DNA of 64,000 nt from Nilaparvata lugens (Eukaryota > Arthropoda > Insecta > Hemiptera > Delphacidae): the NCBI RefSeq assembly GCF_014356525.2, contig NC_052518.1, forward strand, positions 13,842,201 through 13,906,200, written 5' to 3'. Position 1 is the first letter of the stretch. Every line of letters starts with the position of its first letter. A program made the position numbers and the translations under genes. Of the stretch, positions 1 through 64,000 are shown in pieces. The notes under the pieces were generated by a model. That model had not been told where the DNA came from. It searched no databases and saw only the letters and a list, made by a program, of their open reading frames with translations.

Positions 1-780
1 CCAAGTTGATTCAGTTAGTTTTAACTCAGTCTACTTCGAGTTAACTTATTCAAACTTTACATTAGTTACCGTAGTTTGGACACAAAAGGTTCACGGCGTT
101 GTCCGTTTATTTGTATATTCGATTGTAACGATCAAACGCTTTGATCAATCATCTTCAAATTTTGAACACAGATTGAATTATCCAATGTTTTTGCATTTTT
201 TTTCTAAATCAAATCATACATATCAAATTAATGTTGACTCACTTCCTCGACCTTTCAAGGCGAAACAGGAAAACATCGCAGATGTATCTAGATCTATTGA
301 TATAATCAATTAAGGAGATGTAATTATGGAAAATCATAATAATTATATTATGATCCATATGATATAACTATGGAAGTTGATTACTTTTTAATACTGATAT
401 ACTACATGGAATTTCACCGTGAACGTGTCATTTTATTTATGAACGAAAAGGTCGCTCACCGCTGATTACTCGCCTATTATCGTGGATGAACGAATGAGAA
501 GTACTACACAAATAATAATCATATTACGGTATTGTAAATTATTGTGATTTTAACGTAAAATAATCGTCACTGGCAGACTTGGATTGATTTATAATTATCC
601 TCGAAGTTTCCTTAAAACTTATAAAAAGAAAAGAGAATATTTTTCAGATACTTTTTCCCGGTGAATGCTATTTTCTTCAACCTGTAAAAAAGCAAAGATA
701 AATGTTTGCTTTCCACTGTGTCTGTTGAAGGAAGTTCACTTGTACCATTGTCGTGTTAAGAGACAATGACAATTGCGCAG
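1..780. other. AT-rich non-coding stretch
   Basis: No open frame with protein character, RNA gene or repeat pair was seen here on either strand. Confidence 0.5.
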
Positions 781-934
781 CCAACATGGAGGGCTTCCAT
801 TAGAGGAGCTCAGAGATCACTCAAAATCATCGTTTTCCACTTCATCGCCGGGTTTAAGTGGAAATCTCTCCCAGTCACCTCCTCCCCTCTCCCAAACGGA
901 CCACTTGAGCTTATCCTTGAGTGACCGCAACTAA
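781..934 (+). CDS. Possible terminal exon, Ser/Pro-rich C-terminus
   Basis: One frame runs open from a possible acceptor (..TTGCGCAG at 772-780) to TAA at 932-934, giving about 51 residues. They are rich in Ser, Leu and Pro (for example SSFSTSSPGLSGN and SQSPPPLSQTDH). The segment is GC-richer than its surroundings and the serines look like a disordered protein tail. No family is recognised. Against it, the acceptor has a poor pyrimidine tract and no upstream exon was found. It could be the last exon of a gene lying left of the window, or chance. Confidence 0.3.
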
Positions 935-2697
935 GTGATACATCAACAGATTGAGTTATCACGGATTTTCGTCTTATAAATCGACAGCAGCGATTTTTCT
1001 ATTTCTAGTATCCTCTTCTCTCCTATTGATTCTTGGATGTCCACTCTCTATTGTATTTCCTCTGTCACAAGTATTAACGGGAGGTAGTAACACACACTTT
1101 ACACGTCCACACAGTACTTCAATATTTGTTGAGTACTTCAATACTTTTTGAGTACTTAATACAATAATTACTTAGGTCAATACTTGTTGAGTGGTACTCC
1201 AATACTAGTCGGAATATGACACTCATTGCCGTAGAATGATATTTTTATCTCTTTTCTGTATAGGGCTACTTGTAATATAAATGTAATATAAATGGCTACT
1301 TGAAAATGGCATAAATGTCCGAAACATGTAGTGATAAAATATTTCAAAAAAAGGGTACTGAGATTTTTATTTTCTTTATATTTAATGATATTTTTTTCTA
1401 TTCATTGATTTTTTTCTGCTAAGGACGATGCGTTAGTCATACCCAGCTCATTTTGAATTTATTTTGTATGAATGTTAAACACAGACATGTACTTGAATGA
1501 GTTTGTGGAGTTGTTAATTTGTCCGTCTATGTCTATGTCAGTCTACTGGCATATAGATCTAGAATCTATAGGGACCAACAAAGGCATATATAATATCTAT
1601 TGTTAGAGATGATACTCCAACACAAATTCAGTTGGGGATCCAAAGTAATCTTGAACTCTCGTAACTTCATTTAGTTAAGGTTTTCATTCATTTGAAATTT
1701 AAAAGGAGTAAAAATAGAACTAACCTTATGGTTGTATCAAACGTACAACTTTATCGTTGTATGTGGCTGCGATAACATCAAGTCTTTCCTAACAATCAAT
1801 CTCTCATTAGAATTGTTTATTTAGCTACTTATGTATTTTGCATAAGTGTTTTTATCAAATGAACATTTTTGTGGTAAATCTCTAGACAGACTGTTGACTT
1901 ACAAGGTGAAAATATTGGATGGATAGAAGAATAGGTTGTGATAATATTAATGTAATCTGTCCAATCGATTGCAGTTGTCAATCTACTCTGTCAAATATCG
2001 ATATTTTCCAGTTAAAGTGTAACATGAATATGAAGTGTAGTTTCGGGTCTTTTCAAAAAATAAACAGACTTCATTCTGTATTACATGTAAAAAATTACGG
2101 TAGATTCAAATCGACGGCAAATTGAAACACAGTTTCTCCCATAAAAAGATAATATTCCGGTTACACTAAATCCATTATTAATATTGCATAATTTGCCAGT
2201 CTCGATTTAATGAGTTTAATATCTGGTTACAACTGGTTGAACTTTAGAAAATGAAGTAAGAACTCCGAGGTGAGAGTGAAAAATGATCAACAATTTAGCC
2301 TGCTAATCTAAGGTGAAATCAAGTCTCTCTTTTATAATAATAGTGAGGTAAGGTCCTAGTGACAAATGAAACACTTTGAAAGTTTATACGTTGACTGAGA
2401 TCTCCTGCATCATAAATAAAGGAAGGAATAAAGAATTACTTTGAGTTATGGTCTTGTTGATAATCTACGAAGTTATCATATTGTGTTCAGTGCTTGATTT
2501 GTAGGAATTGAGTGTTGCAACTTCACCTAAATAGATTTTTATCATGCTTACACAATTTCTATAAATATCAAGCATTTCTTACCAAGACAATTCCTGTGCC
2601 TATGCTTTAACCTACCCTTATTCGAATATACCCCTTTGTAAACTTCTATTTCTCATTGAAAGAGACATCGGAGCGCTGTACCACCAAACATAATAAA
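935..2697. other. Non-coding stretch
   Basis: AT-rich sequence. The only structure noted is a short tandem repeat near 1113-1209, listed separately. The small ORFs here have no recognisable motif. Confidence 0.5.
1113..1209. repeat. Short 19-bp tandem repeat
   Basis: Two adjacent 19-bp units (AGTACTTCAATA then TTTGTTG or CTTTTTG) start at 1113 and 1132, followed by degenerate copies to about 1209. A minor, decaying tandem repeat with no inferred function. Confidence 0.55.
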
Positions 2698-3446
2698 GGT
2701 GTGTCCACACAGAGAGGGGTCAGGCGTTCCGAATTCCGATTTCTTGGAAACTGAATAAATGAAAACTGATCTCAACTTGTACCAGAGAGAGACGCCTATC
2801 ATATTATTAAACTGATACTGAAGCTTGAAATATTACCTCTATGCCCGATAGAATTATATTCGTCTTCAATGTATTTTCAATTCAGGAATCCAACTAGAAC
2901 ACATATCCTTTAAATAAACACCTACAAGAATAAGTCACTAACACTGGGGTGTGGTAAACCCCAACTCATTTCTTATGATAATTCCTAAAAATGTCGATAA
3001 TTTTCGAAAATTCTTTTTACAGATCTATTCTTTGTTACTTTTAGTGACGAACACATTCTTGTATAAGTATCTCATCGGGTTTCCTCTAATCATTGCACTT
3101 TTAACACTTGATTAATAGAACGCTTAACTTAGAAAACTGCATACGTTAATTTAACACTGGGGTATACCACACCCCAGAACCGACAGTTTCCGTCGCTGAC
3201 TGGACAGAAGCACACTGAGGTTCAGTGTCAATGGGGCAAATACATCAGAATAATGTAAATAGAATTTACGTAGGTGTGGAACATCCCAATACTTTGTCTT
3301 GAAGGAGGGAGAACTCAAATAAAAATGTCTGGGGTGTGGTACACCCCAGTGTTATATTTAGAGGATATTTAGACCGCCGCCATTTTGTCCATAGAAAGAC
3401 CGTGGACCGCAGAACTGGGAACGCCTAACCGCTCTCAGTGTGCACC
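2698..3446. mobile_element. Non-autonomous DNA transposon with about 30-bp TIRs
   Basis: The left end (2698-2730, GGTGTGTCCACACAGAGAGG then GGTCAGGCGTTCC) is the imperfect inverted complement of the right end (3417-3446). The 749-bp interior has no transposase frame. It does hold a cluster of short palindromes. No target duplication could be settled, so the superfamily is not assigned. Confidence 0.65.
2941..3354. repeat. Cluster of GGGGTGT/ACACCCC palindromes
   Basis: Three clear copies of a hairpin motif, 5'-ACACTGGGGTGT with a complementary ACACCCCAGTGT arm, lie at 2941-2963, 3152-3177 and 3329-3354. A degenerate fourth is near 3272-3288. The second copy is in the opposite orientation to the third, so the two also pair with each other as an inverted repeat. 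All lie inside the 2698-3446 transposon. Confidence 0.65.
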
Positions 3447-3555
3447 TGAACACCCTGAATCCCTGGAAAGTAACTGCTCAGATAATTGTAATAAATGTTG
3501 TTACAACTACCTGGGCAGTGGGTAAATTGCAGAAGCAATATGACCAATATGAATA

Positions 3556-3557
<2 letters not shown>

Positions 3558-3607
<50 letters not shown>

Positions 3608-3616
3608 TATATATAT
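3558..3616. repeat. (AT)n microsatellite
   Basis: An almost uninterrupted run of alternating T and A. Confidence 0.95.
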
Positions 3617-6220
3617 TAACATATAAAATAAATACCTAGATGTAAATATTTATGATAATATTATGCAGGTGAGAAGAAATCATCTAGTATAATGTTATTC
3701 CTATGTAAATTTGCATTCTTTCAAAATTTTCTTTCAATCATTATTAGTTTCGAATAAGACGTATCGTAGCTTCTGTTTATTGGAATATTTTTTAACATAT
3801 TATGTAGGTAGTTGTGATGTCATCTGATTCTTGTAGGCTACTCCAGGTACTGTACCTATTAATAATTTTTTATCGTAATGTTTTATATAATTCTTTTTCA
3901 ATTTTACGTGTGAGTAGAGTTTTTCATCCTTACTTTCTCAGCTTAAGACCTTGTCACACCGACTACCGCCAGTACCGCTGGCGGCAGCTAGCTAGCGGAT
4001 AACGTTTTTACAAGCCATGAGCTCGCGGTGGTAATCTCGACTAGTGGGAGAAGCCGGCTCCTTCTTATGAAAATCTCTTTCCGTATATTCAAATAATGAC
4101 AGTCACACCACTCGCTTTGCATCCACTCTGCGAGCTAAGAAAAATCTGTGAATGAAGGTTTGCTTTTGACAAACGTGACTGGAGCATCGCAACGCAGTGA
4201 TGCCCTGCGTCATCATGACGCAGTGTTCTGCGTCACAACTAACAATTCACATTAAACAGTCAGCACTGGTTGAATGAATCTTTTTACAGTTTCAAGCGAA
4301 TCTTACTGTTGAACAAAACAACACAATACGAACTTATTAAAATAAAATAAGCGAATGCTAATATTAATATTCTTTTCCTTGTTTATCTCTTTTTAGAATA
4401 CGAGAATGCGGGAAAAGCACTTTCTTCTCTTTGCGAGATAGCATCAGAAGCCTGTTCAGCATGGTTTCCATTGCCGGATAATTAGCAAGTAACTATTCAA
4501 TTGTATACAAATATACTCAAAGTTCCCTTTCAATTTAACATGTCCAGTCTGGAAATCTTAACATTTTCTTGATAAATATGTCTGAATATGAAAACTTCTA
4601 TATTAAATATAAATAAATTTTATTGTCCAATCAAAATCAGTTAACCACTGAGCCCTTAGCTGACGAAAGATTGAAGATTCTGGGACTCTCAAACTTATCA
4701 AATAAGCATCACTCATTTTATAATATTCTGTAAAGTTAATCATTTTTATAAAATTCAATTTTTTTAGAAAGGTCAGCGGTGAATTTATTTCAATTGAAAT
4801 TATTTCAATTCAGTTTTTCCTTGGCATATGCTTTCATACATGATAATAATAACTCATCAATTTGTTATTGTAATTTGTAATGAAATATGATTAGACCCTA
4901 CAAGACTTTTTAAGAGAATATCTAACAGATTCATATAGGCTTACTGTGAAGAAGAAAAAATGAGGATAAACTAATCGCAAGTTGTAATGAAAAGGAACAA
5001 AATTATTCATGTTGGCTAATGAAATAATGTGACTATGGAAAAAGTCTAATTATTTTCTCCTATCGTATTAAACTAATTTCGAACTTGTTCCAAGATAATT
5101 TATTTCACAACAGTATTATAATCACCGAGAATAACAGGTTTAATTTATTCTGAACGTACACATTATAGAGAATTATTGTGAATAATATTGTCGAGTCCCA
5201 GCCAACATTTAAATTGAACAATATCTTTTGTAGATTTCTAGAAGTAAAAATATTCTATTGTTCTATTTAATAGGTACTTCTCTGTATCGATTATAATGTT
5301 TGACAGGTTGAACGAGAAGTGAATTATAATTGTTTGGTTCAAACAAAAATAGTAACGAAATCTACAAAGCCATAGCTGCTTCTCGAACAATCTATCATTG
5401 AAAAACTCGATAAATCACTCAGTTCATTATTTTTTCCTCATTTTTGCTAAGGGTGATGCTAACATGAGATACATGATACTTGTGCGTGGGTAATGAGGCG
5501 GATGATAATGAGAAATGAAATATTCCATGATTCTCAATAGTTTTTTTCTGTTCGCTGATCATTTCATTCCAATGATAATATTTTCCAATAACAATCGCCA
5601 GCTTTTCCTTATTTTTACGCATTGCTTACATACATGATCATATTTTACTTATGTGCTATCATAAATCAGTACGGTTTTATCCTTACCGTACCTCTACAAT
5701 AATAAGAGTCGTGTTATAGTGGACATTTATTCCAGTGTTCAGTGTTACAAACACTATTCATCAATTCTGTGTTGTTAGTTGATTTGAATTGATATATTTA
5801 TCTTAATATTTTGATTTTCCATCAAATATCTTTAATAGTTTTCCATTCTTTTATCAGCTCACATCTTTCCTATATGATGATTATAAAATAACAAGCATTT
5901 GTATCAGTTATGCATGTGTTTCATAATATTAGATACATGATTATAATTATAAAACAATTAATTTTATATAAGGATCCTAATCATTTCAAAATAAATATTT
6001 GTTAATAAGGATCATCAAAATTTTGCTCCTTATTTAATTTACTTATTCAATTACAGTACTCCTTTTTCAACACTGATACACATACATCTTTCATAGAAGT
6101 TAATAAATGTCTAATTTAATAAAACTGATTCTTACAAACTGTAATTTTCAAGAGTATCAATAACTAAAAACTACTATCAATTTGTAAAATATGCAGGAAC
6201 TACATAGATGAATAGCTAGG
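3617..6220. other. Non-coding stretch with two small hairpins
   Basis: No gene seen. Small perfect hairpins occur at about 3965-3983 (CCGCCAG/CTGGCGG) and in the region 4195-4245, where CTGCGTCA and TGACGCAG alternate. These look like transposon remnants but are not assigned. Confidence 0.45.
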
Positions 6221-6408
6221 TAATAAATTATTTTTACTCTTTTTATTATCATCAAATAATTTGCCAATTATCATTTTTCAAATAAAATAAAAATCAATTC
6301 AATAGATTAAATTTAAGCTTATAAATTATTTTTACTCTTTTCATTATCATCAAATAATTTACCAATTATCATTTAAGAAATAAATTCAATTGATTCAATT
6401 TAAGATTT
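6221..6408. repeat. Tandem duplication of about 95 bp
   Basis: The segment starting TAAATTATTTTTACTC near 6223 is repeated immediately downstream from about 6320. Small gaps separate the copies, which share ATTATCATCAAATAATTT and CCAATTATCATTT. This is a local duplication in AT-rich DNA. Confidence 0.75.
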
Positions 6409-9055
6409 TCAACATATTGAAGGAATGTGAAAGAATATTGAAAAGTTTAGAAACTTCTGTGTCCATTCCTCACAATATGATGATATTCTATTTTTCAAAA
6501 TTAGTTATTCAATCAAATTCTTTATTATTGCTTCATCTCTTCTAACTTATAATTTATTTTCAACTTTTCAGTATATATTTTTCTAAATCAATAAAATTGT
6601 TGATTTTTCTCCTTCAATTCTAGGCCTATTGAGTTTTAAATAAATTCTATTCGGGAGATTATTTACTTATCATCTTATGTTGTAGTAATGTAAATGCATT
6701 AGAATTGTATAGAAGTGGAAGAAAGGGCCGGCTGCGCCCTAACTTCGCCCTCCAAGTTAAAATAGATTAAAATAAAGGCAGTCCATATATCCCTCTATCT
6801 CCATGTTATTGTATTGAATCAGTTTTTACAGCATTCACTTGTCCATAGAAAACAGATTTTTTTATTATTATTTCGAAATCTCCAAAATGTTCTTCACATT
6901 ACAGTTCTAATACACTTTAATATAGCTCTACTATCAATATTTTTATCCAGTAAGGCAGCTACCGTACTCAATTATAGGCTATAGGATTTCTCTGCTGTTA
7001 TAGAGTTTCAAGCTTATTTTGTAACTAATACTTTCAATTATTTCTAATTAATAATAGAAATCTTACATTGAATCACAAATTGTATGAGGTGAAGATTTCT
7101 ATGAAAATAATCGAACAACAAAAGTCTCTGAGAAATGACAAGAAAAAAATTTTTGCGCGTGAATTTCAATCTAAACAGAAATATTCTCAGATCTGTTGAA
7201 AGTAAAATTAGTTTATTGCATTGACATTTTGAGGATGGGTATAATGAGCTTGCTGGTCAATTTCCTTTATGATGATACCAATTCGATTATAAGTCCCATA
7301 TCTCCGTGCAGACAAACAATATTTAAAGTTGACATTTCTACAACTATCAATATTATATTAATAGATATAAACTCAACTGCTTATGGTTGACTGACCCAGA
7401 TTCTTCAATTCCTTCAGATTGACTCTGCAGAACGTACATTATTTTAAACTTTCAATAATTATTTTATATACATTTTCACTCTCAGTTAAAACGAATGGAT
7501 TAAAGAAATTCATAATTAATGCAACTGTTCTTTTTCAAAATTAATCTATCAGTATAATATTATATGAGTTATAGTAGCCCATATCTGTCAGTATCATTAC
7601 GGTGTTGATAAAAGATGATTGAAACGGAAAATAAAAAGTCTCCAAATATTGATACTTGATGTTGCAGCGTCTTAATTATCACTTTCTTTTTTTGCAGCTT
7701 GCTAATGGATAAATAAAAATTGATAATATGAAGTAAGTGAAGCTTGTAATAAAGCCTGATTAGAAAATTGTGAGTTTCTTTTCTAGATCCCAAAGCCTTG
7801 TGATACCACGTTCAAATAATATACTATCTAATAATAATATACAATAATATACTATCTCAATTCAAATTGAAATTTATAGACGGTACCTCATTAATCGATA
7901 AAATTTGGAACCAATATTCTGATTGTTGTTTCACATCATTGGAGCCTTCAGACTTCAGACGCAGCCCATTCTGCAAATTTATAGGTTACATTTTTTTCAA
8001 AATCTATTTATTGCAATAAAATAGATTATTTTTAATTGTTTCAATATCTTATTCATTTATCAATCTGATGATAATTAAAATATAACTCCGGTGAATAGCA
8101 AAATTGAAGCGTTCAAATTATATGAACAAGGGGTGTACTTGATCCTACCCAACAGATGTGATTGTAAGAAGAAATTTGACTACTCTATTGGGTATAAAAT
8201 AATTCTTCTTGTTTAAAATTTTAAATCAGTTGATGTATGTTTGTTCTAAATGAATTATATGGCATCCTAAATTTAATTGAAAGATAGTCAACCAAATCTG
8301 ATGACATTTATTTTCATTTCATAAAATCTAATAACCCTCTACAATTCACCAATGATATCAATTATTTACACATGAACAAGGAGTGGTTGTCAATGGACTG
8401 AATTGCAAACTTTGGTCTTTTCATGATTTACAGGAAGGGAAAGCTTGGACCTTCGTCGTAATTTAGTTACAAAAGGCTTTCAAGTCTAACCGTACGCAGC
8501 CTTTAGAGTGTCACTTGAATGCTGAGGGAGCCCATAATTTTATCGCATGCTAAAATATAGTCAAATGCGATTTTTAAGTTTTCCTTTATACTATTCATGT
8601 AAGTGTATTCTAAGCAGCACCAGTTGAATTTCATGAGAAAATAAGGATTATATGATTATATGTCTACCCCGTCGAAAGTGTGTACCATACTAAAAATATG
8701 CAACTGTAGAGGAATACTCAATTTAAACCACATACCATACAATCCAACATTTAAAAATAATATACTGTATTAACAAAATTGGTGGTCGGACTATATAAGC
8801 TGGAATATAAAATATGTCATTTTCCATTGTAAAATCATGTATTTTATTCCAAAATCAGGTATTATTAAATTAAAAATTAGGAATACATGGTTTCATGAAT
8901 TCGTCGGTTGTAAAAACTTTCAAAATACTGCAAAACAACAAATGAAACAATTCATTTTTAGAATAGGTGGATGAATTAATTTTCCACGGTGGTTCTTATT
9001 CACTTTTAGTAAACGACGATTCTCTGATAATCATGGCATTTAATATAATTGAATA
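6409..9055. other. Non-coding stretch
   Basis: AT-rich. The short ORFs (for example around 7196-7390 and 7569-7793) have no motif and look like chance frames. No RNA gene or repeat pair was identified. Confidence 0.5.
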
Positions 9056-9646
9056 CCGTCAAACCGGCTAACTTGGGACAGCTTTCAATTTTGACTTGAA
9101 ATTCAGTTCCATTATTATTTTAATAGTTTATTTCTCTTTTGCTCAAAACTCAGGTCTTTAATAATACTCCAAATATATACATTCAATTTCATTATTATTA
9201 CAAACTGTTCTGAAAAAAATATGGTGTCCCAAGTTACCCGCAGAGGTTGGGTAACTTGGGACACCAATATAATTTAAATAAGACAATTAAGTGGTTAAAG
9301 GCTAACTTTTGACATTATATTTTGATTAATATGTTTCATATTCATAATAAAAATACTTTAACTGTAAAATAATTGAATAATAGATAAAATAATTGTGTTT
9401 AATAATTTAGTGTTCACAATAGAAGTTATTAAAGGCTCAATTTCTAAGTCAGTGATAGTAGATTGTTATGACTGTTAAAAAAGTATCTTAGCTGTTAATT
9501 AGATGTTCAAAATGTTATTAAATATTTTCAATGATGTGTTACCAACAAATCCACAATGCCAGAACTCGGAATGAATTGCACAGACAGCTGGTAAGTTGGG
9601 ATTGGAAAGAAGGGGTTAAACTGTCCCAAGTTAGCCGGTTTGACGG
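9056..9646. mobile_element. TA-flanked MITE (Tc1/mariner-like)
   Basis: The ends CCGTCAAACCGGCTAACTTG (9056) and its inverted complement (ending at 9646) are near-perfect terminal inverted repeats of about 27 bp, flanked by TA on both sides (9054-9055 and 9647-9648). The interior, about 540 bp, has no transposase. It includes a further palindrome near 9227-9265 built on GGTGTCCCAAGTTACCC and its complement. TA duplication is typical of Tc1/mariner elements; the family assignment is inference. Confidence 0.8.
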
Positions 9647-10806
9647 TAGTAATTGTTATTATTACAATAATTCTACTCTACTTTATTGAAAGATTAATCT
9701 TGTAGCTAGGTTTTTTTTCTTCAATCAATTTTGACTGCATCACCTCTTTTGACTGTAAACTAAAAGTAATGTGGAAATCTGTTATAAATACTTACAAGTC
9801 TAAACTTTTCAGTATTCCAAGTGGAATGCTTTGCAGACCACTCTGTATGTACATAATAATAACAATTATTATATCCAGCAATGAGAATGGAAAATATGCT
9901 ACAGTAATTGCATTTTTCCAAAGTCTTCATCTTGAATTGAACTGCTGGTCACAAATCTAATAAGTACCGCATTTTACTTTTACAACAGGTCTTAGAGACC
10001 TTATTGATCTTACTAACATCATGTTAAGTTGTGTCCGAACGCGTTTCAAGGCACTAGGTGCTGTCTTCAGAATACAGGGAGTAGCCTGCATTGATATTTG
10101 ATGAGTTTACAGAGCATATGTGAGTAGTGTAGACACTACTAATATCAATCACAAGATAGTTATTCAATTTACTAAACATAACTTTTAGTTGAGTTATTTT
10201 TGGTAAATTGAATAACTTTTTCAAGAATTGATATTTTCAGAAAATTTTTGTTTTACTAGATCAACAATACCATAAAGAATCTATTCTCTAAATCTCATTG
10301 ATTTATAACTTACCGAATTTGAAATGTTCTGTCCCAAAAATTCAAACTTCAGGCGCTCATATCTCAAAAAGTAATGATCAGAAAAAAAATGTTTCTTGAG
10401 AAAACTTTTTCATTTTGATAGCTTGATGATATACAAATCGAAAAACTTTGAAAAATATCACGAGTAGAAAGTTTATTTTTAGCCTTTGCACAGCCTTAAG
10501 CATACTGACCTCAGAGTGAGTTATGGAGCTGCAAAGGAGAAATTTGACATTTCAAATGCTCTCTCCTGAACGGGAGAGGATTTCACAAATCTGATTGCAG
10601 ATTCTTGTTAATCTTTCAAGGTTTCAAAATAAGAACAACCAATTTGAAATACCGCTTTTTTATTGTATTCAACATAGAAAATATAGAGTTCTTGAACACT
10701 CTTTGGTCACATGTAAATTCTTGTTACTGAGTAATTCTATTACTAATATACTAATTTAACAAAAAGCACCTTATCTTAAAGCACCTATTAGTAAATATAC
10801 ATCAGT
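9647..10806. other. Non-coding stretch
   Basis: No gene seen. A motif near 10037-10075 (CGCGTTTCAAGGCACTAGGTGC) resembles the repeat-derived motifs near 33240 and 38590, suggesting an old transposon fragment. Confidence 0.4.
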
Positions 10807-10979
10807 CAATAAAACTGTTCTATTTCCACACATTCATGAGACCTTTCACTAAATAGGTAACATATACCATACAGGAAAGATAGCATATTTTGCTATGTTT
10901 TATTTATCCTAATACTCATTCACAAAACATATTGACAAGCATAAAAAAACCATTAACATTAACAATTATACAGAAGTTA
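10807..10979. repeat. Dispersed repeat, copy 1, left part
   Basis: This matches 18238-18405 closely (starts AATAAAACTGTTCTATTTCC, ends ..AGAAGTTA). The copy is cut at 10979 by the LINE insertion O and resumes at 18143, so copy 2 serves as the uninterrupted reference. Confidence 0.85.
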
Positions 10980-11033
10980 TATAAGGTGTAGTAGTACAGA
11001 AGTTATAAGTTATATAAGTTATATGTATATAAG

Positions 11034-11342
11034 GTGCTCTCTATATTCTATTTGATAAGTATGAATGATGGCGTGTCAATAGATTATAGTGATACTGTAA
11101 CTGACCCTCATCATACAAGGCAGGCTGATGAGGGTTTTATCCGGGGTGTCAGACCAAACTGCACTTTATTTAAAAAATCTTTTATTTTCCTGACTCCTAA
11201 ATTTTTCAATCTTCTACCTTCTCCGATAAAAAACTTATACAATAACTGCAATAGAATACAGCTAATTAAAGGAAACCTGAAAAAATTTCTCCTCTTCTTC
11301 AGCCCTGAGAGATTGGAAGATCTTTACAACGTCATTGTTTAA
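11034..11342 (+). pseudogene. RT C-terminal fragment of LINE O
   Basis: About 100 codons. The middle part (HHTRQADEG, then LTPKFFNLLPSPIKNL) matches the usual C-terminal tail of insect LINE ORF2 proteins, where an NTR motif is followed by F-x-P-K-x-(Y/F)-N-x-LP. There is no catalytic domain; the element is 5'-truncated upstream of this point. The stop at 11340-11342 is followed by an AT-rich 3' UTR into which LINE A was inserted. Confidence 0.65.
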
Positions 11343-12117
11343 GTAAATACTTAATTGGAGCAAATACTTAAAATTGGATCCAGTACACATTAATTCTTTT
11401 TACAAAAACAATTGAAGTATATTACCTTATAGAAGAATTGGTTATAAATTATCACCACAGATATAAGCATTGTTAATTATTAAATTGTTAAATGCATCAA
11501 TGAAAATCATTAAGACCTATGAGTATACCTTATAAAATCATCTATATATCTCTAAAAGCAAATATACACTAAGATAATCATTCATCATTGAGGATCCTCA
11601 TTTGATTAATTTAATCAAATGGCTAAATGATGTAAGCCTAATTCATTTGCCTTTGCTTTAATCTGTTTATATTATTGTTATATTTAAACTATTGGTTAAC
11701 TTGGCCTGACTACCTCGATTTTTATCAGTACTTTTGTTATTTGAATTATATTCAGGATAGATTTTTTTTTGTATTTTTTAGTTCTTGTTATATTTTATTG
11801 TATTTATTTTCCAACTTCAATATATTTTATCTATTGTCATTATTATTTATTAATTTAAGTTTTGCTTGTTTTGAACTGTCCTTTAGTTCTGTTCAGTGAT
11901 GCTCCTGCAATGCGAACGTGACCTTGTTATCTAGGTCTTTGCATGCAGTATTTTATTTCGTGCATTAATTATGGTGTATTTTTGTAAAACAGTGTAGCTG
12001 TGCTAGATTACATTCCATCATCCTATAATGAGAATTAATACAATTAGTATTATCAGCAAGTTTCATATTTATTCGGTTAAAAAGTTCTCTTAAGTATTGT
12101 TTTATTATAATAGGAAA

Positions 12118-12912
12118 CGTAAGAAAAATCCAACCTAAAGAGCATGTACTTCTTCTAAAACCAACAAAATTGGAATTGGTAGGAGATAATGAGAAGCAGA
12201 GTAGTGAAAAAATAAGGAAAAGTCTGAAGGAAAACATTCCAAAGAAAGAAAATATAAGAGTAAAGAAAACTGTTAATGTTCGAGGCGGCGGCCTTCTTAT
12301 TGTTCTGGATACATTGGATGATAAGAAAAAAATACTAACAAACAAAAGCTTACAAAAAGGAGGGATAAAAATCATGGAGCCTGCAAACAAGAAGCCAAGG
12401 ATAATCTTGTACGATGTCCCATCAGATGTAAATAAAGAGGAGCTGTCAGAGATCATTTATGAAAATAATTTCTATAACTCGGGAATCCAAAAAGAAGACT
12501 TTGTCAAAGGCTGCGTCCCATCATTCAAGTTAGGCCCAAGAGATAAAGATACCCTTCATTGGGTGTTTGAATGCGATCCTGAAATAAGGAACTAATAATT
12601 AACAAGGTAAAGCTGTTTATCGACTTTACATGCTGCAAAGCAAGCGACTATACTGTAGCTCAGAGATGCTTCCGGTGCCATGGGTTCAATCACGTGATGA
12701 AGCATTGTAAAAAAGAACAGGATGTCTGCGGGCACTGTTCAGTTATAGGACATAATTCTAAAAACTGCCCTTCCGAAAAGGAAATTCCAACTTGTGTTAA
12801 TTGTAAAAAGAATAATAAGCCAGCTAATCATAAAGCCAATGACGCAAAATGCCCATGTTATAGAAGAGCACTGCAACAAGTTATTGATAGAACAAACTAT
12901 GGGATTGCTTAA
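12118..12912 (+). pseudogene. ORF1 of LINE A: Gag-like zinc-knuckle protein, broken
   Basis: The fragment aligns with the C-terminal two thirds of B's ORF1: the K-E-(H/N)-V-x-x-L-K-P start, the VRGGG block, PRIILYDV, the GPRDKDTLHWVFEC block, then three CCHC-type zinc knuckles (first CFRCHGFNHVMKHC, second CGHCSVIGHNSKNC, third with CVNC..H..C). Such knuckles bind nucleic acid in the Gag proteins of jockey/I-type LINEs. A frameshift near 12593 separates the part before the knuckles from the rest. The stop TAA at 12910-12912 overlaps the start of ORF2. Confidence 0.8.
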
Positions 12913-14842
12913 AAAAATGAAAAATAGGATATTGAAAAAAGAAACTCTAATTAAGCCTAGCATCAATAAAGAGAGCCGTCGACTATTGAAAAATCTCTAA
13001 AAAAGATAAATAAGCTACATGTAAATAAACAAACGTCAAAAAGTAGAGTATCATTAATTCAGAATTACGGTGAATATTCCGATATTAATTTAGCGTTTGC
13101 TTACGTAGGAGAAAATAAGATTCGAGTCTCAGATGGATTCTCGCACGTACTAAAGTCAAAATCGCTGACGCTAGAGGAGTGGTGTAGCCTTGAGCCAATT
13201 AGTCTACAAAATAAATGCTCGGCGATCTTACTGAAAACAATCAACACGCCTGACAGTAAACAATTAATTCGGAATTACTTGTTGCCCGTAAATGATTATA
13301 ATGCTCTAGAAGAAATTAAAAAAGTGCTATTGGAAATAAATGAATGGGCATCAATGAATTATCCACTTGTCGTAGGCATAGATGAATTCAGCCAGCTAGC
13401 AGATTTATCCTCAATTGATTTACTCAGTTTTATCTTATCAACTAATCATTTGAAATATATATTTTATCATAGGGGCACTAACAGCATGAATTTTCTCAAT
13501 ATTCCAGAACCAGATCGGCCAGAAGAAAAAGTATGCCCAAGAGGTTATCTACCAGAAGATAGCAAGCACCATAACTTTCTAAATTGCATGATTGAATTGA
13601 AAAATCTTTTACAGCAATATGATAAAATAAACGCAGATATTTTCAAAGAAGCTCTTTCAACACTTCGAACCGAAAATCTTCATGCTTCATCGTCGGTCTT
13701 CAGAGAAATTGAATTGAGGAGTATGAATGTTTACGATAATGAATTAAAAATGTTCCTTCTACCAACTACTTCAAAATATAGAATGGGATTCAGTATGGAG
13801 GGAGGCGGAGCTTACGTATCATTTGACAACAGTTCTCGCAGATTTAGAACCAATGAAAAATATATTATGGTTAGTCGAGACACTCAAGTGATGCTTAATG
13901 AGGAACTGTTGGATGCTGTTTCGAAAATTGATATATCTCGATGCAAGATACCGAGAATCAGATGGATTGATGGAGTTCCAGGGAGCGGAAAACACATCTA
14001 ATTGTTGATAAACATCGACCAATGGAAGACCTCATACTAACTCAAACAAGAGCCGCAATCAAAGGAATAAGATCAACTATACAGGAGAAACACGGAAATG
14101 AATTCAACTCAATCATCAATTCAATTACAGAACCGTGACGTCGTTTCTAATTAATGGCTGCCACAAAAAATATAAGCGCGTATTCATCGATGAAGCTGTC
14201 CTTATGCACGCCGGCTTCGTGGGATTCGTCTCTGAGCTGACAGGCGCAGACGAGATAGTACTGGTTGGAGACTCAAAACAAATATCTCACATCGAGAGAA
14301 GTGGTTTACCAGCAGTCTGGAAAAATATTTCTGTTTTCGCGGATCCGGATTCTTACCAATCAGTAACCAACAGGTGTCCAATGGATGTGTGCTGTCTGTT
14401 GTCTAACTACTACAATGATATCTGCACTACAAATAAAATTATTCGATCAATTGAACCAACAATAACTAACGGAGAACCTCACAACCTACAACCACAAACT
14501 TTAATCCTCACATTCACGCAATCAGAAAAACAAATGGTACTGGAAGCTGTTAAAAACAAGGCTCCCGCTGGCTCATTAACAATACTAACTATACATGAAG
14601 CTCAGGGTTTAACGTTTAGAGATGTTATCCTAGTGAGGAAGAATACTAAACCACTCAAGATTTACAATAGCATTCAGCACATAATAGTAGCACTTAGTAG
14701 GCATACCAACTCATTCAGATATTTAACAGTTGGAGAGCAAGATCTCATGCTGTCATTAACTCAAAAAATACAATCAGTTGAGGACAAGGATATCTACAAT
14801 TGGCACACAAATAATTATAAACACAAAAACAAAAATGGCTGA
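12899..14842 (+). pseudogene. ORF2 of LINE A: SF1 helicase, frameshifted
   Basis: The start codon at 12899 overlaps the ORF1 stop by 14 nt, as in B. An early frameshift lies near 12990. The frame then runs to Walker A (GVPGSGK, about 13973-13993), where one missing A shifts the frame just before the expected Thr. A further shift sits near 14120. After it come Walker B (FIDEA with VLMHAGF), motif III (VGDSKQI), an RCPMDV motif, motif V (HEAQG) and motif VI (ALSRHT). All motifs line up in order with B ORF2. The stop TGA at 14840-14842 overlaps ORF3. The damage is a few indels, so the loss of function looks recent relative to the A-B split. Confidence 0.85.
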
Positions 14843-17775
14843 TTTGATGGAGGATTTGGATTTATTAGACATTGAAGACTTTTCGATTCCAAATTCACAA
14901 GATGTCAACAATAATATCCAACCTTTCAACTTGAAAATCATCAATTTCAACATCAGAAGCTACAATAAAAATTTTGAAGAATTTCTTATTCAACTGGAAG
15001 ACCTGAACGTGGATTTCGACGTGATAGTCTTAACGGAATGCTGGATTGCTGGTGGTGTTTCCTTGAAATCAATTAATAATTATACCTGCCACAAAACAGA
15101 AAACAATATCTACAGAATGATGGAGTAATAATTTATGTCAAATCCGACTATTTTGTCGAAATAAAAGAAATTGCAGTTAGGCAAGCCAACTGTTTGAATA
15201 TGCATTTAAAAATTGGGAAAGATACTTTTGTTATAACAGCGTTATATAGATCTCCATCACACTTGGACTTAACAGAATTTCTCATTGATCTGAGGCAGAT
15301 TTTGAATGATAATGGAAAGTATTTTCACATCGTTCTAGGAGATTTGAACATCAACACAAAAGAACCAAATCAGCACAGGCAACTGGAAGACTATGATAAT
15401 CTACTCAGTGAATATGGATTCCTACATTGTATAAAGCAGGCAACTCGTATTGGAAATAATAGCGCTTCATGTATAGATCATATTCTGATAAACTTAAAAA
15501 AGATATAATACCAATAGTTTTCCCAAATTCTATTACAGATCATTTTATAACTATTCTGGGAATTAAATATGATGCGGTGGAACACAATCACAACAGAAGA
15601 AAACCTACTATGAAAGTATTGATTATAATAAACTTTCATTAGCACTAACAAATGAGACCTGGAATTCCGTGTACCTGCAGGAATGCGCTGATAGTGCTTT
15701 GAAGAAAATGATAGAAATACTGAAGAAATACACAGAAGAATGTAAAGTTATTAATAGAGTATCGCACACAAAAAGAAAAATTAAGCCTTGGATTACAAAT
15801 GGATTAATTACATCAATAAGGAAGAGAGATAAATTACACAGACAAAGCAAGAATAATACAGCGAATCTACAGCTTAGAGAGTATTATAGAAGGTACAGAA
15901 ATCTACTAACAACTGTAATAGAAAATGCTAAGAAACAATACTTTTCAAGGCGATTTGAAACTTCCAGCAACTCTAAGCAAACATGGGAAGTAATAAGAGA
16001 ATAACTGAAGTGCAACGGCCAAGAACACAAATCCACCAAATCAACTTGGAAGGGAGAGAATTGAAATTGGGAGATGATGATAAAGATATGGCAAATTCTT
16101 TCAATGAATTTTTTATTAGTATTGGATCAAAACTGGCCCAGGACATTCTAAATAGCGATTGTAATGGCGCAGATGAGCATGCGGCAGCTGATCAGATAGT
16201 CTGCCGGTCATTATTCTTTACACCTGTCAGTGAGGACGAAATGATAAAAATCATTAATAGTCTTAAAGCTAATAGTGCACCTGGACTCGATAATTTAAAA
16301 CCAGATTTTTTCAAACAGAATAATACGATACTTGCCAAGCCTTTAACACATATTGCAAACAAAATTTTTGAGGAAGGTGTTTTTCCACAGTGTCTTAAGG
16401 AAGCTGTCATTTGTCCAATCTTCAAAACAGGAGATAAGAAAGATATGAATTGCTACAGACCCATATCATTACTAAGTACATTATCAAAAATTTTTGAAAA
16501 GTGTATCAAAACAAGACTGATCAGCTTTCTTGAAAAAAATAATCTTCTATCGCCAAACCAATATGGTTTTAGATCTAGTCGCAGTACAAATGATGCTATC
16601 CACTATGTGACCACTCAGATTGCCGATAAAATAAACACTGAAGAGAAACCATTGGCAGTATTCTTAGATTTAAAGAAGGCTTTTGATACGGTGTCACATG
16701 ACATTCTTCTTTCAAGGCTTGATAACTATGGAATAAGAGGAGTCGCATGGAATCTTTTCAGAGCTACCTATCAAACCGAACACAATGTGTCAGAGTCAAT
16801 GGATGTATAAGCAACAAGCTGACTGTAAAGTTTGGAGTGCCACAAGGAACAGTACTAGGACCAATTCTTTTTCTTCTCTACATAAACCCATTATGCAACA
16901 TGGAAATTAATGGATCAATCACCACCTTTGCAGATGATACTGTTCTACTGTTCTCTGAACCGACCTGGGAGATGACCTGGAGAGAAACCGAGACTGGACT
17001 TCAGAGGGTGTCTCGCTGGTTGAGTGAAAATCTGCTAACATTGAACCATGAGAAAACCTTCTTTCTGACTTTTTCGGCGACTCAACATGGACAGCCAACA
17101 GGAGATGAGATAGTAATCAAGAATCAACGGAATAACACTTCATACACAGTTCGCAGGAAACAGTCACAGAAATACCTGGGAGTTACAATGGACTCTTTTC
17201 TGCGCTGGGATCATCATCTCAATGAATTATGCGGGAGACTGAGGAAGACTATCTGCAGATTCAGGATTCTGAGGACACTGGTCGACAAGGGATGTCTAAG
17301 AGTTATCTACTTCTCTCTAGCTCAGTCCCTCATGCTGTATGGGATTGTGGGATGGGGAGGTGCAAGCTTCTTGCACATCGAACCGCTCCTCAGGGTACAG
17401 AAGCTGATCATGAGGGTCATCAACCAGAAGCCTCCACGCTATTCATCAGACCAGCTATTCAATGAGTTTGACGTGATGGATCCAAGACAGCTTTACTTCA
17501 AGGAGATACTATGCAGATTACACAAGAACCCAACAACATTTCAAACCAGAAACCACAACCACAACACCAGATACAGGAATCTTCTCATCACTAGTGTTGC
17601 AAGGAAGGCACTATACCAGAGACATTTCAATCATTTAGCACCAAAATTATATAATCTACTTCCTGCAAACTTTAAGCAGATTAATCATCCTAGAAAGTTC
17701 AAAACAATAGTACACAATTGGTTGATGAGCAAAGGAAGACAGAACATAGAAAACATTATTTCAAATAACAACTAA
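14835..17775 (+). pseudogene. ORF3 of LINE A: APE endonuclease-reverse transcriptase, broken
   Basis: The ATG at 14835 overlaps the helicase stop (ATGGCTGA). The N-terminal endonuclease keeps NFNIRSYN, LTECW, YRSPS, GDLNIN and SCIDHIL. The reverse transcriptase keeps YRPISLL, FLDLKKAFD (motif A), GVPQGTVLGP and FADDT (catalytic DD). The C-terminal tail ends HLAPKLYNLLP...NN. Frame breaks occur near 15115, 15505, 15990 and 16755. At the last one A lacks a base that copy C retains. This would be the enzyme that nicks target DNA and copies element RNA. Confidence 0.88.
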
Positions 17776-17834
17776 CCACCTAATGACTTACTAAACACTA
17801 ACTAATTAATAATACGCACAAAAAAAACAACAAA

Positions 17835-17872
17835 ACCTACTCTAGAACATGGTACGCCATAGTGGAGTAGGT
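17835..17872 (+). other. 3' UTR stem-loop of LINE A
   Basis: ACCTACTC (17835-17842) pairs with GAGTAGGT (17865-17872). Inside it, ATGG pairs with CCAT around a TACG tetraloop. The same position in B has ATGG(GAAA)CCAT. A conserved 3' hairpin is where LINE reverse transcriptases often recognise their RNA. Confidence 0.6.
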
Positions 17873-18142
17873 CAATTTCCACACACAAAAAACTAAACAA
17901 GTAGAGGACACATTATAAGAATTTTTTTGTAACTAACTATTGTATGTAATATTGTAATTTATCTAATATTTTGTGTAATTGATGTTGTAGTTTTAGTTTT
18001 TTTGGGAAATAAACATTCATTTATTATTATTATTATTATTTATTATTATTCTTATTTGCTATCTTTTTTTTAGTTTTGTGCGCTGTACTGTTGTTGTAAA
18101 TTGGTTGCGAAATAAAGAATCTTATCTTATCTTATCTTATCT

Positions 18143-18190
18143 AGTTAATGGAACATTATTGTATAAGAGGTGTCAGTCTTCTGGCTGTTC
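18143..18190. repeat. Dispersed repeat, copy 1, right part
   Basis: Continues the sequence broken at 10979 (AGTTAATGGAACATTATTG...), matching 18399-18446 of copy 2. Confidence 0.8.
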
Positions 18191-18237
18191 AGTCTTCAGT
18201 TCATATATCTTAGACCTATTTGTAAATAATAATCTTA

Positions 18238-18451
18238 CAATAAAACTGTTCTATTTCCACACATTCATGAGACCTTTCACTAAATAGGTAACATATACCA
18301 TACAGGGAAGATAGCATATTTTGCTATACTTTATTTAATACCCATTAACAAAACATATTAACAAGCATAACAAAACCATTAACATTAACAAGCATATAGA
18401 AGTTAATGGAACATTATTGTATAAGAGGTCTCAGTCTTGTGGCTGTTGTAT
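18238..18451. repeat. Dispersed repeat, copy 2 (uninterrupted)
   Basis: An intact version of the repeat at 10807-10979 plus 18143-18190; it acts as a paralogous empty site for the LINE O insertion. Homology ends after GGCTGTT. Confidence 0.85.
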
Positions 18452-18904
18452 CTAAACAGAATTATCAATGCACCTTTACTCACTTTGTTCATAGTTTATC
18501 AACAGTTCTTATGAATATTTTTTCACTTGTTAAATATTAATACACGATATTGCTACTGCGATATTGCTATTGAATTTGTACACGATATTGCTACTTTCAA
18601 ACCTAATTATTATTTAAACAATAGTTCAGAGAATAATCCATTCAAATAAAACATAAAGCAAATGACGAGAAAAAAGTGACATCATATAAAAGGAACCAAA
18701 TAGTCCTGTTAGAACATTAAAAATGAAGTTAAGTTTACGCCATTTCTTCCCAGCGGATCAACTGGGAAGATCAGTATATCTTCAACCCAAGACAGCATCA
18801 ATAACCTACAAACACAAAAAATAATTAAATTTTTCAAAATATTCGAACAGGAAGCTATGAGAAAATTTAGAGATAATAGAATAGAGTATAGTGGGATTCA
18901 ACAT
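18452..18904. other. Non-coding stretch
   Basis: Nothing recognised beyond a short direct repeat of ACACGATATTGCTACT near 18540-18600. Confidence 0.45.
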
Positions 18905-18995
18905 TCATGTTATGAAGTCAGCGTTTGATTAACAATGGTTTGCTATCCTTGCCCATCATTGGACAAAGACAGCTTTTCTAGCTCCGCATTGTTGC
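18905..18995 (-). mobile_element. Fragment of CTATAGTGAGG-family MITE
   Basis: AACAATGGTTTGCTATCCTT and the bases after it are the inverted complement of the right part of the intact MITE at 63486-63852 (its region 63730-63820). No termini survive here. Confidence 0.55.
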
Positions 18996-19189
18996 CAGTT
19001 CGTTTTTTGACAATGAAGAAACATGATGAACTACAAGAACAGTCAATCTCTTGAGAACAGAAACAAACAAACATTGTGGAAATAAAACTTTTGAACAATA
19101 TAAGTGTTAAATAACTACACAATGAATACAATCTTAATTCAATAGAAAATATAAAACAAACACTGAGAAAATAATAGTGAGTAATACCA

Positions 19190-19260
19190 TACAGAAAAGA
19201 TAGCATAAGAAGATATCCCATGGTTTAGGGCGTTTATGTTTCAAATTCCACTGTTAACTC
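19190..19260 (-). repeat. Dispersed repeat with TAGGGCGTTTATG motif
   Basis: AGCATAAGAAGATATCCCAT followed by GG, TTTAGGGCGTTTATG and TTTCAAATT recurs, mostly inverted, near 32101-32165, 34985-35065, 35305-35365, 38185-38250 and 38340-38375. It is a local dispersed repeat, probably the end of a DNA transposon family; its true termini were not defined. Confidence 0.55.
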
Positions 19261-19274
19261 AAGCCGATATAGTC

Positions 19275-19850
19275 CAGTCAATAAAGACGTAAAAAAAGGG
19301 GAGTGCTTGCAATTTATATTGTAGTTCTGATTTTCTAATATATTATTTGGGTAGTACATAAGAGAAGTCCAGAACCAATTTCTTCATGCAAAATTTCCTT
19401 GTGCTATACACAGAGTGACCCAAAAATCCCGTTTTTTTGGCACATTTTCCAGTTTTCAGCTATTTCTGCCAAATCTCGTGATCGGACAGAAAAATTTGCT
19501 CCCGCCTTTTTTTTAGATTATAAAATTATGAATAAAATGAGATCATTCGGAACTCTCTATCTCCAATGAGTACTAAGTTATGATTTTTCATAATGAGTGA
19601 AATTTTAAGAAAAAATCAATTTTGATGAATTTCAGTATTTGATCAACAATATCTTCCGACTGTTACCATTTAGATGAATAATTCAAAATCCCTCTGGGCG
19701 TATTTTTGTGCTCTACAATCTGAGATCAAGTAGAGCGCTCTATCTCATATAAATTACCAGGTACATCTGACAACAATGCTCCTTGTATTGTGAAAAACAC
19801 CTAATTTTCGACCATCATCACCAATTAAATTGTCGTCACATTGATATTAA
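19275..19850. repeat. Inverted repeat partner of 31435-31990
   Basis: Runs of near identity with the reverse complement of 31435-31990 are continuous over about 550 bp. They include GTGACCCAAAAA, GGCAGAAATAGCTG read in reverse, and the AGAGCGCTCTATCTC block. A degenerate terminal motif (CAGAGTGACCC, near 19424) resembles mariner-type ends. There is no coding capacity. Confidence 0.75.
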
Positions 19851-20173
19851 TTTCGCAACTATATAATAAGAGAGAGTAGGGTTGTGTGTGTTCGTTTGTT
19901 CGCATCAAATCATGTCAACTTGTGGATTGCATACCGGAAAAACGGGAATGATTTAGATTTCCTAATTTTGCACATACATTACGATAAGATAACGTTCGAT
20001 GGCGGAATAACACGCCGTTGTGAGCTCCTGCCTTTTTCTTGTGTTATGGTGGTTTTTTCAAGTCGTACTGAGTTGTGATTTCACCAGTGTGTTCATCTAG
20101 GTGATCTGCAGCTTTCTGTAAAGTTTCAAGTTTTTGACTCTTCTCTGAAGGACAGTATTTAGTTTTTACTAAA

Positions 20174-20983
20174 AATGGCTAGTAAACAATCTTCGCCAGC
20201 GGTTACACGAGCTACAGGAGTCAAAAACTAGACAAAGGCAGATAAGGATGAGCCTTGTTCTGCGCAGGCTGTCATCGACTGGTAGCCGCCGCCCCTCGTC
20301 CACCGATGGAGAGGGGGTAAAGAATATACGCAGCCTCATTGAAAAGACTCTCTCTGAAGTTTTGAACAAGGGCGAATTTTTCAACAGCTTGGTATCAACT
20401 CTGGCCGACCGACTCACGGATAGCATCACTGACATTGTCTCTGCTAAAGTCGAACAAAAATTAGAGGCTAGGCTGCTTGCAGTTGAAAACGGATTGACTG
20501 CAATGATTGACTTCCAACGAGAAAAAGGAAAGGAAGTTGGAAACTCGCATCGATGGTCTAGCCCAATACCAGCGCCGAAAAAACCTCTTTATTTTTGGGG
20601 TGACCGAGTCGGCGAATGAAGATGTTCTGGAGGTGGTGTCCTCACTGTTCAGGGATCGACTTGACATTCGGGAATTCAACCCGAATCTCATAGACCGTTG
20701 TCACCGGGTTGGTCGCGAGCGGCCTCCATCCAGTCAGCAGCCGGCAAGGATGCCTCGAGCGATACTTGTAAAGTTTGTGAGCTACCAGACAAGGCGTTGC
20801 GTGATCTCAATGAGACAGAAGCTGAGAGGAACTCCTGTCACTATCAAGGAAGACCTCATGCGTCAAAGTTACGAGTTCTCCAGGGAGATGGCTGAGAGGG
20901 TGGACTGGAAGAATGTGTGGACAATAGATGGACGAGTTCTCTGGAGGGAAGGTGACAGGGTCTTCTCAGGAGAATCAGTGTAA
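20174..20983 (+). pseudogene. LINE D ORF1 (L1/CR1-style RNA-binding protein), broken
   Basis: Starts MASKQSSPAV, then hits a stop after 18 codons. The remainder is open in two overlapping frames (20248-20619, 20507-20983). The first resembles a coiled region (LEARLLAVENG). The second carries RRKNLFIFGV, LIDRCHRVG, ILVKFVSYQTR and IKEDL, the pattern of the RRM-like and C-terminal domains of LINE ORF1 proteins that bind element RNA. It lacks zinc knuckles, unlike the helicase LINEs. The frames join around 20570. Confidence 0.65.
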
Positions 20984-21336
20984 GATTAATTCAATTACAA
21001 CTATTGACTTATAAATGGTTGCATTGTTATGTAAACGGTAGTGAGGAACGAAATAAATAAGGAAAGGACTCAACTGTTATCTATTTATTCGTTTATAAGA
21101 AAAATTGAATATTGATTGATTAGAGTTAAAAACTCTGGACTTTTTTTCTGCTCAATGAAGTTTTAAATTGATTTGATAGTCTTTTTTGTGTTTTCTCTTC
21201 ACATTGTTTTTTATTTCTATCACCATTATTCAAGTTCTTGTTTCTCCCATTAAGCTCTTATAATCATGAATATGATTACTTACGTAGCTTTTATTATTTT
21301 GTATTAGAATTGATGATTAGAATAATTTTCGAATGA

Positions 21337-22862
21337 TTTTTTTTTTTTTTTTAAGATTACATCCTAAAGACTCCAGTCATGGAGTATAAGACAAGTCATG
21401 TTATTACATAATAATTCTAACACTAAGTAGTTCAACCTAGTTTAGGTTTGAAAGGAATTCTTGTACACTATAAAAAGCTCTATCAACTAAATATTTTTTA
21501 ATTTGTTTTTTGAAAATCTTCAAATCATCATTACTTTTCAAGATTTGAGGTAGCTTGTTATAAAATTTCCTACCAATATAATCTGGTTTTTGTTCAAATA
21601 ACCTACTATTGTGACCCATTATATGATAATCTGCTCTGTTTCGCGTATTATACTCATGAACATCTGAATTCTGGATCACACCACTCGTTTTCACATGCAT
21701 TACAACTTCATATACATACAAAGATGGCACAGTTAATAGACCAAGCTTTTTAAATAAAGGCTTACAAGAGTCTAACCTATTCACTTTCTCTATACATCTG
21801 AGTGCCTTCTTTTGAATCTTAAACACCCTGTCATATTTTGTTGAGATGAATTACCCCATACTAAAATAGCATACCTAATATGATATAGTATAAGTCCATG
21901 GTAAACAGTTAACAGTAGTTTTTTATCATTCAGCCTAGCAAGCTGCCGCAGGACAAATACCCCAGATGATATCTTATTACATATCCTCTCAATGTAAGGA
22001 TGCCATGTTAATTTCCTGTCCAATAAAATTCCCAAGAATGCTACTTTCTCTTCTTGGTCTAATTCATTTTCCTCTACAAACACATTTATTTCTCTATCCT
22101 CTACTGAATTATATTTACTTTTGAATTGTAGGAATTGACATTTCTTACTATTTATTGTTAATTGCCTTTGCTTCAAGAATTGGACAATTGACTGTACTCC
22201 AGTAAAAGCATTTATTTCTAGACTATCTAATAAATAATTGTTAAAGATAAGCGATGTGTCATCAGCAAACAACAGAGCTCTGTGATCTTTCAACTCTTTT
22301 GGTAATTGGTTCACATACAACAGAAACAGTAAGGGACCCAGAATTGAGCCTTGAGGTACTCCAGCCTGGACCTCCAGTTTTTGAGATTTAATTTTTACTA
22401 TTTCATTCCCATCCACCTTGGTAAGCTCAACACACTGGTTTCTACCTATGAGATATGATTCAAACCATTTTAGTTCTATACCATTCACACCTACAGTTTT
22501 TAGTATTTCCAATAATATTCTATGGTTCACACAATCAAAAGCTTTGGATAAATCAAGAAATATTGCGGCTGCCTTCTCACCTGAATCTATTATATCTATT
22601 AGTCTTTCCACAAGGGATACTATTGCAGTCTTAGTAGATTTCCCTTTCTGGAACCCATGCTGTTCATCACATATGAAATTAATTTCTTCCAGGTGCATCA
22701 ATAACCTATTTAAAACTACTCTTTCAAAAATTTTACTTATTACATTTAGAATACTAATGGGTCTATAATTTTCAACTCTTTCAGAATCACCGCTCTTGAG
22801 ACTGTAAGTTGAAAGCTTCATTGATGACACAAGATAAGTGTCGATTGAATTCAATTGAATCA
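21337..22862 (-). mobile_element. LINE E, 5'-truncated, minus strand, nested in LINE D
   Basis: A T-run at 21337-21352 (the poly(A) tail of a minus-strand insert), a 3' UTR, then reverse-transcriptase coding up to about 22810. There is no endonuclease, so the copy is 5'-truncated. It lies between the two ORFs of LINE D. Possible imperfect target duplication: ATAATTTTCGAA (about 21322) against ATAATTCGAA (about 22862). Confidence 0.75.
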
Positions 22863-22863
22863 T
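21437..22863 (-). pseudogene. LINE E reverse transcriptase, partial
   Basis: Reading leftwards the frame shows LKSGDSERVENYRPISIL, FLDLSKAFDCV (motif A), AGVPQGSILGP, LLFADDTSLIF (catalytic DD), LGILLDRKLTW and a C-terminal tail with YNTRNRADY and KFYNKLP. One frameshift near 21810 splits it into 357- and 129-codon pieces. The first residues before LKSGD do not look like RT and may be flank. The RT otherwise looks nearly intact, so this insertion is younger than its host LINE D. Confidence 0.85.
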
Positions 22864-23128
22864 AATTCGAAACAGGATTGTTGAATGTGGATAAGTCTAC
22901 CTATCTTTATTATACCGTAGCAGCTTTCTTTTTTTTCAGTGATAACAATTATTGCTCAAAACCTATATTATTGCACATTTAGATAAGCGGGAACCCGTGT
23001 TAAATTTACGCAATAATCTTATATTTTAATCCATTCTCATTTCTTATCATATTATTATTTCAAAGTCATCCAGCAGTTCGTAAAATAATCTAACTATCAT
23101 TTATCAACTTGTTACTTTTATCCTCTAA

Positions 23129-25949
23129 ATGTCTGATTACATCTCTTTAATGCAGACTTCAATGAAAGGCGACAACTCCTCCTTGAAAATATGTCATACA
23201 AACATTCAATCTTTGCCAGCGCATTTTGACTTTTTTAAAATCATGTTATCATCAGTTCCTCTAGATATTGTAGTATTGAGTGAGTCTTGGCTTAAACCTA
23301 GTTTGCAGTCCTCAGCTTTTGCTATTCCTGAATATTCACTATTTAGAAACGACAGAATTAATAAGGGTGGTGGGGGAGTAGCTATCTATGTAAGATCCTC
23401 TTTTGCGGCTCGAGTTATAGTGTGTTCGGAGCCGGTGTACTCTCATTCTCCCGAATTCCTCCTCCTTGATGTGAGAGTGGGTGGCGAGTCTGTTTTGGTC
23501 GCTGGTGTTTATCGCCCGCCTAGGGCAGGTAGTTTCCACACATCCGAGGATGCATTAGCTAGAGTTATGCATAGATACAACCACATAATTATTGTTGGCG
23601 ACTTAAATGCTGATCTGATTAAAGATTTTCCTGAAGTAAGACAGATTAGAGCTTTTGCTGACACATTCAACTTCACTATTTTACCTAGTGGTCCGACATT
23701 CCATACAGCAACATGTGATTCACTTCTCGACCTAGCAATTGTAAGTGATTATTCTACTGTTATTACAAATGGACAAGCTCGATGTAACGATTTTTCAGCA
23801 CATGATATAATATATTTTACATACAATCTGAAGCATGAGACCAATTACAATAAAACATTTGAATATCTAGACTTCCGTAACTTTGATTTAGATTCGTGTC
23901 TGGAAGCTGCAGTGTGTCTCCCATGGACATTTTGAATACAACAGATATTGACGATAAGATCAACACTTTCAATTCATTCATTTTTTCCATTTTTGATGAT
24001 TTTGCGCCAGTTAAATCAGTAACAATAAAAAGTAAACCGTGTCCCTGGATAACAAGTGATATAATACAGATTAGGAAGGAAAGATACAGGGCAAGGCGTC
24101 TGTATCTCCGAACGCATAGGGAGTCTGACTTAGCTCGCTTCAAAAGTTTGCGAAACAAAGTCAAGTCTATGTGTAGGAACTCCAAGTTAAGATATTTCCA
24201 TACTCAGTTCGAAAGTGGCGGAAACGCCTCGGTACTTTGGTCGAGATTGAGAAATTTAGGAGCTGTGCCTGTTAAGAGTGCATCAGGAGAGCTGGCGGTC
24301 TCACCTAGCGACTTGAATAGATACTTTTGTACTCCTCATCTACCATCAGGTCTCCCTGATTACCGAACAATTTCTCAAATGATAAATTTGTCGAATCCTC
24401 AAATTCTTGATGATCAGTTCCATTTTTCTCACGTGACTCCTAATCATATTGCTTACACTATATCAAATATGAATAAGAACAGCAAGGGTATTGATATGAT
24501 TCCAATCTCGTTCTATAAAAAAATAATGCCAGTTCTTTTACCATCAATTACGCATAAATATTTAATTTCTCTATTCAAATGGGTATTTTCCCGAATTTTT
24601 GGAAGTATTCTATTATAAGACCAATCTCAAAGATATCTAATCCTTCCAATCCATCAGACTTCCGACCCATTAACATACTCTGTTCCATTTCCAAAGCTTT
24701 AGAGAGAATTGTTCATGGGCAGTTAACAGCTCATCTCAGTTCAATTAACTATTTCCATGAGTTCCAGTCAGGATTCAGAGCCAATTTCAGCACTTCCACT
24801 GCACTCTTGAAGGTTACCGACGATGTAAGATCTGTAATGGATCGAGGCATGCTGACAGCAATGGTTTCTTTTGATTTCAGCAAGGCATTTGATAAGATCT
24901 CTCATTCGATTCTTATTCATAAATTAAAAAATCATTGTCATCTTTCACCTCTAACACTTTCTTGGTTCTCTTCATATTTGAGGGGTCGGTTCCAGGCTGT
25001 CATGGTTCCTCTGGTATAACTGAGGTGGACTGGATGCCTGTTTCAGCTGGAGTGCCTCAGGGATCGGTACTTGGACCTCTCCTTTTCTCCATTTACATAA
25101 ATAACATAACAGAAATCATTGCTCATTCTTCATTCCACCTGTTTGCTGACGATCTAGTGTTTTATAAACATTTCAACCCGGGTGATTGTGTGGAGGCTGT
25201 CACGCGGATGAACCTGGATGTCTCTTCACTCTCTGTGTGGACCCGATCGCATTGCCTGTCGTTGAATACACAGAAAACGAAATGCACTGTTGTTGGTTCA
25301 CAAAGACGAATTAGACAAGGAGCGATTGGTATACCTTCTGTAACCTTGGATGGAGTGGAACTCATATATGATGATAGGATCAAGCTGCTTGGCATGCTGA
25401 TTGACAACGCACTCACTTGGGAGGTTCATGTGAATGCTGTAGTGAGAAAGGTGTTTGCAGGGATGCATCAAATAAAAAGGTTGAGGAGATTTTTGCCGGT
25501 GGGAGTGAGGAAGACTCTGGTTCAGGCGCTTATTCTCCCCCATTTCGATTATTGTTCAATGGTATACAATGGTGTTTCTGGAGAGCTCAATGGCAGGCTT
25601 CAAAGGGCATCAAACTATGCTCTGCGATTTATTTTTGATGCTCGATGGAATGACCACGTAACACCCCTGTACAGAGAACTTGATTGGCTAAAATTAAAAA
25701 TTAGAGCAGAGACGATTGTATTTTATACTCTGCCAAACCTACAAACTAATTGTGGGAGGAACTGGTCTGGAATATTTGAGAGAAGGACTTGTACTTTTCA
25801 TTGAGGTTCATCAGAGGGATACTCGGTCTCACCGCTTCTTTCTTCAGATACCTCAACACCGATCGGCAATTTTCGGAGCTTCGTTCTGTGTTACGGCTTC
25901 TCGTGAATGGAATGCTCTGCCACTTTATGACTTAGCCCATGGCTGGTAG
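23129..25949 (+). pseudogene. LINE D ORF2: endonuclease-reverse transcriptase, broken
   Basis: The APE-type endonuclease occupies about the first 230 codons: CHTNIQSLPAH, LSESWL, GGGGVAIYV, GVYRPPR, VGDLNAD, SLLDLAIVS and a final SAHD. After a frameshift near 23925 follow the linker and [36 protein letters not shown] and FADDLVF. The C-terminal part ends with SHRFFLQIP...WNALP. Further breaks lie near 24590, 24990 and 25795. The clade (CR1/R1/jockey group) is not resolved. Confidence 0.85.
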
Positions 25950-26252
25950 CGAGGAGAAGTTGTATTCCTTTTTTTTATAATAACTTACTTATGAAATGTA
26001 GACAATGATTTTTGCATGGGTTCACGAACTGCATGACTTTTTTTCTTTTTTTCCTTCTCATTTTTCTATTTCAGTCTTGTTCTTGAAGTAATCTATATTA
26101 ATTTTTACTGTGCTCATCTATTATACTTTTAGTTTTACATTAATACTTACCGTATAGTTTATTCATGTACAGTGCTATTTTGTTTTGTACCACTATGGGT
26201 CTTCTTAGACTCAGTGGAAATTGTCATATTGTATAAATAAAATAAATAAATA

Positions 26253-27076
26253 CATTCTAAAAATATCAATCTCGTGCACCTGGAAGCCCAAATTTCAATT
26301 TTTCAGAATTAATGTTAAAATTTCATCAATGGTACATACAATTTCATAAAAAAATCAACAAATCATATGGTCCAAATTAAAAAAGGAACATCTGTTTCTA
26401 TTATAGCTTTCTACCTGATACCACTTAACCTCAATAATATTGTTTGGATAACTGATAAATATTTTTAATAATAATGATAAAATTGTTATTATAAATATAA
26501 TAATAGTATTGTTTTGATAACTAATAAATATTTTCATTTTCACAAACTCTGTATAATATGGTGAATATGAAACAGCTGAATCAAAGAAATTATCTCAAAA
26601 ACATGTGTTTAGAAACTTCGTTTTCCTGATGCAATGTTTAGGCCTACACGTGGCATGGATTATCAATTTTTCAGCTAGAACAGTTCTTTAGACAAAGTGC
26701 TAAATAAACGTCTACAGTTATATTAATGCTGTATCGGCAATATGAAAACGCATGCAGTTAATATGTCTTTGAATAAAGGTGTTGATATTTACATAAAGAG
26801 ATTATTCTCTTCCATTTTTATTCAAATAAAATTCCAAAATTATTCGAGCCCTGATAGAATGACTGACTCACTGTACAATCAGTCGAAAATTTTAACATTG
26901 GAATGAGGGGTATTTTGGCAAGCTGAGCAAAAAAATAAGGTTATATGCACCTTTCGTTATATCTTCAAATGAAAAATGAGTTTTGTGGGTTGTCAAAACT
27001 CCCTCTGAAAGGGAAACTACTCAACTTATTCCATATTGTAGTGAAATAACAATGATCATCCATCCATCTATCGTCT
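26253..27076. other. Non-coding stretch
   Basis: No gene seen; AT-rich with short internal duplications of TTTGATAACTAATAAATATT type near 26440-26535. Confidence 0.45.
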
Positions 27077-27846
27077 TCTATACTATAATAAAGGAAAGAA
27101 CTGGATTATACACGTATACAGGTGTAAAGTAAAGGAAAATTATGTTGGACGCATCATCACGTCTGAACTACTGGACTGATCAACTTGAAAGTTTGCATAT
27201 AGATTCTTGCTTAACCGAGGATGGTTATAGACCTATTTTAAATTCTTCAAGATTTGATTACATGAAGTTTTCAGTTTGTCAAGTTTTCAATTATTTGACA
27301 TGCTTCCAGTTGTTGTATGGAAGCAACAGAACATTTCTCTTAAAAGGGAAATTAGAAGATAGGTATGATTGGGGATGATCGAAAAATAAAAACAGATTTT
27401 ACGTTGCACCCAAATTTTTTTCGCCATTTTGAATCCAACTTCTGTTTTTTAATTGAAAGGTGGTCATATGATACATGATTCCGATACAGGATTTCCAGAG
27501 AAAAGGTATGGTGAAAACTGCACATCGATATCTCAAACCTTTCAAAATTTATTCTCATTCATTTCCTTTATTATAGTATAGGCGATGATAGATATATGGA
27601 TATATCATCCATGTTAACTGGCTTAAACACGTAGGCCTATACACGTGTAAAGGATAGGAAAATTATGTTTGACACATCATCACGTCTGAACTACTAGACT
27701 GATTTACTTGAAATGCTGCATATAAATTCTTAATCAACTGAGGACTCTTATAGGCCTATTTTTAATTCTTCTAGATTTCATTACCTCAAGTTTTCAGTAT
27801 GTCGAGTATTAAAATAGACCCTTGCGAAGCACGGGTTACCTGCTAG
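27077..27846 (+). mobile_element. Helitron-like debris with direct duplication
   Basis: Starts TCTATACTATAATAAAGG (27077) and ends with a GCGAAGCACGGG segment followed by CTAG then T (27843-27847), the layout of Helitron termini (5' TC, 3' CTRR). Two diverged copies of the same internal sequence lie at about 27114-27300 and 27645-27800, sharing CATCATCACGTCTGAACTAC. An inverted start motif (CTTTATTATAGTATAG, about 27568) lies between them. It has no Rep/helicase ORF, so it would be non-autonomous. Assignment is tentative. Confidence 0.45.
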
Positions 27847-27884
27847 TGTGAAATAAGCTCTCATTGAATGAAATCATAATCATA

Positions 27885-28140
27885 GAAGTCAATTATACTA
27901 AAGCAATTTTTGTTTGAATATGTGTGTTTGTGGATAAGAATGTATGTCGGATGGTTCTCGAAAACGGCTATAACGATTTGGATTAAATCAGGAATATAGT
28001 GGGTTTGCGACAAAAAACATTATTTTGGAACAGGTCTCAACTCTGGGAAAATTCGCTGAAGTTCCTTGAGAAAGGATTATTGGTCCCTCAAGTAGCAGCT
28101 GATCAAAAAAAGTTTTCCATAGTCTGTTGAAAACGTAAGA
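27885..28140 (+). repeat. Helitron-like 5' segment, copy 1
   Basis: ATTATACTAAAGCAATTTTT followed by TCTCGAAAACGGCTATAACG matches the start at 28730 (TCTCGAAAACGGCTCTAACG). Related to the terminal debris on either side. Confidence 0.45.
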
Positions 28141-28352
28141 GAGTGTGACCAATGAAACAGATTATAATAGCTGTAGTTGAGCTAACAAATTTGGCGACCT
28201 TAATTTAAAACATTGCAGTATTCATGGAACATCTGGAAGAATAGGTTCAGAAAGTGACCGGATGATAGCAAAAGAAATTTAAAATTGATCTCTCCAAACA
28301 TATGGTAGTTGAATGTAATGTTCATTGTGAGATAGAAATGCGACTAATTTCT

Positions 28353-28449
28353 TCAGCTTCTGTTGTATTGGTTCCTCTGTTGCTCCAAGTTGTACGCAGC
28401 CATGGCCTTGAGAGAGCCAGTTGCACTGTCTGTTAATTCATAATCCGGA
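28353..28449 (-). CDS. Possible terminal exon of an unknown protein
   Basis: On the minus strand an acceptor (GTGGTATTTAG, about 28460-28450) is followed by 32 open codons ending in TGA (28353-28355). The peptide (PDYELTDSATGSLKAMAAYN, then LEQQRNQYNRS) has normal amino-acid composition and GC-richer codons than the surroundings. It sits inside Helitron-like repeats, so it is either a host exon, possibly of the minus-strand ribonuclease gene upstream, or a gene fragment captured by a Helitron. No family recognised. Confidence 0.3.
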
Positions 28450-28729
28450 CTAAATACCACGAGAACCAATGAGATAAGCCTGCTATTAAAAAAAACCCTA
28501 CTCTGATTAATTCTCATGAAATTTAATTCTGATTGAATTTGAACAGGCTTTTGTGCTACTGGGCCTGATATTTTCATGTTTCAATATCAGCTAAAAAGTA
28601 AATCGAAAAAGACCCATAATATTCCATCAGGTGCTCCTATTTCCTTTCATGATGTCATTACATGACACAAGACAAACCTATTGATATTGATAGATCACAA
28701 GTAAATACTAAAGTTGTCAATCTTATTAT

Positions 28730-30122
28730 ATTAAGCGAGCAATTTCTGTATATGGTTATATGGTTATGTATGTCCAACGGATCTCGAAAACGGCTCTAAC
28801 GATTTTCACGAAATTTGGAACATAGTAGGTTTATGATATAAAAATTCGATTGCACTAGGTCTCATCCCTGGGAATACTCGCTGAAGGACATGAAAAGGAT
28901 AATAATTATTCATCCTTGGAAAAACAGATGATAATTTCGTCGTCTGTCGATAACAGAAGATGCATGTGCCTGTGTGGGAGAGAGATAGAATAATTATGTC
29001 CAGCTGTTGAATCTAGAAATTTTAATTGACTTGATCAAAATAATCTGTTTTGTTGACATGACATGGTATATCATCCTAAATTAGAGTATATCATAATTTT
29101 CAAAGTTTATCATTATTTTACAGTTTTAAGTGATTAGTGAGTGTTATTTTGTTATTCAATTTGGTCTGTAAACAATCTAAATTAGAACTTTTCTGTTTTC
29201 AAATGGTTGGATTGAAAATTGGACCTGAATTCAAGTGTATGGAACATAACCTACTTTTTGGAATATTTATAGTGTATAAATCAAAATTCGGGGAAGAAAC
29301 AGTTTTGGGCTGTGCCTGTTAGTCCTTTCCCAATCATTTTAAAGATTGTGTTCTGTCTATCAATAAATAAATAACGAGCGAAGCTCGGTGCCCCGATATT
29401 TGAGATAGATATTAAATTGTGTTATATGTTGGTTTACATCCAAATTTTCATCCCTAAGCTTTTGGTTTCCAGCTAAGATCAAAAAAAGAAATCATATAAT
29501 GGTAGTCAATAATCAAAGTGATTGAATAAACTCTTTTCAGATTTATGCAAATTCACATTAAAATCATCCCACAAAAGAGAAATCAGCCACAATAATGTTA
29601 TACTAACTATTATGAATGGACTTCCATGGAAGAATCAGTGGATTGGCTGCTTTTACACTTTTGGATAAGTGAAACGAAAAGTAAGCGACAGGCTATGCCA
29701 AAAATTCCAGAATAAGCAAGAGATCCATGGATACCAGAGTCATTAAATTCCGAATCAACTTAATTTGGAATTTAATCTTCAATTGCATCAAGCAAAAACA
29801 AAAAATAACATGATCACTGCTAATCTGATAACTGTCAACGGGAAATATTAAATGCCAATGAATAAAGTCGAGGTCGACTCTTAAGCCCCGCCCAATATTC
29901 TACAAAATTCGTTGCAATTAGACTACTATTCTACAGAGCAGTTCCAATTAACATATCAATTAATTATTCGAATGATTTGACTGAATAATTTTCATGCCAA
30001 GTTATGGCCTAATCTCAAAAACGATTATAACAATACAATTTTGGTAGAATTTAGATTAAAAATGTTTCACAAAAATAATCTTATCTTTTAATTCCCGTAG
30101 CGAAGCACGGGTGCCCTGCTAG
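28730..30122 (+). mobile_element. Helitron-like relics with CGAAGC hairpin ends
   Basis: One segment runs from ATTAAGCGAGCAATTTCTGT (about 28731) to ACGAGCGAAGCTCGGTGCCC (about 29372). Another ends at CCCGTAGCGAAGCACGGG then TGCCCTGCTAG (about 30098-30122). The terminal CCCGT/ACGGG stem-loop a few bases before CTAG is the Helitron 3' signature. No transposase frame. Boundaries are approximate. Confidence 0.45.
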
Positions 30123-31424
30123 CAATGACATAACACATAAGTTCATGAGATTATGTTCTATGAGAATCACCCGTTAGATGCACTTCATTTCAGTATTTCC
30201 TAGTGGAGAGGCGCGCTCAAGGACACCTCAAGGATAAACATTTCAAACACATAACTTTTGACACAATTCTCAGATTTCATCGTACTACACTTCATTCTTC
30301 TCGGCTCGTCAAGGCGGTCCATAATCATGCATCATAAGTCAAATTCGGTAGAAAAAAGGAAAATTTATTGTTGAGTGTACTTAAGGTCATATTCCAATAC
30401 ACAAAAAAAGCCAAATTCTATATTCAAAGCTATTAGATAGATAGAGATATAAAAGTGCTTTATTGAAAAAAACAATATTTTACCAGAAGTATCATTTAAA
30501 AATATTGCATACACTATACGGCTTGGTCAAAGACCGTCAGCCGGAAATTCCGAATTACTAAGATAAATGAACACACATTCTTCATATCAAAATAAAATAA
30601 ATAAATTAGTCTCTTTGGATAAAACAGAAGCATTCTAACATTTTATATTTCTAATGTGATCCAATTTCTTTCTTCATTTTTTAAATGAAAAAAAATAATA
30701 ATAAAGTCCAAATAATACATAATGATCAAATTTCTTGATAATACACAAATTAAATTAAACAACCTGAGTAGAAAAAAGTCGGAAAAGAGTACCCAATGAC
30801 TAAATTACAAAATATACAACTTACTATGGCACTAACCAAACATGCGTAAGAAGGAAATAAATATCCATGTAACGCTATTTCAATTCTTAAATTAAAATGG
30901 ATTAATTCTTTATTTTTCAAAAGTATATAGGCCTATTACCTTTGAGTGGAAATGATCTAGATGAAAACGAAACAGCACCAACTTGACCTCAATTACAAAC
31001 ATTGACAACTATTGAGATGATGTATAATAATAATAACAACAATAATAATGGGGGTTCATTAGTATTTTAATATCAAACCAAACTATTTAATTACTGAAAT
31101 ACCTCAGTATTATGTATCTCGGTAATCCCTTATTATAAAAATCATTACTACTTGATCTTGAAATGTACAATAGACTTTTCTCTTTCATCTGCTGTACACG
31201 ATTCATGAAAAAAATGTCCACTTAACAATAAATTTTCAATTTTTCGACTGAATTTGACTTTTTTTTCTTCATGATGCATGTTTTTGGACCACTTTTGACG
31301 AGCCGAGAAGAATGAAGTGTAGTACGATGAAATCTGAGCATTGTGTCAAAAGTTATGTGTTTGAAATTAAGTGCATCTAACGGGTGATTCTCATAGAACA
31401 TAATCTCATGAACTTTTGTCATTG
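30123..31424. mobile_element. Foldback element with arms of 200-250 bp
   Basis: The left arm 30123-30373 is the inverted complement of 31221-31424 (ends CAATGACA.., includes AGAATCACCCGTTAGATGCA). The left arm carries an extra segment of about 54 bp that the right arm lacks. The 850-bp interior has no ORF. It includes a short (ATAG)n run and CTTTATT at about 30430-30465 that looks like the inverted tail of a LINE. Confidence 0.75.
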
Positions 31425-31434
31425 TGCGAAGTAT

Positions 31435-31990
31435 CAATGTGACGACGACAATTTAGTTGGTGATTGGTTGATGCTGAAAATTAGGTGTTTTTCACAATAC
31501 AAGGAGCATTGTTGTCAGGTGTACCTGGAAATCTGTATGAGATAGAGCGCTCTACCTGATCTCAGATTGTAGAGCACAAATATACGCTTAGAGGGATTTT
31601 GAATTATACATCTAAATGGTAACAATCGGAAGATATTGTTGATCAAAAACTAAAATTCATCAAAATTGTTTTTTTTCTTCAAATTTTACTCATTTTTGAA
31701 AAATCATAACTCAATACTCATTGGAGATAGATAGTTCCGAATGATCTCATTTTATAATCTAAAAAAGGCGAGAACAAATTTTTCTGTCCGATTACGAGAT
31801 TTGGCAGAAATAGCTGGAAACTGGAAAATGAGCCGAAAATACGAGGTTTTTGGGTCACCCTGTATCTAGAACAAGGAAATTTTGCATGAATTGGTTCTTG
31901 ACTTCTCTTATGTACCCAAATAATATATTAAAACATCAGAACTAAAATATAAATTGTATGCACCAATGTATATAGTGACTGGACTAATAG
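31435..31990. repeat. Inverted repeat partner of 19275-19850
   Basis: Inverse copy of the repeat listed at 19275. Its terminal-like motif CACCCTGTATCTAG (about 31855) is the better preserved version (CAGGGTGACCCAAAA on the other strand). It directly follows the foldback element. Confidence 0.75.
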
Positions 31991-32165
31991 TTCTAGTAGT
32001 TATTTTTCGAGAAGCTATGTGACGCTGGTAGTCTCTCTGTGCCGTTCTTACATTCTCGCCACAGCAAAACAGTAATAATAGACAGTAGTCGACAGTAATC
32101 GGCTTGAAATTTGGAACAAACCATATACCAATATACGATGGGATATCTTCTTGTGTTATATTTTC
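31991..32165. repeat. Rearranged dispersed repeat
   Basis: 32009-32080 is the inverted complement of part of 38098-38160 (AAGAACGGCACAG, CTACCAGCGTCACATAG). 32100-32165 holds the GAAATTTGGAACA ... GATATCTTCTTGTG repeat in direct orientation. The two halves are in opposite orders, as if the element was folded or inverted. Confidence 0.5.
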
Positions 32166-32541
32166 TCTATGTATCTACTATGGAAGGCGGTGGAAAAAGA
32201 GAATTGGCAACCATGCCGTCCTAGTTCTATTTCCAATGTCTTTTTTTCTTCTTCTGACACGGTTTAGGCATGACCTGCCTGTTCTGGTCCTTAGGATAGC
32301 TCTGTTCTACTCTTTTATTTCTTCTATTCTTTTCCAATATTTTTGAATCTCAATTTAGTGCACATCTCTTTTTAAGCCGCCCAACATCTCTATGTCCTGT
32401 TGGTGCATATTGTAGAGCTTGGAGTGGGATCCCACTGCTTGGCATTCTTTAGGTGTTCCTTCCATCTGACTCTATACTTTGATATCAAACTTTATAACGT
32501 GAATGACACTATAATTATGAGATAAATGACGAGTATATTAC

Positions 32542-32649
32542 CTTTTTTCGATGGTAGCGTCCCATAAGGGGTTGATGCCCATAAGATCCCTGAATTGGTT
32601 CTTGCTAACTATTATTCCATCCATAGCAGCAGCGCACTGAATCACATAC
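32542..32649 (-). CDS. NYN ribonuclease gene, third coding exon
   Basis: A 108-bp exon with acceptor TTTTCAG (32650-32656) and donor GTAATA (32541 downwards). It completes an Arg codon from exon 2, then reads YVIQCAAAMDGIIVSKNQF and RDLMGINPLWDATIEKR. In Zc3h12a/N4BP1-type NYN domains this is the strand-helix unit after the conserved D-(D)-R, with DGIIVS-N-x-(F/Y)-R-(D/E) as its hallmark. It ends in phase 2 like the earlier exons. The exon that should follow, with the FVGDxFMxPDDP-type segment, was not found in the window. Confidence 0.85.
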
Positions 32650-32733
32650 CTGAAAACACAAAGTATTCGACAATGATTACATTGAAAATTATAGAAATAA
32701 TATAAATTTAAGAGGTTCGATTTAAAAATATTA

Positions 32734-33086
32734 CTATAATGAGGTCCAAGCTGAATTGGCAGTAGAGAAAGACAGGAGAACAGCGTTGCCGATTCTCTCC
32801 CTTTTCACTGCCTTTTATAGAGGATACCGGTATATCTGATGTAATATTAACTGTCACTCTTGTTTAAAGAAATCAATTATATCCGCCAGGAAATTAAATT
32901 TTTTGAATTATTAAATAATACATTTTTATAATTGAGATTAAATATTTTGTTAAAATCTGGCAACGTTAAGGAGCTAGAAAAGAATAGCGCTATCTGCTAT
33001 CTTCGACAATATTGTTGAATGATAGACAAGGATTGCAACACTAGTGTTAATCAAATACTGTCATTATAACGTGGACCTTACTAAAG
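32734..33086. mobile_element. CTATAGTGAGG-family MITE, copy 2
   Basis: A 353-bp element with degenerate terminal inverted repeats (CTATAATGAGGTCCA at 32734; inverted end near 33086). It shares interior sequence with the intact copy at 63486-63852. The left TA survives; the right one has mutated. Lies in the intron upstream of coding exon 3. Confidence 0.7.
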
Positions 33087-33169
33087 TGTTGACACAACAG
33101 TCATGGCTATAGTCGGTTATGACATAGAGAAAAGATAGCATGAGAAGATTAAAATCACTTCACTTATAT

Positions 33170-33300
33170 GGGCTACTTTATAAAAATTAATAGAAACAAT
33201 ATAAAAACTTGTAGTACCCTTTTATTAAAACATTTTAACGACTAGTTTCGACCATTGGCCATTTTCAAGTTGGAATGTAAAAATAAACAAGTTGATACTA
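33170..33300. repeat. Repeat with CGACTAGTTTCGACCATTGG motif
   Basis: This motif followed by CCATTTTCAAGTTG resembles insect repeat families also hinted at near 10037. Transposon-derived, boundaries unknown. Confidence 0.35.
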
Positions 33301-33456
33301 GATAACATATGTTCAGATGCTTATTTTCATATGATTTATTTATTATTCATTATTTTTGGTTGAAGTTATTTAATTTTAATCACATTTCCTTTTAATTTTA
33401 TCAAAAATAGGTTTATTCAAGTCAGATTGAATTATATTTAATAATTTTATAATCAG

Positions 33457-34503
33457 GCTTGATAACTATGGAATAAGAGGAGTCGCATGGAATCTCTTCA
33501 AGAGCTACCTATCAAACCGAACACAATGTGTCAGAGTCAATGGATGTATAAGCAACAAGCTGACTGTAAAGTTTGGAGTGCCACAAGGAACAGTACTAGG
33601 ACCAATTCTTTTTCTTCTCTACATAAATCCATTATGCAACATGGAAATTTATGGATCAATCACCACCTTTGCAGATGATACTGTTCTACTGTTCTCTGAA
33701 CCGACCTGGGAGATGACCTGGAGAGAAGCCGAGACTGGACTTCAGAGGGTGTCTCGCTGGTTGAGTGAAAATCTGCTAACATTGAACCATGAGAAAACCT
33801 TCTTTCTGACTTTTTCGGCGACTCAACATGGACAGCCAACAGGAGATGAGATATTAATCAAGAATCAACGGAATAACACTTCATACACAGTTCACAGGAA
33901 ACAGTCACAGAAATACCTGGGAGTTACTATGGACTCTTTTCTGCGCTGGGATCATCATCTCAATGCGGGAGACTGAGGAAGACCATCTACAGATTCAGGA
34001 TTCTGAGGACACTGGTCGACAAGGGATGTCTAAGGGTTATCTACTTCTCTCTAGCACAGTCCCTCATGCTGTATGGGATTGTGGGATGGGGAGGTGCAAG
34101 CTTCTTGCACATCGAACCGCTCCTCAGGGTGCAGAAGCTGATCATGAGGGTCATCAACCAGAAGCCTCCACGCTATTCATCAGACCAGCTATTCAACGAG
34201 TTTGACGTGATGGATCCAAGACAGCTTTACTCCAAGGAGACACTATGCAGATTACACAAGAACCCAACAACATTTCAAACCAGAAACCACAACACCAGAT
34301 ACAGGAATCTTCTCATCACCAGTGTTGCAAGGAAGGAACTATACCAGAGACATTTCAATCATTTAACACCAAAATTATATATAATCTACTTCCTGCAAAC
34401 TTTAAACAGATTAATCATCCTAGAAAGTTCAAAACAATAGTACACAATTGGTTGATGAGCAAAGGAAAACAGAACATAGAAAACATTATTTCAAATAACA
34501 ACT
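33457..34503 (+). pseudogene. LINE C reverse transcriptase, C-terminal part
   Basis: Covers RT from YGIRGVAWNLF through FGVPQGTVLGP, FADDTVLLF and the C-terminal tail. Frame breaks: a 7-nt deletion between two ATG triplets near 33964 (relative to A) and another shift near 34375. At the position where A has lost a base (A near 16755), C keeps it, so the NLFKSYLSNRT stretch reads through. Confidence 0.85.
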
Positions 34504-34755
34504 AATCACCTAATGGCTTACTAAACACTAACTAATTAATAATACGCACAAAAAACTAACAAAACCTACTCTAGAACATGGTACGCCATAGTGGAGTAGG
34601 TCAATTTCCACACAGAAAAAACTAAACAAGTAGAGGACACATTATAAGAATTTTTTGTAACTAACTATTGTATGTAATATTGTAATTTATTTAATATTTT
34701 GTTTCATTGATGTTGTAGTTTTAGTTTTTTGGGGAAATAAACATTTATTTATTTA
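33457..34755 (+). mobile_element. Helicase-LINE copy C (5'-truncated)
   Basis: Starts abruptly within the RT domain (GGCTTGATAACTATGGAATA) and runs through the 3' UTR with its hairpin (34564-34601) to AATAAACATTTATTTATTT. It is nearly identical to 16720-18020 of copy A, so both derive from a recently active lineage. It sits in an intron of the NYN ribonuclease gene, on the opposite strand. Confidence 0.88.
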
Positions 34756-34869
34756 TGTATTAAATTATTCCTATTTAATTTTGCAGTTTTATATTATTTT
34801 TCTTATCTTCATAAGAAGATTGTAGGCATATACATCGTTTATGTTCCAACTTTCAGGCCGATTTTTGTT

Positions 34870-35065
34870 TACTCATGCCGACTTCTGTGTATTATTGCTA
34901 TTTTGGTCAGGTGAGAGTATAAGAGCAGTAGAGTATGAGTGACTACAAGCGTCACATAGATTCACGAAAAACAACTGAGTTAAACGGCTTGAGTTAACAG
35001 TGAAATTTGGAACATAAACGCCCTATACCATGTCTCGCGTATCTTCTTATGCTATATTTTCTCTA
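34870..35065 (+). repeat. Dispersed repeat, direct copy
   Basis: Similar to 38098-38250: CTACAAGCGTCACATAGA, then AAATTTGGAACATAAACGCC, then CTTCTTATGCTATATTTTCTC. Terminal motifs not defined. Confidence 0.5.
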
Positions 35066-35395
35066 TGGTACCAGTATGACTAATGTGTTATATTTGTGAA
35101 AAGGTTTAGTCTAGAAAATTAAATGAACATTGTTGACCAAGTTAATTGTTACCTTGGGAAAAGGAAAACAACACTATAAAAGGAAAAGCAAGTAGGTTCT
35201 ACTGGACGGCAAGGTGTATAATGGCTGAACAGCCAAGGACGGGAGTTGGAGAGAAGAAAAAGAAGTTAATTGTTACCTGTAAGGGGAAACGAGAACAAAA
35301 AAATGGCTTGAAATTTGGAACATAAACGACATATACCATGCATCTTCTTGTGCTATCTTCTCTCTATAATGAAACTATTTGTAATTGTCACCCAC

Positions 35396-35605
35396 CTGTC
35401 ATAAGCAGACGTGACGTAATTGTTATTGATGCGTCGACTGGGCGTCACGACGAGTGTGCCGTCTCTCTCCCAGGCGTTTGCCAGGTCGCCCAGAAAGCGT
35501 TTGCGGTGGTTCGGAAGCACCACATAAGTCTTGTTGCCCAGACGCCGGAAGTAGTCCACGCAGATCTTGATGCCTTTCACTGAAAAGTGTGTGTTGCAAC
35601 CGTGG
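35396..35605 (-). CDS. NYN ribonuclease gene, second coding exon
   Basis: A 210-bp exon with acceptor TTTTATAG (35606-35613) and donor GTGGGT (35395 downwards). With the two bases carried from exon 1 it reads S-HGCNTHFSVKGIKICVDYF, then RRLGNKTYVVLPNHRKRF, ending NNYVTSAYDR after VTPSRR. The SHG after NVAF, the FSVKGI helix, the LGN-x-x-x-V-(F/L)-P strand and the VTP(S/A)R strand are all standard for the Zc3h12a-like NYN domain. The Asp in AYDR takes the place of the catalytic DDR. Both introns are phase 2, so exons 1, 2 and 3 join in frame. Confidence 0.88.
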
Positions 35606-35839
35606 CTATAAAACAACAGACAAATTTATTAATTAATGAAATACGACATAAAAAACAGAAAATATGTTGGAAATTACTAAAATATTGCAATTATTCGAAT
35701 GCTAATGAATTAATAATTATTATTACAGCAAATAATTTGGATTTTTGTTTAATAATAATTATTATTAATAAAATATGTTGCTTGATAAAATAATGAACGA
35801 TTGATCATTAAAAAAAAGAATCCCATACTCTAAAGAGAT

Positions 35840-36320
35840 GAAAATTCTCCCTCTTCCAAGCTCGTAAATCCTAGAGACCGTATGTTTCATAGATAGGAAC
35901 AAGAATAAATTCAGAACTGGCGCACATTTCCACAATAATAGAACAAGGCATCGGGAAGAGTTGCGAGATGATGCACACAGGACCACCATGTATGAGAGAG
36001 GAGTAAAGAGTGCTGGGATTCGACTGTACAATAAATTACTAACATAAGAGAAATAGCTAACATAAGAGAAAATACAGGACGTAAATTCAGAGTATTGATG
36101 AAGGAGCAGGTTTTGAGCATTTGTGCATACACAGTTTATGAATTTGAAACACATTACGAGACGAGTTAGGCTGCTCGGTATTACTATGTACATATTTTTA
36201 TGTAATTTTGCTATTTAAAATAATTGAAATATGACTTGATTTGAATATATATTTTATCGACATATCCAAATACCCATACCGTGAGTGGTAAATTGGACGA
36301 ATAAATAATAAATAAATGAA
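35840..36320 (+). pseudogene. LINE RT C-terminal relic in intron
   Basis: On the + strand a frame gives NNRTRHREELRDDAHRTTMY then ERGVKSAGIRLYNKLL, the usual C-terminal segment of LINE ORF2 proteins. A 3' UTR follows, with a tail AATAAATAATAAATAAATG at about 36300. No catalytic domain. It lies in the intron between coding exons 1 and 2 of the ribonuclease gene, antisense to it. Confidence 0.65.
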
Positions 36321-36567
36321 CAGTTGATATTTACATGAGATTTACCAGTATAAGTTATTCTCTCTACCAGTCTATTTTTCTCCACTGGCATTATAAGCCA
36401 GCATATTGTAATTTACATACATGAAGAAATCTAGTCTGATTTAATGTAAACTCTATAGTAATACCAAACTACACTACTGATGCTAATGTATGATACATGC
36501 AAGATTGTGGATATATTCATGTTATTTTGTGAATAGGGATAGATATATCATAAATGAAACCACTTAC

Positions 36568-37322
36568 CTAAACGCCACGTTACACCCGTCTATGATAACA
36601 GGCCTGGGACCCGTTTTAGGGGACATCGAACCTGGAATGAAGACATTCATTCCAACGCGGGAATACGGGCTGCTTCCGTTGCTAGATGATGGTTCAAACA
36701 CATGTGGATCATCTTCAACAACATTTGACAACATTGTGGAAGCGTTCGACCAAGGTCTGTTATTGTTCGACAAAGTCGTGTCCAGAATTTGTGAACTGTT
36801 TGTCGACGTTTGACCAATGTTTGACGAAACTTGGGTACAATTTGACCCATTGTTCCATGAATTCTGGTTTGTGTTACTAAACCGGTTCAACTCTTCATTT
36901 TCAAACAATTCTCCATAAATATTCGACTTTACTTGTGAGTTGTTGTAGTTAAAATACCTTTTTCTAACAGATTTCCCACCAGACTTCAACCTTCTTGAGA
37001 GATTGTGATTACTAAACCTGATAAAATCCTCAGATTTCACACCAGACTTCAACCTTCTTGAGAGATTGTGATTACTAAACCTGATAAAATCCTCACTTGT
37101 GGAATGTTCTCTTTTGATATACGATTCTCTTGGGTTTAGTAATGGGTTAGTACTTTGAAATTTTCTTGGACTGGCTGCGGTTGTAGAACTAGCCACGGTT
37201 GTGTTCACAGAATCAACTGCGGTTGTAGAACTAGCCACGGTTGTGTTCACAGAATCAACTATCACTATTGAGTCATCGTCATCACCTAGGTCCATGATAG
37301 TTGAATGACGGTTCTTCGCCAT
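36568..37322 (-). CDS. NYN/Regnase-type ribonuclease, first coding exon
   Basis: Starts MAKNRHSTIMDLGDDDD and runs about 251 codons to a consensus donor (TAG then GTAAGT, 36567 downwards). The first ~230 residues are low-complexity, rich in Ser, Thr and Asn, and hold two tandem duplications. The exon ends KTGPRPVIIDGCNVAF, the first strand of the NYN (PIN-like) nuclease domain with its metal-binding Asp. The family (ZC3H12A/Regnase, N4BP1, KHNYN, nematode REGE-1) degrades mRNAs or viral RNAs in the cytoplasm. No CCCH finger is visible in the exons seen, so it could be N4BP1-like or ZC3H12-like. Confidence 0.88.
36968..37093 (-). repeat. 63-bp tandem duplication in the ribonuclease exon
   Basis: 36968-37030 and 37031-37093 are nearly identical, encoding two copies of SEDFIRFSNHNLSRRLKSG (plus VK/GK). 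In frame, so it lengthens the disordered N-terminal region by 21 residues. Confidence 0.85.
37176..37259 (-). repeat. 42-bp tandem duplication in the ribonuclease exon
   Basis: Two identical 42-bp units (37176-37217, 37218-37259) encode VDSVNTTVASSTTA twice. The absence of differences suggests recent expansion. Confidence 0.9.
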
Positions 37323-37667
37323 TTTGACAATTATTTATTTCAACTAACTTTACCAAGTTCCTTTAAACTTACAGATTAGTTCTGATAATTAGTTCTTAAC
37401 AGATTATTTCCTTTCAGAATGCTTGTATTGACTTGTAATACACCACATTGAAGTTCAGTGAATTTGAGCTGGCAAGATGTAGAGGATAATTACGGCTACC
37501 TGTAAAAAGAATAGAATATATGTTTATTTCATCTAGACAATTTTAAAATACAATTGTTACACTTTTTACTGAAACTTTCGATAGAGCAGTCAGTATTTAT
37601 AAACGATAATCAAGAATTCCTAAATTAAGCTCGTTTTGGTTGCCCAGCAACCAATAGGAATCAGCTT

Positions 37668-38021
37668 CTATATGGAGGTCCACGAAATAATGGCAGTATA
37701 TGATTGGCATTGGTGTTTCAATCCTTGTCTATCTATCATTCGACAAAGCATACAGCGCTATTCTTTTCTAGTTCCACAACACTGCCAGATCGTTTCTATG
37801 TAGGAATATAATTAACTAACAAAATATTAATCTCAATTATAATGAAAATTTATCATTAATTCATTGAAAAATATATTTTCATGACGAATAGAATATAATT
37901 GATCATTTTAATCAGGAATGAACAGTTAATATTACATCAGATATATACCGGCATTCTCTATAAAAAGCAGAGAATCGGCAAAGCTTTCGCCACTGACATT
38001 ATAACGTGGACCTCATTATAG
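37668..38021. mobile_element. CTATAGTGAGG-family MITE, copy 3
   Basis: Left end CTATATGGAGGTCCACG (37668), right end ..CGTGGACCTCATTATAG (38021); the interior resembles the other copies. TA flanks are eroded. Lies just upstream of the 5' UTR exon of the ribonuclease gene. Confidence 0.7.
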
Positions 38022-38084
38022 TTAGATTAACTTTGAGCTATTTGTATTCATAATAAACACTTCCCATCCAACCAATGTTAATAT

Positions 38085-38255
38085 TACTGTTTTGTTGGGG
38101 TGAGAGGGAGTGAGTGTAAGAACGGCACAGTATGAGAGACTACCAGCGTCACATAGTTTCACAAAAAACAACTAGGACTATCGGCTTCAGTTACAGTTAA
38201 ATTTGCAACATGAGCGCCCTATACCATGGCATATCTTTTCTCTATGGTATCACCA
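38085..38255 (+). repeat. Dispersed repeat, direct copy
   Basis: Same family as 34870-35065; carries GTAAGAACGGCACAG, CTACCAGCGTCACATAG and GAGCGCCCTATACCATGG. Confidence 0.5.
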
Positions 38256-38548
38256 TAAATGATACAGTATCATCTCAACTTGATCACACAACACCATAAT
38301 TTGATACAAAGCTTCCAAACTTTAAATGAATTGCACAAACTATGGGATATCTTCTTATGCCATATTTTCTCCATACTTTCACCTCCCAAAAATGGTAACA
38401 TAGCTAACAGTAATCTCATTTTATACAAAATAAATTTCTCTTCAAGAACTTTCAACAATGTGATGAACAATTCAAGAATTAACTAAATACATGTGTCAAA
38501 ATTTGATGCAAAAATTGTGAATTGTTAAATATGTTTAAATTAATAAGA

Positions 38549-38702
38549 AAATTTCACTATATTTATTGACTGACAACTTTAAAATAGTAGGCTACCATGG
38601 TTTCACGTTTACCTGGTTTTCAGTACAGCTGATGATGCGTTGGTAAACGTGAAACCATGGTAGCCTACTATTTTAAAGTTTTGAATAAATATAGTGAAAT
38701 TT
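38549..38702. repeat. Perfect hairpin with 39-bp arms
   Basis: 38575-38613 and 38642-38680 are exact inverted complements (AACTTTAAAATAGTAGGCTA ... GTTTACC), with a 28-nt loop. Imperfect extension outward (AAATTTCACTATATTTATT against its complement, 38681-38702) brings the arms to about 60 bp. Probably a small foldback transposon or a template-switch product. Confidence 0.9.
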
Positions 38703-40712
38703 GACAATATCTATGTTTTCTTATTATGGAGAGATTTCACAACATCACCATCAATTCTACTAATGAATTATTATTACTAAGGGAAGAAATGAGGAAAAAT
38801 GTATTCATGATTACCCCTACTCACCTGTAAGTTAGGAAGCCACCTGAAGTGAAAGATCAACTATGAACCCCATAACATGCTTTCAAGACTATTGGATACA
38901 CCCACTAAAATATCTCTCATAATTAAAATAATATACTGGTAAATGAAAATCAAAATTATTATTCTTTTATCATCATAAAACTACTCAAACCACACTGATC
39001 ACTTTCCAATATGTTGTATCAAATTATAAATAGTGAAATACTCTATTAAGGTTTGGTTTGAATTACTACAATCTCAACAACATGAATATTTGGCTCACGT
39101 TTCAATGTTGAAGTTTGTTCGTAGTCATTTTACTCCAAGTTTTTCATTCAAATAATTCATGTAAACAGTGACTTTCACTGTATGTATTAATGAACACTCT
39201 TTATTAATAACTGAAAGTAAATTATAACAACAAACATTAAAGTAAACTGAACTCATAAAAACTGAGATTGAAAAAAATGTTGGTCAATTTACCTGAATTA
39301 GTGGCTCACTCGGACAGGAACAGTTGCAAAATTGTAGAAAAATTGTATACATACCTGAGACAACTACTTATGCTGAAGTACTTTATATTAGCAATAATCT
39401 TTTATATAAGTAATAGGTTTATGTCTTCCAAGTAGTGAGTGACTACATATTGTGAGAAGCTTCTTGAGAATGGAAAATATAAAAAAGACTAGCAGATAAG
39501 AGGAAGAAAGATTAGAAATGTGTTTAAAAGAAAAAGAAAGGAATAGGAATGAGTTCTTTTGAAATTGACGAAAATGAATTAACCTATTCGAAATTGAAGA
39601 AAGATGAGTCATACTCAGGGGGAACACAGATATGGAGAATTCTCAATCTGATAATGTGATCATCTTGTTAAAGTACTGTTATTAAAAAAATTCAGAAAGA
39701 AGTAAGAAAATATAATTAATTTGATAGAAATTGAACATTTTCATCACTTGATTCATCAATAATAATCAGAGAGAATAATAAACTACTCGGAATATTCATA
39801 AATTGATAGCTTATCAAGATATCCAACTAAAACAAGAAGTAACAACCTAAATATGATCATGATTCTTACAAATCAGTCAGGAACCTTGGAGATTATGCCT
39901 ATTTAAATTTATTTTCATTCGCATAAGAAGCATACAATTTACATGTACTGAGACATGCAAAAAAAGAATGTAAACAATTTATTTAGAAAGCTATACAGTT
40001 ACTGAATACCAACAAATATTTTCAAATCAAATAGCCAACAGATAGTACAGAATATATCATTAATGCATAGAAAGTTGCAGGATTTTGCTTGCCAAGTTCT
40101 TAAATCGATAACGTTTAAAGAATCGTTAAGAATAATGTTATTTTTTACAAATATGGGTGATTAGTTGCAAATTATACAATTAACAAAATTATACAAAAAA
40201 TGTATCAAGCATAAGAAGAATCTTTCCCAGTAAAATATAACTAATCTGAAATTAGATGCTTAAATTTTTCTAATTTTGTTCCTACGTGTGAAGTTCATGG
40301 ATATAAGTAGGCTTTTATCATTTAAAACATTATTCATTTTGTGGGCAAAAGTAAGCAACAAGTTAAAACCTGATAGAAAAGAAACAAATCAATAATTTGC
40401 ACAGTGCAAATGTAAAGCTGCGAAGAAAGATCAGCTGATTAGAATTGGAAAAGTAATGGCCTTCAAAAAATCAAGTTGAAAAATAATCTTTGATGCCCAG
40501 TTTCACCAAGCTTGGTTATAGTAAACCGGGTACGCTTCATATGTGTGCACTTGAATTATGGAAAGAAGCTAATTATGTAAAGCGTAGATTATTTGATCAT
40601 GTTTAAATGTCTTGACCGAGCTTAGTAAAACCGGGCAAAGTGTCTTTAGCCATTATACACAGCCGTAGCTTGAAATAAGTCTTTGAAAGATGTAGTCGTC
40701 GTATCTCCTAAT
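38703..40712. other. Non-coding stretch
   Basis: AT-rich. A possible minus-strand splice donor (ATTCAG|GTAAAT, near 39297) was seen but no coding frame. The ORF at 39388-39627 is low-complexity and unsupported. Confidence 0.4.
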
Positions 40713-40956
40713 TAGTGGCCGTAGTCGAGTGGATCAGATGGTTCAGAGGCCCGGGTTCAAATCCCGGCCCGGGCAAGATATTTATCTCGGGCCACTCCCG
40801 TGTTTCGGATGGACACGTTAAGCCGTCGGTCCCGGCTGCCTAAAAAGCAGTCGTTAGGTCATGTCAGAGGCCCTGAAATTGATCAGTAGCGACCTGAAAA
40901 CTCTGACACCAGACCTGAGCCAGCCAGGTCACTCGATATTATTATTATTATTATTA
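40713..40956 (+). mobile_element. tRNA-derived SINE
   Basis: The head has an A-box-like stretch (GTGGCCGTAGTCGAGTGG, about 40715) and a clear B box (GGTTCAAATCC, 40754-40764) within a tRNA-like CCCGGG/CCCGGG stem, that is, an internal RNA polymerase III promoter. A body of about 170 bp follows and an (ATT)n tail at 40936-40956. It is far GC-richer than the surroundings. A SINE has no protein and borrows the machinery of a LINE, here unidentified. Confidence 0.75.
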
Positions 40957-41360
40957 AGCCTGTTTGAAATGAAGATTGATTAAGATTAGGAGACTACATC
41001 TTCTGAAAGACGTGTTTCAAGCTACACTAAGGCGATGTGTATTGGCCTCAAGTCGGACATTCAGAATATTGTCCTATTCTCACCAACAACTTATTATCAG
41101 CTAACGGACAATTCGTCGACATCAACGGTTAAGTTAACAATCGGTAAGTGTGAAATCGGCCATTGCCATTAAAACCGTTCAAATGAGATGGTAAAAATAG
41201 TGCTTGAAAGGCATCACGTCCGAACTCGTCTCCAGGTAACCAGAGATCAACTATTGAAGGCTGAGTGTGAAGCAAGATCGGACACCAGTGGGTCACCAGG
41301 ATCGGTGGCCGAACTGGTGGAGCGAGTGAGACACCAGCCAGTCAGCGTTTGCATACATAC

Positions 41361-41530
41361 TCACAAATAATAATGAGCGTCAGAGTGTGGTTGGCTACTT
41401 TGCCAGCGCTCACCTTTGTTGGCAATCGCTTCGATTTTTGTGGAGCAGAGGCCAGTGAAGGCAAGCGCTGGCAAAGGAGCTATCCACACTCTTTTGAACC
41501 AATGCGTGCTGTTTTCTGTTTTGTATTTGC

Positions 41531-41598
<68 letters not shown>

Positions 41599-41904
41599 TG
41601 AAACAGGAGACACAAGACATAGATTGAAAACACTTCAACACATAAAGGAAGGGAACTCAGTTCCCGAAAATTTATGTTTCTAATGTAAGTTTGTAAGTGT
41701 TTTCAATCTATTTATGTCTTGTGTCTCCTGTTTTAATTTATATTACAAACTTTAAAGTGTCTTCTTTAACCAACCTGGATTTGAAACTGTACCACGCACT
41801 ACTCGGTTGAGGAAGGGAACTCAGTTCTCGAAAATTTCCGTTTCTAATGTAAGTTGTCAAGTGTTTTCAATCTATTTATGTCTTGTGTCTCCTGTTTTAA
41901 TTTT

Positions 41905-41973
<69 letters not shown>

Positions 41974-42175
41974 CTAGTGATTCTTAATACCGTAAGGCGT
42001 TTGCCCTCGCTCGCCTTGATGAGATACTGGTCACATTGCAGTGTGGATGGCAAAACCAACGCGGCCAAGTTTACCAGCGCCTGCGGCTGGGCCAACTTCT
42101 GGACTAAGTATTACACATGGCCGCCAATGGTTGTTCTGCGACAAACCACCCATAGATCAAATGTGATACACTAAG
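41361..42175. repeat. Inverted and direct repeats between AT microsatellites
   Basis: (AT)n runs lie at 41537-41596 and about 41904-41971. Between them, 41593-41635 is the inverted complement of 41695-41741. The second segment is repeated directly at 41859-41902, with a longer shared block (GGAAGGGAACTCAGTT.. onwards) at about 41647 and 41813. A separate hairpin, GAGTGTGG ... CCACACTC with inner TTTGCCAGCGCT/AGCGCTGGCAAA, spans about 41385-41491. Transposon-derived. Confidence 0.7.
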
Positions 42176-43083
42176 GGCCGTTTGCACAGTGTAAGTTTAA
42201 GCTAAAGCTTAAACCAAATCTGGATTTTTTTTTTGTTTAAACTAAAATTCCGTTTGCACAGTATCAGTTTAATCTCTGTATTGAGTTTAAACTCTGGGAA
42301 AGTTTAAACCTCCAAAGCAGGAGGTTTAAACCAAATAATTTGGATTAACTTGACATCTGTAAAGATTTGATGGGGAAACAGCTAATAGTAAATTATTTTT
42401 CGACGGTTGTTTTTAATGCTTCTGTAGACGATAATTATTATTAATTTAGGTTATAGTAAATCATTATTTGAATGTAAAAATAATTGTAATGGAGGAATTG
42501 ATAGAAGTTTTTAATGCGATTGATAAAGATGACTGCGAAGAAATTTTGAAACTGAGAAAAATTGGGCAAAAAGCAAATAATTTATTCTAGGATAGAGAAT
42601 TTTTTAACGGTTTCGCTTGAGTACAGCAACTGCCAATTTAGTATTTTGATTGAATAAACCACTTGATAGAAAATAAGACAATTTTTAACAGTGGTCTTCG
42701 ATTGGAAAACATGTTTTTAATAACACTTAAATGAGAGATTTCTAATAAACGAGGAACACCATAGTAGATTCAAGCGTAACAAAATAACTTTTTTATCTTA
42801 CATTCTAAAATATATTTTCTGGTGCCAACTAAACATAAGTTTTTAAGGAATTTCTTGATCGCTTTTCACTTTTAGAACCGTACAGCTTACAACTCTGTGG
42901 ATTTTGAACAAGAACAAGAGAATACTAAAATAGTAGCTACATTACCTCAAATTACTAATGGTTTGTAAACAAATTTCCTGTAAAATAAGCCTTCCTGATA
43001 GTATAAACGATGACATTCTATTACCAACTTAACGCTAAACTAGTTTAACTTAAACTGGATTAGTAAATGCACTGAGAAAACCG
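42176..43083. mobile_element. MITE-like element with CCGTTTGCACAGTG end
   Basis: Left end CCGTTTGCACAGTGTAAG; a second copy of the end motif lies in direct orientation at about 42249. The right end (CACTGAGAAAACCG, about 43070) is a degenerate inverted complement. Its ends match the small element at 56001-56146. A 34-codon ORF at 42489-42591 (MEELIEVFNAIDKDDCEEIL) might be a transposase remnant. Boundaries approximate. Confidence 0.45.
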
Positions 43084-43496
43084 ATCAAAGTTTGAACTAA
43101 TAGAAGCCTAAGAACTAATGCCCCGCAACTCGCTCTGACACATTGAGACTTATTCAAGACATAATATAGTACGAGCCTAATATTCGAATAAAGATCGTAG
43201 AGCATACCAAATCTACAAGTAACACCCCAAAAAAATAAATTACCAAGTTAAAATAAATGAAAAATAAAATCAACGCCAAAGAAATTCAGGAACAGAGGGG
43301 GCTACCTAGTATACCATGAACAAAAATTTTTATTCCAATAGGCTTGCACCACATGGCAATTTTCAAAAATAACCTTACCTAGCATGCACGCTGCACAACA
43401 CACTTTGTTTTAAAAATACTTAAATTGAAAAGTTCATTGAATATTGAATATATGAAAACTAATATTGAAAACTATGATGCTGTTTTCTAAACTTAC
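43084..43496. other. Non-coding stretch
   Basis: No gene or repeat pair seen. Confidence 0.4.
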
Positions 43497-43620
43497 AGAG
43501 TGCAGATGCAGAATGTCCTGTGGGTATCAGATATCAGATCAGTCGCTCGAGGCGCTCGACAAGAGAGATCGACGACGACGGTTACTGGACAAGTCAAGTC
43601 ACGTGACACATCTATGGAAA
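43497..43620 (-). promoter_or_regulatory. Possible first exon/promoter on the minus strand
   Basis: A strong minus-strand donor (CTCT then GTAAGTTTAG, 43496 downwards) ends a GC-rich segment containing CGTCGTCGTCGATCTC and a perfect GTCACGTGAC palindrome at 43598-43607 (an E-box, CACGTG). It could be the non-coding first exon of the ribonuclease gene, whose next visible acceptor is near 37502. Linkage is inferred only from strand and order. Confidence 0.35.
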
Positions 43621-43936
43621 TGTGGCCAACCTACTAAATAAACATGTGACAATATAATAAATAAAGTTTTTAGTAGAATGATAAATAGAAAACAATCAAT
43701 CAATTATCAACATCTTTTTAGATAAAATTTTCCATATTTGTTATTAAATAATACATTTCACTTGTCACGTATCTGACGTCCGAATAATTCTGATTTTTGT
43801 GTGTTGTAGGGCTTGTGTCTTGACCGTTAAAAACAAAGACCTTAAAGACCTTATCTCTTTAAGGTCTTTGGTTAAAAACTCCTCTCCTGTTTAATTTTAT
43901 CGTCGCTTACATAACTACCAAGGCTAGAACCATCAG

Positions 43937-44030
43937 GTGATCAGCTGTTCAAAAGCGTACACTTCTTGGAGGAAGGAAGGTGTACCTTCCTTCCTCCAAG
44001 GTACACTTCAACCCGTGTTTACATTGAAAA
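43937..44030. repeat. Repeat carrying a 35-bp palindrome insertion
   Basis: GATCAGCTGTTCAAAAGCG and AACCCGTGTTTACATTGAAA are contiguous (inverted) at 54393-54445. Here they are separated by a perfect hairpin (CTTGGAGGAAGGAAG/CTTCCTTCCTCCAAG, 43966-44000) flanked by direct copies of GTACACTTC (43958-43966, 44001-44009). Confidence 0.8.
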
Positions 44031-44230
44031 CCCTATAAACGGTTTACACACGTACGTTTGCCTCGGGCTTGCATTCGCACGTCTGGACACTGTTCGCTGA
44101 GGCATGTGGGCGAACCGGAACCCTGTCGGTATTTTGGCGTGCTCAAAGGCGCCTCGGGCGAGCATTGAATGTACGTGTGGACGCGTTTTTGCCATACGTG
44201 TGAGGCAAAACGTAAACATTGAAGGCGTCA

Positions 44231-46127
44231 TAACCTAATTCCAATGAATTACGTTAATAAATGACAAATCAAATTGTGATCTAATAACTAATTGTAATTT
44301 TGTAGGATATGTGGATTGTCAAATATTTAAATAGTAACATGCATGGAGTATATAATTTGTATCATGATTAACAAATTTAGAACTGCATAATTTGAGTGAA
44401 AATAGCTTCTCTACAGGGTTCCTACAAAAAAGTATAGCTCTCATATTATCTTACTGTGGCTATCAAATCATCTTATGTTTGTTTTATGTTATCAATCAGA
44501 GTTGGTAATTGAAATATTGTAATCTTCAATATGATACCTATTATATATTTAGATAGCTAGGCTATCCATAGAGAGATTTATTCAAACTTTGAACTAGTAT
44601 TCCTTGAAGGCAAATCTTGAAGCTAATCTTTTGGAGAATCTTGTTTTGTCATGTGTATGAGCAGAGTTAGTTTAAACTGGGCAGCAATTCAGTATTTGAT
44701 TCAATTTATGGCTAATTTCGTTAAAGAAGTCTGTCAATTTTGTAGGACAGTGTTAAGTGCTTTGATTAGGTCATCAAAACTTCTGGAATTATTGTAGAAT
44801 TTTTTTTCTTGAGATTCAGAATAGATATTGGAAACCAACAAATGAACCGCCTAATGCCAAGAATCTCAAAGTTAGGGCCAATCGTTCTTGTAAAGTTACT
44901 GCTTACCTCATGATGGTATCATTTGTTTGGATAACTAGTTGAATTAGATTCAGTATATTAACAAAATAATGTTTTGACATCCTAATAAAGTTTGAATTGA
45001 CAATCTCATAGCAATTTGTGACATGTAGCAATTTATTTCCTTACTTCAACCTACAATCGTTCAACCCACCAACATCGTTTGTTAAGTTTTATTTTCGATA
45101 TTATTATACAAGTCAATGAAATAAATGATACAGCTGCATTTTGTAATAATCATCTTCAATGATGGAATGACGCCATTGTTGTCATGATGTGGAAAATTTA
45201 CATCTACCGTGTCTTCGTGTCGTCTGCAAATCAGATAGCTTTTTGAATGCCGAGGCATACGTGGAATGCGTCCACAAGGACGTACAGTGAATGCCGAGGC
45301 ATTTATACATACGATCAAACTTACTTCTTTTACAAACAAAAGTATTAAGTTTATCAGAGTCATGGTTATTAATAACAATTATCATGTTATTGAACAACAA
45401 TAAATTATAAAAACATTGTTGATGAACTAAATTAGTTTCTTTTTGACGAAATTGAGTACGATGTATTCTATTTGATTGTAACTCTATTCTGGAATTTAAG
45501 ACTAAATTCATTATTATTTCAAACTTTCAAGTAAAAAAGTGTTGATTTTGGATCGTGTAGGACAAATATTATATATATATATATATATATTATCAAAGCT
45601 TTTTTAGACTTAATATGATTCATGGCTGGCATACATTTAATAGAGAATGAGTTACAATAATTTATAAAATAGTGTACCCTGGTAGGTCTACAAAATTAAC
45701 TGTATAGTTAAACACCAAAATTTTTTATTAACATTATGACATTTACAATCATGAATAATATTTCAATTGAACTACTGTATATACCTATATACTTTCTTCA
45801 AAGTTTAGAATTATTAAAACTGCCTGTAGTGTCTTGAATTATGGTATGTGTTTCCTCTGATCCCACAACTGTGAGTAATTGATAAAGCAGAAGTTATTAA
45901 AGATAGTGCTGTAATTCGAATAGCAGAGCTTCAAAACTGAATGAAGTATGAACATATCAGTTTTTGACATTATATTTTATATTAATATATATTAGGTAGA
46001 AGTAAAATGACACTCATTCTTTCACCCATTAATCTATTTACTCACCCGGATAAGTAAGAACTTCGTGTTTCAGTTGATTCGTTGTTGATTATCCATATTT
46101 TTTACCAATATTATTACAATGTATTGT
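44231..46127. other. Non-coding stretch
   Basis: Nothing coding seen. There is a short (AT)n run at about 45570-45590, and GAATGCCGAGGCAT occurs twice at about 45233 and 45290, likely transposon ends. Confidence 0.45.
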
Positions 46128-46283
46128 ATTTTGATAACTTTAAACTGAAAAAACACATTCTTTTGGTGTAACGACGACCGTTTAGTGCTGGTGTTGTACA
46201 TTCTCAAGCCAAACAGAAACTCCAAACGGTCGTCACCACACCAAAAGAATGTGAGTGTTTTTTCACTTTAAAGTTATCAAAAT
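46128..46283. repeat. Foldback with arms of about 56-60 bp
   Basis: 46128-46183 pairs with 46224-46283 (ATTTTGATAACTTTAAA ... ACACATTCTTTTGGTGT ... ACCGTTT and complement), with a 40-nt loop and a few mismatches. The arms read as one long stem in RNA. No ORF. Confidence 0.85.
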
Positions 46284-46815
46284 GAAATATAGTTAATGTT
46301 CAACCTTCTACAGGCACACTAAGACACTACCTCTGTAAACTCGGAGGTGTAGTGACTGAGACTGTAATTGAAAAAAATTCAATGATGACCAATACAGTAT
46401 GCGCTTTTTCAAGAATTGACAGAAAAATGTTGAATACAAGTTCAGTTATAGGGTCTAGAAATTCAAAATAACTAGAATAGGCGAATAGACATATCATTGG
46501 TTCATTAACACTATTGAAGAATATACATAGATTTTTCATGATATGACATGGTCTTACATATGATATAAATAAAAAAACTCTGATATCTCACTCTGCAACA
46601 AATTATTATTTACTCTGTATCGATCATCCATAACCCATGAAGAACACTTTACTTACCGGTACTTACTTCTGATGTGTAAGATGTATTGCTCACAGTCTTG
46701 GATCAGGGAATCATCAAATTTTCAAATTGTGTCAAACTCTCTTTGTTAAGAGTAAAATTTAATCCGCACATAGACTAGAGAGAGCCATTATTCTAATTTA
46801 GTTAGAGAAATATAT

Positions 46816-46849
46816 TCAGTCGTAATCAGACCTCCGTAGAGTGCAGATC
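46816..46849 (+). promoter_or_regulatory. Internal Inr + DPE promoter of LINE B
   Basis: TCAGTC (46816-46821) matches the arthropod initiator TCAKTY, with +1 at A46818. AGATC at 46845-46849 is exactly +28 to +32 and matches the downstream promoter element RGWYV. Inr plus DPE at this spacing is how TATA-less arthropod LINEs such as jockey and I start transcription at their own first base. Confidence 0.7.
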
Positions 46850-47080
46850 GTAGCGAATAATTAGTGTAGAGTAGTATTAGTAGTGAAAGTGGAACAAGTT
46901 GTGTCAACACCAACTGTCAACAACCAGCAGTCCAGTCAGCAGTTTTTCACAGTGAAAACTACTCAACGTTTTTTTTTCTGAGTGAAAAGTGTGTCACCAA
47001 ATTTTTCGTTTGAACATTGCTCTCTTTAAAAATTAGGTTCTGTTTCTTTAAAAAAACAATTATCAAACCATCAATAAATT

Positions 47081-47107
47081 ATGGTGTTTTGGATCTATCA
47101 GCCTTAA
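47081..47107 (+). promoter_or_regulatory. uORF in the LINE B leader
   Basis: The only AUG between the predicted start of transcription and ORF1 opens an 8-codon uORF (MVFWIYQP, TAA 47105-47107), which ends one base before the ORF1 ATG (TAAGATG). Ribosomes would have to reinitiate or leak past it, matching the coupled style of the later ORFs. Confidence 0.6.
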
Positions 47108-47108
47108 G

Positions 47109-48389
47109 ATGATCCATTCGCCAATAAATACGCCAACAAAACTACCACCATCCGCGCAGCTAGAATACGAGGAAGAGGAGGAAAAGGATGAAATGAATAT
47201 GCCTCCCGAATTGCCACCGAAAAGTAAAAACGATAGCGGAATACGTTTCGAGGTACGTTCTCTTAAAAATATACAAGAGAAATTTCTGAAATGGGGGAGT
47301 GAAATTTTCTTGAAAAAGAAAGTATCCAGAGAGGACTATGATTCGTTTTTAAATGTGTGCAATGAACTTAACATAAGTATCGAAAGAATAGACGTTAAGC
47401 AACATATACAAGATAACAACGCGGAAATGTTTGGAAAAATTCACACTCTGGAGCAGAGTGTGAATAAACTAGCAAGTGAAGTTGCAAAAAGCCATAATAA
47501 GCCGATCTCATTTGCTGAGGCCGTGCAACTGCCAAAGAAGAGGACCGCACCTTCTACATTATCGAGTGCCGCCTCCACTGCTGCAGCCAGGGAGTCTCCG
47601 CCCCGGACCAAGAAGCTGTCGCCCAAGGAGAATGTGATCATCCTGAAGCCAGCAAAAATAAATGGAACGGAAAAGGAACAAAGCGGAAAAATTCGAGAAA
47701 CAATAAAGAAGAACATCACCCGTGAACAAAATTTGAACATTAAAAAAGCTGTTGATGTCCGTGGTGGGGGTGTGCTGTTGGTGCTTCACCCAAGGGCCAA
47801 TAAGGAAAATGTTTTGGGTGATAAGGTCCTGCAACATCCAAACATAAAGGTAAGCGAGCCACAATCCAAATTGCCAAGAATAATTCTGTATCACGTCGCT
47901 GCAGATATAACTGCTGCTGAATTGGCAAACGATGTGTATGAGAGAAATCTCGAGTCATCGTCACTGAGTAGGGAAAATTTCTTGAAAAACTTTAGGCCGA
48001 TTTTTAAAATAGGACCGAAAAACAAAAACACCGTGCACTGGGTAGTGGAGTGCACTGGTGAATTAAGAAAAGAATTTATTAACAAATCGCGGATTGGTAT
48101 TGATTGGAGGGTGTGCCGAGTTGGAGACTATGTTGCCGTCTCTCGTTGCTTCAAGTGCCAAAAAATTGGACATATCAGTAAGCATTGCACTCAAGCACAA
48201 AACACCTGTGCTCACTGTTCCACTACAGGACATGATGTTAAAGAGTGCCCTAATAGAGACAAAAAGCCCTCATGTTTAAATTGCCGCAATGATAAAAAAG
48301 CTTTCGATCACAAAGTAGGTGACAGAGAGTGCCCTTCCTATCAAAAAGCGTTACAACAAATAATTGATAGAACTGATTATGGAATCTGA
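47109..48389 (+). CDS. LINE B ORF1: Gag-like zinc-knuckle protein
   Basis: 426 residues. The acidic, Pro-rich N-terminus is followed by a region with heptad-like leucines (about 90-125), a basic Ser/Ala-rich linker (about 140-175), and the VRGGG...PRIILYHV block (about 215-260), which looks like an RRM-like fold. Three zinc knuckles end the protein: C347-C350-H355-C360, C367-C370-H375-C380 and C389-C392-H401-C408. The family role is to coat element RNA and help nucleic-acid annealing. The start is the first ATG after the uORF. The stop TGA overlaps the helicase start by 11 nt. Confidence 0.88.
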   Translation: MIHSPINTPTKLPPSAQLEYEEEEEKDEMNMPPELPPKSKNDSGIRFEVRSLKNIQEKFLKWGSEIFLKKKVSREDYDSFLNVCNELNISIERIDVKQHIQDNNAEMFGKIHTLEQSVNKLASEVAKSHNKPISFAEAVQLPKKRTAPSTLSSAASTAAARESPPRTKKLSPKENVIILKPAKINGTEKEQSGKIRETIKKNITREQNLNIKKAVDVRGGGVLLVLHPRANKENVLGDKVLQHPNIKVSEPQSKLPRIILYHVAADITAAELANDVYERNLESSSLSRENFLKNFRPIFKIGPKNKNTVHWVVECTGELRKEFINKSRIGIDWRVCRVGDYVAVSRCFKCQKIGHISKHCTQAQNTCAHCSTTGHDVKECPNRDKKPSCLNCRNDKKAFDHKVGDRECPSYQKALQQIIDRTDYGI

Positions 48390-50313
48390 AAGAAAAATAT
48401 TCAATATACTGAGGATAGATAAAAATAATAGTGATAGTAAAATCAAGCAATCAACCCAACACAAAATGATTACTTTAAATTCCATCCTTAACAAAATTGT
48501 TAGTTTCTGCGTAACAACTAATACTGATAAAAGTAAGATAAGTCTGGTTTATAATTTTGGTGAGAGGGTTGATGTTATGATATCTTTTACAAAAATAGGA
48601 AATAGTATTAAAACATCCAAAGGACTCTCTCTGCTTAGAAATAAAAAATATTTCTCTCTTGAAGAGTGGAATCGCCTGAATGTGTTACGAGATTCTAATT
48701 GTATAAGAGTTTTGTTTTCTGATAAAAACATTCCTATTTTCATATTAAATGATGGTGAAAATGGGGTACTTATTGATCTTTTGAATAGAATAAATGATTG
48801 GAGTAAATTCAATTACCCTTTGATTATAGGAATTGATTCTTTTAACAATCTTGGTGAAACTTATTTTGATATTCCTGCCACTGAACTCTTGAGTACTGTC
48901 ATAGGAGCTAGAGATTTGAAGTTTATTTTTTATTATCGAGGTTATTGTGAAATTAATTTTCTTAATATACCTAAGCTATCTGATAGTCCGGGAGTTGAGT
49001 ACCCTGTAGGATTCTTTGAAGGTAATAATAAACGTGAAGCATTCATAAACTCTATGATTGAATTACGGACCCTACTTCAAAACACTGATAACGAAAATGC
49101 TAAAATATATAAAAATATTCTTCTTAGGATCACGCATAGAAACATGTCAATATCAGGTGATGAACTAATAAGCGTCCTGAATAACAATATGAACATCTAT
49201 GATAATAATTTGAAAAGATTCCTATTCAAAACAAACTCTAAATACCGAATGGGATATTGCTTGGAGCAGGGTGGAAGTTACGTAGAATTTCAAGAGGATA
49301 CTTTAAAATTCTCTACTAAAGAACGATATGTTTTAGTCACACGTAATACTACACTTATGCTGAATAGCGAATTAATAAAAACTATAAATAGAATAACTCT
49401 TCATGAGTGTAAACTTCCTAAAATAAAGTGGTGTGACGGTGTTCCCGGCTGTGGTAAATCTTACTTTATAGTCTCGCATCATGAGCCTGGCAAGGATCTA
49501 GTACTCACTCAAACACGGGCAGGTATTAAAGCAATCCGTGAAACTGTCATTGAAAGGTATGGTCGAAAACATTGTAATCGTCTTAAGCTTGATTACAGGA
49601 CAGTTGGCTCATATATAATAAATCATAATCAGAATAAAACATACAATAGAGTTTTTATTGATGAAGCTCTACTTATGCATGCGGGTTACATCGGTTTTAT
49701 TGCTAACTTGAGTAGGGCCTCAGAAATAATTGTAGTTGGTGACGCAAACCAAATACCCTACATTGAGAGAAGTAATTATGCCACAAGATGGCATAAAATT
49801 TCAGAATTCTGCGAACCTTTTACAAAACAAACGGTAACTCGTAGATGTCCTATCGATGTTTGTTTTGTCCTTTCCACTGTCTATGAAAATATTACGACGC
49901 TTAATGAAAGAGCTATCTCAATTCTGCCTACTTACAGAAATGGGGAATACCATCTGATACAACCCGACACTTTGATATTAACATTCACCCAAGAAGAAAA
50001 ACTTATGGTGGGTGATACTATAAAGTGGAGAGAGGATGTTGCACTTCACACAATCCACGAAGCACAAGGGCTAACTCATAAAAATGTTATTCTAATCAGA
50101 ATTAAGTACAAGGAGAATGAAATCTATAACAGCATGCCCCATGCGATTGTTGCCTTGTCTAGACACACTGAAACTTTCAGGTATTTAACAACCAGTCTGG
50201 TAGATGATGCTGTGGACAAACTAATTAAAAAACTTAAATTCATAGATAGTGAGGGGCTTGTTGAATGGAACAAGGAAAAGAGAAGTGGACCTGATGATAT
50301 AAGTTATGAGTGA
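48379..50313 (+). CDS. LINE B ORF2: superfamily 1 (viral-type) helicase
   Basis: 644 residues from ATG 48379. Core motifs in order: Walker A GVPGCGKS (354-361), Walker B VFIDEALLMHAG (D428-E429), motif III VVGDANQIP (G454-D455, Q458), RRCPIDV (488-494), motif V HEAQG (560-564) and motif VI ALSRHT (592-597, R595). The RCPxDV and VGDxxQI patterns are those of the alphavirus-like RNA-virus helicase family (Pfam Viral_helicase1), not Pif1/Helitron helicases. The ATPase would translocate on nucleic acid. The first ~340 residues are unassigned but conserved in copy A (for example YPLIIGID and FLNIP). Open throughout with no disabling change. It overlaps ORF1 by 11 nt and ORF3 by 8 nt. Confidence 0.9.
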   Translation: MESERKIFNILRIDKNNSDSKIKQSTQHKMITLNSILNKIVSFCVTTNTDKSKISLVYNFGERVDVMISFTKIGNSIKTSKGLSLLRNKKYFSLEEWNRLNVLRDSNCIRVLFSDKNIPIFILNDGENGVLIDLLNRINDWSKFNYPLIIGIDSFNNLGETYFDIPATELLSTVIGARDLKFIFYYRGYCEINFLNIPKLSDSPGVEYPVGFFEGNNKREAFINSMIELRTLLQNTDNENAKIYKNILLRITHRNMSISGDELISVLNNNMNIYDNNLKRFLFKTNSKYRMGYCLEQGGSYVEFQEDTLKFSTKERYVLVTRNTTLMLNSELIKTINRITLHECKLPKIKWCDGVPGCGKSYFIVSHHEPGKDLVLTQTRAGIKAIRETVIERYGRKHCNRLKLDYRTVGSYIINHNQNKTYNRVFIDEALLMHAGYIGFIANLSRASEIIVVGDANQIPYIERSNYATRWHKISEFCEPFTKQTVTRRCPIDVCFVLSTVYENITTLNERAISILPTYRNGEYHLIQPDTLILTFTQEEKLMVGDTIKWREDVALHTIHEAQGLTHKNVILIRIKYKENEIYNSMPHAIVALSRHTETFRYLTTSLVDDAVDKLIKKLKFIDSEGLVEWNKEKRSGPDDISYE

Positions 50314-53256
50314 CACTGAAGAGGTTCTTAATATTTTAGAAACAGAAAATGAAACAGATGTAATCGACGATTATTTGAACTATCACTTTCACGAGGACAG
50401 AAATAAAGATGCTGAGTGTTTCAATATTATGTCTATGAATATACGTAGTTTGAATGCTAATTTCGATCAGTTTATTTGCTGCCTCAATGAATTGAAAACT
50501 GATATTCACATTATAATATTAACTGAGACCTGGTTGACTGCAGATATGCCGTTCATTTTCAACATTCCTGGATATACGGCAATAAATAAGTACACTAAAC
50601 AGAATAAATGTGATGGATTATGCATGTACATAAAAGATTGCATAGGATTCAATGAAGTTTCACTCGATATCTCTGATGCCAATGTAGTTAGTGCTGACTT
50701 AAGAATTGATGATTTTATTGTGAAGGTGATTGGGGTTTATAGATCACCAAGTAATCAAAATATTGATAATTTTCTTAATAGTCTGAGTAATGAAATCAGT
50801 AAAATTCCTAATGGAATAAATGTATGTGTGGCGGGAGACATGAATATAAATACACATTCAACTAGTGTTCCTGTTCAAGATTATCTGCATATTTTCAATA
50901 GTAATGGCTATAAGTCTTACATAAATGGTGATACCCGAGTAACAACCACAACAAATTCTTGCATTGACCACATTTTTTATAAAAATTCAGGCAACCATTC
51001 TATGTTCACTAAAGGAGTTATATTTAGGACAACCATAACTGACCACTACGCGGTTGTACTGAACTTGGTGAAGGTCCCTATCAATAAGGATAATAGAAAC
51101 GTATTGATAAACACATTAACTAGAACCAACTATCATGCACTATTGGAACGCATAAGGAATGAAGATTGGGGAGAAATCTATACCGTGAATGGAAGCATTG
51201 ACACTATTATGGATAAATTTGTCGATCGTTTGACCAGTCTCATCAATCAATGCAAGAAGGTAAAAGTGATACCTAACAGACTTCGTCCCCTGAAGCCCTG
51301 GATATCTGAAGGCATCATAAGATCAATAATCACGCGGGACAAAATGCATTCTAGACTCAGAAGAGATCCTAATAACAATATCTTAAAGAATGAATATAAG
51401 GCTTATCGTAATGGTTTGAATAAGATCATAAATCATGCAAAGGAAGTCTACTATAAAGGGAAAATTGAAAATTGTAATAACAACAGCATGAAGTTGTGGA
51501 AGTGCATAAACGAGGTTATAGGTGAGGCCAGTATCAAGGAAAAGAGTACTGAACTTGATGCTCACTCCCTCAACAATTATTTCACAAATGTGGGTAAATT
51601 ACAAGCTCAAACTATCAATATCCCTGATAATACTGGTGATCGATTTCCTGCAATACAGATCGATAATACGTTTTTTATGAGACCAACGTGCCCAGTTGAA
51701 GTTGAGGCAACTATTAAAAATCTAAAGAACAACTGCAGTCCTGGTATTGATGGTCTAGGTAATATTACGCTGAAGAAAATAGCCAATTTTATATCTCAAC
51801 CTCTCGCTTTCATTTTTAATAGATGCTTTGAGGAGGGATATTTTCCCGAGCACCTCAAATCAGCCAAAATAAAACCTCTATTCAAACAAGGTGACCCGAC
51901 TAATCCCTGTAATTATAGACCGATTAGTCTTATCAGCAACCTTGCTAAAATAATGGAGAAACTAATAAAGTCAAGAGTTGTTTCTTTCTTGAATCTTAAC
52001 AAAATAATCAACAAGAACCAATTCGGTTTCCAAAATAGTAAAAGTACATCTGACGCTCTAATAAAATTCATCAATACTTTATCTGATAAAATAAACTCCA
52101 ATAAGAAAACTATTGCGGTCTTCCTAGATATACGCAAAGCTTTTGATACAATACCTCATAATACTTTGTTCAATAAACTAGAGTCCTATGGTTTCAGAGG
52201 AGTCTCGCTTAAATTGTTCAAAAGCTATCTGAGTAATAGAACCCAGTCCCTAACCATAAATGATCAATCTAGTGTAACTAACTTAACTTCTTATGGTCTT
52301 CCTCAAGGTACTGTACTTTCTCCCATCCTTTTCATACTCTATGTAAATGACTTTTTAAATTTAAGACTTCTAAACTCAACTGTGATATCCTTTGCAGATG
52401 ATACTGCAGCTATTTTTCACGGAAATTCATGGAATGAAGTTCATACTATAGCTGAAAATAATATGCTTTTAATTAAGAAGTGGTTAGATAAGAATACCTT
52501 AAGTTTAAATATTGAAAAAACTAATTACATTACTTTCTCTGCAAATAGAGTAGGGCAGCCTAACGAGAATCAAGATTTGAGACTCCATTCTCAGTGCAAT
52601 TTAAACTTGGGTAATTGTGATTGTCCCACCATTAAAAAAGTCAATAATACTAAGTATTTGGGAATTATAATTGATGAAAACCTTAAATGGGATGTTCATA
52701 TTAAATACATATGTAGAAAAATTAGATATTTATCCTTTAAATTTTACCAAGTTAACAGAATTCTTAATAAGAACCACCTGAAAATGATGTATCATGCTCT
52801 GTCAAGTCAATTCTGCAGTATGGCATAGTTGTTTGGGGAGGCTGTTTCAACTGTCATATTGCTGAATTATTTGTAGCACAAAAACTGATAATTAAAACTA
52901 TATTAAACAAACCCAGGCTCTATCCAACGGATATGGTTTTTAGTGATTTTGAGGTCATGACTATACGTCAATTATACATAAAAACCGTAATTGAGTACTT
53001 AATAAAATATAGATCCGATTTTCCTCTCACAATAAACTCTACTCTTAATTATTATAATCTAAGGGCCACTGCTAACAAATATGTAACCTATAACACTAAT
53101 ATTGAATGTATAAGGAGGCAATTAATTTACATAGGTACTAAAATAATAAACCTCATTCCGAATCACTTTCTCATGGACAATAAGATCAGCGGAAAAATTA
53201 AACTGGATATAAAAAACTGGACATACAGTAATTTCTTCTTCCATTTAGATATATGA
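50306..53256 (+). pseudogene. LINE B ORF3: APE endonuclease-reverse transcriptase, one frameshift
   Basis: ATG 50306 overlaps the helicase stop (ATGAGTGA). The endonuclease (about residues 35-255) shows SMNIRSLNAN, LTETWL, YRSPSNQ, AGDMNIN, SCIDHIF and TDHYAVV. RT: NYRPISLI, VFLDIRKAFDT (D608), LPQGTVLSPILF, SFADDTAAIF (D698, D699) and YLGIIIDENLKWD. The frame stops at 52828, but the next frame continues from about 52815 (YGIVVWGG onward) to TGA at 53254-53256, so a single base near 52805 is lost or gained. The enzyme would nick genomic DNA and copy the RNA. Only the C-terminal ~150 residues are affected, so whether it is functional is uncertain. Confidence 0.9.
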
Positions 53257-53421
53257 CTCGAGATTTCTGCTCCAGCATTTTTTTTTTTTTTTTTCATTAG
53301 TTTTTTCATTTTTCAGTGGACTCGCTTACCTTTATTTTGAGTACCTATTCCTCTGTTTTCTTCCTTCCCCCCATTTCTCCCTTCCTTTTTTCCTCATTAC
53401 TTCTCTTCTCTTCTTTGCCTG

Positions 53422-53452
53422 CCTATTACATGGGAAACCATAGTTGGCTAGG
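53422..53452 (+). other. 3' UTR stem-loop of LINE B
   Basis: ACATGG(GAAA)CCATAGT with outer CCTA/TAGG pairing. Same place and inner stem as the hairpins in copies A and C, but with a GAAA loop in place of TACG. Confidence 0.6.
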
Positions 53453-53620
53453 TATCTTCCTCTCTTTTTTCTCTTCTCCAACACACCCAAACACTAAGCC
53501 CATGGTTTTTTATATTTGTAACATTTTATTGTGTTTTATTTGTTTCGTAAATCTTTGTAATTTTGTTTTGTCTTGTTTTGTGTGTTTTTAATAAATTGAA
53601 AATTGAAAAAATTGAAAAAT

Positions 53621-55064
53621 ACAAAGAATCTCGCACTGAATTTCATATTAACAAAATTTCATTTTTACCTTCACACATCCTCAACAAAATCACTCTGTCT
53701 ATCTCGCTCTTAGGCGGGCTAAATGTGCTCGATTCAATTTTACCTGGGAAGTAGTGGTGCAGTCGCAGGAGATTGCTTGCGGCGCCTGCGCAGGTTGACT
53801 GCTCCGTTTCACTCTCTCTCCAGGTGAATGCCTTCGGGTTGCTGCTGCATTGCTCGCCACTGCTCCTATTCGTGCTCTTTCCAGACGACCGTGAACCGAA
53901 ACGAACACTCTCACATAACGTGGAGCGTAACGCAGTTTCTTGAAGTGTCATCTGGCAAACCAATTTATAAGACGTTGTCACGTCAAAAATTATGTTTAAT
54001 CTAAAAATTTCTTAAATCTAAAAAGCTATAAATATTAGCTACAAAAGCCGTGGTTGTAATTCCTCTCATAGAAATTGAGCAATTCTGTAATCAAAATTGA
54101 AAAAACAATAGGTAGGCCTAATTCAAAGCTCAAGCAACTCAACTTTACACTATATATTTTGACAATAATTGAAATACGTGTTTGAATTTGAAAAAGCTAA
54201 TTTAAAACAAGGATAACCTACAAATTGGTTAACCAATAACTAAGAATATTAAGAGAACTCAATGATTACTACCCTTGAAATTCATGATGAAGGATAAAAA
54301 TTGTATTGGTAAAATAACATAACCCTTTATTCGAAAAAGTAGTCATCAGTTGAATTATTAACGTTTATTCATGAAAAATTCCATTCGACATAGGGATTTC
54401 AATGTAAACACGGGTTGAAGTGTACGCATTTGAACAGCTGATCGGCTGTATGTTCTGGCCATGTAGATCTAGTAGGCGATGATTTTATGTTAAGACGACT
54501 CCGTATTTATAGACCTTGAAATGAAAGTAAACATTGCAACCTAACCTCAAAATTCACATGGATTTGAAAAGCTTCAACGTTATTCGGCACTTTTTATCAA
54601 ATTTAATAATAAGATTGCACTTTGATTTAGAAATAAAATAATTTTTAGTTTGTTTCATAATGTCAATCACTGGTCGAGAAATAATAACGCTTCAAATAGG
54701 ACATTATTCAAATTATGTTGGAGCACATTGGTGGAACTTGCAGGTAAAGTTCTGTTTTTATTCATTCTATAATATAAATATTTATTATAATCCGAATAAC
54801 CAGCTCGATATTTAAAAAATACGTTCAATTGAAATCGGTTTTCATGATAAGATGTAATCCAAATTGGCAAATTAATTACAAGTACTGTAAGTGAGGTATC
54901 CTTATTATTATAAAAGACTACCTATAACTTATACATTCTTGCTCATCCATTACCCACACTTGGATCGATAGAACACACACCAACAAGGTCATATGATGGC
55001 AGTGTTAAGGATCATTAGTATATATTCTCATTAAAAAAATATTTCATATTTAGACTTCTGTCAA
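53621..55064. other. Non-coding stretch with a GC-rich patch
   Basis: About 53740-53950 is unusually GC-rich (GGCGCCTGCGCAGG and similar) and could be a promoter, but no exon was recognised. 54393-54445 is the inverted, uninterrupted counterpart of the repeat at 43937-44030. The rest is AT-rich with nothing coding. Confidence 0.4.
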
Positions 55065-56290
55065 TCAACCTCCTTGACAAAGATGGCTAAAAATACTTAA
55101 TTGTCTGTCTCTCACTGATTCTGGCAAATAGTTGAACATTTTCAATGCCTGCACCGGGAAACAGTCCCTCACTCTTGACAAACGACAGCGAGGTAAATCC
55201 AAATTTGCCCTCCTTCGAGTGTTGTAGGAGTGTACTTGCTCCCTTTGCTGCAGTGTTGATAAGTTGTTCATGAAAAGCCAAAATGTAATGACCATAAATA
55301 CTGTGTAATTGCTCAATCTGCAAAAGATGGATTTGCGAAGAGTATCATGCTAATGCTCACATCTAATAACACGTTTATTATTAGATATAATAATTATTTG
55401 TACATTCTTTTGGAGCTTCAAAACGTCCCTGGCATGTGGTGAATGGCCACAGATAAATATTATATAGAATGCGACTAACAAAAACTGCATGGTATAGCAT
55501 CAACAAGTGTTCCAATCACAGATGCCTTCTTAGTTTTCAGATCATCATTTACAACTTATTACACACTCCAAGAATATGTGGCTTTGCAACATTGAGTCAA
55601 TGCCAAATCCCAGGAGGGCTACTATTTGATTGTGATTTGTGCTGCCAAAAGTGTTCATCATTTCGTGGGTTTTTCCTTAAGTGAGAAGCAGCTTGGTTGC
55701 AGAAAACCAGTCTCTTGCATCCGAGAAGAGTTACTGTGCTCCTGCCCTTGCTTCTGAGGTTCTACCTTTACCAACGTGGTATCGTCTGCAAACAGCAGGC
55801 TTGAATTCAGCAATCTCAAATCACTTGGCATGATCAGGAAGGCACAATCACTGATCCTTGTAGTACACCATGAGACACCTGCTTCTCATTTGAGATGACT
55901 CCCATCAATGAAACAATCTGCTTGAGGTCCATAAGGTAATCAGCCACCATGTCCCATGCTCTGCCCCGAAAGCCATACCTTGAGAGTTTATTCACTAAGC
56001 GCTGTTTGCACAGTCAAAGCTTAAACTGAATAATATCAGCTGGTGGCTTAAACTCAAAATGAATCATATTATAGCAAACAAGACTTGATACGGATTTAAT
56101 CCAGTTTAAAATAAAATTTAGTTAAAACTTTCACTGTGCAAACGTCGTCTTGTCATGAGATACATAATCAAAGGCCCAAGTGAGATCGCTAAGCAACGGG
56201 TTGACTGGATTCTGCTCCTCAAAGCCATTTTCAACTCTGTCAATCAAAGAGTGCAGCTGAGGTGACTTCCCTTTTCTGAGTCCATAAGTA
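55065..56290 (-). pseudogene. LINE F reverse-transcriptase relic
   Basis: Minus strand, heavily decayed. Reading leftwards: YGLRKGKSPQLHSLIDRVEN (about 56285-56225), AFDYVSHD (about 56165), an interrupting MITE, LSRYGFRGRAWDMV (about 55990), SHGVLQGS with a mutated PQG (about 55870), LLFADDTTLV (about 55795) and the C-terminal YNTRRRANLDL ... MFNYLPESVRD (55316-55090). Many frameshifts; no endonuclease. It lies directly downstream of LINE G on the same strand but is a separate, older copy. Confidence 0.7.
56001..56146. mobile_element. Small MITE inserted in LINE F
   Basis: A 146-bp element with ends GCTGTTTGCACAG and CTGTGCAAACGTC, which are inverted complements over GTTTGCACAG. It splits the RT relic exactly between the AFD motif and the LSRYGFRG block. 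Its ends match those at 42176. Confidence 0.7.
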
Positions 56291-56404
56291 GCCTAAAGGC
56301 TATAAGCTACACATGTTAAAATATTCCGATTTATTAAAGTTTCTAGAAAAATTGATCTAGAAATCCTTAGTTTTTCTCTCTCGGTCTGTCATCTCTTGTA
56401 AAAA

Positions 56405-59400
56405 TAATACATGAATAAATGAGATAAATAAATAATATATTTATTACCAATTGATTTACAATAAACATTTATCATTGTCACAAGTAGCCTATACAATCAA
56501 CAATACACAGCTAAAACACAATTAGCCTACATCGAAAATTTACTTCTTAAACAAGATTACAAACTAAGTTTACACAGCCTAGATCATACACAATAGTAAC
56601 AGATTTACATAGATTATTAGGCCTTTCCTAACTCTATCTTTATATTGGGTGGCATCTAGGTCTCTTAACAATGACGGAAGGGCATTATAAAATCTGAGAG
56701 ATTGGGCCCTGAAACTTCTCAATGATGCGCTGGAAGAGCACCATTCGACACCTATATTACTTGCCCCTCTTGTATTGTATGTATGCCTATTAGAGTTGAG
56801 GCTAAATTTATCCAGGTTCTTTTTGACATAACACAGACATTCCAGGACATACATAGAAGGAAGAGTCAGAATTTTATTCTCAATAAACAATGATCTTCAA
56901 TGACTACGTGGCTCTTCATTGTTTAATATTCTAATGGCTCTCTTCTGTAGCAGGGAAAGTTTACCAGCCAAAGGACTATTTCCCCACAAAATTACAGCAT
57001 AGGCTAGGTGACTGTGTATAATCGCAAAGTAAACTGTTTTCAAGACCTCCACTGTCACACTTCCAGCCAACCTTCTCAACATAAAAAGCCCTCTTAGTAA
57101 TCTATTATAAATATTTCCTATATGGGTATTCCATTTAAGATTAAATTGCAAAAAAACTCCGAGGAACTGGGTAGATTCAATGTTTGGGCTGTTGGCTAGA
57201 CTGAAATTTATAGTAGTGGTTTTTTTATCATTAATAGCTAACTCATTTGCCTTACTCCAACTGTCAATCAAAAGATTACATTGTTCTAAATTGGACTTTG
57301 CATCTGTCTGATTTCCATCCCTAATAATAACTGCCAGGTCATCTGCGTATAAAAATATTGTTCTTCAATTGCCTTCCAAGTAAGTAGGTAGGCTAAGTCA
57401 TTAATATAAATTAAGAACAGTAGGCTATTGTCCCAGTATAGATCCCTGGGGTACCCCTCGTTCTACTGATAAGAAATCAGAACTCAGACCACAATGGTAA
57501 ACTGACTGGAACCTCCCCTCTAGATATGTTTTGAAAAACTTCAATACTTCATGATCAATATTGTAGGCAGAAAGTTTTGTTAATAGTATTTCATGCGAGA
57601 CCGTATCAAAAGCACATGAATAATCGTACATTCTGGCAACATTGCTCTTCTTGTCCTCAATTCCGTTCTTTACAAACTCCACAAACTCAGAGTTGTCCCA
57701 TATGGCAGATGTTGTGCTCGAATTACCTCTAAACCCAAATTGACTTGAACTAAAAAGTTTATTCTCTTCAAAATACTGTACAAGAGGTTCACTAACTAGG
57801 TATTCAAAAGCCTTACCAAAAATTGGAATGATGGTTATGGGTCGAAAGTTTCTGACGTCACTTTTAAAGCCTATCTTATGTATTGGTAATACTTTACCAT
57901 ATTTTAGGAAATCTGGGTAGATGCAGTTATTTATACATTCATTGAACAGTTAGGTGACAATTTCCGCTATGTAAGGGGCTGCAATCTTTATTATTAATGA
58001 TTTTAAACCATATACATCATACGATTCGCTATTTTTCAACTTCATCAAGGTATTGTACACTTTGGTAACTGTGAATTCTGGGAACTTGAATTTTTCACTT
58101 ATACATCTATTATGATTAAAAAGTGGCACATCATTTCTACTATTACACTCAGAGACATTATAATTTATATTGTGTCTATTTACAAAAAAAAAATATTGAA
58201 CATATCAGGAGATATATCTCTTCCTGCCGGCTCTTTCTTATCTTTCCTATTCAAAGAGTTATTTATTATATCCCACATCGCCTTAGCCTTATTATTAGAA
58301 CTACCTATAAAATTTTTGTTGTATTCAAGCTTAGTATTATGTATTGCAGCTCTATATTTATTCTTATAATATTTGTATTCTGCAATATACCTCTCTATTC
58401 CATTATCTCTATACGTTCTATACAATGTCAGACACTAAGTTCTAAGCTTCTTTAACTCTGCATTATACCATCTGTTTATTTGACCATTTAAGCGTCCCTT
58501 GCACTTTATTTTTCTACTTGGGAAGGCTACTTCAACCTGTTTCATGAAATGATGGAAAAAATACTCTACCTTTTCAGTGATTGTTTTGAAAGTATAAATT
58601 GGCAACCAATTGAAGTTATTCAATAAGTGACAGAAATGTTGACAGTGGGAACTATTTATTACTCTAAGAAATCTATATGATGCAACAGGGCTTGGTACTT
58701 GACCATCATTGTTAATTTTCAGCACAACTGCATCATGATCAGACTTGACTGTATGCAGAACTGATGAGATGCGATTCTCCTCTTGAATTGTTGTGAAAAT
58801 GTTATCTATACATGTTCCACTATTATCTCTTCCTGGCCTGGTAATTTCAAAGGTTACAGAGTGTAAGTTAAATGCTTCAGTCAGAGCCAGTACACTCCTT
58901 GTAATTCTATTGCTTTCTTTGATATTGATATTGAAGTCTCCTGACACTATCAATGACTTATTTCCACAATTTAGCGAACATAATACATCCTCAAACACAG
59001 AGAAGAACAGCTCAAGATTAGTGTCAGGTCTTTATATGGACAAACATATTACATTAAGGATAGGAATCTCAATAGCTGATATTTCACAAACATGCTCTAC
59101 AGACAACTCATTAATTTTATTTAATTTTATAGTATCAAGACAATTCTTAACTATAATAATTGTTCCTCCTCTAGTCATCTTGGCTCTACAATAGTAACTT
59201 GCAATCTTATATCCAGGAATACCTATAGACTCAACCTCAGCTCTATTTACTAACCAATGCTCGCTTACACATATTATATCGAATGAACTCTCCTTTATCA
59301 AACATGTCAGTTCATCATAACTACTATTAAATCCTTGAGTGTTCCAACCAACAATAGAGATATACCTTTTACATGATTCAGTTTTTTCTTATGTATGTTG

Positions 59401-59600
59401 CTCAAGTTTGCTCGTGAATTGTTATTGGTAGGCCTGGAGATATGAGATAAAATGCTCAAATCTTCACACAATTGTTGAATTATCATCTTCTTTAGATCTA
59501 CACCCATTATCTGATATCCGAAATTGATCATATTCAACATCGGATAGCTCTCCTAGTTTTTTAGAATTATCGGCTCCCTACAGCTAGCAACTGAATTATA
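56405..59600 (-). mobile_element. LINE G, minus strand
   Basis: A (TAAA)-type tail at about 56411-56441 on the left, then a 3' UTR and an endonuclease-RT ORF extending to about 59400. ORF1 was not recognised, so the copy is probably 5'-truncated near 59.5 kb. The 3' end borders LINE F. Confidence 0.7.
56579..59400 (-). pseudogene. LINE G endonuclease-reverse transcriptase, broken
   Basis: Reading leftwards: endonuclease start GISIVGWNTQGF across a frameshift near 59350, then FDIICVSEHWLV, TRGGTIIIV, VSGDFNIN, GTCIDNIF and SDHDAVVL. The linker holds WYNAELKKLR and KNKYRAAIHN. RT has YDYSCAFDTVSHE (motif A, 57600), RGVPQGSILG (57435), a degenerate LYADDLAV-like segment near 57345, LGVFLQFNLKW, and the C-terminal YNTRGASNI ... 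FYNALPSLL. About six frame breaks. SDHDAVV is a complete endonuclease catalytic motif. Confidence 0.85.
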
Positions 59601-59878
59601 ATTCAGCTCATTTAAAATACACTTGACAATATATTCTTTACCCCAATAATTCAAGTGCAGACAGCTGTTAATAACTCAATTCAATTTACTGAAGAATTGG
59701 AAACGCTTATTCAATATTTCTACGTATATGTCCAACATTGTAATCAACACAATCCTTAAGAAAATGTTTTAATATATTTTCCAGGAAGCTGCATTCTCTA
59801 ATAATACAGAAAATCCGTCAGAGATAAACAATGACGTTCTCTTCAGAGAAGGACAAACTAGACGAGTAAGTATTTTAT
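59601..59878. other. Non-coding stretch
   Basis: No feature recognised. Confidence 0.4.
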
Positions 59879-60340
59879 TATATTTGACCGAGCGAAGTGA
59901 GGTTTGGCATTTCTCTTAATGTTTATATGTTGTGCGTTTACGGCGAAACGCGGTAATAGATTTCCATGAAATTTAACAGGTATGTTATCCTTTTTAAATT
60001 GCGCGTCGACGTATATACAAGGTTTTTGGAAATTTTGCATTTCAAGGATAATATAAAAGGAAAAAGGAGCCAACTTCATACGCCAATATTAGAGTTAAAA
60101 TCAGACTATAGAATTATTCATCATAAATCAGCTGTCGAGTGGATTATAAATCGCATGCCATGACGCATGCAATTCAATATCTCAATGTAACTTGGTAAAA
60201 AATCATCAGCTGTGTAGACTATAAATTGCATGCCTCATTGAATGCAATTTTTATGCAATATTAAACAGGATGCAAAGAAGTTATAACAGCTTTTCTGTGC
60301 GCCTAGATGTCTTCTGGGTTTCTCGCGCTAAATTCCGGAA
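59879..60340. repeat. Repeat starting GACCGAGCGAAGTGAGG
   Basis: The start and the following GCGGTAATAGATTTCCATGA and ATATAAAAGGAAAAAGGAGC blocks look like a dispersed insect transposon. Internal near-duplicates ATCAGCTGT ... CGCATGCC (about 60128) and ATCAGCTGT ... TGCATGCC (about 60208). No ORF; family not assigned. Confidence 0.4.
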
Positions 60341-60439
60341 AGCGTTATAATATGATAATTAAATCTTGTGTAAGCATGATCCGATCAAGTAAATAGTTGG
60401 TGTATCAGTGTGGATGTGCATATGGTTTGGGACGTCGTT

Positions 60440-60760
60440 CAGTTATAAATGTTATTTATCCTATTGATAAAATTTTTGTTCATTATTTGTTATTATATTC
60501 TTTAATTTTTATAAATTTTGAATTCCAAATTTGTTTTATTTTTACTTTTTTCATAAGTATTTGATATCTTTGTATTTTTCATTTTTGAATTAGATGTTTT
60601 TTTTGTTGTTTGTATTATTTATTATTGCATAAGTTCGTATTATTTTGATAATTATTTTTCTTTTTTCATTTGCATCTGTCTCAATTTTTATTGATAAGGA
60701 GACATATTTGGGGAAACCCGTTGTCTCCATTGTGAATAAATAAATAAATAAATGAACTAT
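60440..60760 (+). mobile_element. 3' end of a LINE (UTR and tail only)
   Basis: T-rich sequence ending GTTGTCTCCATTGTGAATAA then (ATAA)n at about 60726-60752, the look of a LINE 3' UTR and tail. No coding part remains, so it is a very short 5'-truncated copy. Confidence 0.5.
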
Positions 60761-60921
60761 TGATTGATAGCAATAACGCATGCAATTAATAACTAAAATA
60801 ACATAGTACTGTCTCTCGAACTTTCTCTGCTTTGAACTCGGGCTGTCCTGTTACCAGTATGTCTTGAAGGAGATTAGCTTTTGATGTTAGCATTTTTGAT
60901 ACACCAACCCCAACAATCATT

Positions 60922-61388
60922 AGCCGTTTTCACACCGATATCTCGCCGACACGACATACAGACAGGATTTACTCTGATGGACAGTATAAGAGGAGGCTGC
61001 GGTTTATAACTGCGCTAGATCTACTGTTCACAGAACTACTAGTCAATAGCTACTGTTCATCACAATGGTCACCAATATGACATAACATTATAACCAAACT
61101 TATCAACTTTTCATTGTCCATAGTTACAACTTTCTAAAACAGAACAACTTCAAAAAACAAGACTGTGAAACAATTTTAGGTTAGGAACACTTTGTTGTCT
61201 CAGCTCGACTAGTTAGTTCGGCCGGATAGAGCCGGAAAATCCCATTCAATTCGGATCGAGATTTGATCGGCCGGAGAAGGCCGTGCACGGCCGTATGAAC
61301 CTGTTGCAATGGACGAGCATCTATTCCTTTCTTTGTTGGAGGATCGTTCGGTAGTTTTCGGTCGATGCTAGTTCGGACGAAAACGGCT
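60922..61388. mobile_element. Probable MITE with AGCCGTTTTC ends
   Basis: The left AGCCGTTTTCACACCGA (60922) and the right end (inverted complement of AGCCGTTTTCGTCCGA, to 61388) form imperfect 16-bp TIRs. The interior is GC-rich with a GGCCGTGCACGGCC palindrome. Its right end overlaps the start of an ORF whose later part is the exon candidate. Confidence 0.5.
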
Positions 61389-61457
61389 CTAGATGGCTGC
61401 CCACCTTATAGTGTGAGGAAACCTTTACAAATAAATATGTGCTTGGATGTGTTACAG

Positions 61458-61692
61458 TGTGAAGTTACATTCACTCCTCGCCTTGTGTTGAGCGACCTGC
61501 AAGGCAGTCTTGGAGCGCTGACTGAAGATGGCGGTCTGTATGAGGATCACCTGCAGCCCGATCCATCGCTTGCTCTCTGGCCGCGAGATAAGGTGCAAGT
61601 GGAGGTCGCTGAGGAGCCTCTCGAGAAGAACGAATTCCTTAGCGACTTGGATGCCGGTTGCAGTAGGGTGGAACTCGTGCGTAACAGTGATG
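61458..61692 (+). CDS. Possible internal exon, unknown protein
   Basis: A 235-bp segment between an acceptor (GTGTTACAG) and a good donor (GATG then GTATGT at 61693). The frame reads CEVTFTPRLVLSDLQGSLGA, then LTEDGGLYEDHLQPDPSL, WPRDKVQVEVAEEPL and GCSRVELVRNSDG. It is GC-rich with balanced composition, unlike the surrounding DNA, and shows no stop in this frame. It ends in phase 1. No family is recognised; an extracellular (Cys-containing, beta-rich) domain is possible. A MITE starts 15 bp inside the downstream intron. Confidence 0.45.
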
Positions 61693-61707
61693 GTATGTTT
61701 GTATATA

Positions 61708-62716
61708 CAGGGTGTTTCAGAAGTAGTGTCGAACATTTTAGGGTATTGTTCCTGGATGATAGGAGACTACAAATGTCGTATTTTAAGAGTCCAAAACTCA
61801 GCGATTATCCTTATAGCTGACATTTTGTTTTTTCACTTAGGAATTTCTATCTCAAGAATGATTGATTGATTGATTGATTTGATTGATCAATCAAACGAAA
61901 TGATGTATTGATCTGAAATTTGGCATGAATATTCATGCTATAAAGACTCAACTTTAAAAAATAAAATAAAAACTTTCGATGTAAATTTTTAAAATTGCGG
62001 CCATTTTAAATTTTTGATCAAAAATTTCAGGAAAACCGTTCACTTTACTGAAAATTTACGAGACAAAAAAGTTAGCAAATTTTATCAAGATTTCAATACC
62101 TCATTTATTAAGATTGGTCGAAGAATAACAGTGAAATTAATTATTTTCGTATTGCATGCATGACCACTTCTCAGAATTATAACATAAATATTACATTTTT
62201 AATTGCAATTGTATTTAAGATGAAGCTTTGAAACTCGGTATGGCTCCATATGGCCATCCAGCTGATTTTACAATGTTTTTCAGATGATCTTTTTTGTTCA
62301 AGATCATGCATGCTGTACAAAAAAATTAATTTCTCTCTTATTCTCTGACCAATTTGGGATCCTTGAAATCTTGATAAAATTTGCTAACCTTTTTGTCTCC
62401 TGTAAATTTTCTGTAAATTTAAGTGTTCTCGTGAAATTTGCAATCAAAAATTAAAAATGGCCGCCTTTCTGAATATGAACATAGAATATTTTCTATTTTA
62501 TTTTTTAAAGTTGAGTATTTATAGCATAAATATTCATGCCAAATTTCAGATCAATACAACATTTCGTTCTTGAGATAAAAATTCTAAGTGAAAGAACAGA
62601 ATGGCAGCTATAAGGATAACCGCTGAGTTTTGGACACTTCAAATACGTCATTTGTAGTCTCCTATCATCCAGGAACAATATCCTAAAATGTGCGACACTA
62701 CTTCTGAAACACTCTG
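61708..62716. mobile_element. Long-TIR foldback MITE (CAGGGTGTTTC family)
   Basis: A 1009-bp element flanked by TA (61706-61707, 62717-62718). Ends CAGGGTGTTTCAGAAGTAG and its complement. The arms stay complementary for about 450 bp (for example TGATAGGAGACTACAAATG, GGCATGAATATTCATGC and AATTTTATCAAGATTTC). No transposase. Such CAGGGTGTTTC termini with TA target sites fit mariner-like non-autonomous elements. Confidence 0.85.
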
Positions 62717-62805
62717 TATATGCTTATGCTTTTTCAGGCCCAGTTGAGTAACTAATAAAACACACAAATAACAACAAATATACAAACTAATAAATGAAAC
62801 GTACA

Positions 62806-63023
62806 TTATAGGGTTTCAATCTTCAACATAAATATGTCTCGTCGGGTTTTCTTCCTTCTTGTCAGTTCAGATGCCAAGGTCTCCCACAGTCCCCTCCAGC
62901 CATGACATGGCTCGCTCATCCGCCATGCAAGCGCAATTGATTCATCCCAGCTCTGAAATAAATTCTCCAAAATAACACCTTGAACAACTAACTTGTAGCT
63001 GGGTGTGCCTCTACGGGGTGCGC
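62806..63023 (-). CDS. Possible terminal exon, unknown protein
   Basis: Minus strand: acceptor GGGTATCCAG (63024 upwards), then about 72 open codons to TAA (62806-62808). The peptide (RRGTPSYKLVVQGVILENLF, then QSWDESIALAWRMSEPCHGW, RGLWETLASELTRRKKTRRD) has the look of a folded, Trp-containing protein with a basic tail. No family recognised, and no upstream exon was confirmed; a GC-rich open stretch on the same strand at 62988-63245 is a possible but poor neighbour. Confidence 0.4.
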
Positions 63024-63485
63024 CTGGATACCCAAATCAGGATGGAGACCTGAATTTGGAAAACTTAATCGAATCAAAGAGTTGCGATGGCGGACGAGAG
63101 ATCCATCATATGGATTGAGAGTGTGGGGGATGTCATTCTTGTGATGATGGCCTCCAAACGGCTGGATGTGTGAGTATGCTGGGCGGGTGTTAGCGATGAT
63201 TCCATCATTTTTATGTGGTTGGCTGTACTTTGACAGATTGTGCATAAGGTTTTATGAGTGGATGTTGGTGAATACCTTCTGAAGCTCATTCTTACTGACC
63301 GGACTCATTATGTCCCCCGGTCAATCAGGTCAAAACAGTTCTTATCATGGTATGTTTGTCATGTAGTAGGGTAGAACTTAAACTGTAGTAGTTTAGCTGT
63401 TAAAATACAAAAAAATGATATACAAATGAATATAATAAATTATTTTGATAGGGCTACCTGAATGTTTAGTTATTATAGAATATTA

Positions 63486-63852
63486 CTATAGTGAGGTCCA
63501 CGTTATAATGGCAGTGTAGGAAGATAGGAGAAAAGGGTTGCCAGATCTCAGCCTTGCCACCCAAACAGCTGATACTGGTATATCTGATGAATGTAACTGT
63601 TCATTATTGTTGAAAATAGTTAATCATATTTATTTGTCAAGAAAATATATTTTTTAAAGATGTAATAATATATTTTTATGATTGAAATAAAACATTTTGT
63701 CAATTAGTTGAATTTCTACATTGTTGATAAAACGATGTGGCAACATCGCAATGGGTGAAAGAGATAGCGCCATCTGCTTTGTTGAACAATAGACAAGGAT
63801 AGCAAACCATTGCAAATCACATACTGCCATTATAACGTGGACTTCACTATAG
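63486..63852. mobile_element. CTATAGTGAGG-family MITE, intact copy
   Basis: A 367-bp element flanked by TA (63484-63485, 63853-63854). TIRs of about 30 bp: CTATAGTGAGGTCCACGTTA then TAATGGCAGT, with one mismatch to the right end. No ORF. Reference copy for those at 32734, 37668 and 18905. Confidence 0.88.
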
Positions 63853-63854
63853 TA

Positions 63855-64000
63855 CACTCTTTATATTTCTTATATAAACACTTTTTTAATCAAACTAGTG
63901 GCGTTCGGTGGGGAAATTATTAAAATAATATTCTGAAGCCGATACCCAACTAATATTTATTATTCTCATAAAAATAATTTTGAAGATTAATGTCTAGAGC
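63855..64000. other. Non-coding end of window
   Basis: Nothing recognised. Confidence 0.4.

Follow-up and report, generated by a model that had tools for sequence, protein, structure and literature searches.

The window analysed here is a 64,000-nucleotide stretch of the Nilaparvata lugens genome (contig NC_052518.1, positions 13,842,201 to 13,906,200 of the forward strand), and coordinates are counted from its first letter. It contains a non-LTR retrotransposon of a family designated A. The first-pass annotation, made from the letters alone, had described this element as a zinc-knuckle Gag ORF, a superfamily 1 (SF1) helicase ORF and an APE-RT ORF, in that order, and all three are borne out by ORF calls and Pfam at the following positions:

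46817..53620, forward strand: whole family A element (ends common to copies L013 and L014)
46817..47108, forward strand: 5' untranslated region, beginning with (T)CAGTC, with a DPE-like RGWYV at +28 to +32 (46845-46849)
47109-48389, forward strand: ORF1, gag-like, 426 aa, zinc knuckle at residues 346-362 (48144-48194)
48379..48389, forward strand: gag/helicase overlap, 11 nt
48379..50313, forward strand: ORF2, SF1 helicase, 644 aa from ATG (Pfam, structure match, motifs)
48460..48999, forward strand: N-terminal domain of ORF2, residues 28-207, macrodomain-like by predicted fold
49000..50283, forward strand: part of ORF2 alignable to the tomato mosaic virus helicase structure, residues 208-635
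49435-50190, forward strand: Pfam helicase core of ORF2, residues 353-604
50306..50313, forward strand: helicase/ORF3 overlap, 8 nt
50306..52828, forward strand: ORF3, endonuclease (residues 42-227) and reverse transcriptase (534-789), 840 aa
52829..53620, forward strand: remainder of ORF3, out of frame, followed by the 3' untranslated region and tail

The ends of the element agree between the near-identical copies L013 and L014, which span 46817-53619 and 46815-53620 in window coordinates, and five near-full-length copies are 98.0-99.9% identical to the window copy. Several copies end in TTGAA repeats and an A run. A clear target-site duplication (10 bp) was seen in one copy only, L014, and none was found at the window copy. 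The combination of (T)CAGTC with a DPE at this spacing matches the rule for internal promoters, and the 5' untranslated region of the element is a possible internal promoter on this sequence criterion. The combination occurs at the 5' end in five of the 26 scanned stretches (the window, L009, L014, L016 and L017); within the window, 3 of 164 TCAGT sites are followed by such a DPE, the 5' site of the element among them. Families B-D start unlike family A.

The zinc knuckle of ORF1 gives a zf-CCHC match just below the Pfam cut-off (E 8.9e-4; 19.7 bits versus 20.8). Most gag homologues (22 of 27) close with Tyr-Gly and a further one to three residues, and in those whose DNA was read the codons of this end include the ATG of the helicase. 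ORF3 combines a reverse transcriptase (RVT_1, E 9.9e-37) with an AP-type endonuclease (Exo_endo_phos, E 7.1e-6) in one frame, that is, the APE type. It is 840 aa long in the window copy versus 983 aa in L009, L013, L014 and L017, so the frame has been lost near the 3' end in the window copy. In a quick-method tree of 33 RT rows, with no named Jockey row, the window RT groups with P0055-P0057, and families B-D group together elsewhere. An apparently foreign RT in L027 (63% protein identity) was rejected, as the DNA is 96% identical and the difference hence reflects broken frames.

ORF2 matches Viral_helicase1 (PF01443) with E 3.5e-37 and 128.9 bits versus a cut-off of 21, over residues 353-604, close to the span of 345-600 expected beforehand. 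The best solved-structure match is a tobamovirus helicase. The key residues of the motifs are invariant in all 27 aligned rows, the window protein counted in: G354, P356, G357, G359 and K360; D428 and E429; G454, D455 and Q458; R489, C490, P491 and D493; H560, E561, Q563 and G564; R595 and H596. The description of this 644-codon frame as an alphavirus-like SF1 helicase is thus upheld, and the Pfam and structure matches, the invariant motifs and the tomato mosaic virus alignment together rule out a chance or mis-called helicase. Judged by its sequence, the helicase is of the tobamo/virga type. Neither a Helitron-type Pif1 helicase nor a Rep domain is among the Pfam matches, and Pfam found no methyltransferase or polymerase domain. 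Unlike in virga-like and tobamovirus replicases, the helicase is here a stand-alone protein of a retrotransposon, with its own ORF between gag and EN-RT, as had been proposed.

The 180 residues ahead of the helicase have a confidently predicted fold that is macrodomain-like, and the sole significant viral match of this fold is a replicase that matches the helicase as well. No macro family appears among the Pfam matches of 27 members, nor in NCBIfam. The hhalign comparison of the domain profile with Escherichia coli YmdB gave a probability of 0.1, and five shuffles and two unrelated proteins did no worse. The ADP-ribose-binding Asn and the Gly-rich loop of macrodomains were not found in the domain; by eye, ISFA and SKG align in place of VNAAN and GGG of YmdB. 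A slightly less than even case can be made, on the predicted fold, that the piece which the LINE took from a virga-like replicase comprised two adjoining domains, the SF1 helicase and, ahead of it, a degenerate macrodomain-like domain, and that this piece has been kept as the middle cistron of a LINE whose three ORFs are translationally coupled. The domain would offer a concrete handle on the nature of the captured module.

The layout is repeated in the genome. Gag lies upstream of the helicase, making it the middle cistron, in at least five N. lugens families, and in four of them (A-D) both junctions overlap, by 8-14 nt. Helicase and RT follow in order in all 26 further copies read, and gag is present in 25 of these (the first 20 copies read were mostly picked for long open helicase frames). 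Gag, helicase and RT co-occur in one element, as the first-pass annotation had supposed. In L028 another element is inserted and interrupts the end of the helicase; a 24% RT match falls in this inserted element and was rejected as the RT of L028 itself. L034 and L035, tried as two families, are one, being 94-97% identical. No RNA structure beyond chance was found at the junctions (no z-score below -0.81 in four stretches).

A coordinate census of family A used 67 of at least 75 helicase matches (the eight last fragments excluded) and 60 of at least 104 gag matches (the best 40, and 20 chosen for a nearby helicase match). Gag lies directly upstream in 33 of the 38 listed helicase copies that keep the 5' part, and 25 of the 38 have the exact overlap distance. 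Five have no listed gag match, and one of these, L010, retains the 3' third of gag. In the other direction, 38 of the best 40 gag matches include the 3' end; a helicase follows downstream in 27 and none among the matches listed in 11, one of which (C8:43739980) does have a helicase match in another search. Gag and helicase identities are correlated (r 0.92; 45 pairs, ten elements). Some nodes of the six gag/helicase trees are uncertain: gag and helicase disagree, on weak support, about how B, C and D branch.

The substitution pattern indicates purifying selection on the helicase ORF, of a strength near that for ORF3. The rate ratio was 0.27 (24 nonsynonymous and 25 synonymous changes, p 1e-5) in 11 copies, all of family A and with open helicase frames, the substitutions being few. 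In the same four copies the ratio was 0.23 for the helicase versus 0.18 for ORF3, and five open copies of the family A gag differ by only 2 + 2 changes. Constraint is weaker in helicase pairs of families B and D (0.36-0.45), and L029 with L019 and with L021 gave a ratio above 1. The ratios of L028 against family C copies (helicase 0.64-0.68, gag 0.87) were set aside because its frame runs into the inserted element.

The first-pass annotation knew of no described LINE clade of this kind; this does not hold, as the element belongs to a kind already in print, the SF1H-encoding Jockey-like LINEs described in 2017. According to Morozov et al. 2017 (PMC5563155), SF1 helicase ORFs lie near or overlap the EN-RT ORF of Jockey-like LINEs in N. 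lugens, other Hemiptera and Orthoptera, and the RT of these LINEs is related to Jockey. The species is the same, and there too the SF1 helicase has an ORF of its own that precedes the EN-RT ORF and overlaps it. However, the helicase, named ORF1 in that text, is not the first ORF here but is preceded by gag, and this reads as a corrected description rather than another kind. In contig AOSB01072940 the text gives a single-domain protein with a 2 nt overlap with ORF2, whereas the overlaps here are of 8-14 nt and a predicted folded domain precedes the helicase. The text that was searched, figures aside, makes no mention of an upstream gag and contains neither 'three ORF' nor 'zinc knuckle'.

A virus-type SF1 helicase is also present in lepidopteran TRAS elements, LINEs of the R1 clade, in which it is fused C-terminally to the RT protein (Lazareva et al. 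2015, PMC4686597) rather than encoded by a separate ORF before EN-RT; in the tree of PMC5563155, TRAS and Jockey helicases are on separate branches. PMC4686597 reports a spacer of more than 300 aa and of unknown nature before the TRAS helicase; the stretch that precedes the Pfam core in our element is of similar length, and the spacer may be the same domain as the one before our helicase. The word 'macro' is absent from the available text of both papers, and a macrodomain in a LINE was not seen described among the papers listed in the literature searches (12 of 149 in one of them). The three-gene layout, by which the published numbering of the helicase as ORF1 is corrected, and the possibly virus-derived second domain look like new details.

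The probable explanation is that this is a recently mobile Jockey-like LINE of N. lugens whose single RNA carries three cistrons: gag, the endonuclease-RT and, between them, a helicase that the LINE acquired long ago from an RNA virus of virga/tobamo-like type. ORF2 and ORF3 would be translated via termination-reinitiation at the overlapping start and stop sites. The helicase would act in cis, assembling with gag and RT on the RNA that encodes it, and would unwind RNA duplexes or RNA:cDNA hybrids in target-primed reverse transcription; it may also interfere with small-RNA silencing. Cis action is favoured because the helicase appears to be kept nearly as tightly as ORF3 in each copy, and looser retention would be expected of a product that works in trans alone. 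Whether a viral helicase aids target-primed reverse transcription becomes a testable question. The element is a retrotransposon that, while still mobile, has kept a piece of the replication machinery of an RNA virus, with selection acting on this piece in divergent families.

Another explanation, which we consider rather unlikely, might be that the helicase acts mainly in trans, suppressing siRNA or piRNA silencing of the element, after Lazareva and Morozov. In Nicotiana benthamiana leaves, the helicase domain of a Plutella TRAS element acts as a weak suppressor of RNA silencing, and tobamovirus helicase regions are silencing suppressors (both PMC5563155). However, per-copy selection near that on ORF3 fits a cis-acting part better than a trans suppressor, and the ATPase and helicase motifs, fully conserved in all 27 aligned rows, suggest catalysis over mere binding of small RNAs. 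It is quite improbable that the helicase is an antiviral defence, of host or element, that interferes with the replication of RNA viruses or promotes viral cDNA: such a role was proposed in PMC6338049 and PMC5563155, and insect virga-like viruses have similar helicases, but the LINE helicase travels in a mobile element with many near-identical copies, for which a benefit to the host is not needed.

As to the origin of the helicase, the first-pass annotation had allowed transfer in either direction between LINE and RNA virus. The evidence reads best as capture from a virus, and the reverse, which is compatible with pairwise similarity alone, is very improbable, given how many virus replicases contain this helicase type (705 viral models matched at E <= 0.001) and that published trees place LINE helicases beside insect virga-like viruses (PMC5563155). 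An IMG/VR search returned 23 pattern matches and no relative. A solo viral insertion was rejected because the same gag-helicase-RT order and overlaps recur across families and copies. Next to no credence is left for a chance neighbourhood of an endogenous viral insertion and LINE pieces, which the two helicase-like regions in one window could have suggested; it is refuted by 26 copies from five families that share one order and the overlaps. The other region belongs to a second helicase LINE, of another family, at 12109-18034.

The sequence at window 46817-53620 is a single non-LTR retrotransposon with three open reading frames on the plus strand, in which the gag ORF overlaps the helicase ORF and the helicase ORF overlaps the endonuclease-RT (EN-RT) ORF:

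47109-48389, plus strand, gag ORF (ORF1)
48379-50313, plus strand, helicase ORF (ORF2)
50306-52828, plus strand, EN-RT ORF (ORF3)

Pfam searches identified Viral_helicase1 (E 3.5e-37), RVT_1 and Exo_endo_phos, as well as a zinc knuckle slightly below its cut-off. This order of ORFs and the Viral_helicase1 match bear out the proposal of the first-pass annotation that a superfamily 1 (SF1) helicase ORF lies between gag and EN-RT. Among solved structures, the best match of the window helicase was the helicase of a tobamovirus replicase (E 1.8e-32), followed by the nsP2 helicase of chikungunya virus (E 2.3e-12). ORF3 is 840 aa long in the window copy versus 983 aa in four related copies (L009, L013, L014 and L017), indicating that the window copy is broken near the end of this ORF. 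All three ORFs (426, 644 and 983 aa) are open in three of the copies read.

The same annotation knew of no described LINE clade of this sort, which does not hold. Morozov et al. 2017 (PMC5563155) report dozens of N. lugens sequences in which a Jockey-like LINE has an SF1 helicase ORF that overlaps its EN-RT ORF or lies very near it; such elements, transcripts included, are also reported there from other Hemiptera and from Orthoptera. The helicase LINE is thus already known both in kind and in this species. In that paper the helicase is named ORF1, and one such protein is described as single-domain. Lazareva et al. 2015 (PMC4686597) describe the TRAS fusions, in which the helicase is preceded by a spacer longer than 300 aa that has no known relatives. 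The parts of these earlier accounts available to us contain no mention of the gag-helicase-RT order, the gag/helicase overlap or the N-terminal domain of the helicase ORF (residues 28-207, macrodomain-like by predicted fold).

The window was located at C15:13842201-13906200 in the 1.085 Gb assembly. A search of this assembly with PF01443 gave 807 first-look candidates, and all of the 150 that were scored exceeded the cut-off. Besides the window copy, 26 further helicase-LINE copies were read, and DNA similarity splits the copies into at least five families.

Families of helicase LINEs in the N. lugens assembly (L-numbers are genomic stretches carrying further copies; assignment by DNA similarity, but by protein similarity for L030)
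Family A: window element, L009-L018, L027
Family B: L019-L021, L029, L032
Family C: L022-L024, L028, L030
Family D: L025, L026, L031, window 12109-18034
Family E: L034, L035

Compared with the helicase protein of family A, those of families B-D show 43-49% identity, and those of family E, measured by piece, 47-58%. The helicase is followed by RT in 26 of the 26 further copies (in L028 another element interrupts the helicase end), and gag lies upstream in 25 of them, the fetched L032 stretch starting at the gag end. A coordinate census, among the matches listed, found gag upstream in 33 of the 38 family-A helicase copies that keep the 5' part, and at the exact overlap distance in 25 of these 38. 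The window copy shares 98.0-99.9% identity with five near-full-length copies of family A, indicating that this family was mobile recently.

The final codons of gag contain the helicase ATG, so that the two ORFs overlap by 11 nt in family A and by 14 nt in families B and C and in L025 of family D. TTATGG is present at the gag end of family E, as in the other families. The ORF3 ATG is located shortly before the helicase stop, giving an overlap of 8 nt in families A, B and D and of 14 nt in family C. The C-terminus is formed by Tyr-Gly and one to three further residues in 22 of 27 gag homologues; the other five are P0029, a shorter gene model, and the four weakest matches. A gag homologue from the carpenter bee Xylocopa violacea (P0046; 35% identity over 58% of the query) has the same Tyr-Gly at its C-terminus.

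The helicase search retrieved 27 homologues, including one from the planthopper Laodelphax striatellus. In the alignment of the window protein with 26 of them (the shorter P0023 was left out), conservation spans the entire ORF, with no variation at the key SF1 residues. Six gag matches and six helicase matches lie on contigs of equal length and were therefore taken to sit on the same contigs. Identities of gag correlate with those of the helicase across ten elements (r 0.92), and nodes with strong support are concordant between the two trees. The helicase of eleven family-A copies carries 24 nonsynonymous and 25 synonymous changes (rate ratio 0.27, p 1e-5); in four copies with an open ORF3 the ratio is 0.23 for the helicase versus 0.18 for ORF3. 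Constraint is weaker outside family A, with pair ratios of 0.36-0.45 in families B and D, and L029 paired with L019 and L021 gives a ratio above 1.

The element is a single mobile unit with overlapping ORFs, conserved catalytic motifs and purifying selection. The junctions suggest, from their sequence, that translation of the overlapping ORFs may be coupled; reinitiation in other LINEs is cited in PMC5563155, and no unusual RNA structure was predicted at the junctions in folds of two stretches before and two after. The helicase would be assembled on the element's own RNA and might act in unwinding during reverse transcription. The main rival, or possibly an additional role, is suppression of silencing by the helicase. 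Morozov et al. 2019 (PMC6338049) restate the Jockey-like and TRAS helicase findings and suggest antiviral roles.

A second helicase LINE of the window (12109-18034, family D) is 98.9% identical to L031; its frames are broken and its 5' end is cut relative to L025. Window 33455-34761 is a family-D 3' fragment, 96% identical to L031. The family-A copy in L012 has a partial tandem duplication of the ORF3 region (L012 5630-6979). Other LINEs have left further RT-like remnants at window 21892-22800, 24552-25564 and 57020-58063, with 27-32% identity to the RT of the element at 46817-53620.
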